Assembly (NCBI RefSeq): GCF_014127105.1
Contig: NZ_CP059902.1
Coordinates: forward strand, 1,459,001 to 1,523,000
Direction of reading: 5' to 3'
DNA: 64,000 bases
Origin: Devosia sp. MC521
Lineage (GTDB): Bacteria > Pseudomonadota > Alphaproteobacteria > Rhizobiales > Devosiaceae
The translations under genes were made by a program, and so were the position numbers. The stretch's first letter is position 1; each line of letters opens with the position of its first letter. Below the pieces are notes generated by a model that was not told the origin of the DNA, searched no databases, and worked only from the letters and a program-made list of their open reading frames with translations. Positions 1-64,000 of the stretch are shown in pieces.

Positions 1-699
1 ATGCTCTTGCGTGGTTCCGATCTGCGCGGGGCAACGCTGGCAGCGCAGTTCTCTGAAGGCAATGCCATTTCCATCACGACCAATCCCGCTCCGAACGGGC
101 GCACGTTGACAGTGGCCTTCAACGACGCCGGGACGATATTGCGATTGCTCGGCATCTACTCCCAGCTCGCCGGGGGCTCGGGTAGCTTGGTGATGACCAC
201 TGATCGGCAGCTTGATCAAGAAGTCGGGCAGCTGATCATGCGCAATTTCGCCATCGTCGATGAAGACAAGGTTGTGCAGGTGCTGGGCAATCACTCAGAC
301 TCGCGCAGTGCTATTGCCACGCAGAACCGTCTCGACTTTACCGCATCGCAGGTCGACTTCGTTCGTAAGCGCGACCGTGTCGAAGTGGGCAATGCGGTCC
401 TGGCGGGCGCGACTGTCGGCGGCACTATGCGGGGCTTTATCTACACCGACCGCCGCCAGTGGGATCTCACAGGCACTTACGTCCCGCTCTTTGGCCTAAA
501 CAACGTATTCCAGCAGTTGCCGATCATCGGCGAGTTCCTCGGTGGCCGCGAAGGCGAAGGGCTCGTGGGCGTCACTTTTGCGGTCAATGGCGCGCTCGAT
601 AGCCCGAACTTTGTTATCAACCCGCTGAGCGTTCTGGCACCGGGGTTCTTGCGCGAGTTCTTCGAGTTCCGCTCACGCGAACTGCCACCAGCAAACTGA
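1..699 (+). CDS. AsmA-like C-terminal domain protein (5' end outside window)
   Basis: The reading frame is open from the first base, so this is the C-terminal 232 residues of a longer protein. The sequence alternates short beta-strand-like stretches with glycines and ends with a hydrophobic segment (GFLREFFEF), as in AsmA/DUF3971-type proteins, which are large envelope proteins of the VPS13-like bridge group thought to move lipids between membranes. The initial ATG is probably internal. It converges on tyrS with a shared terminator between them. The family call rests on overall resemblance and is moderate; no catalytic motif is expected. Confidence 0.6.
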   Translation: MLLRGSDLRGATLAAQFSEGNAISITTNPAPNGRTLTVAFNDAGTILRLLGIYSQLAGGSGSLVMTTDRQLDQEVGQLIMRNFAIVDEDKVVQVLGNHSDSRSAIATQNRLDFTASQVDFVRKRDRVEVGNAVLAGATVGGTMRGFIYTDRRQWDLTGTYVPLFGLNNVFQQLPIIGEFLGGREGEGLVGVTFAVNGALDSPNFVINPLSVLAPGFLREFFEFRSRELPPAN

Positions 700-710
700 G
701 CCCAAAAAGA

Positions 711-734
711 AAGGGCGTCCCGAGAGACGCCCTT
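711..734. terminator. Hairpin terminator between AsmA-like gene and tyrS
   Basis: A 9-bp perfect stem (AAGGGCGTC with GACGCCCTT) has a 6-nt loop. Read on the minus strand it is followed by a T-rich run, so it mainly ends tyrS transcription, and it lies just past the stop of the plus-strand gene as well. Confidence 0.75.
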
Positions 735-757
735 CAAACTCGTTGTAAAAGACCGAC

Positions 758-1993
758 TTAAACCGGCTTGATCAGTGCGTGCTTTTTCTTGCCGACGGAA
801 AGCTTGATCACGCCTTCTTCAAGCAGGGCATCGTCACCCAGCATCAGCTTTTCGTCGCTGATAACGGCATCGTTGACGCGCACTGCACCAGAGGTGATGT
901 GACGGCGGGCTTCGCCATTGGACGCTGCGAGGCCAGCTTTAACCAGTGCGTTGAGCACGCCGATACCCGCAGCCAATTCAGCCGCTGCCACTTCAGCAGT
1001 CGGCAGCGAGAGGTCGAGCTTACCGGTTTCAAATGTCGCGCGAGCGGTTTCGGCAGCTTCGTCAGCCGCAGCCTTGCCGCGCAGCATGGCGGTGACTTCG
1101 GAAGCAAGACGCTTCTTGGCTTCGTTGATGTCGCCAGCAACAATGCCTGCAATCTCGTCGAGCGGCAGGGTGGTGTAGAGCTTGAGGAAGCGTTCTACGT
1201 CAGCGTCCTCAGTGTTGCGCCAGTACTGCCAGAAATCATAGGCCGAGAGCATGTCTGGGTTGAGCCAGATCGCGCCATTCATCGACTTGCCCATCTTCTG
1301 ACCCGAAGAGGTCGTCAGCAGAGGCGAGGTCAGCGCGTAAAGCTGTGGCGTACCCATACGGTGACCGAGGTCGATCCCGTTGATGATGTTGCCCCACTGA
1401 TCCGAACCGCCCATCTGCAGGCGAACGTTGTAGCGCTGGTTGAGCTCCACAAAGTCATAGGCCTGCAGGATCATGTAGTTGAATTCTAGAAACGAAAGCG
1501 ACTGCTCGCGATCCAAACGCTGCTTGACCGAGTCAAAACTGAGCATGCGATTGACCGAGAAATGCTGGCCAACGTCGCGCAGGAATTCGAGGTAGTTGAG
1601 CGGTAAGAGCCATTCGCCGTTGTTCACCATCAGCGACTTTTCAGAGAAGTCGAGATAGTTGGAGAACACCTGCTTGATCCCGTCGATGTTCGACTGGATC
1701 ATATCCGTGCCCATCAGCTTGCGCGCTTCGTCCTTGAACGATGGGTCGCCGACCATGCCGGTGCCGCCGCCCATCAGGGCAACAGCGCGGTGACCGGTCT
1801 TTTCCAGCCAGTGCAGCATCATGATCTGGATCAGGCTGCCGACGTGCAGCGACGACGCGGTTGGGTCAAAGCCGATGTAGGCGGTGACCTGTTCGGTGGC
1901 GAAGAGCTTATCAAGGCCCTCAGCGTCGGAAATCTGGTGGATGAAGCCGCGCTCATCAAGGGTGCGCAGGAAATCGGAAGTGTACTTGCTCAT
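758..1993 (-). CDS. tyrS: Tyrosyl-tRNA synthetase
   Basis: A class I aminoacyl-tRNA synthetase that charges tRNA-Tyr in the cytoplasm. The 411-residue product carries the HIGH-type signature as HVGS (residues 50-53) and the KMSKS-type loop as KMGKS (233-237), with an S4 RNA-binding domain at the C-terminus. The frame is open for 58 codons upstream, but that stretch is arginine-rich and unlike the family; MSKYTSDFL is the expected start. Length is typical for bacterial TyrRS. The hydrolase gene lies upstream on the same strand with a gap of 116 bp. Confidence 0.96.
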
Positions 1994-2109
1994 TTTGCGA
2001 TCCAAGTGCCGCCAGTGCGGAGTTGTATGATCTGGCGTCTGGGAATGATGACGGCGTGCCCACTCAGGGCACACCGTGGTGAGGCGATCGCCTCTTTGCG
2101 CTACTGAGT

Positions 2110-2772
2110 TTAGCGCCCGCCGCCGTCCGCGATCTCCTGACGACGACGGTCGAGATACTCGGCGCACCGTTCGGTCAGTTCATCGATCTTGCCTTCGTAG
2201 AAGTGGTTAGCCCCTTCCACGATCTGCTGTTCAATGGTGATGCCCTTCTGGGTCTTGAGCTTGTCCACCAGCTTCTGCACCGAAGCAGGTGGGGCCACAC
2301 GGTCCTTATCACCATGGATGATCAGACCCGAAGACGGGCAGGGGGCGAGGAACGAGAAGTCATAGAGGTTTTCCGGTGGGGACACCGAGATAAAGCCTTC
2401 AACTTCTGGGCGACGCATCAGCAACTGCATGCCGATCCACGCACCAAAGGAGAAACCGGCGATCCAGCAACCGCGTGATTCTCTGTTGATGGTCTGCAGC
2501 CAGTCGAGAGCGGCCGCCGCATCGCTCAATTCGCCGATACCGTGGTCGAATGCGCCCTGCGACCGACCGACGCCGCGCGAATTGAAGCGGAGCACCGCAA
2601 AACCACGCTCTACGAACATGTAGAACAGGTTGTAGATGATCTGGTTGTTCATCGTGCCGCCGAACTGCGGATGCGGATGAAGCAGGATGGCGATTGGAGC
2701 GTTTGGCTCCTTACCTGGCTGGTAACGGCCTTCCAAGCGGCCCTCTGGGCCGTTAAAGATCACTTCTGGCAT
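2110..2772 (-). CDS. Alpha/beta hydrolase
   Basis: A 220-residue cytoplasmic hydrolase of the short alpha/beta type often found beside housekeeping genes in alphaproteobacteria. The nucleophile elbow is GFSFG (Ser108), the acid is probably Asp157 in HGDKDRV, and the histidine is His190 in GANHFY, so the triad is complete. An early [10 protein letters not shown] segment likely forms the oxyanion region. Substrate is unknown; there is no signal peptide. It is divergent from the suf operon and upstream of tyrS. Confidence 0.85.
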
Positions 2773-2841
2773 AGGATTAATCCGGCCTTTCCGGCTCTGT
2801 CACAGTGACGTTTCGGACGTTTCAAAAGGAGTTCACGCAGC

Positions 2842-2870
2842 TTGACTAAGCGCGGTGCTCTCCCTAAAAC
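2842..2870 (+). promoter_or_regulatory. Probable sigma-70 promoter of the suf operon
   Basis: TTGACT and TAAAAC are separated by 17 bp. Transcription would begin near 2877, leaving a leader of about 175 nt before the first suf gene and placing the iron box just downstream of the start point. Confidence 0.5.
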
Positions 2871-2887
2871 ATGGGTCGAAAAATCAG

Positions 2888-2904
2888 TTTAGAATGGTTC
2901 GAAA
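2888..2904. promoter_or_regulatory. Irr-type iron control box upstream of suf
   Basis: The sequence TTTAGAATGGTTCGAAA agrees with the alphaproteobacterial Irr box (TTTAGAA-N3-TTCTAAA) except for one base. Irr is a haem-responsive Fur-family regulator. The site lies about 10-27 bp past the predicted transcription start, a place where a bound protein would repress. Confidence 0.6.
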
Positions 2905-3028
2905 CTCGATTGTGCGCCGCAGAACGGCGCGCTTGAGCGCCCCTTGTAATGAAGTTGGGCCTTCAATTTCAAGACGTGTTTGGCCGCATATGCGTTCTAT
3001 GCTGCGGTTTGGCTCTATATAAAGGTGT

Positions 3029-3043
3029 CGGACACTGTGTCCG
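3029..3043. promoter_or_regulatory. Perfect inverted repeat next to the first suf start codon
   Basis: CGGACAC and GTGTCCG flank a single T and end 9 bp before the ATG at 3053. It may be an operator or an RNA hairpin that covers the ribosome-binding region. No clear Shine-Dalgarno is visible otherwise. Confidence 0.4.
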
Positions 3044-3052
3044 GTAGGCGTA

Positions 3053-4198
3053 ATGACGAGACCTTCGGTCTATCTTGATCACAATGCAGCTGCGCCGCTT
3101 CGCCCCGAAGCGCGAGACGCTTTGTTGTCTGCGCTTGCGCTCACCGGCAATGCCTCATCGGTCCACACCCATGGTCGCGCGCTGCGCGATGTGATGGAGA
3201 CTGGTCGTCAACAAGTGGCTGCGCGGGCCGGTGCAGAGCGCCGTCAAGTCGTCTTCACAAGTTCCGCTACCGAAGCCATTACGCAGGCTATCATGGCCGG
3301 AACAAAGGTTTTTTCGGCAGGCGCCATAGTCACCAGCATGGGGGAGCACGCTGCTGTCCTCAAGGCAGTTGAGGCCACGGGCCTGCCTGTGTGGACCGTA
3401 GGGCTAAAAGAAGACGGCAACATTGATCTCGATCAACTGCAGTCGTTTTTGTCTCGTGCGGATGCAGAAAACATCACGCTCTTTGCAGCGTTTCATTGGG
3501 TGAACAATGAAACCGGCGTAGTTCAGCCAATTGGCCGGCTTAGTGCTCTGGTGGGGCCAACCCGTCACACGCTTTTTATTGATGCGGTTCAGGCCTACGG
3601 CAAGATTGATCTGGATTTTGCCGCATCGGCTCCCGATATGGTTGCTATAAGCGGCCATAAGATTGGCGCACCTGTCGGTATTGGTGCGTTGTTGGTCAAA
3701 GGCCACGCCGACACCGTGCGGTTGATTCCGGGTGGTGGTCAGGAGCAGGGGCGTCGTGGTGGTACTGAGCCAACGGCGCTGATCGCAGCTTTTGGCGCGG
3801 CAGCGGCCGCAAGTGAATATGATGCGCAGAGCATGTTGGCGCTCGTCGACCAGCTTGAGGCCGGACTGAAGGCGCTTGCGCCAGAGGTCGTAATCTTCGG
3901 GCAAACTGCTCAGCGCGTCGGTAATACGGTCAACTTTGCTGTACCCGGTCTCGGCAATGCCACAGCGATGATGTCCTTGGACCTTATGGGTCTATCAATT
4001 TCGTCCGGCTCGGCCTGCTCGTCAGGCAAAGTCGGCGCTAGCCATGTTCTAGCAGCAATGGGCGTGCCTAAGGCTTTGGCCGAATGTGCCCTGCGCGTCA
4101 GCTTTGGCTGGACTTCCACAAGCGAGGACGTGACTGCGTTTCTTGCCGGTTTTGAAAAACTTCTTGCACGCCACAAGCGTTCAGGAACAGCGGCCTAG
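3053..4198 (+). CDS. Cysteine desulfurase, NifS/IscS-like (first suf gene)
   Basis: A PLP enzyme that takes sulfur from cysteine for Fe-S cluster assembly. The PLP lysine is Lys203 in SGHKIGA and the persulfide cysteine is Cys322 in SGSACSSGK. A long active loop around this cysteine is the group I (NifS/IscS) pattern, unlike the SufS at the end of the operon. At 381 residues it has the normal length. It opens the operon, 64 bp before sufB. In Agrobacterium the equivalent gene is called sufS2. No scaffold iscU is present here. Confidence 0.9.
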   Translation: MTRPSVYLDHNAAAPLRPEARDALLSALALTGNASSVHTHGRALRDVMETGRQQVAARAGAERRQVVFTSSATEAITQAIMAGTKVFSAGAIVTSMGEHAAVLKAVEATGLPVWTVGLKEDGNIDLDQLQSFLSRADAENITLFAAFHWVNNETGVVQPIGRLSALVGPTRHTLFIDAVQAYGKIDLDFAASAPDMVAISGHKIGAPVGIGALLVKGHADTVRLIPGGGQEQGRRGGTEPTALIAAFGAAAAASEYDAQSMLALVDQLEAGLKALAPEVVIFGQTAQRVGNTVNFAVPGLGNATAMMSLDLMGLSISSGSACSSGKVGASHVLAAMGVPKALAECALRVSFGWTSTSEDVTAFLAGFEKLLARHKRSGTAA

Positions 4199-4262
4199 GT
4201 CGCTGAAAGAATAGTTCGTTCGCGGCGGCCTTGACCCGTCGATGGACATAAAGGAGAGCCTA

Positions 4263-5792
4263 ATGGCGGATTTCGATATTCCGACCCTCAAGGAAGAGAT
4301 CGATCGGGAAACCGTCGAGCAGGTGCTTGCGCTTGACGTCGACAAGTACAAGTACGGCTTCGAAACGGACATTGAATCCGACACGATTGCTGTCGGCCTG
4401 AACGAAGACACCGTTCGCTTCATCTCGGCTAAGAAGGAAGAGCCGGAATGGATGCTGGAATGGCGTCTGGAAGCGTTCCGCCGCTGGCAGACCATGGAAG
4501 AACCAGCTTGGGGTAAGTTGCACTACCCAAAGATCGACTTCCAGGACATCAGCTATTACTCCGCGCCGAAGAACTTCAAGGGCCCCAAGAGCCTTGATGA
4601 AGTCGATCCGGAACTGCTGGCGACTTATGCCAAGCTGGGTATCCCGCTCAAGGAGCAGGCGATCTTGGCTGGCGTTGAAGGCGCAGCGGAATCCGTTGGC
4701 ACGCCATTCGGCGCCAATGTTGCGGTCGACGCGGTGTTTGACTCGGTCTCCGTTGTCACCACCTTCCGCGAAGAACTGGCCAAGCAGGGCATCATCTTCT
4801 GCTCGATCTCTGAAGCCGTGCGCGAGCACCCAGAGCTCGTGAAGAAGTACCTCGGCTCGGTGGTTCCCGTTTCGGACAACTACTACGCGACGCTGAACTC
4901 GGCCGTCTTCACCGACGGTTCCTTCGTCTACATTCCAAAGGGTGTCCGTTGCCCGATGGAGCTCTCGACCTACTTCCGTATCAACGAGAAGAAGACCGGT
5001 CAGTTCGAACGCACCCTCATCATCGCTGATGATGACAGCTACGTCAGCTACCTCGAAGGCTGTACCGCTCCGATGCGCGACGAAAACCAGCTGCACGCTG
5101 CAGTGGTTGAACTCGTTGCGCTTGAAAACGCCGAAATCAAGTACTCGACGGTCCAGAACTGGTACCCGGGCGACAAGGACGGCAAGGGCGGCATCTATAA
5201 CTTCGTGACCAAGCGCGGCGATTGCCGTGGCAACCACTCGAAGATTTCTTGGACGCAGGTTGAAACCGGCTCGGCGATCACTTGGAAGTACCCAAGCTGC
5301 ATCCTGCGCGGCGACAATTCGCGCGGTGAATTCTACTCGATCGCGATTTCGAACGGCTACCAGCAGGTCGATAGCGGCACCAAGATGATCCACCTGGGCA
5401 AGAACACGTCCAGCCGCATCATCTCCAAGGGTATTGCTGCAGGCTTCTCGGACAACACCTATCGCGGTCAGGTTTCTGCCCACGCTAAGGCCAAGAACGC
5501 TCGTAACTTCACCCAGTGTGACTCGCTGCTGATCGGCGACAAGTGTGGCGCACACACTGTTCCTTACATCGAGAGCCGTAACGGCACTGCGGTGTTCGAA
5601 CACGAAGCAACCACTTCGAAGATCTCCGACGACCAGATGTTCTACTGCATGCAGCGCGGCCTCAACGAGGAAGAAGCTGTGGCGCTTATCGTCAACGGCT
5701 TCGTCCGTGACGTGCTTCAGCACCTGCCAATGGAATTCATGGTCGAAACCCAGAAGCTGATCTCGATCAGCCTCGAAGGCAGCGTCGGCTAA
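4263..5792 (+). CDS. sufB: Fe-S cluster assembly protein SufB
   Basis: SufB is the core scaffold of the SufBC2D complex, on which Fe-S clusters are built in the cytoplasm. The 509-residue product has the usual length and the conserved C-terminal beta-helix. An AAGGAG Shine-Dalgarno at 4251-4256 selects the ATG at 4263 rather than the ATG 21 bp upstream. The cluster-ligand region near the end contains the conserved [14 protein letters not shown] and C-terminal segments. It lies 61 bp before sufC. Confidence 0.96.
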
Positions 5793-5853
5793 ACCGCAAA
5801 CAGTTGGATACCCGGGTGGCGCTAGCGGCGACCCCGGATTTGGAGACAAACAG

Positions 5854-6615
5854 ATGACCACTCCCGTTCTTGAAATTCGCAACCTGCACGCTCGCATCGA
5901 AGATCGCGAGATCCTCAAGGGTGTGAACCTTGTGATCCCACAGGGTGAAGTTCACGCCATCATGGGCCGTAACGGCTCGGGAAAGTCGACCCTTTCCTAC
6001 GTTCTCGCAGGCAAGGAAGACTACGAAATCACCGAAGGTGAAGTGCTGCTCAACGGCGTCGACATCCTTGGCCTCGAGCCAGATGAACGCGCTGCTGCTG
6101 GCCTGTTCCTGGCTTTCCAGTACCCAATCGAAATCCCCGGCGTTTCGACCATGACCTTCCTCAAGGCGGCGATGAACGCGCAGCGTAAGGCTCGTGACGA
6201 AGCTGAACTCTCGACCCCAGAGTTCATGCGTCTCGTCAAGGAAGCTGGCGCAGCGCTGAACGTTGACTCATCCATGCTGAAGCGTCCGCTCAACGTTGGT
6301 TTCTCCGGCGGCGAAAAGAAGCGCGCGGAAATCATGCAGATGGCGCTCCTCAAGCCATCGCTGGCCGTTCTCGACGAAACCGACTCGGGCCTCGACATCG
6401 ACGCGCTGCAGGTTGTTTCAAACGGCGTGAACTCGCTGCGCGACGGCAAGCGTTCCATGCTCGTCATCACCCACTACCAGCGCCTACTGAACCACATCGT
6501 TCCAGACGTTGTGCACGTCTTCTCGGACGGCAAGATCGTGGAAAGCGGCGACAAGTCGCTCGCGCTCAAGCTCGAAGCTGAAGGCTATGCCAACTACGGC
6601 GGCGAGGCAGCGTAA
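5854..6615 (+). CDS. sufC: Fe-S assembly ATPase SufC
   Basis: An ABC-type ATPase, not a transporter, that drives conformational change in the SufBCD scaffold. The 253 residues hold a Walker A GRNGSGKST (about residues 35-43), an ABC signature FSGGEKKR, and a Walker B ending LDETDSGLD, the SufC form of this motif. Its stop is 2 bp from the sufD start, so translation is probably coupled. Confidence 0.96.
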   Translation: MTTPVLEIRNLHARIEDREILKGVNLVIPQGEVHAIMGRNGSGKSTLSYVLAGKEDYEITEGEVLLNGVDILGLEPDERAAAGLFLAFQYPIEIPGVSTMTFLKAAMNAQRKARDEAELSTPEFMRLVKEAGAALNVDSSMLKRPLNVGFSGGEKKRAEIMQMALLKPSLAVLDETDSGLDIDALQVVSNGVNSLRDGKRSMLVITHYQRLLNHIVPDVVHVFSDGKIVESGDKSLALKLEAEGYANYGGEAA

Positions 6616-6617
6616 CA

Positions 6618-7823
6618 ATGGCGACTTTTCCAGTTCGTCTCGGCGCTGCCGAGCATACGCTGATTGAGCAGTTGAAGGCCGCTGGCGCTGATCAGGCTGC
6701 GGAGCGCATCGAAACTGCGGGTCTGCCGACCCGTCGCGTCGAAGCCTATCACTATACGGATTTGAAGACTCTGCTGCGCGCCGTACCGGATCTCGCAGCG
6801 GCTGCAAACGACGCAGTGACGCCGTCTGTGGCGATTGAGGGCGCTTATGTGATCTCGATCGTCAATGGCGCTGTAAAGGCGTCTAGGGACGCTCCTGCAG
6901 GCATTATGATCGGCACCGCACGGGGTGGCGTTCTGTCGACCCGCGATGATGTTGTAACCCACATCAACAACGGCCTGACCAAGACCGCTCTCTCGCTCGA
7001 CATCGCCGCTGGCGACGAGCAGGTGATCCAGATTGATCACACCATCGTTGGCGAAGCTGCACACGTCTCGGACGCTGTGAAGGTCTTCGTGGCGGATGGC
7101 GCTAAGGTCACCATCGTCGAAACCTTCGCCGGTTCGGACGCTGCGCACTTGGGCAACCACGCCGTCTACATCGCCCTGGGCGAAGGCGCTGAAGTTGTGC
7201 ACGTGTCGATCGACCGTTCGCCAGCGCAGTCCTCGCACTTCGCGACCAATGAGTATCACCTTGCAGCCGGCGCGCAGTTGCGCACGCTGGTGGTCCATGG
7301 TGGTGCAAATCTGGCTCGCACACAGGTGCTGCCGCGTCTTGAAGGCGCTGAGGCACATGCGGACGTCACTGGGCTTAATCTCGTGGCCGATGGTCAGCAT
7401 GCTGACATCACCATGATCACTGAGCACGCTGTGGCGCACACCACCTCGCAGCCGCTGTTCAAGTCGATTGCTCGTGGCCGTTCCAAGTCGGTCATTCAGG
7501 GCAAGCTGATTGTGGCGCGCGATGCGCAGAAGACCGATGCCAAGTTCATGCATCAGGGCCTGATGCTGTCGGACGAAGCGGAAATCCTCTCCAAGCCAGA
7601 ACTCGAAATCTACGCCGACGACGTTGTCTGCGGCCATGGTTCGACGTGCGGCAAACTGGATGAAGATAGCCTCTTCTATCTCCTCAGCCGCGGTATTCCC
7701 AAGGCTGAAGCCGAAACCATGATGGTTCGCGGCTTTATCGCAGAACTGGTCGATCCGATCGAAAACGAAGCAGTTGCTGGCGTGCTCAACGACGTCATCG
7801 ACACTTGGCTTCTCGGCAAGTAA
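6618..7823 (+). CDS. sufD: Fe-S assembly protein SufD
   Basis: SufD is the SufB paralogue in the SufBC2D scaffold and helps iron entry. The 401-residue product has the variable N-terminal helix region followed by the beta-helix core. The end carries the conserved GHGSTCGKLDEDSLFYLLSRG-type region (given here only in part: STCGKLDEDSLFYL). The gene directly follows sufC. A repeat element separates it from sufS. Confidence 0.94.
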   Translation: MATFPVRLGAAEHTLIEQLKAAGADQAAERIETAGLPTRRVEAYHYTDLKTLLRAVPDLAAAANDAVTPSVAIEGAYVISIVNGAVKASRDAPAGIMIGTARGGVLSTRDDVVTHINNGLTKTALSLDIAAGDEQVIQIDHTIVGEAAHVSDAVKVFVADGAKVTIVETFAGSDAAHLGNHAVYIALGEGAEVVHVSIDRSPAQSSHFATNEYHLAAGAQLRTLVVHGGANLARTQVLPRLEGAEAHADVTGLNLVADGQHADITMITEHAVAHTTSQPLFKSIARGRSKSVIQGKLIVARDAQKTDAKFMHQGLMLSDEAEILSKPELEIYADDVVCGHGSTCGKLDEDSLFYLLSRGIPKAEAETMMVRGFIAELVDPIENEAVAGVLNDVIDTWLLGK

Positions 7824-7838
7824 GGGCCTCACACTTCT

Positions 7839-7924
7839 CCTCTCCCCTCGGGGGAGAGGTCGGCGCAGAGCGCCGGGTGAGGGGGCCTTAACGCAAATAG
7901 GGGTAGGGGAATTTCCCCTCACCC
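7839..7924. repeat. Intergenic palindromic repeat inside the suf operon
   Basis: Three hairpins lie in a row: CCTCTCCCC/GGGGAGAGG (7839-7859, 3-nt loop), GGCGC/GCGCC (7862-7874), and an imperfect G-rich/C-rich arm pair (7901-7924) centred on 7912. The text resembles a REP-like element common between genes in many Hyphomicrobiales. It lies within the operon, 48 bp before sufS. Confidence 0.65.
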
Positions 7925-7971
7925 ACCCAAAATGCTCCGTTCGTGGACCGGGACGCCACAAGGACCAAAAC

Positions 7972-9192
7972 ATGACCTTCGATCTAGCTGCCGTTCGTGC
8001 TGATTTTCCGATCCTGTCGGAGCAAATTCACGGTCATCGTCTTGTCTACCTCGATAGCGGCGCATCGGCGCAAAAGCCGAATGCAGTGCTTGAGCGTATG
8101 GATTATGCGTTCCGCCACGAATACGCCAACGTCCACCGTGGTCTGCACACGCTCGCCAATCGCGCGACAGAAGGCTACGAAGCCGGGCGGGAGAGCGTAA
8201 AGCGCTTCATCAATGCGCCGCGCCTCGAAGAAATCATCTTCACCAAATCGGCCACCGAAGCGATCAATCTGGTTGCCTCCTCCTTTGCTGGCCCGCGCAT
8301 CAAGGAAGGTGATGAGATCATCATCACGACCATGGAGCACCATTCCAATATTGTGCCGTGGCATTTCCTGCGTGAACGTCAGGGCGCGGTTTTGAAATGG
8401 GTCGACGTCAAGGACGACGGCTCTTTCGATATGGATGCCTTTGAAGCGGCGCTATCGGACAAGACCCGCATGGTCGCCATGACCCACATGTCCAACGTCT
8501 TGGGCACTGTCACTCCAATCAAGGGCGTGATCGAACGCGCCCACGCGCGCGGCATTCCTGTGCTCATCGATGGCTCGCAGGGCGCCGTTCACACCACTGT
8601 GGACGTGGCTGACCTCGACGTCGATTTCTACATTATGACCGGCCACAAGCTCTACGGCCCGACCGGCATTGGCGTTCTCTACGGCAAATACGATCTTCTC
8701 GCCCAGATGCAGCCCTATCAGGGTGGCGGCGAGATGATCGAAACCGTCACCCTCGAAGGCGTCACCTATAACGAACCGCCGCATCGCTTTGAGGCGGGCA
8801 CGCCGGCTATCGTTCAGGCCATGGGCCTCGGCGCAGCCCTCGACTACATGCAAAACCTTGGCCGTGAAAACATCATCGCCCATGAGCATGAAGTCGCTGC
8901 CTATGCCGCCGAAAAGCTCAAGAGCATCAATTCCCTGCGCATGATCGGCACTGCCGAAGGCAAGGGCGGCATTTTCTCGTTCGAGATTGCCGGTGCGCAC
9001 GCCCATGACGTCGCCACGGTCCTTGATCGTTACGGCATCGCTGTTCGCGCTGGCACCCATTGTGCCCAGCCGCTGCTGAAACGTTTTGGCGTGACCTCTA
9101 CCTGCCGTGCCTCTTTGGCCCTATATAACGGCAAAGACGATATTGACGCGCTGGTCGACGGCATTCAGCGCGCCGCGAAATTTTTTGCCTGA
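7972..9192 (+). CDS. sufS: Cysteine desulfurase SufS
   Basis: A group II (SufS) PLP cysteine desulfurase delivering sulfur to the Suf scaffold. PLP lysine is Lys226 (MTGHKLYGP) and the catalytic cysteine is Cys364 (AGTHCAQP), the same number as in E. coli SufS. The 406-residue length fits. The frame is open for 66 codons upstream, but that part is translated from the repeat element, so MTFDLAAVRADFP is the start. No sufE or sufU is visible in the window. Confidence 0.95.
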   Translation: MTFDLAAVRADFPILSEQIHGHRLVYLDSGASAQKPNAVLERMDYAFRHEYANVHRGLHTLANRATEGYEAGRESVKRFINAPRLEEIIFTKSATEAINLVASSFAGPRIKEGDEIIITTMEHHSNIVPWHFLRERQGAVLKWVDVKDDGSFDMDAFEAALSDKTRMVAMTHMSNVLGTVTPIKGVIERAHARGIPVLIDGSQGAVHTTVDVADLDVDFYIMTGHKLYGPTGIGVLYGKYDLLAQMQPYQGGGEMIETVTLEGVTYNEPPHRFEAGTPAIVQAMGLGAALDYMQNLGRENIIAHEHEVAAYAAEKLKSINSLRMIGTAEGKGGIFSFEIAGAHAHDVATVLDRYGIAVRAGTHCAQPLLKRFGVTSTCRASLALYNGKDDIDALVDGIQRAAKFFA

Positions 9193-9213
9193 TTAGGCAC
9201 GAGAAAGACGACC

Positions 9214-9588
9214 ATGAGCGACGATACCGTAACCGACACGCGCATCACCCCCAGTGTTTCTGCCAGCCTGCCTGAGAATGAAGTCGAGCGGATCACGACC
9301 GACCTGATTGGCGCATTGAAAACCGTCTACGACCCGGAAATTCCAGTCGATATTTATGAGCTTGGCCTGATCTACAAGGTTGATCTGGATGAGGATCGTA
9401 ACCTCACCATCGACATGACCCTGACCGCGCCCGGTTGCCCCGTGGCTGGCGAAATGCCCGGCTGGGTCGAAAACGCTGCCCGCAGCGTTGAAGGCATTCA
9501 GGACGTTAAGGTCAACATGGTGTTTGATCCACCTTGGGATGCGACCCGCATGAGCGAAGAAGCTCAGGTTGCGTTGAACTGGTGGTAA
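9214..9588 (+). CDS. sufT: SUF-associated DUF59 protein (SufT-like)
   Basis: A small protein of 124 residues with one MIP18/DUF59 domain that helps Fe-S cluster maturation. The conserved YDPEIPVDIYELGLIY and TAPGCPVAGEMP segments (with the domain's conserved cysteine) are both present. An N-terminal extension of about 30 residues is low in complexity. It lies 21 bp after sufS. In Agrobacterium this gene is called sufX. Confidence 0.88.
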   Translation: MSDDTVTDTRITPSVSASLPENEVERITTDLIGALKTVYDPEIPVDIYELGLIYKVDLDEDRNLTIDMTLTAPGCPVAGEMPGWVENAARSVEGIQDVKVNMVFDPPWDATRMSEEAQVALNWW

Positions 9589-9640
9589 TGGGACGCGTTT
9601 CGTCCTATATATCGTGAATTACCGATAAAGGTTTCGATCC

Positions 9641-10021
9641 ATGCCGTTCAAGATCATGTCGCTGACAGACGCCGCTGTAGAGCGGATCACCGAGATTATC
9701 GAAGACTCGGATACGCCTGTGATCGGTCTGCGCGTTGGCATCAAGAATTCCGGCTGTGCGGGTGTTGCCTACACGATGGACTATGTCAGCGAAGCTGTGG
9801 CGGGCGATGACCATGTCGAGGACAAGGGCGTCAACGTCTGGGTTGATCCCAAGGCGACCATGTACCTGCTCGGCACGGTGATGGATTTTGAGGCCGGCAA
9901 GCTGGGCTCGACCTTCACCTTCAAAAACCCGAACCAGACCGGTGCCTGCGGTTGCGGCGAAAGCATCACGCTCAAGCCTGCGGACCTCAAAGCACTGGTG
10001 GAAGCCCGCGCCGAAGCATAA
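9641..10021 (+). CDS. sufA: A-type Fe-S carrier (SufA/IscA family)
   Basis: A HesB/IscA-type carrier that passes Fe-S clusters to target proteins. The three ligand cysteines are present: Cys39 in NSGCAG and Cys103 and Cys105 in GACGCGES. The 126-residue length is normal. It is the last gene of the operon and is followed by a strong terminator. Confidence 0.93.
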   Translation: MPFKIMSLTDAAVERITEIIEDSDTPVIGLRVGIKNSGCAGVAYTMDYVSEAVAGDDHVEDKGVNVWVDPKATMYLLGTVMDFEAGKLGSTFTFKNPNQTGACGCGESITLKPADLKALVEARAEA

Positions 10022-10048
10022 TTGGCGACTTGTCTGAAATTTCAAAAT

Positions 10049-10079
10049 GCCCGGAGCGATCCGGGCGTTTTTGTTTTTT
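10049..10079 (+). terminator. Rho-independent terminator of the suf operon
   Basis: A stem GCCCGGA/TCCGGGC with GCGA loop is followed by a 12-base run that is T except for two G residues. Confidence 0.9.
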
Positions 10080-10196
10080 GGGGGCAGGGACCATCGTCCG
10101 CATCGGGATATGCCCCGTATAAAAATCCCCGCGCCCCGTACGCTTTCGCGTTGAAGCGAGATTGCGCGAGTTGCGGCTTTGTCCTAGAGCGAATGC

Positions 10197-11477
10197 ATGC
10201 CAAAAACTCTTCCAGCTGCTTACTCCATCACCCCGCCCGGCAAAGCTCTGAACGGTCGCGTTTCGCCTCCGGGGAGCAAGTCCATCACCAATCGCGCTCT
10301 GCTGTTGGCAGCGCTGGCGCATGGCACGAGCCGCCTGACGGGGGCGCTCAAGAGCAAGGACACTGTGCTCATGGCCCGCGCCCTGCGCGAAATGGGCGTC
10401 ACGGTGGAAGAGCCGGATGCGACTACTTTCCTCGTCACCAGCACAGGCAAGCTGGCCGTCCCCGATGCGCCGCTCTTCCTCGGCAATGCCGGGACCGCAA
10501 CGCGCTTTCTGACCGCCGCAGTGGCAACGATTAACGGCACAGTGGTCGTCGATGGCGACGAGGAAATGCGCGTTCGCCCGATCAAGCCTCTGGTTGATGC
10601 CCTCAATGCGCTCGGCATCGGCGCGTCGAGCCCGACCGGCTGCCCGCCTGTGACTGTTGAAGGCAATGGCACTTTTGGGAAGGGGCGCGTTGAAATCGAC
10701 GCCTCTCTGTCGAGCCAATATGTTTCCGCGCTGCTTATGGCAGCGCCATTCGGCGATGGCCCAATTGAAATCGCGCTCGCGGGCAAAGACATCGGCGCCC
10801 GTGGCTATGTCGATCTCACACTTGCGGCTATGCGCGCCTTTGGCGCTGACGTTGAACAGGCCGACGAAGGCACTTGGATTGTGCAGTCAACCGGCTACAC
10901 CGCAACCGATTTCCACATCGAACCCGACGCGTCTGCCGCAACTTATCTTTGGGGCATTGAGGCACTGACGGGCGGCAGCATCGATCTTGGTGTCTCAGCC
11001 GATGCCTTCACGCAGCCGGACGCTTCGGCGCAAGCCATGATTGCGGCTTACCCGAATATGCCAGCGGTGATTGACGGATCGCAGATGCAAGACGCGGTTC
11101 CGACCATGGCCGTCGTCGCTGCCTTTAATAACACGCCTGTGCGATTTGTTGGCATTGCCAATTTGCGCGTCAAAGAAACGGACCGCATTCGGGCCGTCGC
11201 CAATGAGCTTAATCGGATCATGCCGGGCCTCGCCACGGAGGAGGGGGACGATCTGCTCATCGCATCCGACCCACAACTCCCTGCCAAGCTTAAGGGGCGC
11301 AACTCGCGCGCAAAAATTGAGACCTATCACGATCATCGCATCGCCATGAGCTTTGCTCTGGCGGGCCTACTCGTCGATAACGTGGTTATTCTCGACCCCG
11401 CCTGCACAGGCAAGACCTATCCGGAATATTGGGACATGCTGGAAAGCCTCGGCGTTACGCTAACGCCGGCGGCTTGA
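10197..11477 (+). CDS. aroA: EPSP synthase, class I-like
   Basis: 5-enolpyruvylshikimate-3-phosphate synthase of the shikimate pathway, 426 residues. The N-terminal GSKSITNRALLLAAL and the PEP-binding LGNAGTATR motifs are class I-like. The position matching Pro101 of E. coli (proline in GTAMRP) is phenylalanine, and the methionine is threonine. The C-terminal KETDRI and DHRIAM motifs are intact. Related bacteria usually carry a class II enzyme in an aroA-cmk-rpsA cluster; here the gene stands alone between the suf terminator and a diguanylate cyclase, so it may be a second or acquired copy. Confidence 0.93.
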   Translation: MPKTLPAAYSITPPGKALNGRVSPPGSKSITNRALLLAALAHGTSRLTGALKSKDTVLMARALREMGVTVEEPDATTFLVTSTGKLAVPDAPLFLGNAGTATRFLTAAVATINGTVVVDGDEEMRVRPIKPLVDALNALGIGASSPTGCPPVTVEGNGTFGKGRVEIDASLSSQYVSALLMAAPFGDGPIEIALAGKDIGARGYVDLTLAAMRAFGADVEQADEGTWIVQSTGYTATDFHIEPDASAATYLWGIEALTGGSIDLGVSADAFTQPDASAQAMIAAYPNMPAVIDGSQMQDAVPTMAVVAAFNNTPVRFVGIANLRVKETDRIRAVANELNRIMPGLATEEGDDLLIASDPQLPAKLKGRNSRAKIETYHDHRIAMSFALAGLLVDNVVILDPACTGKTYPEYWDMLESLGVTLTPAA

Positions 11478-11478
11478 G

Positions 11479-12543
11479 TTAGGCGACGGACGAGGCAACC
11501 GAGCGCGGGGTTTGCAACTCATCTTCACAGATGACGCGATTACGCCCCGCGCGCTTAGCTGCATACAGACAGGCATCGGCGCGGTCGACGAGGCTGGCGA
11601 AACTGTCGGCCTGGCCGAATTTTGCAACCCCGATAGACGCGGTGAGATTGCCCAAGCGCTCGCTCGTGGAAATGCGCAGCAATTGCTTGCTCTGAATGGC
11701 TTCGCGAATGATCTCTGCGGTAAGGGACGCTAGGCGCATGTCGGTTTCTGGCAATATTGCCGCGAACTCTTCACCGCCAAACCGGGCAGCAATGCCCTTG
11801 CCCTCGAGCGAAGTCTGCAACTGCCCAGCGACGAGGCGCAGCACTTGGTCGCCGGTGAGGTGACCATAGCTGTCGTTAAAGGCTTTGAAATTATCGATAT
11901 CGACGAGCAGAAGACACAATGGCGTGCCTGCTAGGCGCGCTTCGTGCATGGCGTCTATCAGACAGGTGTCAAAGCGCGCACGATTATAGAGCTTGGTCAG
12001 CGGGTCCAGCATCGCTTCGCGGCGGACTTCGTCCAGATCACGCTGCATATTGGCAATTGCATCGCGTGATGCGGCCAGCTGCGCGCTGAGCAAGGAGTTG
12101 TCATCCTGCATCCGCTCAGTTTCAACAATGAGCTTCCGCGTGATCTCTTTTACGGAACTTGCATCGCGCGCTGTATCAAGGTCGTACCATGCGCTGGAGA
12201 GCGTGGTGCTGAAATCTTGCGCGGTTTCGAGCGCACCTTGAATGGCGCCGTTCACGGCATTGATGCGCTCGGCAACGCGGTCTGAAACAACAGACACCCG
12301 TTCTGAGACCGCCACCTCGAAAAACTCCTTGTGGAGCAGTTCGGCAGTGAGCGGAGTGAGCTGCACGCCAGACATGAAGAGCGCGTTGAGGCGATCGTTC
12401 AGGCTCTGGTTGGTGCCTTTGACATAGGTGTAAAGCAGCTCGTAAAAGGCCGGTTCGGCCGGTACGCAATTCTGCATCAATTGATTTATGGCGATTTTGG
12501 CAAAGCCAAAAGAGCGCTCTAGATCCTGATCCGACACTACCAC
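11479..12543 (-). CDS. Diguanylate cyclase (GGDEF)
   Basis: Makes the second messenger cyclic di-GMP. The C-terminal third has the active-site signature RFGGEEF and the preceding DIDNFKAFND; the product-inhibition RxxD site is absent before the signature. The first 170 residues are mostly helical with a coiled-coil stretch just before the catalytic domain and no membrane segment, so the enzyme is cytoplasmic with an unrecognised sensory part. The start is a GTG; another GTG six bases downstream is as likely. The stop abuts the aroA stop. Confidence 0.88.
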   Translation of the reverse strand: MVVSDQDLERSFGFAKIAINQLMQNCVPAEPAFYELLYTYVKGTNQSLNDRLNALFMSGVQLTPLTAELLHKEFFEVAVSERVSVVSDRVAERINAVNGAIQGALETAQDFSTTLSSAWYDLDTARDASSVKEITRKLIVETERMQDDNSLLSAQLAASRDAIANMQRDLDEVRREAMLDPLTKLYNRARFDTCLIDAMHEARLAGTPLCLLLVDIDNFKAFNDSYGHLTGDQVLRLVAGQLQTSLEGKGIAARFGGEEFAAILPETDMRLASLTAEIIREAIQSKQLLRISTSERLGNLTASIGVAKFGQADSFASLVDRADACLYAAKRAGRNRVICEDELQTPRSVASSVA

Positions 12544-12624
12544 CAGCCCCCCGGTGTGCTGGCCTAATCCAGCATGGTTAAGTGAGTCGTGCGTAAGGAT
12601 ATTCTCACGCGGATGTGAGAAAGT

Positions 12625-12663
12625 AACGCTCCAAGATGTAGCAATGCTTAATCTTGGAGCGTT
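12625..12663 (-). terminator. Terminator hairpin of the helicase gene
   Basis: A perfect 13-bp stem (AACGCTCCAAGAT with ATCTTGGAGCGTT) and a 13-nt loop directly follow the helicase stop. The T tract on the minus side is short. Confidence 0.75.
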
Positions 12664-12669
12664 TAATGA

Positions 12670-14121
12670 TTATTGGGCAATGCGCGTCGGGCGCAGCAAG
12701 AACGCTGGGATTGGTCCGGCGTCGCCAAATGGCCCATTATTGTTCGGCGCTGCCACTGGTGCAGTGTCGTTATTGCGCTTGCGGCGTGCGTTGTCGGCGC
12801 GCGTTCTTTGCGGCTTAAGTGGTTCGTCCACGGTATTCGTTTCTACTTCTGTAGGCGACGGAGCCACAACATCGGACTTTTCAGCCTTAGCGACCTTGCG
12901 GGTGCGACCGCCACGACGGCCACGCGATGGCTTGGCTTCAGCGTCTTCAGCAGCATCGGGAGCCGCTTCAGTTGTGATTGCCTGGGCAGTCTTACTTGGC
13001 GCGAGCCATTCGATCTGCTTTTGGATCAGCTTTACGATCGCATCGAGGTGCTTTTCGTCTGCGGGGGCGACGAATGTGTAGGCAACACCAGAGCGACCAG
13101 CGCGACCCGTACGGCCGATACGGTGAACGTAATCCTCGGCGTGCACAGGCACGTCGAAGTTGTACACGTGGCTTACCGCTGGAATATCGAGACCACGTGC
13201 CGCGACGTCACTGGCAACCAGGAGCGTGAGCTTGTTGGTCTTGAAGGCATCCAGAGTTTCCATGCGGCTCTTCTGGTCCATGTCGCCATGCAGCGAACCA
13301 GCGGAGAAACCGTGGCGCTGAAGCGAGCGGGCGAGGGTAGCCACATCACGCTTGCGATTGCAGAAGATGATCGCATTGGTGAGGTTCTCCGCCGCGTTGA
13401 TCTGTTCGCGCAGAGCCGCGCGTTTCTGATCTGGGCGCGAGGATACCTTGACCAGCTTCTGATCAATCGTGTCGGCGGTCGAAGAGGTGCGCGAGACCTG
13501 AACGTGGACTGGGTCCTTGAGGAAACGCTTGGTGAGGCGCTCGATCTGTGGGTCCATCGTTGCCGAGAACAGCATGGTCTGGCGACGCGGCGGCAGGCGC
13601 GAACAAATCTTTTCGATATCGTCGATAAAGCCCATGTCGAGCATGCGGTCCGCTTCGTCGATGACGAGAACTTCCACGCCGGTCAGCAGGATCTTGCCGC
13701 GATCGAATTGGTCGAGCAGACGGCCAGGAGTAGCGATCAGCACGTCAACGCCGCGATCAAGCTTCTTGTTCTGCTCTTCAAACGATACGCCACCGATGAT
13801 CAGAGCCATCGAAAGACGGTGATTTTTGCCGTACTTCTCAAAGTTCTCGGCAACCTGCGCCGCGAGTTCGCGGGTCGGTTCGAGAATGAGTGTGCGGGGC
13901 ATACGAGCGCGGGCGCGGCCGTTTTCCAGCAGCGTCAGCATGGGCAATACAAAAGAGGCAGTCTTCCCGGTACCCGTCTGCGCGATACCAATAAGATCCT
14001 TCTTATTCAGAAGGTGTGGAATTGCCTGAGCCTGGATCTCGGTAGGCTTCGTGTAACCAGCGTCTGTGACAGCTTCGGTTACCTTGCTCGAAAGCCCAAG
14101 TCCGGAAAAGTCGTCGGTCAA
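12670..14121 (-). CDS. DEAD-box RNA helicase (RhlE-like)
   Basis: An ATP-dependent RNA helicase, likely in RNA turnover or ribosome assembly. All core motifs are present: Q motif region, AQTGTGKT, PTREL, DEAD, SAT, and HRIGRTGRAG, over the first 380 residues. The last 100 residues are basic and rich in R and K (for example RGRRGGRTRK), a typical RNA-binding tail. Length is 483 residues. A long structured leader lies upstream, as is common for autoregulated helicase genes. Confidence 0.93.
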   Translation of the reverse strand: MTDDFSGLGLSSKVTEAVTDAGYTKPTEIQAQAIPHLLNKKDLIGIAQTGTGKTASFVLPMLTLLENGRARARMPRTLILEPTRELAAQVAENFEKYGKNHRLSMALIIGGVSFEEQNKKLDRGVDVLIATPGRLLDQFDRGKILLTGVEVLVIDEADRMLDMGFIDDIEKICSRLPPRRQTMLFSATMDPQIERLTKRFLKDPVHVQVSRTSSTADTIDQKLVKVSSRPDQKRAALREQINAAENLTNAIIFCNRKRDVATLARSLQRHGFSAGSLHGDMDQKSRMETLDAFKTNKLTLLVASDVAARGLDIPAVSHVYNFDVPVHAEDYVHRIGRTGRAGRSGVAYTFVAPADEKHLDAIVKLIQKQIEWLAPSKTAQAITTEAAPDAAEDAEAKPSRGRRGGRTRKVAKAEKSDVVAPSPTEVETNTVDEPLKPQRTRADNARRKRNNDTAPVAAPNNNGPFGDAGPIPAFLLRPTRIAQ

Positions 14122-14190
14122 GTCGGTCGTCCCAATCAGCGGTGCGGAGCGGCGCTATTCAGCCAGTACATGACCTCAGCGTCACCGATG

Positions 14191-14223
14191 AGCGCGCGCC
14201 TGTACCGCTATTGCGGGCGCGCT
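14191..14223 (-). other. Structured leader hairpin of helicase gene
   Basis: AGCGCGC and GCGCGCT form a 7-bp stem, extendable across a bulge, in the predicted 5' leader. The region 14122-14442 holds no gene. Confidence 0.35.
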
Positions 14224-14370
14224 GCCCTAAAAGTTTCGAATGGAAACAATGTCGCGTGACCATTCGCGTTCAAAAGCAACACACGGCGGATCCAGAGTGT
14301 TGCAGGGTGCTGACGTTAGCATTCCCCGGCGATAGAAATGCCGATGCCTAACGTATAGCTAGCGGCGCGG

Positions 14371-14405
14371 ACCATAGCGCAAACCCCTTGACTGTCAACG
14401 GGTTT
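14371..14405 (-). promoter_or_regulatory. Possible helicase promoter inside a 25-bp near-palindrome
   Basis: On the minus strand TTGACA (14398-14393) and TATGGT (14376-14371) are 16 bp apart. The -35 box is part of an inverted repeat at 14381-14405 (AAACCC, then TTGAC-T-GTCAA, then GGGTTT). The repeat also lies 38 bp past the parE stop and might instead end parE transcription. Confidence 0.4.
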
Positions 14406-14442
14406 GCCCGATTCACGCCATATTGCAGTAAATCTTTGCTGA

Positions 14443-16458
14443 TCAAATGTCCAAATCGGTCACAAAAGCAGCGTTCTCCTGAATGAATTCATAGCGCAAT
14501 TCAGGCTTGTTGCCCATCAATCGATCCACGGCGGTGCGGGTTGCATCGCGATCATCCAGCATTTTCACCTGCAGCAACTGGCGCGATTTCGGCGACATCG
14601 TCGTCTCGCGCAGGTGCACATAAGGCATTTCACCCAGACCTTTAAATCGGGTGATGTCGATTTTGCTCTTGCCGGTGAACTCGGTCTTCATCAACTCGTT
14701 CTTATGGGCGTCATCACGCGCATAGAGCGTCTTGTTGCCTTGAGTGATGCGGTAGAGCGGCGGCAGGGCAAGATAGAGGTGACCATTCTCAATGAGTTTG
14801 GGCATCTCTTGGAAAAAGAAGGTGATGAGGAGCGCGGCAATGTGCGCCCCGTCCACGTCCGCGTCGGTCATGACGATGATTTTGTCATACCGCAACTCAT
14901 CTTCAGAATAGCGATCGCGGGTACCGCAACCGAGCGCTTGGATGAGATCGGCAATCAGCTGGTTGGCGGCGAGCTTGTCTCGGCTTGCGCCAGCAACGTT
15001 GAGGATCTTGCCGCGCAGCGGCATAACGGCCTGCGTAATACGGTTACGCGCCTGCTTGGCAGATCCGCCCGCCGAGTCACCTTCCACGATGAACAGTTCA
15101 GCACCCTGCGCCGCATTCTGCGTGCAGTCTGCGAGCTTGCCGGGCAGGCGTAGCTTGCGTGTGGCGCTGGCGCGATCGATCTCTTTTTCCTTGCGGCGAC
15201 GCAAGCGCTCTTCAGCGCGCTCTACGGCCCAGTCGAGCAGCTTGCCTGCCTGATTGGGTGAGGCCGCCAGCCAATGGTCGAACGCATCGCGCAGCGCTGT
15301 TTCAACAATACGCGTGGCTTCTTGCGAGGCGAGCTTGTCTTTGGTCTGGCCGACGAATTCAGGTTCGCGCACGAACACCGACAGCATGGCCGAGCAGGAG
15401 GTCAGAATGTCCTCAGCGGTCAGATTGGCCGCGCCCTTGTGTTTGATCAGTTCCGCATAGTTCTTGAGGCCGCGCAGCAGCACCATGCGCAGGCCCGCTT
15501 CGTGCGTGCCGCCATCAGGCGTCGGGACGGTATTACAATAAGACTGTACGCCGCCGTCCCCCAGGGTCCAGGCAATCGCCCATTCGACCGAAGCGTGGCT
15601 GCCGGGGCGGCCGGTCTTGCCCGCGAAAATTTCGTCGGTAATGCGCGTTTCGCCTTCGATCCGCGCCGTCATGAAGTCCTTGAGGCCGTCCGGATAGTGG
15701 AACACAGCCTTGGCCGGAACGTCGTCGCTCGCCAGTTCTTCGTCGCAGCTCCAGCGCAGCTCAACGCCACCAAAGAGGTATGCCTTGGCGCGGGTCATGC
15801 GGAAGAGGCGACCGGCATTGAACTTTGCGGTCGGGCCAAAAATTTCCGGGTCGGGATGGAAGCGGGTCGTGGTGCCGCGACGGTTCTGCACGCGGCCAAC
15901 ATTGACCACGTCCTGCACCACCTTACCGCGTGAAAACTGAATGCGATAAAGCTGTTGCTCGCGCGCGACCTCAACGATCAAGTCGTCCGAGAGCGCGTTC
16001 ACAACCGAAACGCCAACGCCGTGAAGGCCGCCGGATGTTTCATAGGCCTTGCCGTCGAACTTGCCGCCGGCGTGCAAAATCGTGTGCACGATCTCAAGCG
16101 TTGAGCGACCTGGGAACTTTGGGTGGATTTCGACCGGAATACCGCGGCCGTTATCCGAGATGGTCAAATAGCCATCGGCGCCCAAATGAACTTCGATGCG
16201 GGTCGCGTGACCAGCGATCGCTTCGTCCATCGAGTTGTCGATAACTTCGGCGAAGAGGTGGTGATAGGCGTTAATATCCGTGCCGCCGATATACATGCCC
16301 GGACGGCGACGGACAGGCTCAAGGCCTTCCAATACCTCGATGTCGGCAGCACCATAGGCCTCCGGCGAACCGGAGACGCGAGGCGCGACTTCGGCTTTCG
16401 GTTTGATCTGTGGTTGGTCTTGCTGAGGAGCGGCTGCTCCGAAGAGATCTGACGACAT
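14443..16458 (-). CDS. parE: DNA topoisomerase IV subunit B
   Basis: The ATPase subunit of topoisomerase IV, which separates daughter chromosomes. Of 671 residues, the GHKL ATPase domain comes first (ISDNGRGIP, GGLHGVGVSVVNALS), then the transducer domain, then the Toprim domain with EGDSAGG and DADVDGAHI. The ATG at 16458 (MSSDLFG) is preferred to the in-frame start 87 bp upstream because homologues begin nearby. An SOS-type box lies 125 bp upstream. Confidence 0.95.
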   Translation of the reverse strand: MSSDLFGAAAPQQDQPQIKPKAEVAPRVSGSPEAYGAADIEVLEGLEPVRRRPGMYIGGTDINAYHHLFAEVIDNSMDEAIAGHATRIEVHLGADGYLTISDNGRGIPVEIHPKFPGRSTLEIVHTILHAGGKFDGKAYETSGGLHGVGVSVVNALSDDLIVEVAREQQLYRIQFSRGKVVQDVVNVGRVQNRRGTTTRFHPDPEIFGPTAKFNAGRLFRMTRAKAYLFGGVELRWSCDEELASDDVPAKAVFHYPDGLKDFMTARIEGETRITDEIFAGKTGRPGSHASVEWAIAWTLGDGGVQSYCNTVPTPDGGTHEAGLRMVLLRGLKNYAELIKHKGAANLTAEDILTSCSAMLSVFVREPEFVGQTKDKLASQEATRIVETALRDAFDHWLAASPNQAGKLLDWAVERAEERLRRRKEKEIDRASATRKLRLPGKLADCTQNAAQGAELFIVEGDSAGGSAKQARNRITQAVMPLRGKILNVAGASRDKLAANQLIADLIQALGCGTRDRYSEDELRYDKIIVMTDADVDGAHIAALLITFFFQEMPKLIENGHLYLALPPLYRITQGNKTLYARDDAHKNELMKTEFTGKSKIDITRFKGLGEMPYVHLRETTMSPKSRQLLQVKMLDDRDATRTAVDRLMGNKPELRYEFIQENAAFVTDLDI

Positions 16459-16582
16459 ACATTTTCCATCAGTTCGGCCCGAATCGGGCGAATTGGGTTT
16501 TCTACCATATCGCGAGGATTTTTGCCGGTCTGGACCTGCGTTCAATTCCCACAGATGAGCTGTGCTTCATTGCCGTCAAGGT

Positions 16583-16597
16583 GAACGATATGAGAAC
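16583..16597. promoter_or_regulatory. Alphaproteobacterial LexA (SOS) box
   Basis: GAAC-GATATGA-GAAC matches the direct-repeat form GAAC-N7-GAAC (GTTC-N7-GTTC on the other strand) used by LexA in this class. It is 125 bp upstream of the parE start. Confidence 0.5.
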
Positions 16598-16967
16598 TCT
16601 GGATGTACCTGATGGGTGCTTGTTCTCATTCCGGGACAGTGAGTGTCCCAGGATAAGTGGATGAATTTACGTTCTGTTTGTTTCTTGGGAGCACTTTTTT
16701 AAGTGCGTGCTGATACTCATGTGGACATACGGTTTTTGTATGGAGTTGCCGTATGAGGGCAGATCACTTGAGTATTGCGTATCAAACAAGTGTTCCCCGC
16801 CCAACTGTGCCAGGACATTGGCCACACGCCGGAAATAGTATTGCGTACCGGCTGGCCAATCTCCGCACCTCGCGTGTTCTTGCGATGGTGTTGGCGATAG
16901 GTCTCTTTTATTTCTGCTGAATATCTTGTGCCGTCCTTCGGGGCGGCATAAACTTATGCATCGTTCA

Positions 16968-17057
16968 ATGTCGAGACGGGAGGGTGACGTGACAATATTT
17001 CCGACGCATCGCCAGCGTGGTCCCGTCCATGCCCTGTTGCTTAGGCTGCAGGGCTGA
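16968..17057 (+). CDS. Possible 29-residue leader peptide of the ABC-F gene
   Basis: A short frame starts with ATG (16968) or with GTG at 16989. The GTG is preceded by GGAGG at 5-nt spacing and would give 22 residues ending LLLRLQG. Just before its stop an RNA stem GCCCTG/CAGGGC can form. Antibiotic-inducible ABC-F genes often have such leaders. This is an inference; the peptide is not recognised. Confidence 0.25.
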   Translation: MSRREGDVTIFPTHRQRGPVHALLLRLQG

Positions 17058-17184
17058 CCAGTCGGTCCGGACGATATTTCGCTCCTTCCCACTTGGTTCG
17101 CCCTTTATGGCGCTTCGGCTAATGCTGTAGCGCTGAATTGACGGCAAATGGCGCCACACTTGCGCCGATCCAATGAGCGAAATC

Positions 17185-17192
17185 GATGGGCA
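17185..17192 (+). repeat. Left target-site duplication of the IS
   Basis: GATGGGCA is repeated at 18617-18624. The 8-bp length is normal for IS256-family elements. Confidence 0.9.
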
Positions 17193-17223
17193 GATCGTGT
17201 CCCTCGGCGTGGTGTAACTGAGG
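17193..17223 (+). repeat. Left terminal inverted repeat of the IS
   Basis: It pairs with 18586-18616 at 27 of 31 positions. Confidence 0.88.
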
Positions 17224-17259
17224 CAGGGCCTCCACGCATATCCGGCTTGGCCGGGTTGG

Positions 17260-18462
17260 TCAGCGTGCGGGGACTGCCGGCAGGCTGACGAGGGGATCAT
17301 CGCTCAACGGGGCGACGGATTCCAGCGTCATGTATCTGGCGCGCTGCACAGCCCACTCATCGTTCTGCTCAAGCAGGATGGCGCCAACGAGCCGGACGAT
17401 GGCATCCTCGTTGGGGAAGATGCCCACCACCTCGGTCCGCCGCTTCACCTCGCCATTCACCCGTTCTATCGGGTTGTTGCTATGCAGCTTGGCCCGATGC
17501 TCCCTGGGGAAGCTCATGTAGGCAAGGACGTCGTGCTCGGCCTCGTCCATGATGGTGGCGAGCTTGGGCACCCGCGGACGGATCTGGTCGGCAACGGCGC
17601 GCCATTGGGTGCTGGCGGCCTCCGGCGTCTCCTGAGCGAAGGCCGTGGCGATAAAGGCACTGGCCACGCGGCGACCGCTCTTGCCGGCATGGGCAAGGAC
17701 GTTGCGCATGAAGTGGACTCGGCAGCGTTGCCATGTGGCACAAAGCACCTTGGTGACGGCCGCCTTGATGCCCTCATGGGCATCGGAGATCACCAGCTTC
17801 ACGCCTCGCAGGCCGCGGCGGGTCAGCTTGCGCAGGAACTCGGTCCAGATCGCCTCGGCCTCCGAGGTGCCGATCTCCATGCCCAGCACCTCGCGCCGGC
17901 CATCCGCATTGACGCCCACCGCCATGATGGCTGCCACCGAGACGATGCGGCCGCCCCTGCGTACCTTGAGGTAAGTGGCGTCGATCCACAGGTAGGGCCA
18001 ATCGCCCTCGATCGGCCGCTCGAGGAAGGCCTTCACCCGCCCATCGATCTCCTCGCAGAGCCGGCTGACCTGGCTCTTGGAGATGCCACTCATGCCCATG
18101 GCTTTGACCAGGTCGTCCACCGAACGGGTTGAGATGCCCTGGATGTACGCCTCCTGGATCACCGCGGTAAGAGCCTTCTCGGCCAGCCGCCGAGGTTCCA
18201 GAAAGCCCGGGAAGTAGCTGCCCTTGCGCAGCTTGGGGATGCGCAGCTCGACCGTGCCGGCCCGCGTCTCCCAGTCCCGCTCGCGGTAGCCATTGCGCTG
18301 GACCCGCCGCTCGGCGCTCTTTTCGCCATAGCCGGCCCCAGTGGCGGCACCCACTTCCATCTCCATCAGCCGTTCGGCAGCGAAGCCAATCATCTCACGC
18401 AGAATATCGGCGTCGGGGGTCTTCTCTACCAGCGTGCGCAGGTTCATCATCGTGTCGGTCAT
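17260..18462 (-). CDS. IS256-family transposase
   Basis: A mutator-type DDE transposase of 400 residues. The catalytic acids are probably in [16 protein letters not shown] and [13 protein letters not shown], in the expected order and spacing. The frame is complete with no interruption. It starts 154 bp inside the right end of the element. Confidence 0.95.
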
Positions 18463-18585
18463 CGGTGGTCCTTCAGGTGCAGGGTTGGGGTAAGCAACCA
18501 GACCTTACCGGAAATCCGTCGATGACCACCCAGCCGCTCGCTCGCTACGGCGCTCCTAATGGCGCGCTCGCGAGCGGCTTGACCA

Positions 18586-18616
18586 CCTCAGTTACACCAC
18601 GTCCCGGGACACGACC
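18586..18616 (-). repeat. Right terminal inverted repeat of the IS
   Basis: The complement of the left repeat; it ends one base before the duplicated target GATGGGCA. Confidence 0.88.
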
Positions 18617-18624
18617 GATGGGCA
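18617..18624 (+). repeat. Right target-site duplication of the IS
   Basis: The second copy of GATGGGCA; bases 18618-18620 are the ATG of the ABC-F gene. Confidence 0.9.
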
Positions 18625-20135
18625 CTCTCAGTCTCAAAAATGCCGGCCACCGTGCGGGCGATCTCTTATTCTCCAATCTCACTCTTTCTATCGCTGATGG
18701 CGACCGTGTTGGCCTTGTGGCGCCAAACGGGCGTGGCAAGTCTACGCTTTTGCGGGCCCTGGCGGGGGAGCTTGAATTGAGCGAAGGCGCGATCACGCGC
18801 TCGCGGGGCTTGAAACTCGGCTATATTCCGCAGGACATTCCATCTGAATTTCTCACGCTCTCCTTGCGTGACTTTGTCGGCACGGGGCTCGATCGCAGCC
18901 AGCTCGAAAGCGAAGGCTGGCGTGTTGATGTGGTACTGGAGGAATTCTCCATCCCAGAAGAGTTTCGCGACAAGGCTCTGAACCAGTTGAGTGGTGGCTG
19001 GCAGCGCATGGCCCTTTTGGCGCGCTGTTGGGTTGGCGAGCCGGATGGCCTGCTGATGGATGAGCCCACCAACCATCTCGATCTCTCTCGCATCGTCGCG
19101 CTTGAGGATTGGCTCGTTTATGCGGCGAAGTCCATGCCGGTGGTTATCGCTAGCCACGATCGGGCCTTTCTCGATCGCGTAACCAATAGGACACTGTTCC
19201 TGCGTCCTGACGAGCCCGTCTATCTGCCGCTTGCCTATTCGGCGGCCCGGGCGGAGCTTGATCGCGTCGATGCGGCGGCCCAAGCCCAGCGCGAGCGTGA
19301 TCTCAAAGAAGCCACTCAGCTGCGCAAGCAAGCTGCGAAGCTGACCAATATCGGTATCAACTCGGGCAGCGATCTGCTGACGGTGAAATCCAAGCAGTTG
19401 CGCGAGCGTGCCGAGAAAATTGAAAACAAAGTCCAAGAAATGCATCGCGACCGGACAGGCTTGGTCAAGCTCGGCAATAGCGGTGCCGACGCGCGCGTTA
19501 TGATGGCGATCAGTAGCCTTGCCGTTACCACTCCGAATGCTATTCCCTTATTCTCAATTGAAAAGCTGCATATTTTTCAGGGAGATCGGGTTGTCCTCTT
19601 AGGCGCTAATGGTGCTGGTAAATCGCAATTCATGCGCGTCATCACAGAGGCCCTTGCGGGCGATGTGGTGGATGGTGTTCGGCTCTCGCCCCAGCTTGTG
19701 CCCGGATATATGGACCAAGCCCTCGCTTGGCTTCCGATTGACCGGTCACCGCTTGACTACCTTTTGGAGCGGTTTGACGAGGGCGATCGGCGGACGATTG
19801 CGCTGTTGGCGGGCGCGGGTTTTGCCACCGAGAAGCAAACCAAGCCAATGGCGACACTGTCCCTTGGTCAGCGGGCGCGTGTCGCGCTCTTGGCGCTAAG
19901 ATTAGCCAAGCCCAATTTCTATTTGCTGGATGAGCCGACCAATCACCTCGACATCCCCGGGCAAGAACAGCTTGAGGACGATATCTGCGGGCAGGGTGCC
20001 ACGGCCATTATCGTCAGTCACGACCGCGCTTTTCTGCGGGCGGTGGGGACGCGGTTTTTGCAGATCAAGGGCAGGCGGCTGGTCGAAGTTGACAGTCCGG
20101 AAGACTTTTTCGCGGAGATGGCTGCCGCTCTCTAA
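18618..20135 (+). CDS. ABC-F family ATPase, separated from its leader by the IS
   Basis: A soluble protein with two ABC ATPase domains and no membrane segments, 505 residues. Domain 1 has APNGRGKST and LSGGWQRMALLARC with MDEPTNHLD; domain 2 has GANGAGKS, an atypical signature SLGQRARVALLALRL, and LDEPTNHLD. A charged linker rich in R, K and E lies between. Members act on the ribosome as translation factors or antibiotic-protection proteins. The native start must be this ATG: in the pre-insertion sequence an in-frame TGA lies four codons upstream. After insertion the frame runs back into the IS (to 18465), so fused starts are possible. Confidence 0.88.
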   Translation: MGTLSLKNAGHRAGDLLFSNLTLSIADGDRVGLVAPNGRGKSTLLRALAGELELSEGAITRSRGLKLGYIPQDIPSEFLTLSLRDFVGTGLDRSQLESEGWRVDVVLEEFSIPEEFRDKALNQLSGGWQRMALLARCWVGEPDGLLMDEPTNHLDLSRIVALEDWLVYAAKSMPVVIASHDRAFLDRVTNRTLFLRPDEPVYLPLAYSAARAELDRVDAAAQAQRERDLKEATQLRKQAAKLTNIGINSGSDLLTVKSKQLRERAEKIENKVQEMHRDRTGLVKLGNSGADARVMMAISSLAVTTPNAIPLFSIEKLHIFQGDRVVLLGANGAGKSQFMRVITEALAGDVVDGVRLSPQLVPGYMDQALAWLPIDRSPLDYLLERFDEGDRRTIALLAGAGFATEKQTKPMATLSLGQRARVALLALRLAKPNFYLLDEPTNHLDIPGQEQLEDDICGQGATAIIVSHDRAFLRAVGTRFLQIKGRRLVEVDSPEDFFAEMAAAL

Positions 20136-20138
20136 AAA

Positions 20139-20168
20139 GAACGGGAGCCCCGCGAGGAGCTCCCGTTC
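20139..20168. terminator. Bidirectional terminator after the ABC-F gene
   Basis: A perfect 10-bp stem (GAACGGGAGC with GCTCCCGTTC) and a 10-nt loop. The T run lies on the minus side, so it serves the PRC-barrel gene too. Confidence 0.8.
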
Positions 20169-20198
20169 TCACCAACTGACTGGAGGTCAGGTCAGTGT

Positions 20199-20498
20199 TC
20201 AGCGATCAACATGCTCTGGCAGAGCTTTTAGCTGATCTTTGGTAAAGCGCGTGACGCCGTGCACATTGCCGTCCTCGTCACGCATGAAATTGAGGTCTGA
20301 CACGTTCAGCGCGACCGGCTTTGCGCCGAGGCCGAGAAAGCCACCGACATCAACGACAACCTGCGAAATTGCGCCAAGTCCGTGAACATGGGCGACCTTG
20401 CCGACATGGTGGTCATCCGGGCCGTAAATTGTTGCGCCTTCTAAAACGGCAGCGTTCAGCTCGGTAACGGAAAGGGGTGTGTGACGAGTATGGTCCAA
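20199..20498 (-). CDS. PRC-barrel domain protein
   Basis: A 99-residue protein made up almost entirely of one PRC-barrel fold (residues 18-90), with the typical lines GATIYGPDDHHVGKVAHV and VVVDVGGFLGLGAKPVAL. Such stand-alone proteins are common in Hyphomicrobiales; their role is unclear, often stress-related or as a scaffold. There is no signal peptide. Confidence 0.8.
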   Translation of the reverse strand: MDHTRHTPLSVTELNAAVLEGATIYGPDDHHVGKVAHVHGLGAISQVVVDVGGFLGLGAKPVALNVSDLNFMRDEDGNVHGVTRFTKDQLKALPEHVDR

Positions 20499-20545
20499 AA
20501 TGAAATCCTTTTTGGTGTTGCTTATTATGGGATGGTCAGTTGGGG

Positions 20546-20767
20546 CTAAAGCGGACTGCGGGCCTCAAGGGCGGACAGCATTTCACCGATCCGCGCCGCC
20601 ACTTCTGAATCGAAGCTTTGGCTCTCTTGGGTCAGCTCATATTCATGCAGTTCGCCAGTCGTGATGCCCGCACGGCGCGCGAAGTTCTTCGCATCAAGAC
20701 CAAGTGCTATGCGTCGATCGCGATCGACTTGCGGCTGGGGGGCAAAGGCGGATGAAATATAGCTCAT
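20546..20767 (-). CDS. Small helix-turn-helix-like protein, function unknown
   Basis: A 73-residue product. The ATG at 20767 follows a GGAG site at a normal distance; the frame is open upstream to 20821 but lacks a ribosome site there. The middle segment KNFARRAGITTGELHEYE looks like the recognition part of a Cro/CI-type helix-turn-helix, though the fold would be minimal. Its neighbour 48 bp away is the PRC-barrel gene on the same strand. I do not recognise a named family. Confidence 0.6.
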   Translation of the reverse strand: MSYISSAFAPQPQVDRDRRIALGLDAKNFARRAGITTGELHEYELTQESQSFDSEVAARIGEMLSALEARSPL

Positions 20768-20855
20768 GATTTCAGACTCCACAGTGCGTAGTGGCAATGT
20801 GGCAGACGCCAAAAGGTTCACTCAAAATGGCTGTGATCGGTAACAAAGAATAAAA

Positions 20856-20879
20856 AAAGCCGCCCCGGAGGGCGGCTTT
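20856..20879 (-). terminator. Rho-independent terminator of tig
   Basis: A 10-bp stem AAAGCCGCCC/GGGCGGCTTT with a 4-nt loop, followed on the minus strand by a run of T. Confidence 0.9.
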
Positions 20880-20900
20880 CGTTTGAGCTATGCTCAGATC

Positions 20901-22280
20901 TTAGTGGTGGTGCTCTTCTGGCACTTCGTCTTCGTCAGCCTGGATGAGCTTTGCGAGCTCTTCACGGGTCATCTTCTTCTCGGTGATTGCACCGGTATCG
21001 ATGATCAGGTCGACGACCTTGTTTTCGAAGATTGGAGCACGCAGGCTTGCGAGAGCCTGTGGGTTCTTGCGGTAGTAGTCGTAAATCTGCTGTTCCTGGC
21101 CTGGGAAGCGACGGACTTCAGCGATAAGCGCCTGCTGGTGCTCTTCGTCCGAAACCTGAACTTCCTTGGTGTTGCCGATTTCGGCAACGACGAGGCCGAG
21201 GCGCACGCGGCGTTCCGCGATACGGCGGTACTGTTCACGAGCTGCTTCTTCGGTGGTGCCTTCGTCTTCGAAGGAACGGCCGTGCGACTGCACTTCGTGC
21301 TCAACGCGCTGCCAGATGGTCGCGAATTCAGCTTCAACCAGCTGGGCTGGAACGTCGAACTTGTGGCCGTCATCGAGAGCGTCCAGAACCTGGCGCTTCA
21401 TGTGCTGGCGACCCATGGAAGCGAGAGCCGATTCCATCTGTTCGCGGATGATCTTGCGCAGTGCTGCAACGTCTTCGAGGCCGAGCTTCTTAGCGAATTC
21501 GTCGTCGAGTTCGCCAGCGTTCGGGCCGTCAGCATGCAGGATGGTGACGTCGAAGGTTGCTTCCTTACCGGCCAGATCAGCGTTCTGGTAGTCAGCTGGG
21601 AAGGTAACCTTGATGGTCTTGGTTTCACCCTTCTTCTGGCCGACGAGCTGTTCTTCGAAGCCAGGAATGAATTCGCCCGAACCAACGGTCAGGTGAGCGT
21701 GCTCGGAAGTGCCGCCATCGAATGGAACGCCATCGATCTTGCCAACGAAGGAAAGGCCGAGACGGTCGCCGTTTTCGACAACTGCGCCATCACCCTTGTC
21801 GGTGTAGCCGCGGTTCTGTGCGAAAACGCGGTTCACTTCGACGTCGACTTCTGCGTCGGTCACGTCGATCACTGGCTTGGTGATCTTGACGCCAGCAGTG
21901 TCCATCAGTGTTACTGGTGGGAGAACTTCGTATTCAACTTCAAATGCCAGATCGGTCTTGCCGTCGAGCACGTCGTTGATCACTGCCTGATCCTGCGGCA
22001 GATCAACCTTTGGCTGAGCAGCTGCGCGTTCCTTGCGGGTGTCGAGCGCGCTAGCAACGGTTTCGTTGATCGCGTCGGTCATGACTTCGGACATAGCCGA
22101 ACGGCCATAGACCTTCTTCATGTGAGCGGTCGGCACCTTGCCGGGACGGAAGCCCTTGATGTTAGCCTGGCCCTTGAGCTCTTCGAGCTTGGTGTCGAGG
22201 CGCGCGTTAAGGTCAGCGGCCGAAATGGTGACGCTGAGCTTGCGCTTCAGGCCTTCGTTGAGGGTCTCAGTTACCTGCAT
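20901..22280 (-). CDS. tig: Trigger factor
   Basis: A ribosome-bound chaperone with peptidyl-prolyl isomerase activity that meets new chains at the exit tunnel. The ribosome-binding signature GFRPGKVP is at residues 43-50, an FKBP-type domain follows (about 150-245, with VENGDRLGLSFVGKIDG), and the helical C-terminal arms end in an acidic, histidine-rich tail (EDEVPEEHHH). The 459-residue length is normal. clpP, often the next gene, is not beside it here. Confidence 0.96.
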   Translation of the reverse strand: MQVTETLNEGLKRKLSVTISAADLNARLDTKLEELKGQANIKGFRPGKVPTAHMKKVYGRSAMSEVMTDAINETVASALDTRKERAAAQPKVDLPQDQAVINDVLDGKTDLAFEVEYEVLPPVTLMDTAGVKITKPVIDVTDAEVDVEVNRVFAQNRGYTDKGDGAVVENGDRLGLSFVGKIDGVPFDGGTSEHAHLTVGSGEFIPGFEEQLVGQKKGETKTIKVTFPADYQNADLAGKEATFDVTILHADGPNAGELDDEFAKKLGLEDVAALRKIIREQMESALASMGRQHMKRQVLDALDDGHKFDVPAQLVEAEFATIWQRVEHEVQSHGRSFEDEGTTEEAAREQYRRIAERRVRLGLVVAEIGNTKEVQVSDEEHQQALIAEVRRFPGQEQQIYDYYRKNPQALASLRAPIFENKVVDLIIDTGAITEKKMTREELAKLIQADEDEVPEEHHH

Positions 22281-22768
22281 GGGGGTCTATTCCCGTCTTG
22301 TTTGATCTCGTTAGGCCAACGGCATGACGCATTGATTCAGGAGGCGAGGCCACGCGAAAATTTCGCGCCAGATGAGCCGTTTGCTTTTCTTACCCCGCGT
22401 TAAATACAGGGCTTGAAAGCACAAAACCCATCTGTTGGGTCGACACTTTCACCAATCCATCATTTGGACGCGCCAAAACAAAGCGCGGCCTCAGGCCGGG
22501 TTGATGGAGGCGTATAGAGGCTATTCGGGCTTGGTGCAAGCATTGCTATGCCTGTCTAAACGCCGGATACCCTAGCAAACCTGCGATTTTTCATGTGGTT
22601 GCATCTTGGCGCGGTAATCAAGTGGTGAGGGAGCGGGTTCACTGCGCAGTTTTCCACATGATTGAACGCGCCAGAGTCGGCTGTTTCACAAGATTCTGTG
22701 CCTTGAGCTGAGGAGAATGAGGGCAGGGCATTGACCCCGTTATGACAATATCATAGCAAGCCGACAGC
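22281..22768. other. Intergenic region between tig and tRNA-Leu
   Basis: About 490 bp with no convincing gene. It holds the tig promoter region, including a 15-bp palindrome CGCGAAA-A-TTTCGCG at 22353-22367 (73-87 bp upstream of tig), and the tRNA promoter at its right end. Confidence 0.5.
22731..22758 (+). promoter_or_regulatory. Possible promoter of tRNA-Leu
   Basis: TTGACC and ATAGCA are 16 bp apart, about 11 bp before the tRNA. The -35 box is good, the -10 box poor. Confidence 0.35.
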
Positions 22769-22853
22769 GCGCTCGTGGCGGAATTGGTAGACGCACTGGA
22801 TTTAGGTTCCAGCGCTTCACGGCGTGGGGGTTCAAGTCCCTCCGGGCGCACCA
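22769..22853 (+). tRNA. tRNA-Leu (anticodon UAG)
   Basis: The acceptor stem GCGCTCG pairs with CGGGCGC, the anticodon arm CTGGA-TTTAGGT-TCCAG gives UAG, and a long variable arm and a GGTTCAAGTCC T arm follow. The CCA end is encoded (22851-22853). Confidence 0.96.
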
Positions 22854-22892
22854 TCACTCACCTGTTGAGTGGTTTCAGATTTAATCTGATTG

Positions 22893-22922
22893 AAAAAGCG
22901 GCAGCCGTGATGCCGCTTTTTT
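22893..22922 (+). terminator. Terminator after tRNA-Leu
   Basis: An 11-bp stem AAAAAGCGGCA/TGCCGCTTTTT with a 7-nt loop and T tail. Confidence 0.9.
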
Positions 22923-23228
22923 CGCATCTAGCGTTTGGCGTCGTGAGTACGGGCGATCACCACCCTTGTGTGATGTGCTGATCGCATATTTCTCATGTTA
23001 TGCACCGCTCTAGAGCGTGCTGCAGCTCTGAGCTGAGCAGCGCACAATGCCGGTGGCGAATAGAAGTCACTGCCACCCCCTTCTGACATTGTACAAGGGC
23101 GCAGCTTAAAACTGCGGCACCAAATCCCTGTCCTGTGGTGACTGGGCTGTAAATCTGTGCGCGCCGCCTAAACTTTGTGCATATACCTCACTTTGCCCGT
23201 GCTACACTGTTTTTCGCTTATTGACTAA

Positions 23229-23666
<438 letters not shown>

Positions 23667-23736
23667 GTCCCCTTAGACCGAGCGCATCGCACCCGACTGA
23701 ATACAACCGTTTCCGCAAGACAGGGGAAAGACCCAA

Positions 23737-25146
23737 ATGACGACCGCAGCCGACATCATCCAGCGCATGAAAGACGAGGACATCAAGTACCTGGACGTGC
23801 GCTTTACCGACCTGCGCGGTAAGCTTCAGCACGTTACTATGGACGTGTCTGTTGTCGACGCCGACATGTTCGAAGACGGCGTGATGTTTGACGGTTCCTC
23901 GATTGCTGGCTGGAAGGCCATCAACGAGTCCGACATGGTGCTCATGCCAGATCCGGCGTCCGCTTACATCGACCCGTTCTTTGCTGCCAAGACCCTCGCA
24001 ATTAACTGCGACATTCTCGAGCCCGCAACCTACCAGCCATACAACCGCGACCCACGTTCGATCGCGAAGAAGGCTGAAGGTCTCGTCAAGTCGTCGGGTG
24101 TTGGTGACACCGTCGTTTTCGGTCCAGAACCAGAATTCTTCATCTTCGACGACGTGAAGTACTCGACCTCCACCTATAAGGTTGGCTTCCAGGTTGACGC
24201 GGCAGAACTGCCAACCAACAACGATGCAGACTTCGAAGGCGGCAACAACGGCCACCACATCGGCATCAAGAAGGGCTACTTCCCAGTTCCTCCGTTGGAC
24301 AACGCGCAGGACATGCGTGGTGAAATGCTCGAAGCCCTCGGCGAAATGGGCGTCATCATTGAAAAGCACCACCACGAAGTGGCATCGGCTCAGCACGAAC
24401 TTGGTCTGAAGTACAAGACCATGATCGCATCGGCTGACGACGTGCTGATCTACAAGTATGGGGTTCAGCAGGTTGCTAACTCCTACGGCAAGACTGCAAC
24501 CTTCCTGCCAAAGCCAGTCTTTGGCGACAATGGTTCGGGCATGCACTGCCACATGTCGATCTGGAAGGATGGCAAGCCACTCTTCGCTGGCGACCAGTAC
24601 GCTGGTCTCTCGATGGACTGCCTCTACTACATCGGCGGCGTCATCAAGCACGCGAAGGCAATCAACGCTTTCACCAACCCGACCACCAACTCCTACAAGC
24701 GTCTGGTTCCAGGCTTTGAAGCTCCAGTTCTGCTCGCTTACTCGGCTCGTAACCGTTCGGCTTCGTGCCGTATTCCATTCGGCCAGTCGCCGAAGGCAAA
24801 GCGCGTTGAAGTTCGCTTCCCAGATCCATTGGCGAACCCATACCTTGCCTACACCGCACTGCTGATGGCTGGTCTTGATGGTATCAAGAACAAGATCCAT
24901 CCAGGCGAGCCAATGGACAAGGATCTGTACGAACTGCCAAAGGACGAACTCAAGGAAATCCCGACCGTCGCCGGTTCGCTCCGCGAAGCTCTGGAAAGCC
25001 TCGACAAGAACCGTGAGTTCCTCAAGGTCGGCGGCGTGATGGATGACGATTTCATCGACGCTTACATCGAGCTCAAGATGGCTGAAGTGCTGCGTGTCGA
25101 AATGACCCCGCACCCAGTCGAATACGAAATGTACTACTCGGCCTAA
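23737..25146 (+). CDS. glnA: Glutamine synthetase type I
   Basis: Makes glutamine from glutamate, ammonia and ATP; a dodecamer of 469-residue subunits. The beta-grasp motif DGSS, ATP-binding region [12 protein letters not shown] and NRSASCRIP are all present, and Tyr398 in DLYELP matches the adenylylation site of GSI-beta. It forms an operon with glnB, so enzyme and regulator rise together under nitrogen limitation. A GGGGAAAG ribosome site precedes the ATG. Confidence 0.97.
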
Positions 25147-25162
25147 TTGGCAGGGTTTGGGG

Positions 25163-25190
25163 AAGGGGCCTTCGGGCCCCTTTTTCTTTT
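25163..25190 (+). terminator. Terminator of glnBA with TTCG tetraloop
   Basis: AAGGGGCC-TTCG-GGCCCCTT followed by TTTCTTTT. The tail touches the stop codon of the convergent PilZ gene. Confidence 0.93.
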
Positions 25191-25842
25191 ATAGGCTGGG
25201 AAATGCGCGGCGCATGGCGTGACGCCAATCCTTGGGCGCCTCAAGCGCCAATTGCGCGTCGCGTGTGGAATAGTGCTCTGTAAACTGCACAGCAAAGCCG
25301 ATGTCGAAGAGGCGCACGACCGCCCCCTCAAGCTGACCGATGGTGACGAGTTCCCCGATTGCCGGTTGGAACGGAGCCGATACCGCTGCCCCGCGACCGG
25401 AATAGTCGATGACGAGGCATGGCTGTGGCCACTCATCCTGTCCGCGGCAAATGATGGTGCGCGGGTTTTTCGGTAGCAGACGTTCGCTACTGCGGCGGTT
25501 GTTGGTTTCCGTCCACAGGGTTTCAGTGAAATTGTTGATGCGTTCGTTATGCTCCAATGTGCGCGCGCTGCTCATGAGCAAAGCCATCTCAAACCCATCT
25601 TCGAGGCGCCGTGTCACCGGGCCCTGCAGGGCACCAAAAGCGGCAAAGCGTGCCGTAACCATTTCACCCAATTGCGGAATAATCGGTGCGGCCACGCCCA
25701 GACTGGTCGTTGCGATCATACGTAACCGGCAAGCAAACAGGTTGAGGCCAGCGTGAGCAGGTCTCGCGCCAAGTGAATAGCGGCCTGAAACAGTGGTAAT
25801 GCCGTGTACGACGATAGACGCCTGCGGGGATAGCTCGGTCAC
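25189..25842 (-). CDS. PilZ domain protein (c-di-GMP receptor)
   Basis: A 217-residue cytoplasmic protein. The C-terminal half has both parts of the c-di-GMP site: RSSER (RxxxR, about residue 116) and DYSGRG (DxSxxG, about residue 144). The N-terminal half looks like a second, degenerate PilZ-like barrel (VSGRYSLGA and TTSLGV without the arginines). It may report c-di-GMP made by cyclases such as the one at 11479-12543. Output partner unknown. Confidence 0.8.
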   Translation of the reverse strand: MTELSPQASIVVHGITTVSGRYSLGARPAHAGLNLFACRLRMIATTSLGVAAPIIPQLGEMVTARFAAFGALQGPVTRRLEDGFEMALLMSSARTLEHNERINNFTETLWTETNNRRSSERLLPKNPRTIICRGQDEWPQPCLVIDYSGRGAAVSAPFQPAIGELVTIGQLEGAVVRLFDIGFAVQFTEHYSTRDAQLALEAPKDWRHAMRRAFPSL

Positions 25843-25858
25843 GTGGAACCCTCCAGTG

Positions 25859-25871
25859 TGTAGAATCTACA
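25859..25871. promoter_or_regulatory. 13-bp inverted repeat upstream of the PilZ gene
   Basis: TGTAGA-A-TCTACA, 17 bp before the PilZ start; a possible operator. Confidence 0.35.
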
Positions 25872-25985
25872 GCAAAACTGGCAAGCTGACCTTTAAACTC
25901 ACCGCTGAATTTTATGACCTGCCTTAGCTATTTAGAAAGCATAGGGGCGTGCCATATAAACATGACAATGAAGTTCAGGAATCTC

Positions 25986-26013
25986 TTGACCTGACCTTAA
26001 CATGAGTTTAGCA
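25986..26013 (+). promoter_or_regulatory. Possible promoter of the 26063-34890 operon
   Basis: TTGACC and TTAGCA are 16 bp apart, about 50 bp before the first gene. Confidence 0.35.
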
Positions 26014-26062
26014 GTCCGGTTAAGGGTGCTTGTAGCCCAGTTTACAAAACCGGATCTTCCAA

Positions 26063-27775
26063 ATGCGTCGTTCACTCCTTCGGGGTGCGAGTGCTGTTGC
26101 GCTCGCCCTATGCCTTGCCGCGCCTAGCTCTGCTCACGATGCGAGGCTCCATGCTAATCCTGAAGCTGGCAATGGCAGCCCTCACACGGCTGCGGGCATC
26201 CTCAGCACGGTCAACAATCAGGGTCCAAAGACTGCTGATAGCCTGACCATCGGCATTTGGAACACCGCCGCCAACATCACCACCTATACGATCGGCAACA
26301 GCTGGAACGATTGGGTGCTGTATCTGGCCCTCGATAAACTGCTCGAGCCATCGCCCTATATGTCCAAGGGCCGCTCGTGGCTGGCGACTGAAGTTGTGCA
26401 GGTGTCGGAAGACGCGCGCATCTGGGAAGCGGAAATCCGTCAAGGCGTAAAGTGGCACGACGGCACTGACATGACCGCCGAAGACGTCGTCTTCACCTAC
26501 AATCTTTACCTCAACGGCCCGGCAAACCGCTGGACTCACCACGTCTCTGACGTGCCACGCATCGAAACCATTGAGCTGGTTTCGCCCACCCGCGTCCGCT
26601 TTACCGCGCCGCGCCCCATGCCAAACTTCGATCTCGTGACCGCGCCCGAGCTGCCGATCATGCAGAAGAAGCAGTGGGAAGGCATCGAAGACCCGCGCAC
26701 CATGACCGATCCGGTCATTGGCACCGGCCCCTACAAGCTGGTCGAATACAAGGCCGACGAATTCTACCGCTTTGAAGCGCACGAAGAATTCTGGGGCGGC
26801 GCGCCAACGGTCAAGGAATTGACGCTGGTCATGATCAAGGACCCGCAGACGATATTTGCGGCCCTGAAGTCTGGCGAAATCGACGGTGCTGCCCGCGCTC
26901 TGCCGCCTGAAATGGTCGCGCAGTGGAAGGACGATCCCAATATCGAGATCGCGCAGGCGCCAACCCTTTGGGGCACCTGGATGCAGATGAACCTCAATGA
27001 TCCGGTGTTCAACAACCGCGATCTGCGCAATACCCTCTCGCTCGCGATCAATCCTGAAGAAATGGTCGAGCGCGTCATGCTCGGTCGCGCGCAGTCCGGC
27101 AAGCACGGTTGGCCGCACCTCGATAGCACCTGGACCAAGCCAGGTCTTGAAGTGCCATTCGATGCCGAAGCGGCCAAGGCTGGCTTTGAAACCCTTGGCT
27201 TTGTCGACGCCAATGGTGATGGCTATCGCGATCTGCCCGATGGCACGCCGTTCGATTGGCGCATCGTCGTCTCGACCAATCAGCCGCTCTATGTGCGTGC
27301 GGCCGAAGTCATGGTCGAGCAATTCGATGCCGTGGGCATCAAGACCCATGTTGAGGCCGTGGACGCTGCCACCTTCAACAGCCTGACCACCGATGGCAAT
27401 TACGAGTTCTCCATCTCCGAAATTACCCCGCACGGTCTGGCCGATCAGGACCAGTACATGCAGTTCTATTCGAGCCCGCAGATGAAGACGCTGCTCGACA
27501 GCGAACCAGAACGTCTGGCCCTCTACAATGAGTGGTGGGAAGCGGACAGCCGCGAAACACGTCAGGACGCCCATTTCAAGCTGCAGGAATATGAACTGAA
27601 ATACCCGAGCCGTTTCATGCTCTGGTACCCAGATGGTCTGTTTGCCTACAATTGGAAAGCCTACGACAACTACGCCTCTTCGTTCGGCTACGGCATCTTC
27701 CACAAATACTCCTTCTTGCCTGAAGCTGGCCGTATCGGCACCTCCGACTCCATCGATCAACTGATCGCGGAATAA
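26063..27775 (+). CDS. ABC transporter substrate-binding protein, peptide type (SBP_bac_5)
   Basis: A periplasmic binding protein of 570 residues with a Sec signal peptide (MRRSLLRGASAVALALCLAAPSSA, cut near residue 24). Family landmarks appear in normal order: IRQGVKWHDGTDMTAEDVVFTY near 140, VIGTGPYKLVEY near 222, and the C-terminal lobe. It binds the ligand for the downstream permeases. The family takes peptides, opines, sugars or metal chelates, so ligand cannot be read from sequence. A terminator-like hairpin follows at once. Confidence 0.9.
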   Translation: MRRSLLRGASAVALALCLAAPSSAHDARLHANPEAGNGSPHTAAGILSTVNNQGPKTADSLTIGIWNTAANITTYTIGNSWNDWVLYLALDKLLEPSPYMSKGRSWLATEVVQVSEDARIWEAEIRQGVKWHDGTDMTAEDVVFTYNLYLNGPANRWTHHVSDVPRIETIELVSPTRVRFTAPRPMPNFDLVTAPELPIMQKKQWEGIEDPRTMTDPVIGTGPYKLVEYKADEFYRFEAHEEFWGGAPTVKELTLVMIKDPQTIFAALKSGEIDGAARALPPEMVAQWKDDPNIEIAQAPTLWGTWMQMNLNDPVFNNRDLRNTLSLAINPEEMVERVMLGRAQSGKHGWPHLDSTWTKPGLEVPFDAEAAKAGFETLGFVDANGDGYRDLPDGTPFDWRIVVSTNQPLYVRAAEVMVEQFDAVGIKTHVEAVDAATFNSLTTDGNYEFSISEITPHGLADQDQYMQFYSSPQMKTLLDSEPERLALYNEWWEADSRETRQDAHFKLQEYELKYPSRFMLWYPDGLFAYNWKAYDNYASSFGYGIFHKYSFLPEAGRIGTSDSIDQLIAE

Positions 27776-27784
27776 GTCTGGCTC

Positions 27785-27815
27785 GCCCGCGCGGCTTCGG
27801 TCGCGCGGGCTTTTT
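27785..27815 (+). terminator. Hairpin with T5 between binding-protein and permease genes
   Basis: A 9-bp stem GCCCGCGCG/CGCGCGGGC with an 8-nt loop and five T. It ends 14 bp before the next ATG, so it probably terminates part of the transcripts and raises the binding-protein to permease ratio. Confidence 0.8.
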
Positions 27816-27828
27816 GGCGTTTCGGTCC

Positions 27829-28800
27829 ATGTATTATCTGCGCACGACACTGCAGTATCTGCTGACTTTGCTCGCGGCTCTCGCGGCGAACTTCTTCTTG
27901 CCCCGTTTGGCGCCCGGCGATCCCATCAACGCTCTGCTCGGCGCAGACGTCGTTGAGACCATGACCGAAGAGCAGGTGGCGCAGGTCGCGAGGGAACTTG
28001 GCATCCATGATGCCCTCCACGTGCAGTTCTGGAACTATCTCACCGGCATTTTCACCGGCGATTTCGGCATGTCGATCAAGCTGGGCATGCCCGTCTGGGA
28101 TGCCCTCATCCAGAAGCTCCCGTGGACGCTACTGCTGATGGGTTTTGCGCTGGTCATCTCGACTGTGCTCGGCACGGTTCTAGGCGTCATGTCCGCCTGG
28201 AAGCGCGGTGAAATTGCCGACATTGCAACCATGGGCGGCGTGCTTTTCGTCGGTTCACTGCCGCCGTTCTGGCTGGCGATGATGCTCATCATTCTCTTCT
28301 CGACGACCCTTGGTTGGCTGCCATCCTACGGTGCTTACAAAGTGGGCACGTCCTTCCCGAGCCTGAATTGGTTCCAAGGGGTGGGGCTGCGGTTGATTAT
28401 GCCTGTGCTGGCTCTCGCCATTGTCCAAACCACCTCCGTCCTCCTGATTGCCCGCTCCTCCATGCAGATGGCGCTTGATCAGGATTACATCATGTTCGCC
28501 CGCGCCAAGGGCGTGTCCGAGGGCAAGATCTTCTTCAAGCACGCGTTCCGCAATGCGCTGCTGCCACTCTACACCCACACCATGATGGGTCTTGGCGCCC
28601 TCATTGGCGGCTCGCTCATCATCGAGACCGTGTTCTCCTATCCCGGTCTCGGCGGTCTCATCGTTCAAGGCGTCAACTCGCGCGACTATCCGCTTTTGCA
28701 GGGCCTGTTCGTCATCACCACGATTTCGATCATCGCCGCGAACTTTGTCACCGACCTTCTCTATCCCCTGATTGACCCGCGCACGCGGCGGGCGGGTTAA
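27829..28800 (+). CDS. ABC permease, DppB type
   Basis: An inner-membrane subunit of 323 residues with an N-terminal helix, the PGDP motif (LAPGDPINALLG), a periplasmic segment and five further helices. The EAA-type cytoplasmic loop for ATPase contact is DYIMFARAKGVSEGKIFFKHAFRN (shown by ARAKGVSEGKI). The ATG at 27829 is chosen over a TTG in the hairpin tail. Partner of the fused protein that follows 4 bp later. Confidence 0.9.
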   Translation: MYYLRTTLQYLLTLLAALAANFFLPRLAPGDPINALLGADVVETMTEEQVAQVARELGIHDALHVQFWNYLTGIFTGDFGMSIKLGMPVWDALIQKLPWTLLLMGFALVISTVLGTVLGVMSAWKRGEIADIATMGGVLFVGSLPPFWLAMMLIILFSTTLGWLPSYGAYKVGTSFPSLNWFQGVGLRLIMPVLALAIVQTTSVLLIARSSMQMALDQDYIMFARAKGVSEGKIFFKHAFRNALLPLYTHTMMGLGALIGGSLIIETVFSYPGLGGLIVQGVNSRDYPLLQGLFVITTISIIAANFVTDLLYPLIDPRTRRAG

Positions 28801-28804
28801 GTCC

Positions 28805-31306
28805 ATGTCGACAGCACACTATTCCAATACCAGACGCGTCATCGCGCCGTTCTCGACGGCCACCGGCAAGGTGCAATGGCTGGGCATCACCATGCTGGGC
28901 ATCATTGTCCTGCTCGCGGTCATGGCGCCGCTTTTTGCGGGCTATCTGCCGCGCGCCCTAAGCTGCGCGCCATTCGAAACGCCGAGCGCCGCCCATATTC
29001 TGGGCTGTGACGACGCTGGCTACGACATCTGGTCCCAGCTGCTCTATGGCGCGCGCGTCTCTCTCATTGTCGGGCTCTCGGTTGCCACGGTCTCGACCGT
29101 GATTGCCACCGCCGTTGCCATTCTCGTTGGCTATCATGGCGGCTGGGTTGATCGCCTCGTCATGCGGTTCATCGACGTGGTGCAAGCCATGCCGTTCATG
29201 CCGCTGGTCATCGTTCTGGGCGTCTATTTCGGGGCCTCCATCCAGACACAGATCATCGTGATCGCGCTGGTCATGTGGGCGAGCCCGGTGCGTGAGCTGC
29301 GCGCGCAAATTTTGTCTATCCGTTCAGCCGGTTACGTCGAAGCGTCCATTGCTATGGGGGCAGGGGGCTGGTTCGTCGGTCTCAAGCATATCCTGCCAGA
29401 GATTGCGCCTGTCATTGTGCCGCAGTTTGTGCGCATCGCCCTTGCGGCGATCATGGTCGAAACCTCGCTGAGCTTTTTGGGCTTGGGCGATCCCCTGCAA
29501 AACTCTTGGGGGTCGATCCTCTTCCACGCCAATGCGCGCGCCGCTTTCCTCACCGGAACTTGGATCTATTGGATCTTGCCGCCCGGCATAGCCGTCTCGC
29601 TCACCGTTTTGGCTCTGGCCTTTATCGGCTTTGGCTATGACGCCTCGCTCGCGCCGCGCATCAAGGTCAAAAAGCAGGCCCTGCCTCTAGCGCCAGCTCA
29701 TGCTGCGCCGCAGTCTGGCGCGGCCCTGTCTGCTCAGGGATTGACCATTGTTTACGACACTGAGTTTGGCACCAACACCGCCGTAAAAGCCTGTGATCTG
29801 ACCCTTCATAAGGGTGAGCTTTTGGGCCTTGTCGGCGAGTCCGGTTCCGGCAAAACCACACTCTCGCTCGCCATCCTGCGTCTCCTGCGCCATCCGGCCC
29901 GTGTCACGCACGGCGCGGTCTGGCTTGGTGACGATGATCTGCTGGCAAAAGACGCCGAAGAGCTTCGTGCGCTGCGGGGGCGCAAGATCGCCCTTATCCC
30001 TCAGAGTGCCATGAACGCACTCAATCCCGTGCTCACCATTGGTGCGCAGATCGAGGAAGCTCTTGAGCGTGGCGATAAGCTGCCCAGCGACCAAAAATCC
30101 GCCAAGGTGAACGAGTGGCTGGGCAAGGTTGGCCTCCAAACCAAGCACGCCAACAGCTACGCCCATGCCCTCTCTGGCGGTATGCGTCAGCGTGCCGTCA
30201 TCGCTATTGCCCTGTGCAACACGCCCGAGGTGGTGATCGCCGATGAGCCGACCACTGGCCTTGATGTGCTGGTGCAGGAAGAGATCATGCAACTTCTGCT
30301 AAATCTCCGCCAAAGCCTTGATTTATCTATTCTTTTCGTCACTCATAATCTCCCCTTGATCGCGCGCCATGCCGATCGTTTGGCGGTTATGTATCAGGGC
30401 GAATTGGTCGATCTCGGCGCGCCAGAAAGCCTGCGCACGGCGGCTCTTCATGCTCATACGCGGGCGCTTTTTGACAACCTCCCAGAGATCGACGACCCAA
30501 AACTTTGGCCGCAGGGCGTGCCGAATGGCGATCCCGTCATTGCCTTTACCGGCGTGACGAAAACCTATTACCCAAATTCGGTTTTGGGCCTCAATCTCGG
30601 CGCACCGCACAAAGCGCTAAACGATGTGTCCTTCACCCTGCGTACCGGCGAAAAGCTTGGGCTGGTTGGGGGCAGTGGGGCGGGTAAATCGACCCTTGCC
30701 CGTTTGGTCATGGGCATGATCAAGCCCGATAGCGGCGCGATTGCCTATAACGGTGCTCCGCTTGGTGCTGGTCGTACCGCCCGTAAAACCATGGCGCGCG
30801 CCGTCCATATGGTGTTCCAGGACCCGTACCAGTCCATCCGCAATCGCATGTCCATTCGCGACATTATCGCCGAACCGCTGCGCATCCACGGGGAACGCGA
30901 CGATGGCGTTATCGCGCGCAAGGTTGCGGCAGCACTAGCGGCAGTACGTCTACCGTCCGATGGGCATTTCATGTCCCGTCGCCCGGTTCAGCTCTCTGGC
31001 GGACAACGCCAGCGTGTCGCCTTCGCCCGAGCATTGGTTTGTGACCCCAAGGTGATCATCGCCGACGAGCCAACCTCAATGCTTGATCAATCCGTGCGCA
31101 TGGAAATCGTGCAGTTGATGGAAGACCTTCGCCGCGAATACGGCACAGCGTTCCTCTTCATCACCCACGACATCGCCTTGGCACGCCACTTCTGCGACCG
31201 GCTCATAGTGTTGAGCGAAGGCCGTATCGTTGAGCACGGGGATGCGGACGCTGTCGTCCAAACCCCACAACATGACTACACGCGCAAGCTGATCGCAGCG
31301 GCCTGA
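28805..31306 (+). CDS. Fused ABC permease plus two ATPase domains (DppC-DppD-DppF type)
   Basis: One 833-residue chain holds three components that are normally separate. Residues 1-285 are a DppC-type permease with the EAA loop near SAGYVEASIAMGAGG. Residues 300-560 are a first ATPase (GESGSGKTT, LSGGMRQRAV, DEPTTGLD). Residues 580-833 are a second ATPase (GGSGAGKST, LSGGQRQRVAFARAL, DEPTSMLD). A linker rich in A and P follows the last membrane helix. All ATPase motifs are intact, so the fusion appears functional. The frame shows no break that would suggest a sequencing error. Confidence 0.9.
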   Translation: MSTAHYSNTRRVIAPFSTATGKVQWLGITMLGIIVLLAVMAPLFAGYLPRALSCAPFETPSAAHILGCDDAGYDIWSQLLYGARVSLIVGLSVATVSTVIATAVAILVGYHGGWVDRLVMRFIDVVQAMPFMPLVIVLGVYFGASIQTQIIVIALVMWASPVRELRAQILSIRSAGYVEASIAMGAGGWFVGLKHILPEIAPVIVPQFVRIALAAIMVETSLSFLGLGDPLQNSWGSILFHANARAAFLTGTWIYWILPPGIAVSLTVLALAFIGFGYDASLAPRIKVKKQALPLAPAHAAPQSGAALSAQGLTIVYDTEFGTNTAVKACDLTLHKGELLGLVGESGSGKTTLSLAILRLLRHPARVTHGAVWLGDDDLLAKDAEELRALRGRKIALIPQSAMNALNPVLTIGAQIEEALERGDKLPSDQKSAKVNEWLGKVGLQTKHANSYAHALSGGMRQRAVIAIALCNTPEVVIADEPTTGLDVLVQEEIMQLLLNLRQSLDLSILFVTHNLPLIARHADRLAVMYQGELVDLGAPESLRTAALHAHTRALFDNLPEIDDPKLWPQGVPNGDPVIAFTGVTKTYYPNSVLGLNLGAPHKALNDVSFTLRTGEKLGLVGGSGAGKSTLARLVMGMIKPDSGAIAYNGAPLGAGRTARKTMARAVHMVFQDPYQSIRNRMSIRDIIAEPLRIHGERDDGVIARKVAAALAAVRLPSDGHFMSRRPVQLSGGQRQRVAFARALVCDPKVIIADEPTSMLDQSVRMEIVQLMEDLRREYGTAFLFITHDIALARHFCDRLIVLSEGRIVEHGDADAVVQTPQHDYTRKLIAAA

Positions 31307-31323
31307 CGCACAGAAAGACAAAG

Positions 31324-31944
31324 ATGAGCGGACGTTTTCTCTATTTGCAGAATAGTTACGGTGGCCCCCCGCCTGCGCTTTTGCGTGTCGCAGACCACAC
31401 TCTTGATATCTACCAGCAGTACGACACAGACCGGCTCGATTGGTCAGTCTACGATGCAGTCATCATTTCCATGAGCGCCGATCAGCTTCACCTTGTGGAG
31501 ATTACGGCGAAGCTGCAGGCCTACCTCAATGGCGGCGGCACGCTGGTCATCAATGGTCACGTGGCGCGCCCGTTCTTGCCCGAATTGCAGCGCTACGAGC
31601 CGATGGAAAAGCGCGGCAAAGCCGAGCTGGTCATTCATCGCGAAACCGAGCACCCAATGTTTGCCTCCGTCACTGCCGAACAGCTCACCCTGCGCAAGGG
31701 CGTTGCTGGCTTTTATGGACGAGGCACCAATCCTGCTCCCGCAGGCGCGACAGTCATTCACTCGGTTGGCCCTGATCATGTAGCCGTCGATTGGCTCTAC
31801 GAGCGTCCCGAAGGCGGTCGCATCTTCGTCCACTCGGGCGTCGAGCTCTGGGCGGTTCTGATGCTGGAAGGTCCCGAGCAGGGCATACCTGTCATTCAAG
31901 CCATTTTCGATTGGTTGGCGCAAACCTCGCAGGTGGCAGCATGA
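31324..31944 (+). CDS. Unrecognised GATase/ThuA-like protein, family A copy 1
   Basis: 206 residues with no signal peptide or membrane segment. The first half alternates strand and helix in flavodoxin/GATase style and reaches GGGTLVINGHVARPF (about residues 74-88), as in ThuA-like and class I glutamine-amidotransferase-like proteins; no nucleophile cysteine is seen in it. The second half carries KGVAGFYGRGTNPAP, GPD, DW and GGRIFVHSG, all shared with the copy at 33150. Its stop overlaps the next start by 4 bp (ATGA). Function unknown; conserved glycine, histidine and aspartate residues suggest a ligand pocket. Confidence 0.7.
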   Translation: MSGRFLYLQNSYGGPPPALLRVADHTLDIYQQYDTDRLDWSVYDAVIISMSADQLHLVEITAKLQAYLNGGGTLVINGHVARPFLPELQRYEPMEKRGKAELVIHRETEHPMFASVTAEQLTLRKGVAGFYGRGTNPAPAGATVIHSVGPDHVAVDWLYERPEGGRIFVHSGVELWAVLMLEGPEQGIPVIQAIFDWLAQTSQVAA

Positions 31945-32594
31945 GCACAGTTTTGAAGCCTATTGTTGCCGTTATCGACGGCGGCCAGCACTATCATCAT
32001 GACGCGATCACCCGGGAGCCATTTGCCTCCTATTTCGACCACATCATCTATCTGCGCGATGTCGCCAAAACCGATCTCACCCAGTTCGATATCGTCATCA
32101 TTCCTTGCCGCACCAATGCCTATTATCTGGCGCCTCTGAGCCGTCAGTTCCAGGCCTTCATGCGCAATGGTGGCACCCTTGTTGCCATGGGCGAGACCTT
32201 CCCCAATACATGGCTGCCCAATATTGGCCTGCGCGAAATGCCGACCAACTTCTGGTGGTGGCTGACCCCCGGTGCCGATCTTGGCTTGCGCATGAGTGAT
32301 CCCGATCACGTGGTCTGCGATTACCTCAAAAAAGAAGACGTCACCTTCCATCTCCACGGCGCTTTCGAGCCGCTGCATGAAAACCAGAAATCTCTGGTCG
32401 AGACAGCCGAAGGTGAGTGCCAGATGTTCGAGGACGAGGTGTCCTATGCGCCAGGTCGCTTGATCGCCACGACGCTCGATCCATTCTTCCATCACGGCGC
32501 GTTCTTCATGCCTGCAACCACCCGCATGTTGGCCGGTATGTTGCCTTGGCTGATCGATACCGAAGCCGAGCGAAAGGCTGCTCTGGCCGAATGA
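31941..32594 (+). CDS. Unrecognised GATase/ThuA-like protein, family B copy 1
   Basis: 217 residues, cytoplasmic. A Rossmann-like start (PIVAVIDGGQHYHHD) leads to FDIVIIPCRTN, GGTLVAMGE and then the signature PTNFWWWLTPGADLG. Later come HLHGAF, LDPFFHHG and FMPATTRML. All of these recur in the copy at 33767. The Cys in IPCRT and several His are conserved between copies and may be catalytic or bind metal. The true start is the ATG overlapping the previous stop. Likely a partner of the preceding protein. Confidence 0.7.
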   Translation: MSTVLKPIVAVIDGGQHYHHDAITREPFASYFDHIIYLRDVAKTDLTQFDIVIIPCRTNAYYLAPLSRQFQAFMRNGGTLVAMGETFPNTWLPNIGLREMPTNFWWWLTPGADLGLRMSDPDHVVCDYLKKEDVTFHLHGAFEPLHENQKSLVETAEGECQMFEDEVSYAPGRLIATTLDPFFHHGAFFMPATTRMLAGMLPWLIDTEAERKAALAE

Positions 32595-33115
32595 GTACTG
32601 CAGATTTGGAGGCCGCTCCGGCGGCCGTTCCTCCGCGGCAGGCGTTCTTGAACGCCATGTCGCAATTCGCCAATTCGGTTTGCATCGTGGCCACGGACGG
32701 TTCCGCTGGCCGCGATGGCACCTGCGTTTCGTCCATGACATCAGTCGCCGCCGATGGCGACAAGCCGACACTCCTGATCTGTCTCAACGAAAAGAGCCGG
32801 GTGACGCCAAAACTACTCACCAATGGGCGGTTTAGCGTCAATCTCCTTACCGCGAGCGAGCAGGGGATTGCTGACCTCTTTGCCGGTCGCTGCGGCGGCG
32901 TTGCCGAGGGATGGTTTGACGATCCGCGCTGGATGCTGGGAGAGACCGGCTTGCCAGTCCTCAACCCAGCCCTCGCCAGCTTTGAGTGCTCGGTCTTCCA
33001 GACCAGTTTCGTGGGCACGCACCACATCATCATTGGCGCCGTTGAGGCGGTTTACACCACCCAGAGTGGCACACCGCTCATCCATTCGCAGCGCCTCTAT
33101 CGCTACCTCGCTTAG
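32591..33115 (+). CDS. Flavin reductase (FMN-binding split-barrel family)
   Basis: 174 residues of the HpaC/NtaB-like group, which use NAD(P)H to make reduced FMN or FAD for a partner monooxygenase. The pattern FANSVCIVATDG, the CVSSMTSVAADGDKPTLLICLN region and the late HHIIIGAVEAV segment are typical. The start overlaps the previous stop by 4 bp. No luciferase-like or other flavin monooxygenase is encoded nearby, so its reduced flavin must serve another operon product or a distant partner. Confidence 0.85.
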   Translation: MSTADLEAAPAAVPPRQAFLNAMSQFANSVCIVATDGSAGRDGTCVSSMTSVAADGDKPTLLICLNEKSRVTPKLLTNGRFSVNLLTASEQGIADLFAGRCGGVAEGWFDDPRWMLGETGLPVLNPALASFECSVFQTSFVGTHHIIIGAVEAVYTTQSGTPLIHSQRLYRYLA

Positions 33116-33149
33116 GCGAAAACCTGTACGTTGAAGGGTACACAGAACG

Positions 33150-33767
33150 ATGACTGAACCGACAAGCGGCAAACTGCTGCTGATCCATTCGCACTACGGC
33201 ACACCGCCGGGCCTATTTGATTTGGCGATGCAGCGTGGCGACGCCATTATCGTGCGCGAGAAAGACCTCACACCTGAGCATTTCGCTCAGGCCAAGGGCT
33301 TGATCACCACCAGCCACATCGACCAGTTGAACTTCCTTGCTCTACGCCCGCATCTTGAGGCTTTCCTCGCGCGTGGCGGCAATTGGTTCTTCAATGGCCA
33401 CATCCTGCGCGAACTGGTTGGCGGGCTCAAAATCTACCAGCCGATCATCAAAGCCAAGCGTGCTGATCTGGTGCTCACGCGCATTAACGAACACCCAATT
33501 TTCGAGGGCGTCGATCAGCCTTCTTTTGAAGAAAACAAGGGCGTCGCAGGCTTCTATGGTCGCGGCCACAACCCGCTTCCCGAAGGCGGTCTCGTGGTCA
33601 ATGGCATTGGCCCAGACAACTTGCCGATCGATTGGGAATGGAGCCTCCCCACCGGTGGTCGCATCTTCAGCCACGCTGGCAATGACATTGGTGGCATGGG
33701 CGGACCGAACCCGAACCACGCCCTTGTCGCCCCCCGCATCATCGCTTGGACCATGGGAGAACTCTAA
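33150..33767 (+). CDS. Unrecognised GATase/ThuA-like protein, family A copy 2
   Basis: 205 residues, homologous to the product of 31324-31944. Shared lines include GGNWFFNGHILRE, ADLVLTRINEHPIFEGV, KGVAGFYGRGHNPLPEG, GIGPD, DW and GGRIFSHAGND. The N-terminal part is more divergent. It lies 34 bp after the flavin reductase and its stop overlaps the next start (TAATG). Function unknown. Confidence 0.7.
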   Translation: MTEPTSGKLLLIHSHYGTPPGLFDLAMQRGDAIIVREKDLTPEHFAQAKGLITTSHIDQLNFLALRPHLEAFLARGGNWFFNGHILRELVGGLKIYQPIIKAKRADLVLTRINEHPIFEGVDQPSFEENKGVAGFYGRGHNPLPEGGLVVNGIGPDNLPIDWEWSLPTGGRIFSHAGNDIGGMGGPNPNHALVAPRIIAWTMGEL

Positions 33768-34384
33768 TGGCCATTCTCGCCATCAATCCCGGCACTTACT
33801 ACCACCTCGAAAGTTTTGAAGCGCCCCGTTACGCGCAGTATTTCGATCAGCTCGTGCGCCCCGAAGATCTGCCGAACGTCGACCTCAACGCCTTCAATGT
33901 CGTGCTGATCCCGTGCCGCACACCAGCCGACCGCATGGAGCCGCTCAAGCAGCAATTGCTCGATTATCTCGATAAGGGCGGCACCATCATCGCCACCGGC
34001 GAGAGCGACAGCGAACTCTTCCTGCCCAATATCAGGGTCACCCCACAGCCGACCAATTTCTGGTGGTGGCTCACCCCCGGCGCAGACCTTGGCGTGCGCA
34101 TCGCCAAGCCTGAGCACAGCCTCTTCCAATATCTCACCCAGAAGGACATCACCTGGCATTTGCACGGCTGGTTCGATGTTCCCGAAGGCGCTGAAGTGCT
34201 CGCTGTCAACGAAAGCGGCAAGCCCATTCTCTATATCGACGAAGTGACCACCAAGGGCCGGATGATCATCACCTCGCTCGATCCCTTCTACCACCACGGC
34301 AGCCACTTCATGCCTGCCACCACCCGCTTCCTCGACGGCTTCTTGCCCTGGATGCGCGCTGAACTCGATCGGGACTGCCTCTAA
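33767..34384 (+). CDS. Unrecognised GATase/ThuA-like protein, family B copy 2
   Basis: 205 residues, homologous to the product of 31941-32594, with the same order of signatures: FNVVLIPCRT, GGTIIATGE, PTNFWWWLTPGADLG, HLHGWF, LDPFYHHG and FMPATTRFL. The start ATG shares one base with the preceding stop; a start 21 bp upstream is less likely. Together with family A copy 2 it repeats the A-B cassette. Function unknown. Confidence 0.7.
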   Translation: MAILAINPGTYYHLESFEAPRYAQYFDQLVRPEDLPNVDLNAFNVVLIPCRTPADRMEPLKQQLLDYLDKGGTIIATGESDSELFLPNIRVTPQPTNFWWWLTPGADLGVRIAKPEHSLFQYLTQKDITWHLHGWFDVPEGAEVLAVNESGKPILYIDEVTTKGRMIITSLDPFYHHGSHFMPATTRFLDGFLPWMRAELDRDCL

Positions 34385-34890
34385 TGACTGCCACAACTCT
34401 CACCGTTCTCGAAAACGGCAAGCCACTGACCTACACCTATGCCGATCTCATGGCCTATCACGGTCACGGCTTTTCCGGCGGCGTCGCCCACGGGTTCAAG
34501 GTGCTGGAGCGCTCGCTGCCACTCTTGGCCGATGGAGCAATCCCTGAGCGCCGCGAAATCTCCTTCCGCACCTCGTTCGGTGGTCCGGGCGGTCGCGATG
34601 CTTTGGAAATGGTCACCCGTTGCCTGACCGAAAATCGCCTCTCGATTGAGCCCGATCTGGCGCAGACCGAGCGCGGCTACACCATGGCCCGCTACGTTTG
34701 GCTGGTGAGCTATCGCGGCACCACGGTCAGCGTTCGTATCCGCGAAGGCATTGTCCGGGACGAGTTCATCGCCTTGGGCAAAAAGGCCAATCGCACGGAC
34801 GACGAAAATGCGCGTCTCGAATATCTAAAAAGCGAAATGGCGGAGCGGATTTTATCCCTCCGCGCCACCGAAGTTTACGAGACCTTCTAA
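34384..34890 (+). CDS. FmdE-like protein without the usual cysteines
   Basis: 168 residues, last gene of the operon, start overlapping the previous stop by one base. YHGHGFSGGVAHGFK resembles the HGHxCPGxxxG motif of FmdE-like proteins, and RDALEMVTRCL resembles DAIQxxTGCT. The first motif cysteine is replaced by phenylalanine-serine. FmdE-like proteins bind zinc or take part in one-carbon or molybdenum enzyme systems. The family call is an inference from these two motifs; the role is unknown. Confidence 0.5.
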   Translation: MTATTLTVLENGKPLTYTYADLMAYHGHGFSGGVAHGFKVLERSLPLLADGAIPERREISFRTSFGGPGGRDALEMVTRCLTENRLSIEPDLAQTERGYTMARYVWLVSYRGTTVSVRIREGIVRDEFIALGKKANRTDDENARLEYLKSEMAERILSLRATEVYETF

Positions 34891-34916
34891 GCCTAGCCGA
34901 CCAACACGGTGATCAT

Positions 34917-34952
34917 CAGGTGCAGTTCGCTCAAACGAACTGCACCTGTTTT
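34917..34952. terminator. Terminator of the 26063-34890 operon
   Basis: A perfect 13-bp stem CAGGTGCAGTTCG/CGAACTGCACCTG, 6-nt loop and TTTT. The convergent CorC-type gene ends 3 bp beyond. Confidence 0.9.
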
Positions 34953-34954
34953 GC

Positions 34955-35965
34955 TTACGCGGTGTGCGGCAACACGCGTTTGAGAATGTCGGCCATGGTG
35001 ACGACACCCAGAATACGGTCTGCTGCGGTGACGATAGCGAGTTGCTCGCCGTCCTTACGCATACGGGCCAGAGCTTCGTAGACCGATGTGTGCTCTGGCA
35101 AAGCCAGAACGTCACGCGCGAATTTGTCGGCTGGCGCCGACCCACCCTCGAGGAGAGTGTCGCGAACGTGCACAACCTTGGGCCCGGATGCGCCCTCGTC
35201 GAGCAGCAAAATCCGCATGTGTCCCGAAGTTTCGGCAAGCTTGCGCACCTCGGCAACACTGGCTTTAGGGCCAACCGAGACGGGCTTGCGACCCGGAGCG
35301 ATCAAATGGCTCACGGAAGCACTACCCAGATCGATCAGGCTCGAGAGCTGTTGTTGCACTTCCGTTTCCAGCACGCCCACTTTCGCCGAATGTTCAACGA
35401 GTTGACGGATGGTCGCCGCGTCCTGCCCACCGATAGCTGTGCTTTCGACAGGCTCAACGCCTGAGGCACGGACGAGAGAGTTGGCAATGCGGTTGATCAC
35501 GCCGAGCACAGGGCGCAGCGGCCAGATGTAGCTTTCAGCGGCCAGACCAATTGCAACGGCCGCCTTTTCAGGATGCGCAATCGCCCAGGACTTTGGTGCC
35601 ATTTCGCCAACAACCAGATGCAGGAAGGTGACGAAGAACAGCGACAGCAGGAATGCCGCGCTATCAGCCAGCCAGAATGGAGCACCGGCATTGAGCAGGA
35701 TAGGGCCGAGCGCCGCGTCTACGGCTGGCTTGGTGATCGCACCCAATGCGAATGTGCACAGGGTAATCCCAAGCTGCGCGCCCGCAAGCATGAGGGTCAA
35801 GTCGTTCATGCCGCGCAGCGCTGCGCGGGCCGAAGCACTCTGCGGGGCCATTTCTTCGAGCTGACGACGACGTGCGCCGATCAGTGCAAATTCGATGATC
35901 ACGAAGAAGGCGCTGAGAACGATGAGAGCGATAGTCGCTAGAATGACGAATGTTGGGTCTTTCAT
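34955..35965 (-). CDS. CNNM/CorC-type membrane protein, copy 2
   Basis: A member of the CNNM/HlyC-CorC family linked to Mg2+ and Co2+ efflux. 336 residues: a DUF21 membrane domain with about four helices (first 190 residues), then a CBS pair (for example HVRDTLLEGG and ILGVVTMADILKR). The C-terminal transporter-associated domain is absent, unlike its neighbour. The ATG at 35965 has a GGAG at 8-nt spacing; ATG 35971 and GTG 35974 are alternatives. It follows the paralogue directly and probably forms a pair with it. Confidence 0.85.
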   Translation of the reverse strand: MKDPTFVILATIALIVLSAFFVIIEFALIGARRRQLEEMAPQSASARAALRGMNDLTLMLAGAQLGITLCTFALGAITKPAVDAALGPILLNAGAPFWLADSAAFLLSLFFVTFLHLVVGEMAPKSWAIAHPEKAAVAIGLAAESYIWPLRPVLGVINRIANSLVRASGVEPVESTAIGGQDAATIRQLVEHSAKVGVLETEVQQQLSSLIDLGSASVSHLIAPGRKPVSVGPKASVAEVRKLAETSGHMRILLLDEGASGPKVVHVRDTLLEGGSAPADKFARDVLALPEHTSVYEALARMRKDGEQLAIVTAADRILGVVTMADILKRVLPHTA

Positions 35966-35970
35966 GGCCA

Positions 35971-37332
35971 TCACTCCGCCTGCTCGATGAGCTGGACGCG
36001 CACTCTGGTGGGCACATGGCGCTCCACTTCGAGCACAGTCACAGACAGGCTACGGCTAATCAGAATACCCTCTGCGACTTCAGCTTGATCGGCAGGGAGC
36101 TGCACAACCACAATTTCATCAACAGTTGGCAGCTCACCTGTTTCCGCAATAAGCAGACCGGCAATGGTTTCGACGTCGCCTTTCTCAATCGGGCGACCAA
36201 TCGTGCGTTCGACTTCGTCGAGGTGCACATCGCCTTCCATGATCCAGATACCGTCGCCATCAAAGGTCACGGCATCTTCTTCATCGCTGTCGTGCTCATC
36301 AGTGATTTCGCCGACGATCTCCATGGCGATATCTTCGAGCGTCAAAACGCCAGCAAAGCCACCATATTCGTCGATGACACAAGCCAGTTGGTTATTGGTC
36401 CCAACGAGCTTATCGAAGGCGTCGGGCAGGTCCATCAATGTCGGTACAACCAGTGCAGGGCGCATGATGGTGGTCACCGAGGCGTTCGGGTCCGCGGTTT
36501 CCAGTTGCGGGAGCAGGTCCGACAGATGCACCACGCCAATTGGCGCTTCTTCATCGTCGACCACTGGATAGCGCGTATGCGCACGCGCCATCATCTCACG
36601 CACTTCAGCGATAGTCGTTTCCGGGCCGATCCAATCCACCTGAGAGCGTGGCACCATGGCGTGCTCGACGTCGCGCTCTGGGAAGTCGACAATACGGTCC
36701 ATCATCCAGGCCAGTTCGGCTGGCAGGTCGCCGCTGTTCCGAGAGTCCGCGATAATGCGTGGCAGATCCTCGCGCGAAGCGCTGACGTCGATGTCGTGAA
36801 CAGGCTCGATCCGCAGCAGCTTGAGCAGCACGTTCGCAGACATGTCGAAGAAGCTGATGATCCAGCCCATCGCCTTGAGATAGAACAGCGTCGACGTCGC
36901 CAGCATTTTTGCGAGCGGCTCTGCATTCGAGATGGCGAGGTTCTTTGGATAGAGTTCGCCAAAAATCATTTGCACGACAGTCGCGAAGAGCAGCGCCAGA
37001 ATGGTGCCGGTGGCAATACCGACTTCTGTGGGGATACCCACCCCGCCAAGCATGGTGCCGAGGGCACCGCCAACGAGTGGCTCAGCCACATAGCCAACCA
37101 TAAGGCCGGTTACAGTGATGCCCAGCTGCGCGCCGGAGAGCATGAAGCTCGTTTGCTTGGTGACAAGCAAGGCACGCGCAGCGGCTTTGTCGCCCTGTGC
37201 CGCTTGCGCCGCGAGCTTGGTGCGGTCGACGGCCATATAGGCAAATTCTTGAGCGACGAAATAACCGCCAACAGCGATGATCATAATGATGATCGCTATG
37301 CCGAGCAGCAGATTCAATATTGGTTCGATCAT
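35971..37332 (-). CDS. CNNM/CorC-type membrane protein, copy 1
   Basis: 453 residues with a DUF21 membrane domain (to about 200), a CBS pair (ATIAEVREMMARAHTRYPVV and LVGTNNQLACVIDEYGGFAG) and a CorC_HlyC C-terminal domain with DGDGIWIMEGDVHLDEVE. The ATG at 37332 follows an AGGTG site. A GTG 18 bp upstream is also in frame. First gene of a two-gene operon; 34 to 35 percent identity or so is expected between such paralogues but was not computed. Confidence 0.88.
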   Translation of the reverse strand: MIEPILNLLLGIAIIIMIIAVGGYFVAQEFAYMAVDRTKLAAQAAQGDKAAARALLVTKQTSFMLSGAQLGITVTGLMVGYVAEPLVGGALGTMLGGVGIPTEVGIATGTILALLFATVVQMIFGELYPKNLAISNAEPLAKMLATSTLFYLKAMGWIISFFDMSANVLLKLLRIEPVHDIDVSASREDLPRIIADSRNSGDLPAELAWMMDRIVDFPERDVEHAMVPRSQVDWIGPETTIAEVREMMARAHTRYPVVDDEEAPIGVVHLSDLLPQLETADPNASVTTIMRPALVVPTLMDLPDAFDKLVGTNNQLACVIDEYGGFAGVLTLEDIAMEIVGEITDEHDSDEEDAVTFDGDGIWIMEGDVHLDEVERTIGRPIEKGDVETIAGLLIAETGELPTVDEIVVVQLPADQAEVAEGILISRSLSVTVLEVERHVPTRVRVQLIEQAE

Positions 37333-37491
37333 TTGTGACACCTGATGCACGCTAAAAGAAGCGGCACATATTTCTCCTGTAAGGCTTCGTCAGTTGGATA
37401 TTGGGTGCTGTCATTCATAAGAACGACAGATGATGTCGATCTGTTCATTTCAGATCGCCTGATTGGGTTGATGGCACTGGCTGCGGTCGTT

Positions 37492-38127
37492 TCAAAAGAT
37501 TGCCGATATCGCCAGCCATGCAGCAAAGGCGAAGGCTGCGATAACGCCGGAGACAATCACGAGGGAAACAATGCCGGTCACTGTTCCGGCCAGAACCCAG
37601 ATTCCGTCTTGCTGAATAAGACCCAGCGCGAGGATGCAAATGGCGATGGCGGGCAGCATATTGCCCAGCGGAATTGGCAGAAACAGTACGATAGCGAGAA
37701 TGAGTGTGAGCGCGCCGACCAGATATTCTGCCGGTGGCTTTGTCAGTATGGAAAAGCGCGGGCGCATAAGCCGCTCGGCTTTCTCCAGCCATGGCCCAAC
37801 CTTGGCCAGAATGCGGGCAAAGTCTGCGCGCGCAAAAGAGCGATCAGCGATGATGGCTGGTAGCCATGGAGTGCGTCCCAACATCAGCTGAGCCGCCAGA
37901 AATAGGAGCGGCGCTCCAAGCACGCCTGACACACCCGGCGGCACCGGGATGGTATTGGGCACGGCGAACACAAACAGCATGGCGGCGATAGCGCGCTGAT
38001 CGAGCTCTAGCAGCAGGTCGCGAATATAAATGCGATCCCGGTCAACGCGCCCGGCAATCTGGCCCAGCTTGGCTGAAAGACTAAACGTTTCATCGTCGCC
38101 GCTTATCGCGGTCTCTTTTGTCGACAT
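37492..38127 (-). CDS. ExoD family protein
   Basis: A membrane protein of 211 residues of the exopolysaccharide synthesis ExoD family. After a charged N-terminus of about 45 residues come four to five hydrophobic helices with the family line FAVPNTIPVPPGVSGVLG. ExoD mutants of Rhizobium lose exopolysaccharide and become alkali-sensitive; the biochemical role is unknown. It stands alone, 60 bp before the Bax-inhibitor gene. Confidence 0.85.
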   Translation of the reverse strand: MSTKETAISGDDETFSLSAKLGQIAGRVDRDRIYIRDLLLELDQRAIAAMLFVFAVPNTIPVPPGVSGVLGAPLLFLAAQLMLGRTPWLPAIIADRSFARADFARILAKVGPWLEKAERLMRPRFSILTKPPAEYLVGALTLILAIVLFLPIPLGNMLPAIAICILALGLIQQDGIWVLAGTVTGIVSLVIVSGVIAAFAFAAWLAISAIF

Positions 38128-38187
38128 AAAATTCCCCCTCTCGGCAAAGGCGCGCCACCGACCATCGGTCGGCAGCGCCCCTCAGCT

Positions 38188-38913
38188 TTACTCGTCTTGT
38201 TGGCCTGTCAGGCTGAGCAGCAGCTGGAAGATATTGATGAAGCTCAGATAGAGCGACAGTGCGCCCATAACGGCGAGCTTCTGGTTGCCTTCAGCACCAT
38301 TGTGCTCTGCGTACTGATCCTTGATCGACTGTGTGTCCCAAGCGGTCAGGCCGAGGAACACCAGAATGCCGATGATCGAGACCGCGAACTGCAGAACGCT
38401 GGAGCCGAGGAAGATATTGACGATCGAGGCAATAACGACGCCGATCAGGCCCATGATCAGGAACGAGCCAAACTTGGCGAGGTTCGCTTTGGTCGTATAA
38501 CCGTAAAGGCTCATCACGCCGAACATTGCAGCGGAGATGAAGAACGTACGGGCGATGCTCGACCCGGTAAAGTTCAGGAAGATGGAGGCCATCGACAGGC
38601 CCATCACCGCACAGAATGCCCAGAACATGCCTTGCGCTGCAGCAGCGGAGAGGCTGTTGATCTTGAACGAGAAGAACATCACGAACGCCAGCGGCGCGAA
38701 CATGACAACCCACTTCAATGGCGAGGAGAAGATCGGCACGTAGAGGGCTGGTGTCGAGCCGACGAAGAAGGCTACGAGGCCGGTGATGACCAGGCCAAGG
38801 CCCATGTAGTTGTAGACGCGCAGCATATGCTGGCGCAGGCCTTCGTCGTAGACGGCGGTGTTCTGCGAAGCGGTGGCCGAATTACCCCATCGCATGTTGG
38901 GCTGGGATGACAT
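38188..38913 (-). CDS. Bax inhibitor-1/YccA family membrane protein
   Basis: 241 residues with seven membrane helices; relatives are pH-sensitive Ca2+ leak channels or protease modulators (YccA with FtsH). A GGAG site 9 nt upstream favours the ATG at 38913 (MSSQPNMRWGN) over the in-frame ATG at 38928. The C-terminal DTQSIKDQY line is the conserved acidic pair of the pore. It follows the anti-sigma gene by 14 bp and may belong to the same transcript. Confidence 0.88.
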   Translation of the reverse strand: MSSQPNMRWGNSATASQNTAVYDEGLRQHMLRVYNYMGLGLVITGLVAFFVGSTPALYVPIFSSPLKWVVMFAPLAFVMFFSFKINSLSAAAAQGMFWAFCAVMGLSMASIFLNFTGSSIARTFFISAAMFGVMSLYGYTTKANLAKFGSFLIMGLIGVVIASIVNIFLGSSVLQFAVSIIGILVFLGLTAWDTQSIKDQYAEHNGAEGNQKLAVMGALSLYLSFINIFQLLLSLTGQQDE

Positions 38914-38927
38914 CTGTCTCGTCTCCA

Positions 38928-39680
38928 TTAGTATAAGGTGTCAGCGAGCATGTGCGCTGCGTTCAGTATTTCTGTTTCATCGCTGGCGCCGACGAGCGCA
39001 TAGGCGATTTCCCCGATTTGCCAGTGCGCGAGAACAGCATTGCCCTCGCTGATAGCGGTGGGGTTGTGCGCAGCGAAGTCGCCGGGGCGCGCTGCGAATA
39101 TGGAAACCCGTCCCAAATCTGATGCACTGAGGGACATCTCGACACTGGGGCCAAACCGGGACGGATAAACCTGTACGTCTTCGACGGTCCAGCTCTCGGG
39201 CAGGGTCGGCATGACGATGGCTGTCGCCGCGAGCAGTTCCGCCGGATCGTATTCGGGAACCTCTGGCTGCGATGTCATGACCGCGCGCACCTGACTAACT
39301 TCGTGGGCGCGCAACGCTGCCTCAAGATAATCGGGCATCGGGGAGGGGCGCGAGAGTGCCGAAGTGGTCAGTGCGCCGATAGACGCTCCCACCATCACCA
39401 GACCGCAGGCCGCTGCGACGGGACGCAGGCGGTTGAAAAAGACCCGTCGACCAATTGAGTTTTGTAGACGCCGGGCGAGATCCTGCGAAGAAACGCGGAT
39501 CGCCTCTGGCGCACCAACACTGCTCAAATAGAGCTCGTGGTTGACCCGCAGCTCATCAATAACCTGCGCTGCCAGCTCGGGATTGCGTGCGAGGTGCTGT
39601 TCGACGACCACACGCCGCAGCGGATCAATCTGGCCATCGATGTAGAGAGTTAGATCCTCGTCAGTGACGTGCTCAGTCAT
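38928..39680 (-). CDS. Anti-sigma factor
   Basis: 250 residues. The N-terminal cytoplasmic part (DEDLTLYIDGQIDPLRRVVVEQHLARNPE) is the zinc-less anti-sigma fold, a single membrane helix lies at about residues 85-107, and the rest is periplasmic. It holds the ECF sigma factor from the upstream gene at the membrane. The ATG at 39680 has GGGAG at 8-nt spacing and overlaps the sigma stop by 8 bp, so translation is coupled. The signal that releases sigma is unknown. Confidence 0.82.
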   Translation of the reverse strand: MTEHVTDEDLTLYIDGQIDPLRRVVVEQHLARNPELAAQVIDELRVNHELYLSSVGAPEAIRVSSQDLARRLQNSIGRRVFFNRLRPVAAACGLVMVGASIGALTTSALSRPSPMPDYLEAALRAHEVSQVRAVMTSQPEVPEYDPAELLAATAIVMPTLPESWTVEDVQVYPSRFGPSVEMSLSASDLGRVSIFAARPGDFAAHNPTAISEGNAVLAHWQIGEIAYALVGASDETEILNAAHMLADTLY

Positions 39681-40191
39681 TGTCGGCACTCCCTACGATC
39701 TTGAGATGTCTTGGGGGATTGAGAAGCTCGCCAGAGCGCAGCGCCTTGCGGGCACGGGACACGCGCGACAGCAACGTGCCTTCCGGCACATTGAGAACCT
39801 GTGCCGCCTCGGGATAGGTCAGCCCTTCAATGGCAATCAGATGCAGCGCCTCGCGTTGCTCATCGGAGAGCAACAGAAAGCCGCGCCGGACTTCGCTCAA
39901 TTGGACGGCATCGTCCTGATTGGGTGGGTAGCTTACGCTGCCAACACGCGCCTTGTCGGCACTCGTGCGAACAACGCTGCGACGATACCCATCGACGAAG
40001 CAATTGTGCATGATCGACATGAGCCAGGTTTTGAGAGAGCCACCAATTTTGAAGGACCGGCGCTTTTCATAGGCGCGGACCAGCGTTTCCTGCACCAAAT
40101 CCTCGGCATTCTGCGGCTCGCGCGTTAGCGTCAGCGCGTACCGTCGCAGGTCTGGCAGGTGGTCAATCACTTTGGCGAGGCGGTTGCTCAT
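39673..40191 (-). CDS. ECF sigma factor
   Basis: A 172-residue extracytoplasmic-function sigma factor. Region 2 covers residues 10-80 (NAEDLVQETLVRAYEKRRSF, MSIMHNCFVDGYRR) and region 4 covers 105-155 (LIAIEGLTYPEAAQVLNVPEGTLLSRVSRARKALR). It resembles the EcfG-like or rhizobial small sigma group but lacks a PhyR partner here. Co-translated with its anti-sigma. Confidence 0.92.
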   Translation of the reverse strand: MSNRLAKVIDHLPDLRRYALTLTREPQNAEDLVQETLVRAYEKRRSFKIGGSLKTWLMSIMHNCFVDGYRRSVVRTSADKARVGSVSYPPNQDDAVQLSEVRRGFLLLSDEQREALHLIAIEGLTYPEAAQVLNVPEGTLLSRVSRARKALRSGELLNPPRHLKIVGSADND

Positions 40192-40267
40192 CCAATATAT
40201 ACGCGCGACTTGCCCAACCCTTCCAATAGGTCATGAAAATAATTGAGCGATCGCAGGTGAGAAATGA

Positions 40268-40291
40268 GCGTCAGGTCTTCCATCCTGACGC
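40268..40291 (-). terminator. Hairpin after the M24 peptidase gene
   Basis: An 8-bp stem GCGTCAGG/CCTGACGC with an 8-nt loop, 16 bp past the stop. On the minus strand a short T-rich stretch follows. Confidence 0.6.
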
Positions 40292-40306
40292 CCACAAGGT
40301 TCTGGT

Positions 40307-41401
40307 CTATGCCGTATGGACTGTGCGAGGCAGGGACGAGAGGATTTCCGCCCCATCGGCGCGCAGAATGACGATGTCCTCAAGGCGAATGCCAAATCGG
40401 CCTGGCAGGTAGATACCCGGCTCGATGGAGAACACCATGCCTTCGGCCAGAACAGTGTCCGACGACGCGGTGATATAAGGGGGCTCGTGCCCGCCAATGC
40501 CCATGCCGTGACCGGTGCGGTGGACGAAATATTCGCCATAGCCCGCCTCGGTAATCACCCCGCGAGCCGCCGCATCAACGTCGCGCGCCAGTGCGCCGGG
40601 AACCGCGGCCTTCAACGCAGCCTGCACCGCACGTTCCACGATGTCGTGGATTTCCGCATACCCATCCGGACCCTGGCCGATGATGGCCATGCGCGTGATA
40701 TCGCTTGGGAAACCATCCGTTCGCCCACCGATGTCGAGAACTACCGCGTCGCCATCGGTAAGCTTGCGCTCACCAGTGTGGTGGTGCGGGAATGCGCCAT
40801 TGGGACCACTGCCGACCACGGCAAACTGCATGGGTGCGTTTTCAGCACTAAAGTGATCGCTGATGATCGCCATGAGTTCATTTTCGGTCATGCCGGGCCG
40901 AATAGCCTTGAACGCCGCCTGCATGGCACGGTCCGCGATCAGCGCATTCTTCTTGAGCGCCGCATATTCGCGCTCATCCTTGCGCATGCGCAAATAGCTC
41001 AAGGTCTCATCGGTAAAGCTGCGCTTGGCCGAGGGTAGGGCGTCGAGCAGCAGCATGGCAAAGTCGATGCGCATGGTTTCGTCAAAGCCAATGTGCTTTG
41101 CCGCAGTCGCACCAACATCGGCCAGCGCTGCCAGAAACGCCTCCTTCGGCCCAATATCATCGGACCAGACATGGAAGGCGATGTCCGTCTCTGCCCGCGA
41201 GCCTTCCGCATTCAGCGCCGGCATCACAAACGCTTCGCGCTCAGGGCCGATCAGCAACAGGCACGGGCGTTCACACAACATGGGGTGAAAACCCACCAGC
41301 CAGTCCATGTGGGAGCTTGGTGCAAGCGCAATCAGATCAACATTTTGCTCGGCCATACGCTCACGCAGGCGCGCGAACTTGGCCTTAGTATTTTCGGTCA
41401 C
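40307..41401 (-). CDS. M24 family aminopeptidase (Xaa-Pro type)
   Basis: 364 residues with a creatinase-like N-terminal domain and a pita-bread metallopeptidase domain from about residue 150. The five metal ligands are visible: Asp in VVLDIGGRTDG, Asp in PSDITRM, His in HRTGHGMGIGG, Glu in FSIEPGIY and Glu in GIRLEDI. It likely removes N-terminal residues before proline. Start is GTG (41401) after an AGGGG site. Next to the M20 peptidase and divergent from a peptide importer. Confidence 0.92.
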   Translation of the reverse strand: MTENTKAKFARLRERMAEQNVDLIALAPSSHMDWLVGFHPMLCERPCLLLIGPEREAFVMPALNAEGSRAETDIAFHVWSDDIGPKEAFLAALADVGATAAKHIGFDETMRIDFAMLLLDALPSAKRSFTDETLSYLRMRKDEREYAALKKNALIADRAMQAAFKAIRPGMTENELMAIISDHFSAENAPMQFAVVGSGPNGAFPHHHTGERKLTDGDAVVLDIGGRTDGFPSDITRMAIIGQGPDGYAEIHDIVERAVQAALKAAVPGALARDVDAAARGVITEAGYGEYFVHRTGHGMGIGGHEPPYITASSDTVLAEGMVFSIEPGIYLPGRFGIRLEDIVILRADGAEILSSLPRTVHTA

Positions 41402-41410
41402 AGAATGCCC

Positions 41411-42802
41411 CTATGGCTTTGAAATCGCGTCGAGAATGCGGATCCAGCCGCGAATGCCCTTCTCGAACGAGCTGAGGTTGTATTTCTCGTTTGGCGCGTG
41501 CCCGCGGTCGTCCGCCGTACCCCAGCCGACCAGTAATGCATCCATGCCCAGAATAGAGCGGAAATCGCCGACAATCGGGATCGACCCACCACCGCCGGTG
41601 ACAATCGCCGGATTATCCCACTCGCCCTTCAACGCCTGCTTGGCCTTGTCGAGAATTGGCGCGTCGTAAGGCAGCTGCACCGCTGGCGCCGCGCCATGAT
41701 CGCCGAACTCAACGCGGCAATCCGCCGGAACCTTCGAACGCACATAGTCTCGGAAAATCGCGCGGATTTTGTGCGGGTCCTGATCATGCACCAGGCGGAA
41801 CGAAATTTTTGCGGTGGCTTCCGCCGGAATGACGGTCTTGAAGCCTTCACCCGCATAACCGCCGCTGATGCCGTTCACTTCCGCTGTTGGGCGCGCCCAA
41901 TTCAGCTCCAGCATCGAGCGACCCTTTTCCCCGACCGGTATCGAGAGCCCAACCTGCTCGAGCATATGCGGGCGAGACGCTTCCAGCGCATCCCAGACCT
42001 TCTTCAGCTCCGGTGGCGTCTCGTGCACGCCATCATAGAAGCCGGGCAGGGTGATGCGGCCCGTTTCATCATGCAGTCCGGCGACAATCTTGCCGATAAT
42101 GTGCAGCGGATTGGCGGCAATCGCCCCAAACCCGCCCGAGTGCAAATCGTGGCTTGCCGCGTAAATCTTGATTTCTTCGCCCACCAGCCCGCGCAACCCA
42201 GCGCAGATAGACGGCGTCTCGTCGTCCCACATGCCCGTGTCACAGACGAGGACATAATCGGCCTTAAGCTCGTCCTTATTGGCCTCAAGGAATGGCCGCG
42301 CCGATGGCGAACCGCATTCTTCTTCACCTTCAAAGATGATGGAAATCCGCGCTGGCAGCTTGCCATTGACCTCCTTATAGGCGCGCACCGCCTCCACAAA
42401 AGTCAGCAGCTGAGCCTTGTCATCGCAGGTGCCGCGACCGGAGATAATCTTCTGCCCCTTCGCCCCAATGCGGATCGCAGGTTCAAATGGCGGATGGTCC
42501 CACAGGTGCAACGGGTCGACCGGCTGCACGTCGTAGTGGCCATAGAACAGGTAATGCGGGCTCTCGTCGTCCGGGCCCGCATGATGGGCAACAACCATTG
42601 GGTGCCCGGTGGTGTCGCGGACCGAAGCGTCAAAACCGAGCTCAGTGAGATAGTCCGACAGCGCCTGCGCGGCCCGTCGACAGTCGGCGGCATGGGCCCG
42701 ATCGGTTGAGATGGACGGTATGCGGACCAGATCAAACAGGGTCTGCAGGCTTGATTCGAGGTTAGCATCGGCCTGACGAAGGACCGGTTCGAGCTCAGAC
42801 AT
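41411..42802 (-). CDS. M20 family peptidase (dipeptidase type)
   Basis: 463 residues, zinc peptidase of the CPG2/ArgE/dipeptidase group. The metal and catalytic residues are His in YGHYDVQPVD, Asp in RGTCDDKAQ, Glu-Glu in FEGEEECGS, and a late His in the dimerisation and catalytic part. The start MSELEPV is preferred; the upstream 16 residues (to 42850) are not family-like. It ends 10 bp before the M24 gene, so the two are co-transcribed, probably to finish peptides brought in by the importer at 43183-48945. Confidence 0.92.
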   Translation of the reverse strand: MSELEPVLRQADANLESSLQTLFDLVRIPSISTDRAHAADCRRAAQALSDYLTELGFDASVRDTTGHPMVVAHHAGPDDESPHYLFYGHYDVQPVDPLHLWDHPPFEPAIRIGAKGQKIISGRGTCDDKAQLLTFVEAVRAYKEVNGKLPARISIIFEGEEECGSPSARPFLEANKDELKADYVLVCDTGMWDDETPSICAGLRGLVGEEIKIYAASHDLHSGGFGAIAANPLHIIGKIVAGLHDETGRITLPGFYDGVHETPPELKKVWDALEASRPHMLEQVGLSIPVGEKGRSMLELNWARPTAEVNGISGGYAGEGFKTVIPAEATAKISFRLVHDQDPHKIRAIFRDYVRSKVPADCRVEFGDHGAAPAVQLPYDAPILDKAKQALKGEWDNPAIVTGGGGSIPIVGDFRSILGMDALLVGWGTADDRGHAPNEKYNLSSFEKGIRGWIRILDAISKP

Positions 42803-42929
42803 GGGCACCGTATCGCTTTGCAATGTATAATTTTTTGAAGCCGCAAACACCGCCCGCCGTACTCAAGCAATACACTCTGTACCCTTGTATGTAAGCGGGC
42901 CTTAGCAACTTCCAGCATGACGATTTTAA

Positions 42930-42940
42930 TTGTCTGACAT
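42930..42940. promoter_or_regulatory. GntR-type operator-like site 1
   Basis: TTGTCTGACAT has the TGTC-T-GACA core used by FadR-subfamily GntR regulators. The divergent region 42803-43182 has no gene; it contains this and a second identical site. Confidence 0.4.
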
Positions 42941-43007
42941 CTCTTGGAAACCCATTTCTGATCGATGATGGCGCTTGTCTGGGCTTGACAGCGGACGGGA
43001 CATGAAT

Positions 43008-43018
43008 TTGTCTGACAT
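43008..43018. promoter_or_regulatory. GntR-type operator-like site 2
   Basis: An exact repeat of site 1, 78 bp to the right, followed by the palindrome GACATATGTC. A CTTGACA box (42984-42990) lies just upstream and the site sits at the expected -10 position. Confidence 0.45.
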
Positions 43019-43182
43019 ATGTCTATTTCTGCTGAAATGGTCTTGGCTTAAGTTTTCCTGCGCCTTGTGCAAAGGGCAAACGCGGCGGGCCAATAGGGAC
43101 AGCGGGATGCACGAATTTTACCGGGTGTTGCGGTTTGGCAGGGGGCCAACCGCACGCTCTCGGGTAATTTTGAGGGAGTTTA

Positions 43183-44805
43183 GTGGTGAGACGTATTATT
43201 CTTTTGGGCACGACTGCGCTTGCGATGGCAGCGTCGTCTGCAGGTGTGTCGCTCGGCTACGAAGGGCTGGAACTGGTCGCGCCAAACTGTGACGCTGGCA
43301 ATAAGATCAGCGCCATCCGTGCTGTCGACGCACACACGGTCACGTTTGAGATGTGCGGCTCCGATCCGGCTTTTGAACCTAAGGCCGCTTTCGTGTCCTT
43401 CGGCATCCAGCCTTCGGAACACATCAACACTGTTGGTACCACTAAGGACATTCTGTCCAACCCAATCGGCACCGGCCCATACAAGCTTGAATCGTGGAAC
43501 CGCGGTGACTCGATCATCCTCAAGCGCAACGACGCTTACTGGGGTGACAAGGCTAACGCCGAAACTCTGGTTTTCCGTTGGAGCACTTCGGGCGCCAGCC
43601 AGCTCAACGAACTCCGTTCCGGCACTGTTGATCAGATCAGCACGCTCAGCCCAGACGATTTTGACGCCGTAAAGAACGATCCAGATCTGCAGTTCCTGCC
43701 GATTTCTGGCCCAAACACCTTCTATGTCGGCATGAACAACAAGTTCGCGCCATTTGACAACGTCAAGGTCCGTCAGGCGATTGCCATGGGCATCGACCGT
43801 CAGCGTATCGTTGACAACTACCTGCCTGAAGGCTCGGACGTCGCCAAGTTTTTCACCCCATGCACCATTCCAAATGGTTGCGTAGGTGACGAATGGTATG
43901 GTTTTGACCCAGTGGCCGCTAAGGCTCTTCTGGCGGAAGCTGGCTTCCCAGAAGGCTTCAAGACCAAGATTTTCCTCCGCGACGTCTTCCGCACCTATCT
44001 GCCTGAACCAAACACCATGGCTGTTGAACTGCAGTCGCAGCTCAAGAACAACCTCGGCATTGAAGCTGAAGTTGTGGCTCTGGAATCCGGTGACTTCATC
44101 GGTCAGGCGAGCGCCGGTGATCTGGATGGCTTCCACCTGCTCGGCTGGGGTGCAGACTATCCGCACATCACCAACTTCCTCGATTACCACTTCGGTGCTG
44201 AGGTAAAGCAGTTCGGTAACTCCTTCCCAGAAATCTCTGGCCCACTGGCTGAAGGCGCGACCGTTGCGGACGTTGAAGCGGCTAAGCCACTCTACGAATC
44301 TGCCAACAACGCCATTCGTGATCTCGTTCCGATGATCCCGATCTCCCACGCGGCTGCGGCTTCGGCTGCGCGCTCCTATGTCGAGAATGCCGGCTATCGC
44401 CCATTCGGCGCTAAGCAGTTCAGCCTGGCAAACCCCGGCAAGGACACCATGGTCGTTATGCAGAACGCTGAGCCAATCAGCCTGTACTGCGGTGACGAGT
44501 CTGACGGCGAGTCGACCTTGGTCTGCACCCAGATCATCGAAACCCTGCTCGACTACGCTCAGGACAGTGGTTCCATCGTCGGTGGTCTCGCAACCAGCTG
44601 CGATGCGAACGCAGACGCCACTCTGTGGACCTGCAACCTGCGTGAAGGCGTAAAGTTCTCGGACGGTTCGGACTTCGACGCAAATGACGTCGTTGCTTCC
44701 TATGCTGCCGGTCTTGACGTGACCAACCCTGCGCACGTCGGCAACACTGGTACGTTCAACTACTACTCGTACCTCTGGGGCCTGATTAACGCTCCGGCCA
44801 AGTAA
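43183..44805 (+). CDS. ABC substrate-binding protein with permuted domain order
   Basis: A 540-residue periplasmic binding protein with a signal peptide (MVRRIILLGTTALAMAASSAGVS). The first family landmarks seen are the later ones: ILSNPIGTGPYKL near residue 90, then ADYPHITNF. The segment that normally opens the protein (VCTQIIETLLDY, then LREGVKFSDGSDFDANDVV) lies at the very end (residues 440-520). This is the order expected of a circular permutation. Six cysteines in the last part may form disulfides. Start is one of two adjacent GTG codons after GGGAG. First gene of the operon. Confidence 0.85.
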   Translation: MVRRIILLGTTALAMAASSAGVSLGYEGLELVAPNCDAGNKISAIRAVDAHTVTFEMCGSDPAFEPKAAFVSFGIQPSEHINTVGTTKDILSNPIGTGPYKLESWNRGDSIILKRNDAYWGDKANAETLVFRWSTSGASQLNELRSGTVDQISTLSPDDFDAVKNDPDLQFLPISGPNTFYVGMNNKFAPFDNVKVRQAIAMGIDRQRIVDNYLPEGSDVAKFFTPCTIPNGCVGDEWYGFDPVAAKALLAEAGFPEGFKTKIFLRDVFRTYLPEPNTMAVELQSQLKNNLGIEAEVVALESGDFIGQASAGDLDGFHLLGWGADYPHITNFLDYHFGAEVKQFGNSFPEISGPLAEGATVADVEAAKPLYESANNAIRDLVPMIPISHAAAASAARSYVENAGYRPFGAKQFSLANPGKDTMVVMQNAEPISLYCGDESDGESTLVCTQIIETLLDYAQDSGSIVGGLATSCDANADATLWTCNLREGVKFSDGSDFDANDVVASYAAGLDVTNPAHVGNTGTFNYYSYLWGLINAPAK

Positions 44806-44823
44806 GCGATTATCGCTTCGAGC

Positions 44824-44849
44824 GAAGCGGGTGCTCCGGCACCCGCTTC
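44824..44849 (+). terminator. Hairpin between binding-protein and permease genes
   Basis: A perfect 11-bp stem GAAGCGGGTGC/GCACCCGCTTC with TCCG loop. No long T run; it may stabilise the upstream message or terminate partially. Confidence 0.6.
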
Positions 44850-44880
44850 ATCAGACTTCTGCTCTTTTAGAAAAAGCCCG

Positions 44881-45960
44881 ATGCTTGGATATGCGATAAA
44901 GCGTCTACTGAGCGCCATCCCTGTGCTGTTTGGCATTCTGCTGGTCACGTTCTCACTCTCTCGCCTGATACCCGGCGACCCCTGTAAAGCCATGCTGGGT
45001 GACAAGGTCAGCGAAGCGACCTGTATCGAGTTTGAGCGCAGTTTTGGGCTGGATCAGCCTATATGGGTGCAATTCTTCTATTATATCCGTGACGTCGCCC
45101 AGGGTGACTTCGGCAATTCCATTCGCTTTTCGCGTCCGGTAACCCAGATCATCATTGAGCGTCTGCCGATGACCATGGAGCTGGCACTGTCGGCTCTGGT
45201 GATCGCCACGATCTGCGGCATCGCTATCGGCATTTTCGCCGCTCGCCGTCACAACACCGCCGCTGACGTCGGCACCATGGCTATCGCCAATGTCGGTATT
45301 GCTATGCCGGTGTTCTGGCTTGGTCTGATGATGGCCTATGTCTTTGGCGTTATGCTCAAAGGTACCCCGTTCTGGCTTCCGCCCTCTGGGCGTTTGACGG
45401 CTGGTTTGGTGTCCGTGCCCTTCTATGAGGCATGGGGTTGGGAAATCACCAAGGGCACGTTCTTCGGCCAGATCGCCGAGTTCATCTCCAACTTCTTCAT
45501 TTTCAACGCGCTGATCACCTTCAACTGGACCGTCTTCAATGACGCGGTCCGCCACATGATTTTGCCTGCAATGGCCGTGGCGACCATTCCAATGGCGGTT
45601 ATCGCGCGTATGACCCGGTCCTCGCTCCTCGACGTCCTCGGTCGCGACTATGTCCGCACCGCGCGCGCCAAGGGTGTGCCCGACAATAAAGTCGTTCAGC
45701 GCCATGCGCTTGGCAACGCCATGCTGCCTGTCGTCACCATTCTGGGCCTGCAAATGGGCGCGCTTTTGAGCGGCGCCGTTCTCACCGAGACCGTTTTTGG
45801 CTTGGCTGGGGTAGGGCGCATGTTGATGGAGGCGATCTTCGCCCGCGACTACCCAATCGTACAGGGTTTCACCGTGCTCATCGCCACCATTTACGTGGTC
45901 GTGAACCTCATCGTGGACCTCTCCTATACCTACCTCGATCCGCGCGTACGGCCGCAATAG
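44881..45960 (+). CDS. ABC permease, DppB type
   Basis: A 359-residue inner-membrane permease: N-terminal helix, LIPGDPCKAMLG, then five helices, with the ATPase-contact loop DYVRTARAKGVPDNKVV. A long periplasmic insert (about residues 160-215) lies between helices 3 and 4. It pairs with the following DppC-type subunit, whose start is 9 bp on. Confidence 0.93.
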   Translation: MLGYAIKRLLSAIPVLFGILLVTFSLSRLIPGDPCKAMLGDKVSEATCIEFERSFGLDQPIWVQFFYYIRDVAQGDFGNSIRFSRPVTQIIIERLPMTMELALSALVIATICGIAIGIFAARRHNTAADVGTMAIANVGIAMPVFWLGLMMAYVFGVMLKGTPFWLPPSGRLTAGLVSVPFYEAWGWEITKGTFFGQIAEFISNFFIFNALITFNWTVFNDAVRHMILPAMAVATIPMAVIARMTRSSLLDVLGRDYVRTARAKGVPDNKVVQRHALGNAMLPVVTILGLQMGALLSGAVLTETVFGLAGVGRMLMEAIFARDYPIVQGFTVLIATIYVVVNLIVDLSYTYLDPRVRPQ

Positions 45961-45969
45961 GACCCTGAT

Positions 45970-46923
45970 ATGAATAGCCTAAATACTGTAACTGCCAGGG
46001 CCGCTGAAATCGTGCTGGAAGAGGGCCTGCTCGGCGATCCAGTGCCGCTATGGAAGCAGACGTGGAAGCGTCTCCTGCGTAAGCGCTCGGCCCAAGTGGG
46101 CATGCTCTTCATCGGCTTTATGGTGTTGGTCGCAATCTTTGCGCCGCTCATTGCGCCCTATGATCCAAATCAGGTGCTGCTTGGCGTTGAGGATATCAAA
46201 CGCCGCGAAGCGCCATGTATCCATATGTTCGGCTGCGATGTTGCCAAGCCCCAGCATTTGATGGGCATTGACGGCAACGCTCGCGACGTCTTTTCCCGTA
46301 TTGTCTATGGCTCCCGCATCAGTCTGATGATCGGCATTGTCACCGTTTCTGCGGCTCTCGTTATGGGCGTGCTGCTCGGCGCAATCGCTGGCTACTTCGG
46401 TGGCTGGCTCGACAACATCATCATGCGCATCATGGACGTCATTCTCGGCTTCCCATCTCTGCTTCTGGCTATCGCCATTGTCGCCGTGCTGGGGCCTGGC
46501 ATCGTCAACGCGCTATTGGCCATATCCGTGGTCTCTGTGCCCGGATACGCCCGTGTGACGCGGGCCAGCGTGTTGTCGGTAAAGTCACAAGACTTCGTTG
46601 CTGCCAGCCGCGTCCTTGGCGCGAGCAAGTGGCGCATTCTGTTCACCCGCGTTCTGCCGAACTCGCTCACCCCGATTGTGGTTCTTGCCACTATGGGCGT
46701 CGCTGGCGGCATTCTTGAAGCTGCGGGCTTGAGCTTCCTTGGTCTTGGCGCTCAGCCGCCAATGGCTGAATGGGGCACCATGCTCGGTAGCGAGAAAGAC
46801 CAGATCTTCTCCGCACCGCACTTGGTCTTTTTCCCCGGCATCGCCATCGTCATCACCGTACTCGGCTTCAACCTGCTGGGTGATGGTCTGCGCGATGCGC
46901 TCGACCCACGTTTGAACTCGTGA
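45970..46923 (+). CDS. ABC permease, DppC type
   Basis: 317 residues with the N-terminal cytoplasmic stretch and OppC-type helix, then five helices. The EAA loop is DFVAASRVLGASKWRILF. Compare the fused version at 28805-31306: here the permease is a separate chain, the ordinary state. Confidence 0.93.
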   Translation: MNSLNTVTARAAEIVLEEGLLGDPVPLWKQTWKRLLRKRSAQVGMLFIGFMVLVAIFAPLIAPYDPNQVLLGVEDIKRREAPCIHMFGCDVAKPQHLMGIDGNARDVFSRIVYGSRISLMIGIVTVSAALVMGVLLGAIAGYFGGWLDNIIMRIMDVILGFPSLLLAIAIVAVLGPGIVNALLAISVVSVPGYARVTRASVLSVKSQDFVAASRVLGASKWRILFTRVLPNSLTPIVVLATMGVAGGILEAAGLSFLGLGAQPPMAEWGTMLGSEKDQIFSAPHLVFFPGIAIVITVLGFNLLGDGLRDALDPRLNS

Positions 46924-46930
46924 GGCGGCG

Positions 46931-47947
46931 ATGAGCGAACCAATCCTTCAGGTCCGAGACCTCAGCACTCTCTTCACCACGCGCAACGGCAATGCCCTTG
47001 CCGTCGATAAAGTCTCGTTTGATTTGAAAGCGGGGGAGACCCTGTGTGTCGTCGGCGAGAGCGGTTGCGGCAAGTCCATTACCGCCCTGAGCATTGCCGG
47101 CCTTGTCCCCTATCCGGGCAAGGTCGTCGGCGGCGAGGTCATGCTTGGCGGCATCGATCTGCGCCGTATGACCGCAGCGGAAACCTCAAGAATCCGCGGC
47201 AATCGCCTGTCGATGATCTTTCAGGACCCGTCGTCTGCGCTGAACCCGGTGCACACTGTCGGGAAACAGATCGCAGAGGTCTATCGCCTACACAAAGGCA
47301 TGACCGAGGCCGAGGCCAAAGCGGCGGCCATCAAGCTTCTTGCCGCTGTCGGCATTCCTGATCCTGAGCGCCGCATGAAGGCCTATCCGCACGAAATGTC
47401 GGGCGGCATGGCACAGCGCATCATGATCGCCATGGCTCTGGCCTGTCAGCCTGAAGTGCTGATCGCCGACGAGCCAACCACAGCCCTCGACGTGACCATT
47501 CAGGCGCAAATCCTTGAGCTGATGCGCGAGCTGCAAAAGGATTTTGGCACTGCCATTATTCTGATCACCCACGATCTGGGCGTCGTTGCTGAAATGGCTG
47601 ACCATGTAGCGGTCATGTATGCGGGGCAGGTGGTTGAATATGCCGACGTGCGGACCTTGTTCCGCTCGCCTCAGCATCCCTACACCAAAGCGCTTCTGCG
47701 CTCGATCCCGAGCATGGATGCCGGGCAGGAGATGCTCGAAGTCATCGAGGGCCGCGTCCCGCAACTGACGCACCTGCCGCAGGGCTGTCGTTTTGCGCCG
47801 CGTTGCACGGCGCGCCGCGAAGTCGATGAGCCGCGCTGCACAAGTCTCGTTCCGGACCTGCTGCCCGTTGCCCCCGATCACCATTCCCGGTGTTGGCTGA
47901 CGGCGTCGTCCGCTACCGAAATGCATAAACAGGCTGAACTACTATGA
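46931..47947 (+). CDS. Peptide ABC transporter ATPase, DppD type
   Basis: 338 residues: Walker A GESGCGKS, signature [15 protein letters not shown], Walker [12 protein letters not shown], and a C-terminal oligopeptide-type extension with cysteines ([18 protein letters not shown]), which in relatives binds a 4Fe-4S cluster. The stop overlaps the next start by 4 bp. Confidence 0.94.
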
Positions 47948-48945
47948 CCGCCTTGTTGGAATTGCGCGATGTGAAAAAAGAGTTCGCCGTCACCGGCGGT
48001 CTCTTCCAACGCGTCGTTGGCAAAGTCGCGGCGGTGAACTCCGTCAATCTCGCCATCGAAAAGGGCAAAACCCTTGGGGTGGTGGGCGAGAGTGGCTGCG
48101 GAAAGTCGACCCTTGCACGCGTTGTTGTCGGCCTTCATCCCGCCACCGGCGGCGAGGTCATCTTTGACGGCAAGCAGATCAACAAGGGCGACGCTGGCGT
48201 CAGCTTTGAAGCCAGCCGCCGCATCCAGATGGTCTTTCAGGACCCGTACTCATCGCTCGATCCGCGCCTGCCGATTGGTCGGTCAATCGCCGAAGGCCTG
48301 GCTGTCCACGGCATCGGCAATGAGGCGAGCCGCCGAAAGGCCGTCGGAGAGATCCTCCAGCGCGTCGGCTTGCCAGCGCAAGCGGCGGATCGTTATCCGC
48401 ATGAGTTCTCTGGCGGTCAGCGTCAGCGCATCGGCATTGCCCGGGCGCTGATCCTCGAGCCCGAATTGCTGGTCTGTGACGAACCCACGTCTGCCCTCGA
48501 CGTCTCGGTTCAGGCTCAGATCCTCAACCTGTTGCGCGTGCTCAAGAGCGAGTTGAACCTCACAATGATGTTCATCTCGCACAATCTCGCCGTCGTCCGT
48601 CACATCGCCGACGACGTCGTGGTGATGTATCTCGGTCACGTCGTCGAGATGGCGCCATCGGCCGAGCTCTTCGCTAATCCCCGCCACCCCTATGCGCAGG
48701 CATTATTGTCCGCGACCCCGGTGGCTGACCCAGACCGTCGGGGCACACGACTGCGTCTGACTGGCGAGCTCCCCTCGCCAATGAACCCGCCAGCCGGATG
48801 CCCCTTCAATCCGCGTTGCCCATTGGCCAACGATCGTTGCCGGAGCGAAGTGCCGACACTGGCGCAAGCCGGTGCCGCCCGCGTCGCCTGCCACGCCGTC
48901 CAAGAGGGGCGGGCCTCTAAGCTGGACTCCCTCATTCCAGCTTAA
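47944..48945 (+). CDS. Peptide ABC transporter ATPase, DppF type
   Basis: 333 residues: Walker [10 protein letters not shown], signature FSGGQRQRIGIARAL, Walker B VCDEPTSALD, and the cysteine-containing C-terminal extension (CPFNPRCPLANDRC). Forms the heterodimer with the preceding ATPase. Last gene of the operon; a strong terminator follows. Confidence 0.94.
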   Translation: MTALLELRDVKKEFAVTGGLFQRVVGKVAAVNSVNLAIEKGKTLGVVGESGCGKSTLARVVVGLHPATGGEVIFDGKQINKGDAGVSFEASRRIQMVFQDPYSSLDPRLPIGRSIAEGLAVHGIGNEASRRKAVGEILQRVGLPAQAADRYPHEFSGGQRQRIGIARALILEPELLVCDEPTSALDVSVQAQILNLLRVLKSELNLTMMFISHNLAVVRHIADDVVVMYLGHVVEMAPSAELFANPRHPYAQALLSATPVADPDRRGTRLRLTGELPSPMNPPAGCPFNPRCPLANDRCRSEVPTLAQAGAARVACHAVQEGRASKLDSLIPA

Positions 48946-48973
48946 ACCAGGGCCAAGCACCGCAAAAGCTCAA

Positions 48974-49001
48974 GGCGTCTCCATTGGAGGCGCCATTTTT
49001 T
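48974..49001 (+). terminator. Terminator of the second peptide ABC operon
   Basis: A 9-bp stem GGCGTCTCC/GGAGGCGCC (one G-T pair), loop ATT, then six T. Confidence 0.88.
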
Positions 49002-49140
49002 CGTGTTCTGGAGAGGGCATGCCCCTCGATAAAGCCCCCGTCAAGCCCTTCACGGCGCCCAAAAGTGCCAGCCAAGTGCCAATGATAGGCCCATCGACGC
49101 CACAGATGTTGAAAAGCTTTGAGAATTTTCTTGGGCCCGC

Positions 49141-49169
49141 TTTACAGGCGCAAATCACGCCCCTATACA
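49141..49169 (+). promoter_or_regulatory. Promoter of tRNA-Asp
   Basis: TTTACA and TATACA are 17 bp apart; transcription would begin about 30 nt before the tRNA. Confidence 0.6.
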
Positions 49170-49206
49170 GAGCCCACGTTGCGCCGAACGAGAGTTCGCA
49201 AGCGCT

Positions 49207-49283
<77 letters not shown>

Positions 49284-49529
49284 TTTTCTTTCATGAAATT
49301 GCTGTTCTGAAGACAGGGTGCCCTTGCTATGTCCTTGCCCTTTAGTGGCTTTCGGGCAGTCGGAATGTTGACTGGAATGTCTGTCGCTTGAAGCCTGTAA
49401 TTCGCACCGTTTTGGGCAGTGCGTCACCAAGACGAGTGCGATCCCTTACAGTCTCGTTTTACCTTGTGAAGAATGGTGCCTCCCAGATACTCGTCGGCCA
49501 ACCGGGGAGGCTTGTTTGGTGTAGGCTCT

Positions 49530-49865
49530 CTAGTGACTGATCATCCAAGGTCTGGCGGCAGGGAAGCTCTTGGAGCCGTCGGCTCGGACCAAGGTGGAGC
49601 GCCCCTTCTTTCCGGTGCTGCTGCAACACGAGCAGCCTGGTCCATGCGCTGATCCACCCCGTTTGGGCTCGTGGCGCGCCCGCTCATTGGTGGCAAAAGC
49701 CTGCCGCTGTGAGGCCTCCATGCCCGCAATGTAGGGGACTGTAAGGAAAGCCCGCGGCGCGGGCCCTCCACAGCTTGGGCAGGCACAGGGCTCTGCCGAT
49801 TGGGCCATGGGACGCACAGCCGAGAACGGGCCGCAGTCCTGACATTGATAGTCATAATTGGCCAT
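49530..49865 (-). CDS. fmdB: FmdB family zinc ribbon protein
   Basis: 111 residues. The N-terminal zinc ribbon is CQDCG (Cys8, Cys11) with CPSCGG about 20 residues on, and a second CSCC group lies at residues 78-81. FmdB was described in Methylophilus as a regulator of formamidase expression, though its mechanism is unclear. Located 9 bp after fmdA on the same strand, it closes the amide operon. Confidence 0.85.
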   Translation of the reverse strand: MANYDYQCQDCGPFSAVRPMAQSAEPCACPSCGGPAPRAFLTVPYIAGMEASQRQAFATNERARHEPKRGGSAHGPGCSCCSSTGKKGRSTLVRADGSKSFPAARPWMISH

Positions 49866-49874
49866 GATGTTCCC

Positions 49875-51104
49875 CTAGAGGTCGCGCGCCAGCGGCATGT
49901 CCACCGAGCCATCGAGGAACTTCTTTGGCCCCTCGGAGCCGGGCATGATGTCGAACTCGAAGATGTCCGTCGGCAGCCATAGTGTGGCGCAGGCATTGGG
50001 AATGTCGACCACGCCAGAGATATGGCCCTGCACCGGCGCTGTGCCGAGGATCGAATAGGCCTGAGCGCCCGAGTATCCGAATTTCTTGAGATATTCTATG
50101 GCGTTGAGGCAGGCCTGGCGATAGGCCGTGGTGACATCGAGATAGTGCTGGGTGCCGCTCTCGTCGACAGAAATGCCTTCAAAGATGAGGTAGTCATCAT
50201 ATTTAGGGGTGATTGGAGAAGGGCGGAAGATCGGGTTTTTGATCCCATATTTGGCCATGCCGTCTTTGATCAGACTGACGCGAATATGCAGCCAGCCCGC
50301 CATCTCGATAGCGCCGCAGAAGGTAATTTCGCCGTCACCCTGACTGAAGTGCAAATCGCCCATCGAGAGGCCCGCACCCTCGGTATAGACGGGGAAATAG
50401 ATCTTGGAGCCGCGGGAGAGGTCCTTGATATCGCAATTGCCGCCGTGTTCGCGCGGCGGCACCGTGCGTGCGGCCGTTTTAGCGGCGGCGTCAAAGGCAT
50501 CGCCCTTCAGCGGGCCAAGATGGGCGGCATTGACCTCTGGGAGTTTGGCGAGCGAAGGGACGCGGGTTGGATCGGTATCGTTGAGCTTTTTCTCGCGCGT
50601 GTTCCACAGGTCGAGCATTTTATGATCGGGCAGGCAGCCGATCAGGCCGGGGTGTATGAGGCCTGCATATTTGACACCCGGAATGTGGCGGGACTCGGTG
50701 AACATGCCTTTGAAATCCCAGATGGATTTCTGAGCACTCGGAAAATGCTTGTCGAGAAAACCGCCGCCATTGTTGACGGAAAAGAAGCCGTTAAAGCCCC
50801 AAAGGGAGTCTTCAAAAGCGCCGATGTCGAGAATGTCGACGACGAGCAGATCGCCCGGCTGTGCGCCTTTAACTCCGATTGGACCTGAGAGAAAGTGGAC
50901 CTGATTGAGATCGACATCGCGCACGTCGGCGGCGCTGTCGTCGTTTTTGATCTGGCCGCCAGTCCAGTCATAAGTTTCGACCTTGAAGTCATCGCCCGGC
51001 TCGACCCAACAGGCCATCGGAATGTCTGGATGCCAACGGTTGTGGATCTTCTCGTTGGTGTATGGGCTTTCGTTGAGATCGACCTTGATCAGTGTTTCGG
51101 TCAT
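49875..51104 (-). CDS. fmdA: Formamidase/acetamidase
   Basis: A 409-residue amide hydrolase that splits formamide (and short amides) to ammonia and the acid. The conserved HFLSGPIGVKGAQPGD, GNCDIKDL and MGDLHFSQGDGE segments of the family are present. An AGAGGAG site 6 nt upstream fixes the ATG at 51104; the frame is open for 49 codons beyond without family similarity. Follows the transporter genes directly, so the imported amide is hydrolysed at once to feed nitrogen. Confidence 0.94.
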   Translation of the reverse strand: MTETLIKVDLNESPYTNEKIHNRWHPDIPMACWVEPGDDFKVETYDWTGGQIKNDDSAADVRDVDLNQVHFLSGPIGVKGAQPGDLLVVDILDIGAFEDSLWGFNGFFSVNNGGGFLDKHFPSAQKSIWDFKGMFTESRHIPGVKYAGLIHPGLIGCLPDHKMLDLWNTREKKLNDTDPTRVPSLAKLPEVNAAHLGPLKGDAFDAAAKTAARTVPPREHGGNCDIKDLSRGSKIYFPVYTEGAGLSMGDLHFSQGDGEITFCGAIEMAGWLHIRVSLIKDGMAKYGIKNPIFRPSPITPKYDDYLIFEGISVDESGTQHYLDVTTAYRQACLNAIEYLKKFGYSGAQAYSILGTAPVQGHISGVVDIPNACATLWLPTDIFEFDIMPGSEGPKKFLDGSVDMPLARDL

Positions 51105-51138
51105 GTCTGCTCCTCTTTTAGGCGATGAATGGCAATGG

Positions 51139-51828
51139 CTAGACGGAAAGAAATGAGGAGACTTTCGCCTCATCGATGCCGGCGCGGGGGCTTTCGTGGA
51201 CGATCTCGCCATTTTCGATGACCAGCACGCGGTCAGCGATATCGAGCGCAAAGCTCAGCACCTGTTCAGAAACGACGATGGAGAGGCCTTTGTCGTCGCG
51301 GATGCGGCGCAGGGTCCGGGCGATCTCTTTGATGATCGAGGGCTGAATGCCCTCGGTGGGTTCATCCAGCAGCAAAACTTTTGGACGCGAGGCCAGCGCT
51401 CTGGCGATTGCCAGCTGTTGCTGCTGGCCGCCCGAAAGATTGCCTCCGCGACGTCCCTTCATTTCGAGGAGCACGGGAAAAAGCTCATAGAGGTCGGGCG
51501 GCACCTCGCGGTCGTCGGTGACGGTGAGGCCGGTCTCGATGTTCTCTTTCACTGTCATGGTCGAAAAGATCATGCGGCCTTGTGGGACATAGGCGAGGCC
51601 AGAGCGGACGCGGTCGAAGCTTTCGGCGGTCTCCACCAGCTTGCCGTCAACGGCGATTGTGCCGCTCCGTGAGGGGACAATGCCCATGAGCGACTTCATA
51701 AGTGTGGTTTTGCCCATGCCGTTGCGGCCCATGATGGCGACAATCTCGCCGGGAGCGACATCGAGCGAGACGCCATGGATGACTTCACTCTGACCGTAGG
51801 AAACGCGCAGCTTGTCGATTGCGAGCAT
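51139..51828 (-). CDS. urtE: Urea/amide ABC transporter ATPase UrtE
   Basis: 229 residues: Walker A GRNGMGKTT, signature LSGGQQQQLAIARAL, Walker B LLDEPTEGIQPSI, the UrtE/LivF form. AGGAGG lies 6 bp upstream of the ATG. It works with UrtD as ATPase pair of the branched-chain-type importer. Confidence 0.93.
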   Translation of the reverse strand: MLAIDKLRVSYGQSEVIHGVSLDVAPGEIVAIMGRNGMGKTTLMKSLMGIVPSRSGTIAVDGKLVETAESFDRVRSGLAYVPQGRMIFSTMTVKENIETGLTVTDDREVPPDLYELFPVLLEMKGRRGGNLSGGQQQQLAIARALASRPKVLLLDEPTEGIQPSIIKEIARTLRRIRDDKGLSIVVSEQVLSFALDIADRVLVIENGEIVHESPRAGIDEAKVSSFLSV

Positions 51829-51837
51829 GATGGCCTC

Positions 51838-52599
51838 CTAATGACCGAGATAGACTTCGACGACTTTGGGATCGTTTTGGACATGATCCATGGTGCCCTC
51901 TGAAAGCACCTTGCCTTGGTGCAAGACCGTGACCCGGTGGGCGATGTCCTCGACGAACTTCATGTCGTGCTCGATGACGATCACGGAGTGCTGCTTGATG
52001 ATGGTGTTGAGCAGCTCAGCGGTTTTGATGCGCTCGGCGACACTCATCCCGGCAACGGGTTCGTCCAGCATCAGCAGTTCGGGTTTCTGGATCAGCAGCA
52101 TGCCGATTTCGAGCCATTGCTTTTGGCCGTGGCTGAGAATGGCGGCTTCCGTATCTAGGTGATCTTTGAGGAAGATCATCTCCGCGATCTCCTCGACCCG
52201 GTTGGTCACCTCATGATCGCGCCGAAAGGCCAAAGCACCCCAGACGGTTTTCCCGCGCGGAAACGAGAGTTCGAGGTTTACGAAAACCGTCAAATCCTCG
52301 TAGATGGATGGGTTCTGAAATTTCCGCCCAACCCCGGTGTGAACGATCTGGTGTTCCTTCATCATCGTCAGTTCCTTGCCGCGGAAACGGACGGAACCGG
52401 ATGTTGCTTTCGTTCGACCGCAGATGAGGTCGAGAACGGTTGTTTTTCCCGCCCCATTGGGGCCGATGATGACGCGGATCTCGTTCTCATCGACGTAAAA
52501 GGACAGGTCGTTCACGGCCTTGAAACCATCGAAGGACACGGTGAGGCCTTCGACTGCGAGCAGGAAATCCTTCGGCGCTACGTCTGAAATGAACGTCAT
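51838..52599 (-). CDS. urtD: Urea/amide ABC transporter ATPase UrtD
   Basis: 253 residues of LivG/UrtD type: Walker A GPNGAGKTT, signature LSHGQKQWLEIGMLL (the SHGQ form seen in UrtD) and Walker B LMLDEPVAGM. The frame extends 107 codons upstream but only through urtC, so MTFISDVAPKDF is the start. 9 bp before urtE. Confidence 0.93.
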   Translation of the reverse strand: MTFISDVAPKDFLLAVEGLTVSFDGFKAVNDLSFYVDENEIRVIIGPNGAGKTTVLDLICGRTKATSGSVRFRGKELTMMKEHQIVHTGVGRKFQNPSIYEDLTVFVNLELSFPRGKTVWGALAFRRDHEVTNRVEEIAEMIFLKDHLDTEAAILSHGQKQWLEIGMLLIQKPELLMLDEPVAGMSVAERIKTAELLNTIIKQHSVIVIEHDMKFVEDIAHRVTVLHQGKVLSEGTMDHVQNDPKVVEVYLGH

Positions 52600-52610
52600 A
52601 GTTCGGGGTC

Positions 52611-53798
52611 CTATTCGGCTGCAGCTTGAGAGGGGATGGGAGCTATGGAGGCCACGGGCAGGGGCACAGGCGGCGCTGTGACGGGGGTAGTCGGAGCCGG
52701 GCGCGGCCGCTCCCGCAGGCGGGCCCAGATCGGCTCGACATAACTCTTCCAAATACCGGCCAAGCCGTTGGGGAAGGCCATGACAACGGCAATGAAGAGG
52801 CCGCCCATGGCAAAGAGCCAGAGTTCCGGAAAGCTCTCGGAAAACGTGGTCTTTGCCCAGTTCACCAGCAGAGCCCCGTAGACCGCGCCGAAGATCGACA
52901 GGCGTCCGCCGACAGCGCAAAAGATCACCATTTCGATGGATGGAACAATGCCGACAAAGGAGGGCGACATGAAGCCGACCTGGAGGGCGAACATGGCACC
53001 ACCAATGGCGGAGAAGGCAGCAGCGAGGCAGAAGACGAAAATCTTGAAATTGGCGACGTCATAGCCCGAGAACCGCACCCGATCCTCCTTGTCGCGCATA
53101 GCGATCAGGAGGCGGCCGGCCTTGGAGCCTTTGACGTAAAGAGCGATCAGGATAACGCCCAGCAGCAGCGCTGCATTGACGAAATAGAGGATGAACTTGG
53201 CGCTGTCGGTGCGGATATCCCATCCGAGCAGGGTTCGCAGGTCGGTCATGCCGTTGATGCCGCCCGTATACCCCTGTTGCCCAACGATCAGAATGGTCAG
53301 AATGGCGGCGATGGCCTGGGTGATGATGGCGAAGTAGACCCCGCCGACCCGGCGTTTGAACATGGCCGCGCCGATGATGTAGGCAAACACTGTCGGGACG
53401 ACGATGATCGCAAGGATCGCCACGGGGAAGGACTGGAACGGCACCCACCACCAGGGCAGCTCGGTCACCTGGTTCCAATCCATGAAATCGGGGATGCCCG
53501 GTGTCGACTGGATGGCCGTGTTTTCTGGCGATGACGCCTCGAGCTTGAGGAACATGGCCATGCAGTAGCCGCCAAGGCCAAAGAAGATGCCTTGGCCGAG
53601 GCTCAAAATGCCCCCTAAGCCCCAGCACAGAACGAGCCCTACGGCGACGAAGGCATAGGTCAGATATTTGCCCACGAGGTTGAGGCGGAAGAGATCGAGC
53701 GTTAGGGGCAAAACCAGCAGCAACAGCGCAGCGATGACTGCAAAGGCGAGGAGGTCTTTGTTTATCGGGCGTTTGGATGCAGAGGTCGCGAGTGACAT
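52611..53798 (-). CDS. urtC: Urea/amide ABC transporter permease UrtC
   Basis: 395 residues, eight or more membrane helices in LivM style, with a proline- and alanine-rich tail of about 35 residues. GAAGGAG at normal distance supports the start. It pairs with UrtB and follows it by 12 bp. Confidence 0.92.
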   Translation of the reverse strand: MSLATSASKRPINKDLLAFAVIAALLLLVLPLTLDLFRLNLVGKYLTYAFVAVGLVLCWGLGGILSLGQGIFFGLGGYCMAMFLKLEASSPENTAIQSTPGIPDFMDWNQVTELPWWWVPFQSFPVAILAIIVVPTVFAYIIGAAMFKRRVGGVYFAIITQAIAAILTILIVGQQGYTGGINGMTDLRTLLGWDIRTDSAKFILYFVNAALLLGVILIALYVKGSKAGRLLIAMRDKEDRVRFSGYDVANFKIFVFCLAAAFSAIGGAMFALQVGFMSPSFVGIVPSIEMVIFCAVGGRLSIFGAVYGALLVNWAKTTFSESFPELWLFAMGGLFIAVVMAFPNGLAGIWKSYVEPIWARLRERPRPAPTTPVTAPPVPLPVASIAPIPSQAAAE

Positions 53799-53810
53799 AA
53801 GAGTGCTCCT

Positions 53811-54737
53811 TCAGCGACGAATTTTGAGAGTGAACAGCCCCTGCGGGCGCAGCATCAAAATGCCGACCACGGTCAGCAAGGTGAGGACCTTAGCCATGGA
53901 GCCCGACAGGAAAAACTCCATTGTCGATTGCGCCTGGCTGATGGCGAAAGCGGATGCAATGGTGCCGAGAAGGCTGGCAGCGCCGCCGAAAACAACGACA
54001 AGGAAGGTATCGACGATATAGAGTTGGCCTGAGGTTGGGCCCGTCGAGCCGATCATGGTGAAGGCCGATCCTGCGACCCCGGCAATCCCACACCCAAGAC
54101 CAAAGGTCAGACGATCGACCCGCTTGGTGTCAATGCCAACAGCCCCCGCCATCACCCGGTTCTGGGTCACGGCACGCACCTGCTTGCCCCAACGGGATTT
54201 GAACATCAGCAGGAAAACGCTCGTGGCGATCAGTGTCGTCAGGCCCATGACGAAGAGGCCATTGATCGGCACTTCGATGATATCGGTGAGGGGAAGCGAT
54301 CCCATCATCCAGTCGGGCAGGGTGACACCCACTTCGCGCGCACCAAACACGGTGCGATAGAGCTGTTGCAGAATGAGGCTGAGCCCCCAGGTTGCGAGCA
54401 GAGTGTCGAGTGGGCGTCGGTAGAGATGCCGGATCATCGACCATTCCACCAAAACCCCCAGCGTAAAGCTGGCGCAAAAGGCCAAGGCCATGGCGATAAA
54501 GAAATAGACTGGGAACAGTGCCGGGGCAAAACTGGTGACGAAAAGGCTGACGCCCCAAGTGGTATAGGCACCCAGGATCATGAATTCGCCATGCGCCATG
54601 TTGATGACGCCCATCTGTCCGAAGATGATGGCTAGGCCCAGCGCCATAAGCACGAAGACCGAAAACAAGCTCAGCCCGGCAAAGCCCTGCATCGCCAGGA
54701 TCGAGAAAAACTGGTCATATGTGTAATCACCGATCAT
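53811..54737 (-). CDS. urtB: Urea/amide ABC transporter permease UrtB
   Basis: 308 residues with eight or so helices of the LivH/UrtB family (GVINMAHGEFMILGAYTTW near residue 44). The long periplasmic N-terminal extension of some UrtB proteins is missing, so it resembles the amide-transporter type (FmdE of Methylophilus) as much as UrtB of cyanobacteria. Confidence 0.9.
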   Translation of the reverse strand: MIGDYTYDQFFSILAMQGFAGLSLFSVFVLMALGLAIIFGQMGVINMAHGEFMILGAYTTWGVSLFVTSFAPALFPVYFFIAMALAFCASFTLGVLVEWSMIRHLYRRPLDTLLATWGLSLILQQLYRTVFGAREVGVTLPDWMMGSLPLTDIIEVPINGLFVMGLTTLIATSVFLLMFKSRWGKQVRAVTQNRVMAGAVGIDTKRVDRLTFGLGCGIAGVAGSAFTMIGSTGPTSGQLYIVDTFLVVVFGGAASLLGTIASAFAISQAQSTMEFFLSGSMAKVLTLLTVVGILMLRPQGLFTLKIRR

Positions 54738-54765
54738 TTGCGCCTCGCTAATTGATGGAGAGTTT

Positions 54766-54787
54766 GGCGGCCCCTAAAGGGACCGCC
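54766..54787 (-). terminator. Hairpin between urtA and urtB
   Basis: On the minus strand GGCGGTCCC pairs with GGGGCCGCC around a TTTA loop (one G-T pair). No T tract. It follows the binding-protein gene as in the other two ABC operons. Confidence 0.5.
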
Positions 54788-54807
54788 GTTGGCGTCAGAA
54801 AATCGGC

Positions 54808-56070
54808 TTATTGGTAGCCTTCTGGGAACGGATCGGGTTCCATCAGGTCGGCGGTTTCGTAGACAACGTCATACTGCCCGTCGGTGCGGGCGTGTCCGAT
54901 GCGCAACTTGCTCCAGAGGTGGTGGTTGTCGTGAACCTTGACGTAGCCTTCCGGGGCGGTGGTCAGTTCTATGCCCGGCGATGCTTCGCGCACTTTATCG
55001 ATGTCAAAGCTGCCAGCACGCTCGACCGCGGCCTTCCAGAGCCAGGGGCCGAGGTAGGCCGCTTGCGTCACGTCGCCGATGACGATGCCGTCGCCCCAGC
55101 GCTCCTTGAACGCCTTGACGAAGGCGGCATTGTTGTCGTTCTCGATCGATTGGAAGTACTTCATCGCGGCATAGGCGCCGACGATGTTCTCGCCACCGAT
55201 GCCGAGGATTTCGTCTTCCGTCACCGAAATGGTGAGCAGCAGTGGCGCTTCCTTGGTGAGGTCGATACCTGCGGCCTTGAGCTGCTTGTAGAAGGCCACA
55301 TTTGAGCCCCCCACGACGATGGCATAGATGACGTCTGGCTTGGTCAGCTTGATCTTGTTGATGACCGAATTGAACTGGGTATGTTCGAGCGGGTAATATT
55401 CCTCGCCGACGACCTTGAGCCCCTTCATCTCGATATGCTTGCGGGCAATCTTGTTGGAGGTGCGCGGCCAGATATAGTCCGAGCCCAGCAGGTAGAAGCT
55501 CTTTGCGCCCTTGGTGTCGACCACCCAATCAATGCCCGCAAGGATCTGCTGGGTTGCTTCTTGGCCAGTGTAAATGACGTTCGGGCTCTCTTCGAGACCT
55601 TCGTAGAAGGTGGGGTAGTAGAGCATGCCGTTGTATTGCTCGAAGACGGGCAGCACTGCCTTGCGCGATGCCGAGGTCCAGCAGCCCATGACGGAGGCTA
55701 CCTTGTCCTGTACGAGCAGCTTCTTGGCCTTCTCGGCAAATGTTGGCCAGTCGGAGGCGCCGTCTTCCTGAATATACTTGATCTGGCGTCCGAGGACGCC
55801 GCCAGCGGCGTTGATTTGCTCGATGGCAAGGATTTCCGCCTGCACCGAACCGGTCTCGGAAATCGCCATGGTTCCGGTCACTGAGTGGAGGATGCCCACA
55901 GTCACATCTGTATCGGTGACGGCGAGGCCGCTGGTGTTCACGGCGGCCGTCGATGTGTCGGCGAAAACGCGCGTTGTGCCCAGCACGCCCAGCGCTGGAA
56001 TGGTTGCCATGGCCCCCAAGAGTTTGCGGCGGTTGAGTTTGAAGGGGCCTTGGCCCGTTGCATCAGTCAT
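54808..56070 (-). CDS. urtA: Urea/amide ABC transporter binding protein UrtA
   Basis: 420 residues. A twin-arginine-like signal (NRRKLLGAMATIPALGVLG) ends near residue 36; the mature part is the UrtA type with DGASDWPTFAEKAKKLL and GCWTSASRKAVLPVFE. It captures urea or short amides in the periplasm. The ATG at 56070 is the best start; MPNPYSV at 56136 is possible. Divergent from the hybrid kinase gene, with which it shares a regulatory region. Confidence 0.92.
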   Translation of the reverse strand: MTDATGQGPFKLNRRKLLGAMATIPALGVLGTTRVFADTSTAAVNTSGLAVTDTDVTVGILHSVTGTMAISETGSVQAEILAIEQINAAGGVLGRQIKYIQEDGASDWPTFAEKAKKLLVQDKVASVMGCWTSASRKAVLPVFEQYNGMLYYPTFYEGLEESPNVIYTGQEATQQILAGIDWVVDTKGAKSFYLLGSDYIWPRTSNKIARKHIEMKGLKVVGEEYYPLEHTQFNSVINKIKLTKPDVIYAIVVGGSNVAFYKQLKAAGIDLTKEAPLLLTISVTEDEILGIGGENIVGAYAAMKYFQSIENDNNAAFVKAFKERWGDGIVIGDVTQAAYLGPWLWKAAVERAGSFDIDKVREASPGIELTTAPEGYVKVHDNHHLWSKLRIGHARTDGQYDVVYETADLMEPDPFPEGYQ

Positions 56071-56208
56071 TGAAATGCCCTGTCCCTGTTCGCGGCTGCG
56101 GCGGGTTTCACCAGCAACTGAGTAAGGATTGGGCATTTTATTGCTTTGCCTCTCAACGGGGCATTTGACGTATTCCAGTGCGCGAGATTTCCCCCTAGTC
56201 TGCGTTAT

Positions 56209-56272
56209 GTCGCGAGCGATCTGAGGGACGATACCCTCGCGACTACGATGAAATGCGAATGGCACGATACCC
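56209..56272. promoter_or_regulatory. Repeats in the urtA/kinase divergent region
   Basis: GGGACGATACCC (56225-56236) and GGCACGATACCC (56261-56272) are direct repeats 36 bp apart, and GTCGCGAG/CTCGCGAC (56209-56216, 56236-56243) form an inverted repeat around the first. Good candidates for binding of the LuxR-type regulator encoded at 59473. Confidence 0.4.
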
Positions 56273-56305
56273 GAACGCGGTGGGGGCGCTCGGTTGGGAG
56301 AAACG

Positions 56306-59300
56306 ATGACGGCGCATCCGAAAGTGACGCGGGTACGGCGGACCTATAATAAATGGGTCGCCAATCAGACGCTGGAAGACTTTGCCCTGCGCTTTACCGC
56401 ACAGAAGGTGCGTCGCTGGTCGCCTGCACGCATCGCCAACACAGCGATAGGCGCCGCATCTTTTTTGGCCCTTGAAGCGATAGGCGGGGCACTGACGCTC
56501 AATTACGGCTTCCACACCACCGCTTGGGCCGTGCTCACAACCTGTCTCATCATTTTTCTGATGGGCATACCCATCGTCTATAACGCTGCCAAATACGGCG
56601 TCGACATCGATTTGCTGACCCGTGGCGCTGGCTTTGGCTATCTCGGCTCAACCATAACCTCGCTGATCTATGCCAGCTTCACCTTCATCTTCTTTGCCAT
56701 TGAAGCGGCCATTATGGCGACGGCGCTGGAGCTCTGCTTTGGCCTGCCGCTGACCATTGGCTATTTTGTCAGCGCGCTCGTCGCTATTCCACTCGTGACC
56801 TATGGGATCACGCTGATCAACCGCTTCCAAATGTGGACCCAGCCCTTCTGGCTGGTTCTGCAAATCCTGCCCTTTGTCTTTATCGGCGCGCAAAGCATGC
56901 CGTCGGTGCGGGAGTGGACCGGCTATACCGGCCTGATGGGAGAGTTGGATGGGAGTTTTAATCTCTCGCTGTTCGGCGCGGCGTCGGCGGTCATGTTTGC
57001 GCTGGTCGCTCAAATTGGCGAGCAGGTGGACTATTTGCGGTTTCTCCCGCGCTCGACGCACAAAAACCGCCTGACGTGGTGGATTGCGCTCATCGGCGCC
57101 GGTCCGGGGTGGATCATCATCGGTGGCCTCAAGGTCATGGCTGGATCGTTCTTGGCCTACTACGCCTTCCGCCATGGCGTCGCCTTCGAGAGTGCTGCTG
57201 AGCCCACGCAAATGTATCTCGTGGTCTTTGGACAGATGCTGGCCAGTCCCGAACTGGCGCTGGCAGCGACAGGCATTTTCGTTGTCGTCTGCCAGCTCAA
57301 GATCAATGTCACCAATACCTATGCAGGTTCGATCGCGTGGTCGAACTTTTTCTCGCGCCTGACCCATAGCCATCCGGGCCGGGTGGTCTGGGTGGTCTTT
57401 AACGTCTTGATTGGCCTGATGCTAATGCAGTTCGGCATCTATCGAGCGCTTGAGCAAATCCTCGGGCTTTACGCCATTCTCGCCATTGCCTGGCTTGGGG
57501 CGATTGTCGCGGATCTCGTGATCTGCAAGCCGCTCGGACTGTCGCCCCGCCATATCGAGTTTAAGCGCGCCCACCTCTATGACATCAATCCAGTTGGCTT
57601 TGGCTCGATGCTGATTGCGGTGGCTTTGGCTGTCTTGTCCTATTTGGGCGTGTTCGGACACGTAGCGGCTGCGCTTTATTCCTATGTCGCTCTGGTGTCG
57701 GCCATGGTCTTTGTGCCGATCATCGCGCTGCTAACCGGTGGGCGGTATTATATCGCGCGCGAGAGTGAGCTTTCGGCACGCAGCGGTGAACCCATTCAGT
57801 GTCACGTCTGTGAGCATAGCTTTGAGCCCGAAGATATGGCTCGGTGCCCTGTTTACGGCGGCCCGATCTGCTCTTTGTGTTGCTCGCTCGATGCCCGGTG
57901 CGGCGACCGCTGCAAAGCCGATGCTCGAATTTCCGATCAACTCTCGAATGTGGTCACAAAACTCTTTCCCGCGCCCATCGCCCGCGCCCTCCGCAGCAGG
58001 CTGGGTCACTATCTGTTCCTCATGGCAATCGTTGGGGCGTTGATGGCGGCCGTTCTGATGGTGTTCGCCTATCAGGCCACGCTGGATGGGCTTTTGGCCC
58101 GCGCGGCCATCGATTCAATCCTGACAAAACTCTTTGTGGTCTTCTTCATAATCACGGGCATTGTTATCTGGCTTTTTGTCCTCAACCGCGAGAGCCGTGA
58201 CTTCGCCGAGGAAGAGGCGCGGCGCCATACCGCCTTACTGGTGGAGGAGATCGAGGCGCATCAAGAAACCGACCGCAAGTTGCAGCGGGCGAAAGAAGCT
58301 GCTGAATCCGCCAATTTGGCAAAGTCGCGCTATGTAACGGGTCTGAGCCACGAGTTGCGCTCGCCGCTCAATTCCATCCTTGGCTACGCCCAATTGCTCG
58401 AACGGCAGCGCGAGGAGCAGCCCATGGTGACGCGAGCCGCCCGGACAATCCTGCGCTCGGGGGAGCATTTGTCGGGGCTCATTGAGGGGCTTCTCGATAT
58501 TTCCAAGATTGAGGCAGGCAAGCTGTATCTGTTTCGCGACAAGACGGCATTGCCTGCCAATATCCACCAAATGGTCGAGATGTTTTCCCTGCAGGCACGG
58601 GAGAAGGGGATCGAATTCATCTTTGATCAGCAGACCCCGATCCCCGGTTATGTCTACACCGATGAGAAGCGTCTGAGACAAATCCTCATCAATCTCCTCT
58701 CCAATGCCATCAAGTTCACCCAGCAGGGGTCGGTGACCTTACGCATCAGCTACCGGAGCCAGATCGCGACTTTTGAAATTATCGATACCGGCATCGGCAT
58801 AGCGGCCGACGAATTGGAGCAGGTTTTTCTTCCCTTCCAACGGGGCAGCTATCCTCCCGGCGCAGAGCCGCAGCCCGGAACGGGACTGGGTCTGACCATC
58901 ACCAAATTGCTCGTCGAGATTATGGGCGGGGAACTGACTGTGCGCAGCGAGCCGGGCGTCGGCACGTGCTTTACAATGCGCATGTTATTGTCTTCGACTT
59001 GGATGCCAGACGAGCCCAAGCATTCTACTATTCGCATCACCGGGTACTACGGTCCGCGTCGTTCGATTCTAGTGGCTGACGATGATCCGGCCCAGCGCGA
59101 ACTCCTCACCGACCTGCTCGGCGGGCTGGGGTTTGAGGTGTCAACCGTCGCCGATGGCATTGAGTGTTTGCGGGCGGTGCGAAAACATCGGCCAGACCTG
59201 CTTTTGCTGGATGTCTCCATGCCGGGGCAAAATGGGTGGCAAGTTGCGCGAAAACTGCGCGGCGATATCATGAAACGATTGCCAATCATCATGATTTCCG

Positions 59301-59476
59301 CCGATGCTGGAACGGACAGGCGTCAGTCCGAGCATAGCTCGCTTTACGACGGCTATCACATCAAGCCGTTCAAGATTGACGATCTCGTCCAGCAGATCGG
59401 CGCAACGCTGGCCCTGCAATGGATCGAAGCCGACGAAGCACTCCCGCCAAACATTGAGGATACGCTGATCAGATGA
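56306..59476 (+). CDS. Hybrid histidine kinase with NCS1-permease-like sensor
   Basis: 1056 residues. About 1-480 resemble a cytosine/purine permease (NCS1) with around 12 helices; residues 499-535 form a cysteine-rich, probably zinc-binding part (CHVCEHSF, CSLCCS, CGDRC); two more helices lie near 570-640. Then follow HisKA (phosphorylated His in GLSHELRSPLNS, near 680), HATPase (DTGIGI, GTGLGL) and a receiver domain with its Asp near 968 (LLLLDVSMPG). The permease part probably senses a transported compound, here likely an amide or urea. GGGAG fixes the ATG at 56306. Its stop overlaps the response regulator start. Confidence 0.9.
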   Translation: MTAHPKVTRVRRTYNKWVANQTLEDFALRFTAQKVRRWSPARIANTAIGAASFLALEAIGGALTLNYGFHTTAWAVLTTCLIIFLMGIPIVYNAAKYGVDIDLLTRGAGFGYLGSTITSLIYASFTFIFFAIEAAIMATALELCFGLPLTIGYFVSALVAIPLVTYGITLINRFQMWTQPFWLVLQILPFVFIGAQSMPSVREWTGYTGLMGELDGSFNLSLFGAASAVMFALVAQIGEQVDYLRFLPRSTHKNRLTWWIALIGAGPGWIIIGGLKVMAGSFLAYYAFRHGVAFESAAEPTQMYLVVFGQMLASPELALAATGIFVVVCQLKINVTNTYAGSIAWSNFFSRLTHSHPGRVVWVVFNVLIGLMLMQFGIYRALEQILGLYAILAIAWLGAIVADLVICKPLGLSPRHIEFKRAHLYDINPVGFGSMLIAVALAVLSYLGVFGHVAAALYSYVALVSAMVFVPIIALLTGGRYYIARESELSARSGEPIQCHVCEHSFEPEDMARCPVYGGPICSLCCSLDARCGDRCKADARISDQLSNVVTKLFPAPIARALRSRLGHYLFLMAIVGALMAAVLMVFAYQATLDGLLARAAIDSILTKLFVVFFIITGIVIWLFVLNRESRDFAEEEARRHTALLVEEIEAHQETDRKLQRAKEAAESANLAKSRYVTGLSHELRSPLNSILGYAQLLERQREEQPMVTRAARTILRSGEHLSGLIEGLLDISKIEAGKLYLFRDKTALPANIHQMVEMFSLQAREKGIEFIFDQQTPIPGYVYTDEKRLRQILINLLSNAIKFTQQGSVTLRISYRSQIATFEIIDTGIGIAADELEQVFLPFQRGSYPPGAEPQPGTGLGLTITKLLVEIMGGELTVRSEPGVGTCFTMRMLLSSTWMPDEPKHSTIRITGYYGPRRSILVADDDPAQRELLTDLLGGLGFEVSTVADGIECLRAVRKHRPDLLLLDVSMPGQNGWQVARKLRGDIMKRLPIIMISADAGTDRRQSEHSSLYDGYHIKPFKIDDLVQQIGATLALQWIEADEALPPNIEDTLIR

Positions 59477-60375
59477 TGACGCCGAGCGCGCCTAAAGTCC
59501 TGATTGTCGACGACCAGCCCGAAACGCTGTCCATGCTCTTTGATGCCTTGGAATTTGAGGGCATGGCCCCTCTGAAGGCGGTGGATGGGCGCGCCGCCTT
59601 GTCCTTGGTCGGTCAGGCCCGGCCGGACATCATCTTGCTCGATGCAATGATGCCGGGCATGGATGGGTTTGAGGTGTGCCGGGTGCTCAAGTCGGAAATG
59701 GGGTATGCGGACTTGCCCGTTGTCTTCATGACCGGTCGCAATGATAGCGAACATGTGGTCAAGGCTCTCGCCTGTGGCGGCGTTGATTTCGTCCCCAAAC
59801 CTATCGTCTTGAACGAATTGTTCGCGCGCATGCGCGTTCACTTGGCAAATTCGCGCAAAACGCGCTCAGCGCGTGATGCTCTCGACGCCATCGGTCGGCC
59901 CATTGCTGCTGTTGGTCGCGATGGTGCCATCGCTTGGGCCACCCCGCAGGCGCAGGAATTGCTGACCCGTATCGGCCTGCGGTCGGATGAAGGCGCCGCG
60001 CTCCCCTGGGAATTGAAGCAGTGGCTGGTCGATAGCGAAGGCAGCGAGAGCGCGGCGCGGCTGTACCGGCGCTTTGACCGCGAAGTTGAATTCCGGATCA
60101 TGGAGCGCGGCAACGAAGGGGCAGTGCTGCTCCGCCTGATCGATCGAGCCATTGGCACGGGCGAGGAGCGCCTTGCCGCTGCCTTCGGGATCAGCCTGCG
60201 CGAAGCGGAGGTGCTGCTCTGGCTGACCCATGGCAAATCCAACAAGGAAATCGCTGAAATCCTGCAGCTCTCCCCGCGAACGGTGAACAAGCACCTTGAG
60301 CAGATTTTCGAAAAGCTCGGCATTGAAAATCGCACGGCTGCCGCAACCATGTCGGTCCGCGTACTGTGGGATTGA
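59473..60375 (+). CDS. Response regulator, LuxR family
   Basis: 300 residues. A receiver domain (1-125) has Asp57 in LLDAMMPGMDG and Lys near 107; a PAS-like middle part (AVGRDGAIAWATPQAQELL) covers 140-220; a LuxR-type HTH ends the protein (LSPRTVNKHLEQIFEKLGIENRTAAA). It overlaps the kinase stop by 4 bp and most likely takes its phosphate, then controls the urt-fmd operon. Confidence 0.92.
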   Translation: MMTPSAPKVLIVDDQPETLSMLFDALEFEGMAPLKAVDGRAALSLVGQARPDIILLDAMMPGMDGFEVCRVLKSEMGYADLPVVFMTGRNDSEHVVKALACGGVDFVPKPIVLNELFARMRVHLANSRKTRSARDALDAIGRPIAAVGRDGAIAWATPQAQELLTRIGLRSDEGAALPWELKQWLVDSEGSESAARLYRRFDREVEFRIMERGNEGAVLLRLIDRAIGTGEERLAAAFGISLREAEVLLWLTHGKSNKEIAEILQLSPRTVNKHLEQIFEKLGIENRTAAATMSVRVLWD

Positions 60376-60394
60376 TCCGCGCCGCTAGAGCGGT

Positions 60395-62040
60395 TCAGTC
60401 ATACTGCGGCAGGACCATGCCCGGGTCACGCGTGGTGTTGAATGCTGCACCCTCGAAGGCGAGCTCTTGGTTCGCCGCGGCATTGATGGCGATCTCCGCG
60501 CCGCGGTACCAAATAGTCCCAACCACCGTTCTGGCCGTAACGCCGATTACGCTGAGGAGCGCGCCGCTCCGATCAAGGCAAACGCGCAGCCCCGCTGGCG
60601 TACGGACGTGCAACGCGCCGTTCCGATAGATCTCGCTGCCCTGCGCTAGATTGATCAGCTCGTAGGTGACGCCGTCGATCACTCTGCTATAGGCAGTGTC
60701 CCAAGTCTGATGCTGATGCATGGTCGGTTTGGGGAGAAGGCTCGTGAACCAGACGGAGCCATCCGGTCTTGGCGCGATCCCGCACGTGCGCTCCAGAAAA
60801 TCAAGAAGGCACAGAATGGCAGGGGAGTATTTTTCGGTAAAACCCGCCGCGCCTGTATAGGGATTGAGAGTCTGCGGGAAGCGCTCGGCATGGATCAGCG
60901 CGTCCAGCACAGGCTGCATGATCCACGTCAGCTCCGTGTGGTGCCCATGATGCTCGAAAGCATGCGGCGTGCGGATCAGCGTGAGGAAATTGGTGGGGCC
61001 ATTCCAACTGTTTTGACCCGGATTGGGGTCAAAGCGCGGATCGTCGAGCGCTATGGATGTGAGCGGAAACCGCGCGAAGAATTTTCGCGTATTGAGCAAA
61101 TAGCGCTTCAGCGACGTTCGGAAGAGGTCACCATCGCCGATCTCGCAGGCAAGGACACGCAGCAGCACATCCGATTGAATGCGAACGTGACGGTCATTGC
61201 GGTCCTTGTCGTAAAAGAGGGCATCCTCGTCATCAAAACACTCCCGGAACAACGCGTCAGTGCTGGCAGCGGCCTTGCTTGCCCATGCATCGGCATTTTC
61301 GCCCAATGTCGCCGCAATGGCCCCAAGGTAGTGCCGCTGGCTGGCAATATTGGCGGTCAGATCGGGGGCGACGAATGGCAAAATGGGGCTATCAGGATCA
61401 AAACGCGTTGGGTCGTTTTGAAACGGACTATCGTCCACGTGCCAGAAGCGCGAAGACAGGTCATGCCCTGTGTCGTAGGTCGAAAACGCCTCGACGCCGC
61501 CGGTCCCACGCGTATCGCGGTATTGCGCGATCCAAGAATCGTAACGTGCCATCGCCTCATAGATGGTGCGTAGCCATTCAGTATCGGTTTTATTGAGGCG
61601 CGCGTGGGTCCAAACACTGCGCGCCAGAGGCGACACCAGCTGGATCTGGCTAAATTTCGGGCCAGTCGCAGCAGTCATTTTATACGGAAAGAGCCCATCA
61701 TCGCGCTGATGTCGGGCAAAGGCCGAAAAGGTTGCCTGCGCGATACTGGGCAGAAAGCGCGAGAGAATTTCGGCATTGATCGTGCCCGTGCTTTCGAGCC
61801 AGCAGCCGTGATAAATCCCGCCCTCGTGCAAAATAGGCGTGTCGTCGGCAGCGGGGCCAATGCAGTCAAACAGTTCGCGGACCGCTTGCTCATATCGCGC
61901 GTTGAGCCGCTCTGAAGACGAGACAAAATTGACGCCCGACTTTTGCCATTCCTCAAGCAGTTGCTGATGCTCGGCACGGGGCAGCGGCCCCAGCCGGTCG
62001 GCCAGTGGCGATGCTCGCAAAGTCTCAAGCAGAGATAGGC

Positions 62041-62044
<4 letters not shown>
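60395..62044 (-). CDS. Glycoside hydrolase, MGH1/GH63-like
   Basis: 549 residues with no signal peptide. Segments rich in W, G and aromatic residues (HGCWLESTGTINAEIL, RFWHVDDSPFQND, SWNGPTNFLTLIRTPHAFEHHG) match the (alpha/alpha)6 barrel of glucosidase-like enzymes. A small C-terminal beta domain follows. Specific substrate and catalytic acids cannot be assigned. Its start overlaps the ATPase gene stop by 4 bp, so an imported sugar is probably cleaved in the cytoplasm. Confidence 0.78.
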
Positions 62045-63102
<1,058 letters not shown>

Positions 63103-63113
63103 GGTCAGACGCC

Positions 63114-64000
63114 TTATTTCAGTCCGCTCATCGCGATGCCGCGAATGATGAGACGCTGGAAGATAATGAAGAACAACAGGATGGGCAGGATGGAGAGGAT
63201 CGACATGGCGAACATCGCGCCATATTGGCTGACCCCATCGGAGCTGATGAAACTGCGCAGCGCTAAGGGGACGGTATAGTCGGCCTGATCATTGAGATAG
63301 ACCAGTGGTCCCAGGAAATCCTCCCAAGTCCAGATGAACGAGAAGATCGCCGCCGTCGCCATGGCAGGGAGCGAAAGGGGCATGATGATCGCCCAATAGA
63401 TTTTGAAAGGCGAACAGCCGTCGATCATGGCCGCTTCGTCAAGTTCGCGCGGAAGCTGGCGGAAAAACTGGATCATCAGAAAGATGAAGAAGGCTTCGCC
63501 TGCGAGAAATTTCGGCACGATCAGCGGCAAATAGGTGTCGACCCATCCCAGCTGTAGGAAGAGGAGATACTGGGGGATGAGAACCACGTGATAGGGGATC
63601 ATCAAGGTCATCATCATCAGGCCGAACCATATGGTTTTGCCGGAGAATTCGAGCCGGGCGAAAGCATAGGCAGCAAACGAGCACGAGATGACATTACCGA
63701 TGACCGAGAGGACGGTCACGACGGTGGAGTTCCAGAAGAAGGTCGTAAAGCTGACGGGCAGGGCGTTCCAACCCTTGGTATAATTGTCCCAGCGGAACTC
63801 GCGCGGCCACAGACCCAGATCACCAAAGATCTGATTATCCGGCTTGAGTGAGGATGCGAGCATCCACAACAGCGGATAGATCATGATCAGCGAGGTTGCG
63901 ATCAGGAAGGCGTGCTTGAGCAGCGCGGCGCGTTTCGCCCGTTTGGCCTTTTCGACGCGATAGGCGCGGGCGATTTCGGAAGTCGTGCTGGTCGATTGAG
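63114..64000 (-). CDS. Carbohydrate ABC permease, MalG type (5' end outside window)
   Basis: The frame is open to the window edge, so the first ATG at 63884 is internal; residues before it read SEIARAYRVEKAKRAKRAALLKH in part. Five or six helices and the ATPase-contact loop ELDEAAMIDGCSPFKIYW are present. It belongs to the CUT1 family and continues upstream, where the partner permease and binding protein are expected. Confidence 0.9.
   Translation of the reverse strand, partial: QSTSTTSEIARAYRVEKAKRAKRAALLKHAFLIATSLIMIYPLLWMLASSLKPDNQIFGDLGLWPREFRWDNYTKGWNALPVSFTTFFWNSTVVTVLSVIGNVISCSFAAYAFARLEFSGKTIWFGLMMMTLMIPYHVVLIPQYLLFLQLGWVDTYLPLIVPKFLAGEAFFIFLMIQFFRQLPRELDEAAMIDGCSPFKIYWAIIMPLSLPAMATAAIFSFIWTWEDFLGPLVYLNDQADYTVPLALRSFISSDGVSQYGAMFAMSILSILPILLFFIIFQRLIIRGIAMSGLK

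Follow-up and report, generated by a model that had tools for sequence, protein, structure and literature searches.

A nine-gene operon of Devosia sp. MC521 coupling an Opp/Nik-type importer to two GATase-like protein pairs: a candidate RirA-controlled iron-acquisition unit

Gene order and importer

Within the 64-kb stretch of Devosia sp. MC521 DNA analysed here (the window), nine consecutive plus-strand genes (26063-34890) raise the question of which compound their importer carries and what the proteins encoded behind it do with this compound. The original prediction described an operon led by an ABC importer of peptide type and continuing in the order A1-B1-flavin reductase-A2-B2-FmdE-like; this arrangement is real and every frame is intact. 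Overlaps of 4 and 1 bp had been described from position 31941 on, and four of them are found, namely A1/B1 (4 bp, 31941-31944), B1/flavin reductase (4 bp, 32591-32594), A2/B2 (1 bp, at 33767) and B2/FmdE-like (1 bp, at 34384), but the flavin reductase and A2 genes are separated by a 34-bp gap (33115 to 33150). The most likely start of B2 is the ATG at 33767.

The importer is encoded by a family 5 (Opp/Nik type) substrate-binding protein gene (gene 1, 26063-27775; PF00496, 252.7 bits), a DppB/NikB-type permease gene (gene 2, 27829-28800; PF00528) and gene 3 (28805-31306; PF00528 and two PF00005 stretches), whose product is a single 833 aa polypeptide fusing a permease to two ABC ATPase domains, with two Walker A and two LSGG motifs. 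The peptide-type assignment is thus borne out at the domain level, except that one permease and both ATPases form one protein.

The single terminator formerly placed at 34917-34952 corresponds to a plus-strand hairpin at 34917-34948, with a 13-pair stem and a T-rich tail, but it is not the only one, as a second plus-strand terminator-like hairpin (27785-27810; an 11-pair stem with 10 G-C pairs, followed by TTTTT) lies inside the operon, between genes 1 and 2. Terminator-like sites are commonplace (23 in the scan versus 11.9 +/- 3.6 in shuffles), and these two rank among the strongest. Read-through past gene 1 may therefore be partial. Conservation in other genomes indicates that the arrangement is not due to chance.

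The cytoplasmic proteins and their relatives

A1 (31324-31944), B1 (31941-32594), A2 (33150-33767) and B2 (33767-34384) match no family of Pfam or NCBIfam, B1 reaching Pfam only at E 0.25, and a search of the PDB with B by sequence alone gives no meaningful relative. Structure modelling nevertheless assigns to A and B a predicted class I GATase fold, as the original prediction had proposed, the match being made on a fused A-B relative. The catalytic cysteine of class I glutamine amidotransferases is absent from the nucleophile elbow: A1 and A2 contain no cysteine at all, and B1 and B2 have none beside the elbow Gly-Glu, a position set from the strands of the structure model. In B proteins, a His, an Asp and a Trp are strictly conserved. 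The A/B pair had been regarded as duplicated; two pairs are indeed present, but the deep split between them had been overlooked. In the B tree, B1 and B2 appear as old, separate lineages, that of B1 being Opp-associated and that of B2 being otherwise found mostly behind FecBCD importers, and a recent duplication of the pair is ruled out by this tree.

The last gene (34384-34890) encodes an FmdE-like protein, which scores 18.3 bits against PF02663, under the 22.9 cut-off, and has no meaningful PDB relative by sequence alone. Its predicted fold matches 2glz (E 2.2e-5) and 2gvi (8.3e-4), in agreement with its earlier designation. When compared by motif, rather than by residue alignment to 2glz, with the ligands given in PMC2954224 (His-x-His-x-Cys plus Cys), the window protein retains His-x-His and has no Cys at the motif, while in the FmdE-like family only the first His is kept and most 2glz metal ligands are lost. 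The flavin reductase (32591-33115; PF01613, 102.6 bits) has no monooxygenase partner among the nine genes according to Pfam and NCBIfam, as already noticed from the sequence.

Relatives were compared in the best 80 of 393 related loci. A adjoins or is fused to B in 78 of these 80, an FmdE-like gene is present in 67 and an ABC importer in 71, the importer being of the FecBCD (iron-complex) type in 65. The A-B fusions point to a heterodimer of the two proteins. The importer type thus changes between loci while A, B and the FmdE-like protein recur. This conservation does not extend to the flavin reductase, which is the least conserved part (2/80, both Devosia) and cannot be generally required by A/B; the earlier suggestion that flavin may serve A/B fails as a general need. 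TonB receptors adjoin several loci (L002, L004, L032, L038, L040, L175), and FmdE-like genes are also found without A/B. No published description of the A/B family was found in the literature and family libraries searched, and the gene set is conserved, so that neither of the two refutations named in the original prediction has come about.

Regulator sites upstream of the operon

The 220-bp gap preceding gene 1 (25843-26062) contains two plus-strand matches to TGA-N9-TCA, TGACCTTTAAACTCA (25887-25901) and TGACAATGAAGTTCA (25963-25977). This motif, in its AT-rich form, is the RirA motif published in PMC8822346. A third, imperfect RirA-type site, with one half altered, lies on the minus strand (25998-26022). 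With a scoring matrix built without Devosiaceae, the imperfect site is the best-scoring place of the 64-kb window and TGACAATGAAGTTCA the second best, both top places thus lying in the operon promoter gap; the matrix score of the window is reached by 3.4% of control windows. Furthermore, RirA is encoded in the genome (C1:139895-140281; NF008886, 215.7 bits for a cut-off of 193). These sites would constitute an iron-regulator signature, which the original prediction had overlooked.

The AT-rich motif is found upstream of 32/80 A/B operons versus 26/788 control windows, and, when counted per cluster, in 17 of 38 B clusters and 10 of 29 singleton clusters. The other 48 of the 80 operons are devoid of it; it occurs in 1/15 of the Rhizobium/Neorhizobium cluster and is absent from another Devosiaceae locus (L180). 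In Paenibacillus, a Fur-type box (18/19) lies just upstream of an FmdE-A-B-importer cluster, and in Cupriavidus the TonB receptor ORF is preceded, at a distance of about 0.3 kb, by another one (15/19); in neither case does any shuffle out of 300 score as well. No significant Fur box is found in Aliivibrio, Klebsiella, E. coli or three Methylocystis promoters. In a scan of 84 upstream stretches, whose operon starts were partly misplaced because of long ORF starts overlapping genes (the 32/80 and matrix figures use revised starts), the RirA-type pattern gives 34 matches versus 4.8 expected, a ModE-like pattern gives 2 versus 1.0, and the Zur, PhoB, NikR, NtrC, sigma-54, Irr (ICE), Mur and short Fur core patterns give none. 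Of these patterns, that of RirA is confirmed by PMC8822346.

A genome-wide count gives 9 places in 3.78 Mb, 2 of them in the operon promoter; as the pattern was shaped after the window sites had been seen, this count is not taken as evidence. The other seven places do not resemble clear iron genes, which argues against a large regulon with exactly that pattern. No riboswitch is detected at gathering scores in 7 related loci or in the window, where two tRNAs are the only matches, nor at E 0.1 within 25800-35000.

A possible iron-releasing module

What the computations show is the structure of the operon, the conserved A-B-FmdE-importer set, the exchange of importers, the regulator sites and the RirA gene. 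On this basis, we hold with moderate confidence that the operon is a RirA-repressed iron-acquisition unit, importing a ferric chelate from which A/B, the FmdE-like protein and reduced flavin might plausibly release the metal. RirA would repress the operon when iron is plentiful; the Opp/Nik-type importer would otherwise carry chelated iron into the cytoplasm, where the two A/B pairs and the FmdE-like protein would take it over, reduced flavin from the flavin reductase allowing Fe(III) to depart as Fe(II). We infer that iron is the cargo; more speculatively, A/B and the FmdE-like protein might capture the chelate and detach its metal, and a reductive step might take part. That the importer feeds a cytoplasmic A/B module, as first proposed, is supported by the conserved set of A, B, FmdE-like and importer genes, and iron release from a chelate suits the data at least as well as the proposed conversion of a small molecule. 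The iron reading is also favoured by the FecBCD importers and TonB receptors of related loci, by the metal-ion transporter neighbourhood of PF02663 genes and by the family match of the flavin reductase. Sulfonate-type importers among the relatives, the rarity of the flavin reductase, the majority of siteless operons, the promoters devoid of a significant Fur box, the altered half of the best-scoring site, the 3.4% of control windows with an equal matrix score and the loss of most 2glz metal ligands in the FmdE-like family count against it, as does the fact that the nine genes include neither a siderophore gene nor a TonB receptor, nor any known enzyme of iron release.

A nutrient pathway, in which A/B would hydrolyse or isomerise an organic anion (a sulfonate, a phosphonate or another chelating acid), is unlikely, though it is the rival that we take most seriously; iron control would then be secondary, either because the compound is taken up in complex with a metal or because iron is required for its use. 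It is suggested by Ssu/Nrt-type importers adjoining A/B or FmdE-like genes (L006, L088, L172, L177), by FecBCD-FmdE beside the C-P lyase genes phnGHIJKL, by the presence of sulfatase and Ssu-type genes in the vicinity of the third A/B pair of the Devosia sp. MC521 genome, and by the conserved His, Asp and Trp of B, which resemble an active or ligand site. Yet no catabolic or other further partner recurs (the commonest Pfam family appears 4 times in the 100 scanned of 160 listed neighbours), the 84 stretches contain no match to patterns of the Pho, Ntr or sigma-54 type, and the importer types are too varied for one compound.

Nickel, cobalt or another metal as the cargo is improbable. The substrate-binding protein is in part closest to nickel-binding proteins, but its 105.3-105.5 bits against the nickel (NikA) equivalogs of NCBIfam fall far under the cut-offs of 393 and 600; the fused ATPases score above the cut-offs of NikD and NikE, but this score sums two domains. 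HupE/UreJ_2 proteins (L001, L176; homologues at L035 and L051) and an EfaA/ZnuA-like importer beside an FmdE-like gene (L174) also speak for such a cargo, against which stand the RirA-type and Fur-type sites and the matchless NikR, Zur and Mur patterns. Still a little less probable, A/B and the FmdE-like protein could be regulatory or assembly subunits of the importers: this would suit exchangeable importers, the missing catalytic cysteine and the tight gene overlaps with importer genes, but not the strict conservation of His, Asp and Trp in B, the pairing of one A/B family with structurally unrelated importers, or the presence of FmdE-like proteins without A/B.

Under the iron-acquisition reading, the operon carries a testable hypothesis instead of a pathway without a name. 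For many imported chelates, we know of no established route by which cells free the iron. As a tentative and rather doubtful extension, A/B plus FmdE-like could form an undescribed, importer-independent cytoplasmic module extracting iron from imported ferric chelates, which would add a third route to those of the siderophore reductases and esterases, and moving whole or in part among FecBCD, Opp/Nik, Ssu/Nrt and Fbp importers in Alpha-, Beta- and Gammaproteobacteria, Bacillota and haloarchaea. If so, a protein set that stays constant while the importer changes, behind iron-regulator sites in Rhizobiales and Paenibacillus, would provide candidates for the iron-freeing step, and would assign a function to two unannotated families as well as to the FmdE-like group.

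ThuA-like/GATase1-like proteins (1t0b, 3rht, 3soz, 2gk3) share only 13-16% identity in the rows compared, and A/B pairing or fusion sets A/B apart from them; to our knowledge, they have no described role in metal uptake. The FmdE family PF02663 (2glz, 2gvi) is alike in predicted fold and in its neighbourhood, its genes mostly adjoining metal-ion transporter genes according to PMC2954224, but the window protein is under the Pfam cut-off and the metal-ligand motif is mostly lost in its family. RirA-controlled ferric-siderophore uptake operons of Rhizobiales (FecBCD/Fhu type) share RirA-type sites and an ABC importer with the window, and iron-complex type permeases with most A/B relatives; they differ by the Opp/Nik-type importer of the window and by A, B and FmdE-like proteins, absent from the systems described in the literature searched. 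Finally, all importer domains of NikABCDE/Opp systems are found in the operon, whose substrate-binding protein and permease are nevertheless under the NCBIfam cut-offs, and which differs from these systems by the fusion of permease and both ATPases and by its cytoplasmic A/B/FmdE partners.

Structure of the operon and its protein families

The nine plus-strand genes at 26063-34890 (window G000:C1:1459001-1523000, in a 3.78 Mb genome of a single contig) all have intact frames and are tightly spaced, as originally predicted. The terminator expected at the end of the operon is present too, but it is not the single one, a second terminator-like hairpin (27785-27810) standing between the binding-protein gene and the remaining genes. 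Gene 3 is a fusion of one permease domain and two ATPase domains. On the 5' side lie P-II and glutamine synthetase genes, named by inspection (23262-25146), and a divergent PilZ-domain gene (25189-25842) shares its promoter gap with the operon; on the 3' side, Pfam names two convergent CNNM/CBS genes (34955-37350).

In protein searches, Devosia provides the closest named relatives of the window proteins. The importer and the flavin reductase are named by Pfam and NCBIfam, and the last gene has an FmdE match below threshold. A1, B1, A2 and B2 have no convincing match in Pfam or NCBIfam (for B1, just a Pfam E of 0.25). Their relatives (71 for A1; 801 for B2, with the best 120 of 801 listed) are, where named among the matches listed, hypothetical proteins, with one exception whose name starts with 'Glutamine amidotransferase dom'.

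In the B tree, B1 falls, with a support of 0.97, in one group with loci L008/L009 and with L001, the Opp-type cluster of Paracoccaceae, and B2 is closest to L008/L009, followed by L010 and the FecBCD-associated L013, L012 and L011. As B1 and B2 group separately, at a distance of 1.84 substitutions per site vs 0.2-0.25 to their closest relatives, the operon looks as if two modules, Opp-A1-B1 and A2-B2-FmdE, had been joined with a flavin reductase. The Devosiaceae A2-B2-FmdE lineage is found behind FecBCD in L011, L012, L013, L018, L180 and L181, and behind an Opp-type importer in L009 and the window. The Devosia genome carries a third pair, arranged as FecB-FecCD-FecE-A3-B3 (C1 about 1142.7-1146.9 kb); no FmdE-like gene was found beside it, the whole genome having one FmdE-like match. 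Encoded around it (L104 3090-12929; C1 about 1137.1-1146.9 kb) are a ROK-type regulator-like protein, an importer of Ssu/Nrt type and a sulfatase-like protein.

Conservation of the neighbourhood and exchange of the importer

In a scan of one genome per species with a profile from nine B proteins, 451 stretches fitted a pattern, 393 of which encode a relative; the best 80 of these 393 loci, a set skewed toward B2 relatives and Rhizobiales, were analysed. Among them, 78/80 have A next to B or carry B in an ORF >1.2 kb, like that of A-B fusions. It had been asked whether importer, flavin reductase and FmdE-like genes stay with A/B across species: the importer does (71/80; FecCD-type permease in 65, OppB-type in 8, both in 2), as does the FmdE-like gene (67/80 at <=6 kb), but the flavin reductase does not (2/80, each Devosia). 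In five of the nine loci with no permease match (L008, L022, L036, L060, L062) B is <2.5 kb from the locus end, and in L008 the ATPase part is still visible. The pair is patchy, B being present in 26/397 genomes of the order and in 4/398 of a phylum draw, G000 included. FmdE-like genes occur in 21 of the same 397 genomes, 13 of them also with B (Fisher P 2e-12, kinship ignored), at <=0.9 kb from B in 12/13 and at 332 kb in one.

Fifteen plasmid regions, read from 32, 32 and 36 matched records, were combined with the genome loci. Importers beside A/B and/or FmdE-like genes are: (i) Opp/Nik in Paracoccaceae L001, Paenibacillus L003 (order FmdE-A-B-SBP-permease), L009, L034, L035 and L051, (ii) FecBCD in Methylocystis L002, Cupriavidus L004, Rhizobium L005, Aliivibrio L092, Shinella L094 and most of L011-L087, (iii) Ssu/Nrt, with A/B in Chelatococcus L006 and with FmdE-like genes only in the E. 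coli ED1a plasmid L088, L172 and L177, (iv) Fbp-like in the haloarchaeon Natribaculum (L093), with B and an unannotated gene that occupies the position of A, and (v) a ZnuA/EfaA-like metal importer beside FmdE-like in L174. In the last (6775-12721), A/B and Opp genes are divergent from the FmdE-like and metal importer genes. In L088, FmdE-like genes (8995-9510 and 11903-12430) flank one importer, and in L172 (6770-7822) two FmdE-like domains share one protein, both without A/B. A HupE/UreJ_2-domain membrane protein adjoins FmdE-like or A/B (L001 7182-8393, L176 5012-6439) and has homologues in L035 (8110-9384) and L051 (from 19820); such units may have in it an additional metal permease.

FecBCD-FmdE genes stand immediately 5' of C-P lyase genes in plasmids of Klebsiella, Proteus (record shown in part), Agrobacterium vitis and Labrenzia (L090 6032-13709, L089 292-5817, L091 5965-13832, L007 9812-14269), with phnGH in Labrenzia, phnGHIJKL in the longer records, a LysR gene, and a porin gene in L090. 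This cluster may be a phosphonate or metal-phosphonate uptake unit, a kind that had no match in the open literature searched.

Some ORFs are broken (L023 7572-8635; L055 7491-8377; L049 9296-10600; L128): FecCD is split in two in Rhizobium johnstonii 3841 and Marinicella sp. W31, R. tropici PTD1 has A and B unfused where its relatives have them fused, and B of G469 has one stop. Either these copies have decayed or their sequences contain errors. Some source titles may be wrong (L022, L035, L036, L071; matches H9, H29): loci under the titles Flavobacteriaceae, Sulfurovum, Gammaproteobacteria and Arenimonas MAG look rhizobial and may be mis-binned, and a Dysgonomonadaceae plasmid has a length (166348) identical to that of a Martelella plasmid.

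Putative iron-regulator sites

For RirA, 5'-TGA-(N9)-TCA-3' is reported as a predicted motif present in 5/10 ChIP-seq peaks (PMC8822346). Between -300 and +150 relative to the longest first ORF, TGA-N9-TCA occurs in 42/80 operons (best 80 of 393 loci) vs 150/788 control windows placed at other genes in these loci, and with >=6/9 central A/T in 32/80 vs 26/788 (P 5e-21, kinship ignored). After clustering of B at 80% identity, 17/38 clusters have an AT-rich site in at least one member, as do 10/29 singletons (P 2e-8). The aligned sites have the consensus aAaCTTGACAATAAaAaTCATGTTT. The AT-rich site is absent from 48/80 of these operons, including 14/15 of the Rhizobium/Neorhizobium cluster, and from the Devosiaceae L180, which counts against the iron reading.

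The Devosia genome has a RirA gene, and the promoter gap (25843-26062) contains TGACCTTTAAACTCA and TGACAATGAAGTTCA. With a matrix of 34 sites, seven Devosiaceae loci left out, the top two places of the 64 kb, scoring 17.1 and 16.4 bits, both fall inside the gap, ahead of a 14.2-bit place at 49835; the top one has one half altered, and its score is reached by 3.4% of control windows. At the third A/B pair the best score is 15.6 bits, within a longer stretch (900 bp). TGAG-N7-CTCA sites are found in two Rhizobiales genomes where FmdE-like adjoins other importers (L174, at 6792 and 8181, and L177). Fur-type boxes stand just 5' of the likely FmdE-like start in Paenibacillus (18/19) and ~0.3 kb 5' of a TonB receptor ORF in Cupriavidus (15/19), each equalled in 0/300 shuffles; seven further stretches (one each from Aliivibrio, Klebsiella and E. 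coli, three from Methylocystis, and that of the Paenibacillus SBP) gave nothing significant.

A proposed common step after import

On the best reading, a ferric chelate would be imported by the operon's importer and its iron then released in the cytoplasm, with the flavin reductase as local electron source. As the reductase is absent elsewhere, electrons would there come from another pool, or not be needed. That the importer changes so freely favours a shared step downstream of uptake over a single shared ligand.

No title or abstract found in the open literature, which leaves subscription journals largely outside and makes this a weak negative, connects importers of iron or siderophores to FmdE-like or GATase-like proteins. 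One paper was found with 'FmdE' and 'siderophore' together, on one-carbon metabolism of Pseudomonas putida (PMC10308882). In another study, PF02663 genes are reported mostly to adjoin metal-ion transporters (PMC2954224).
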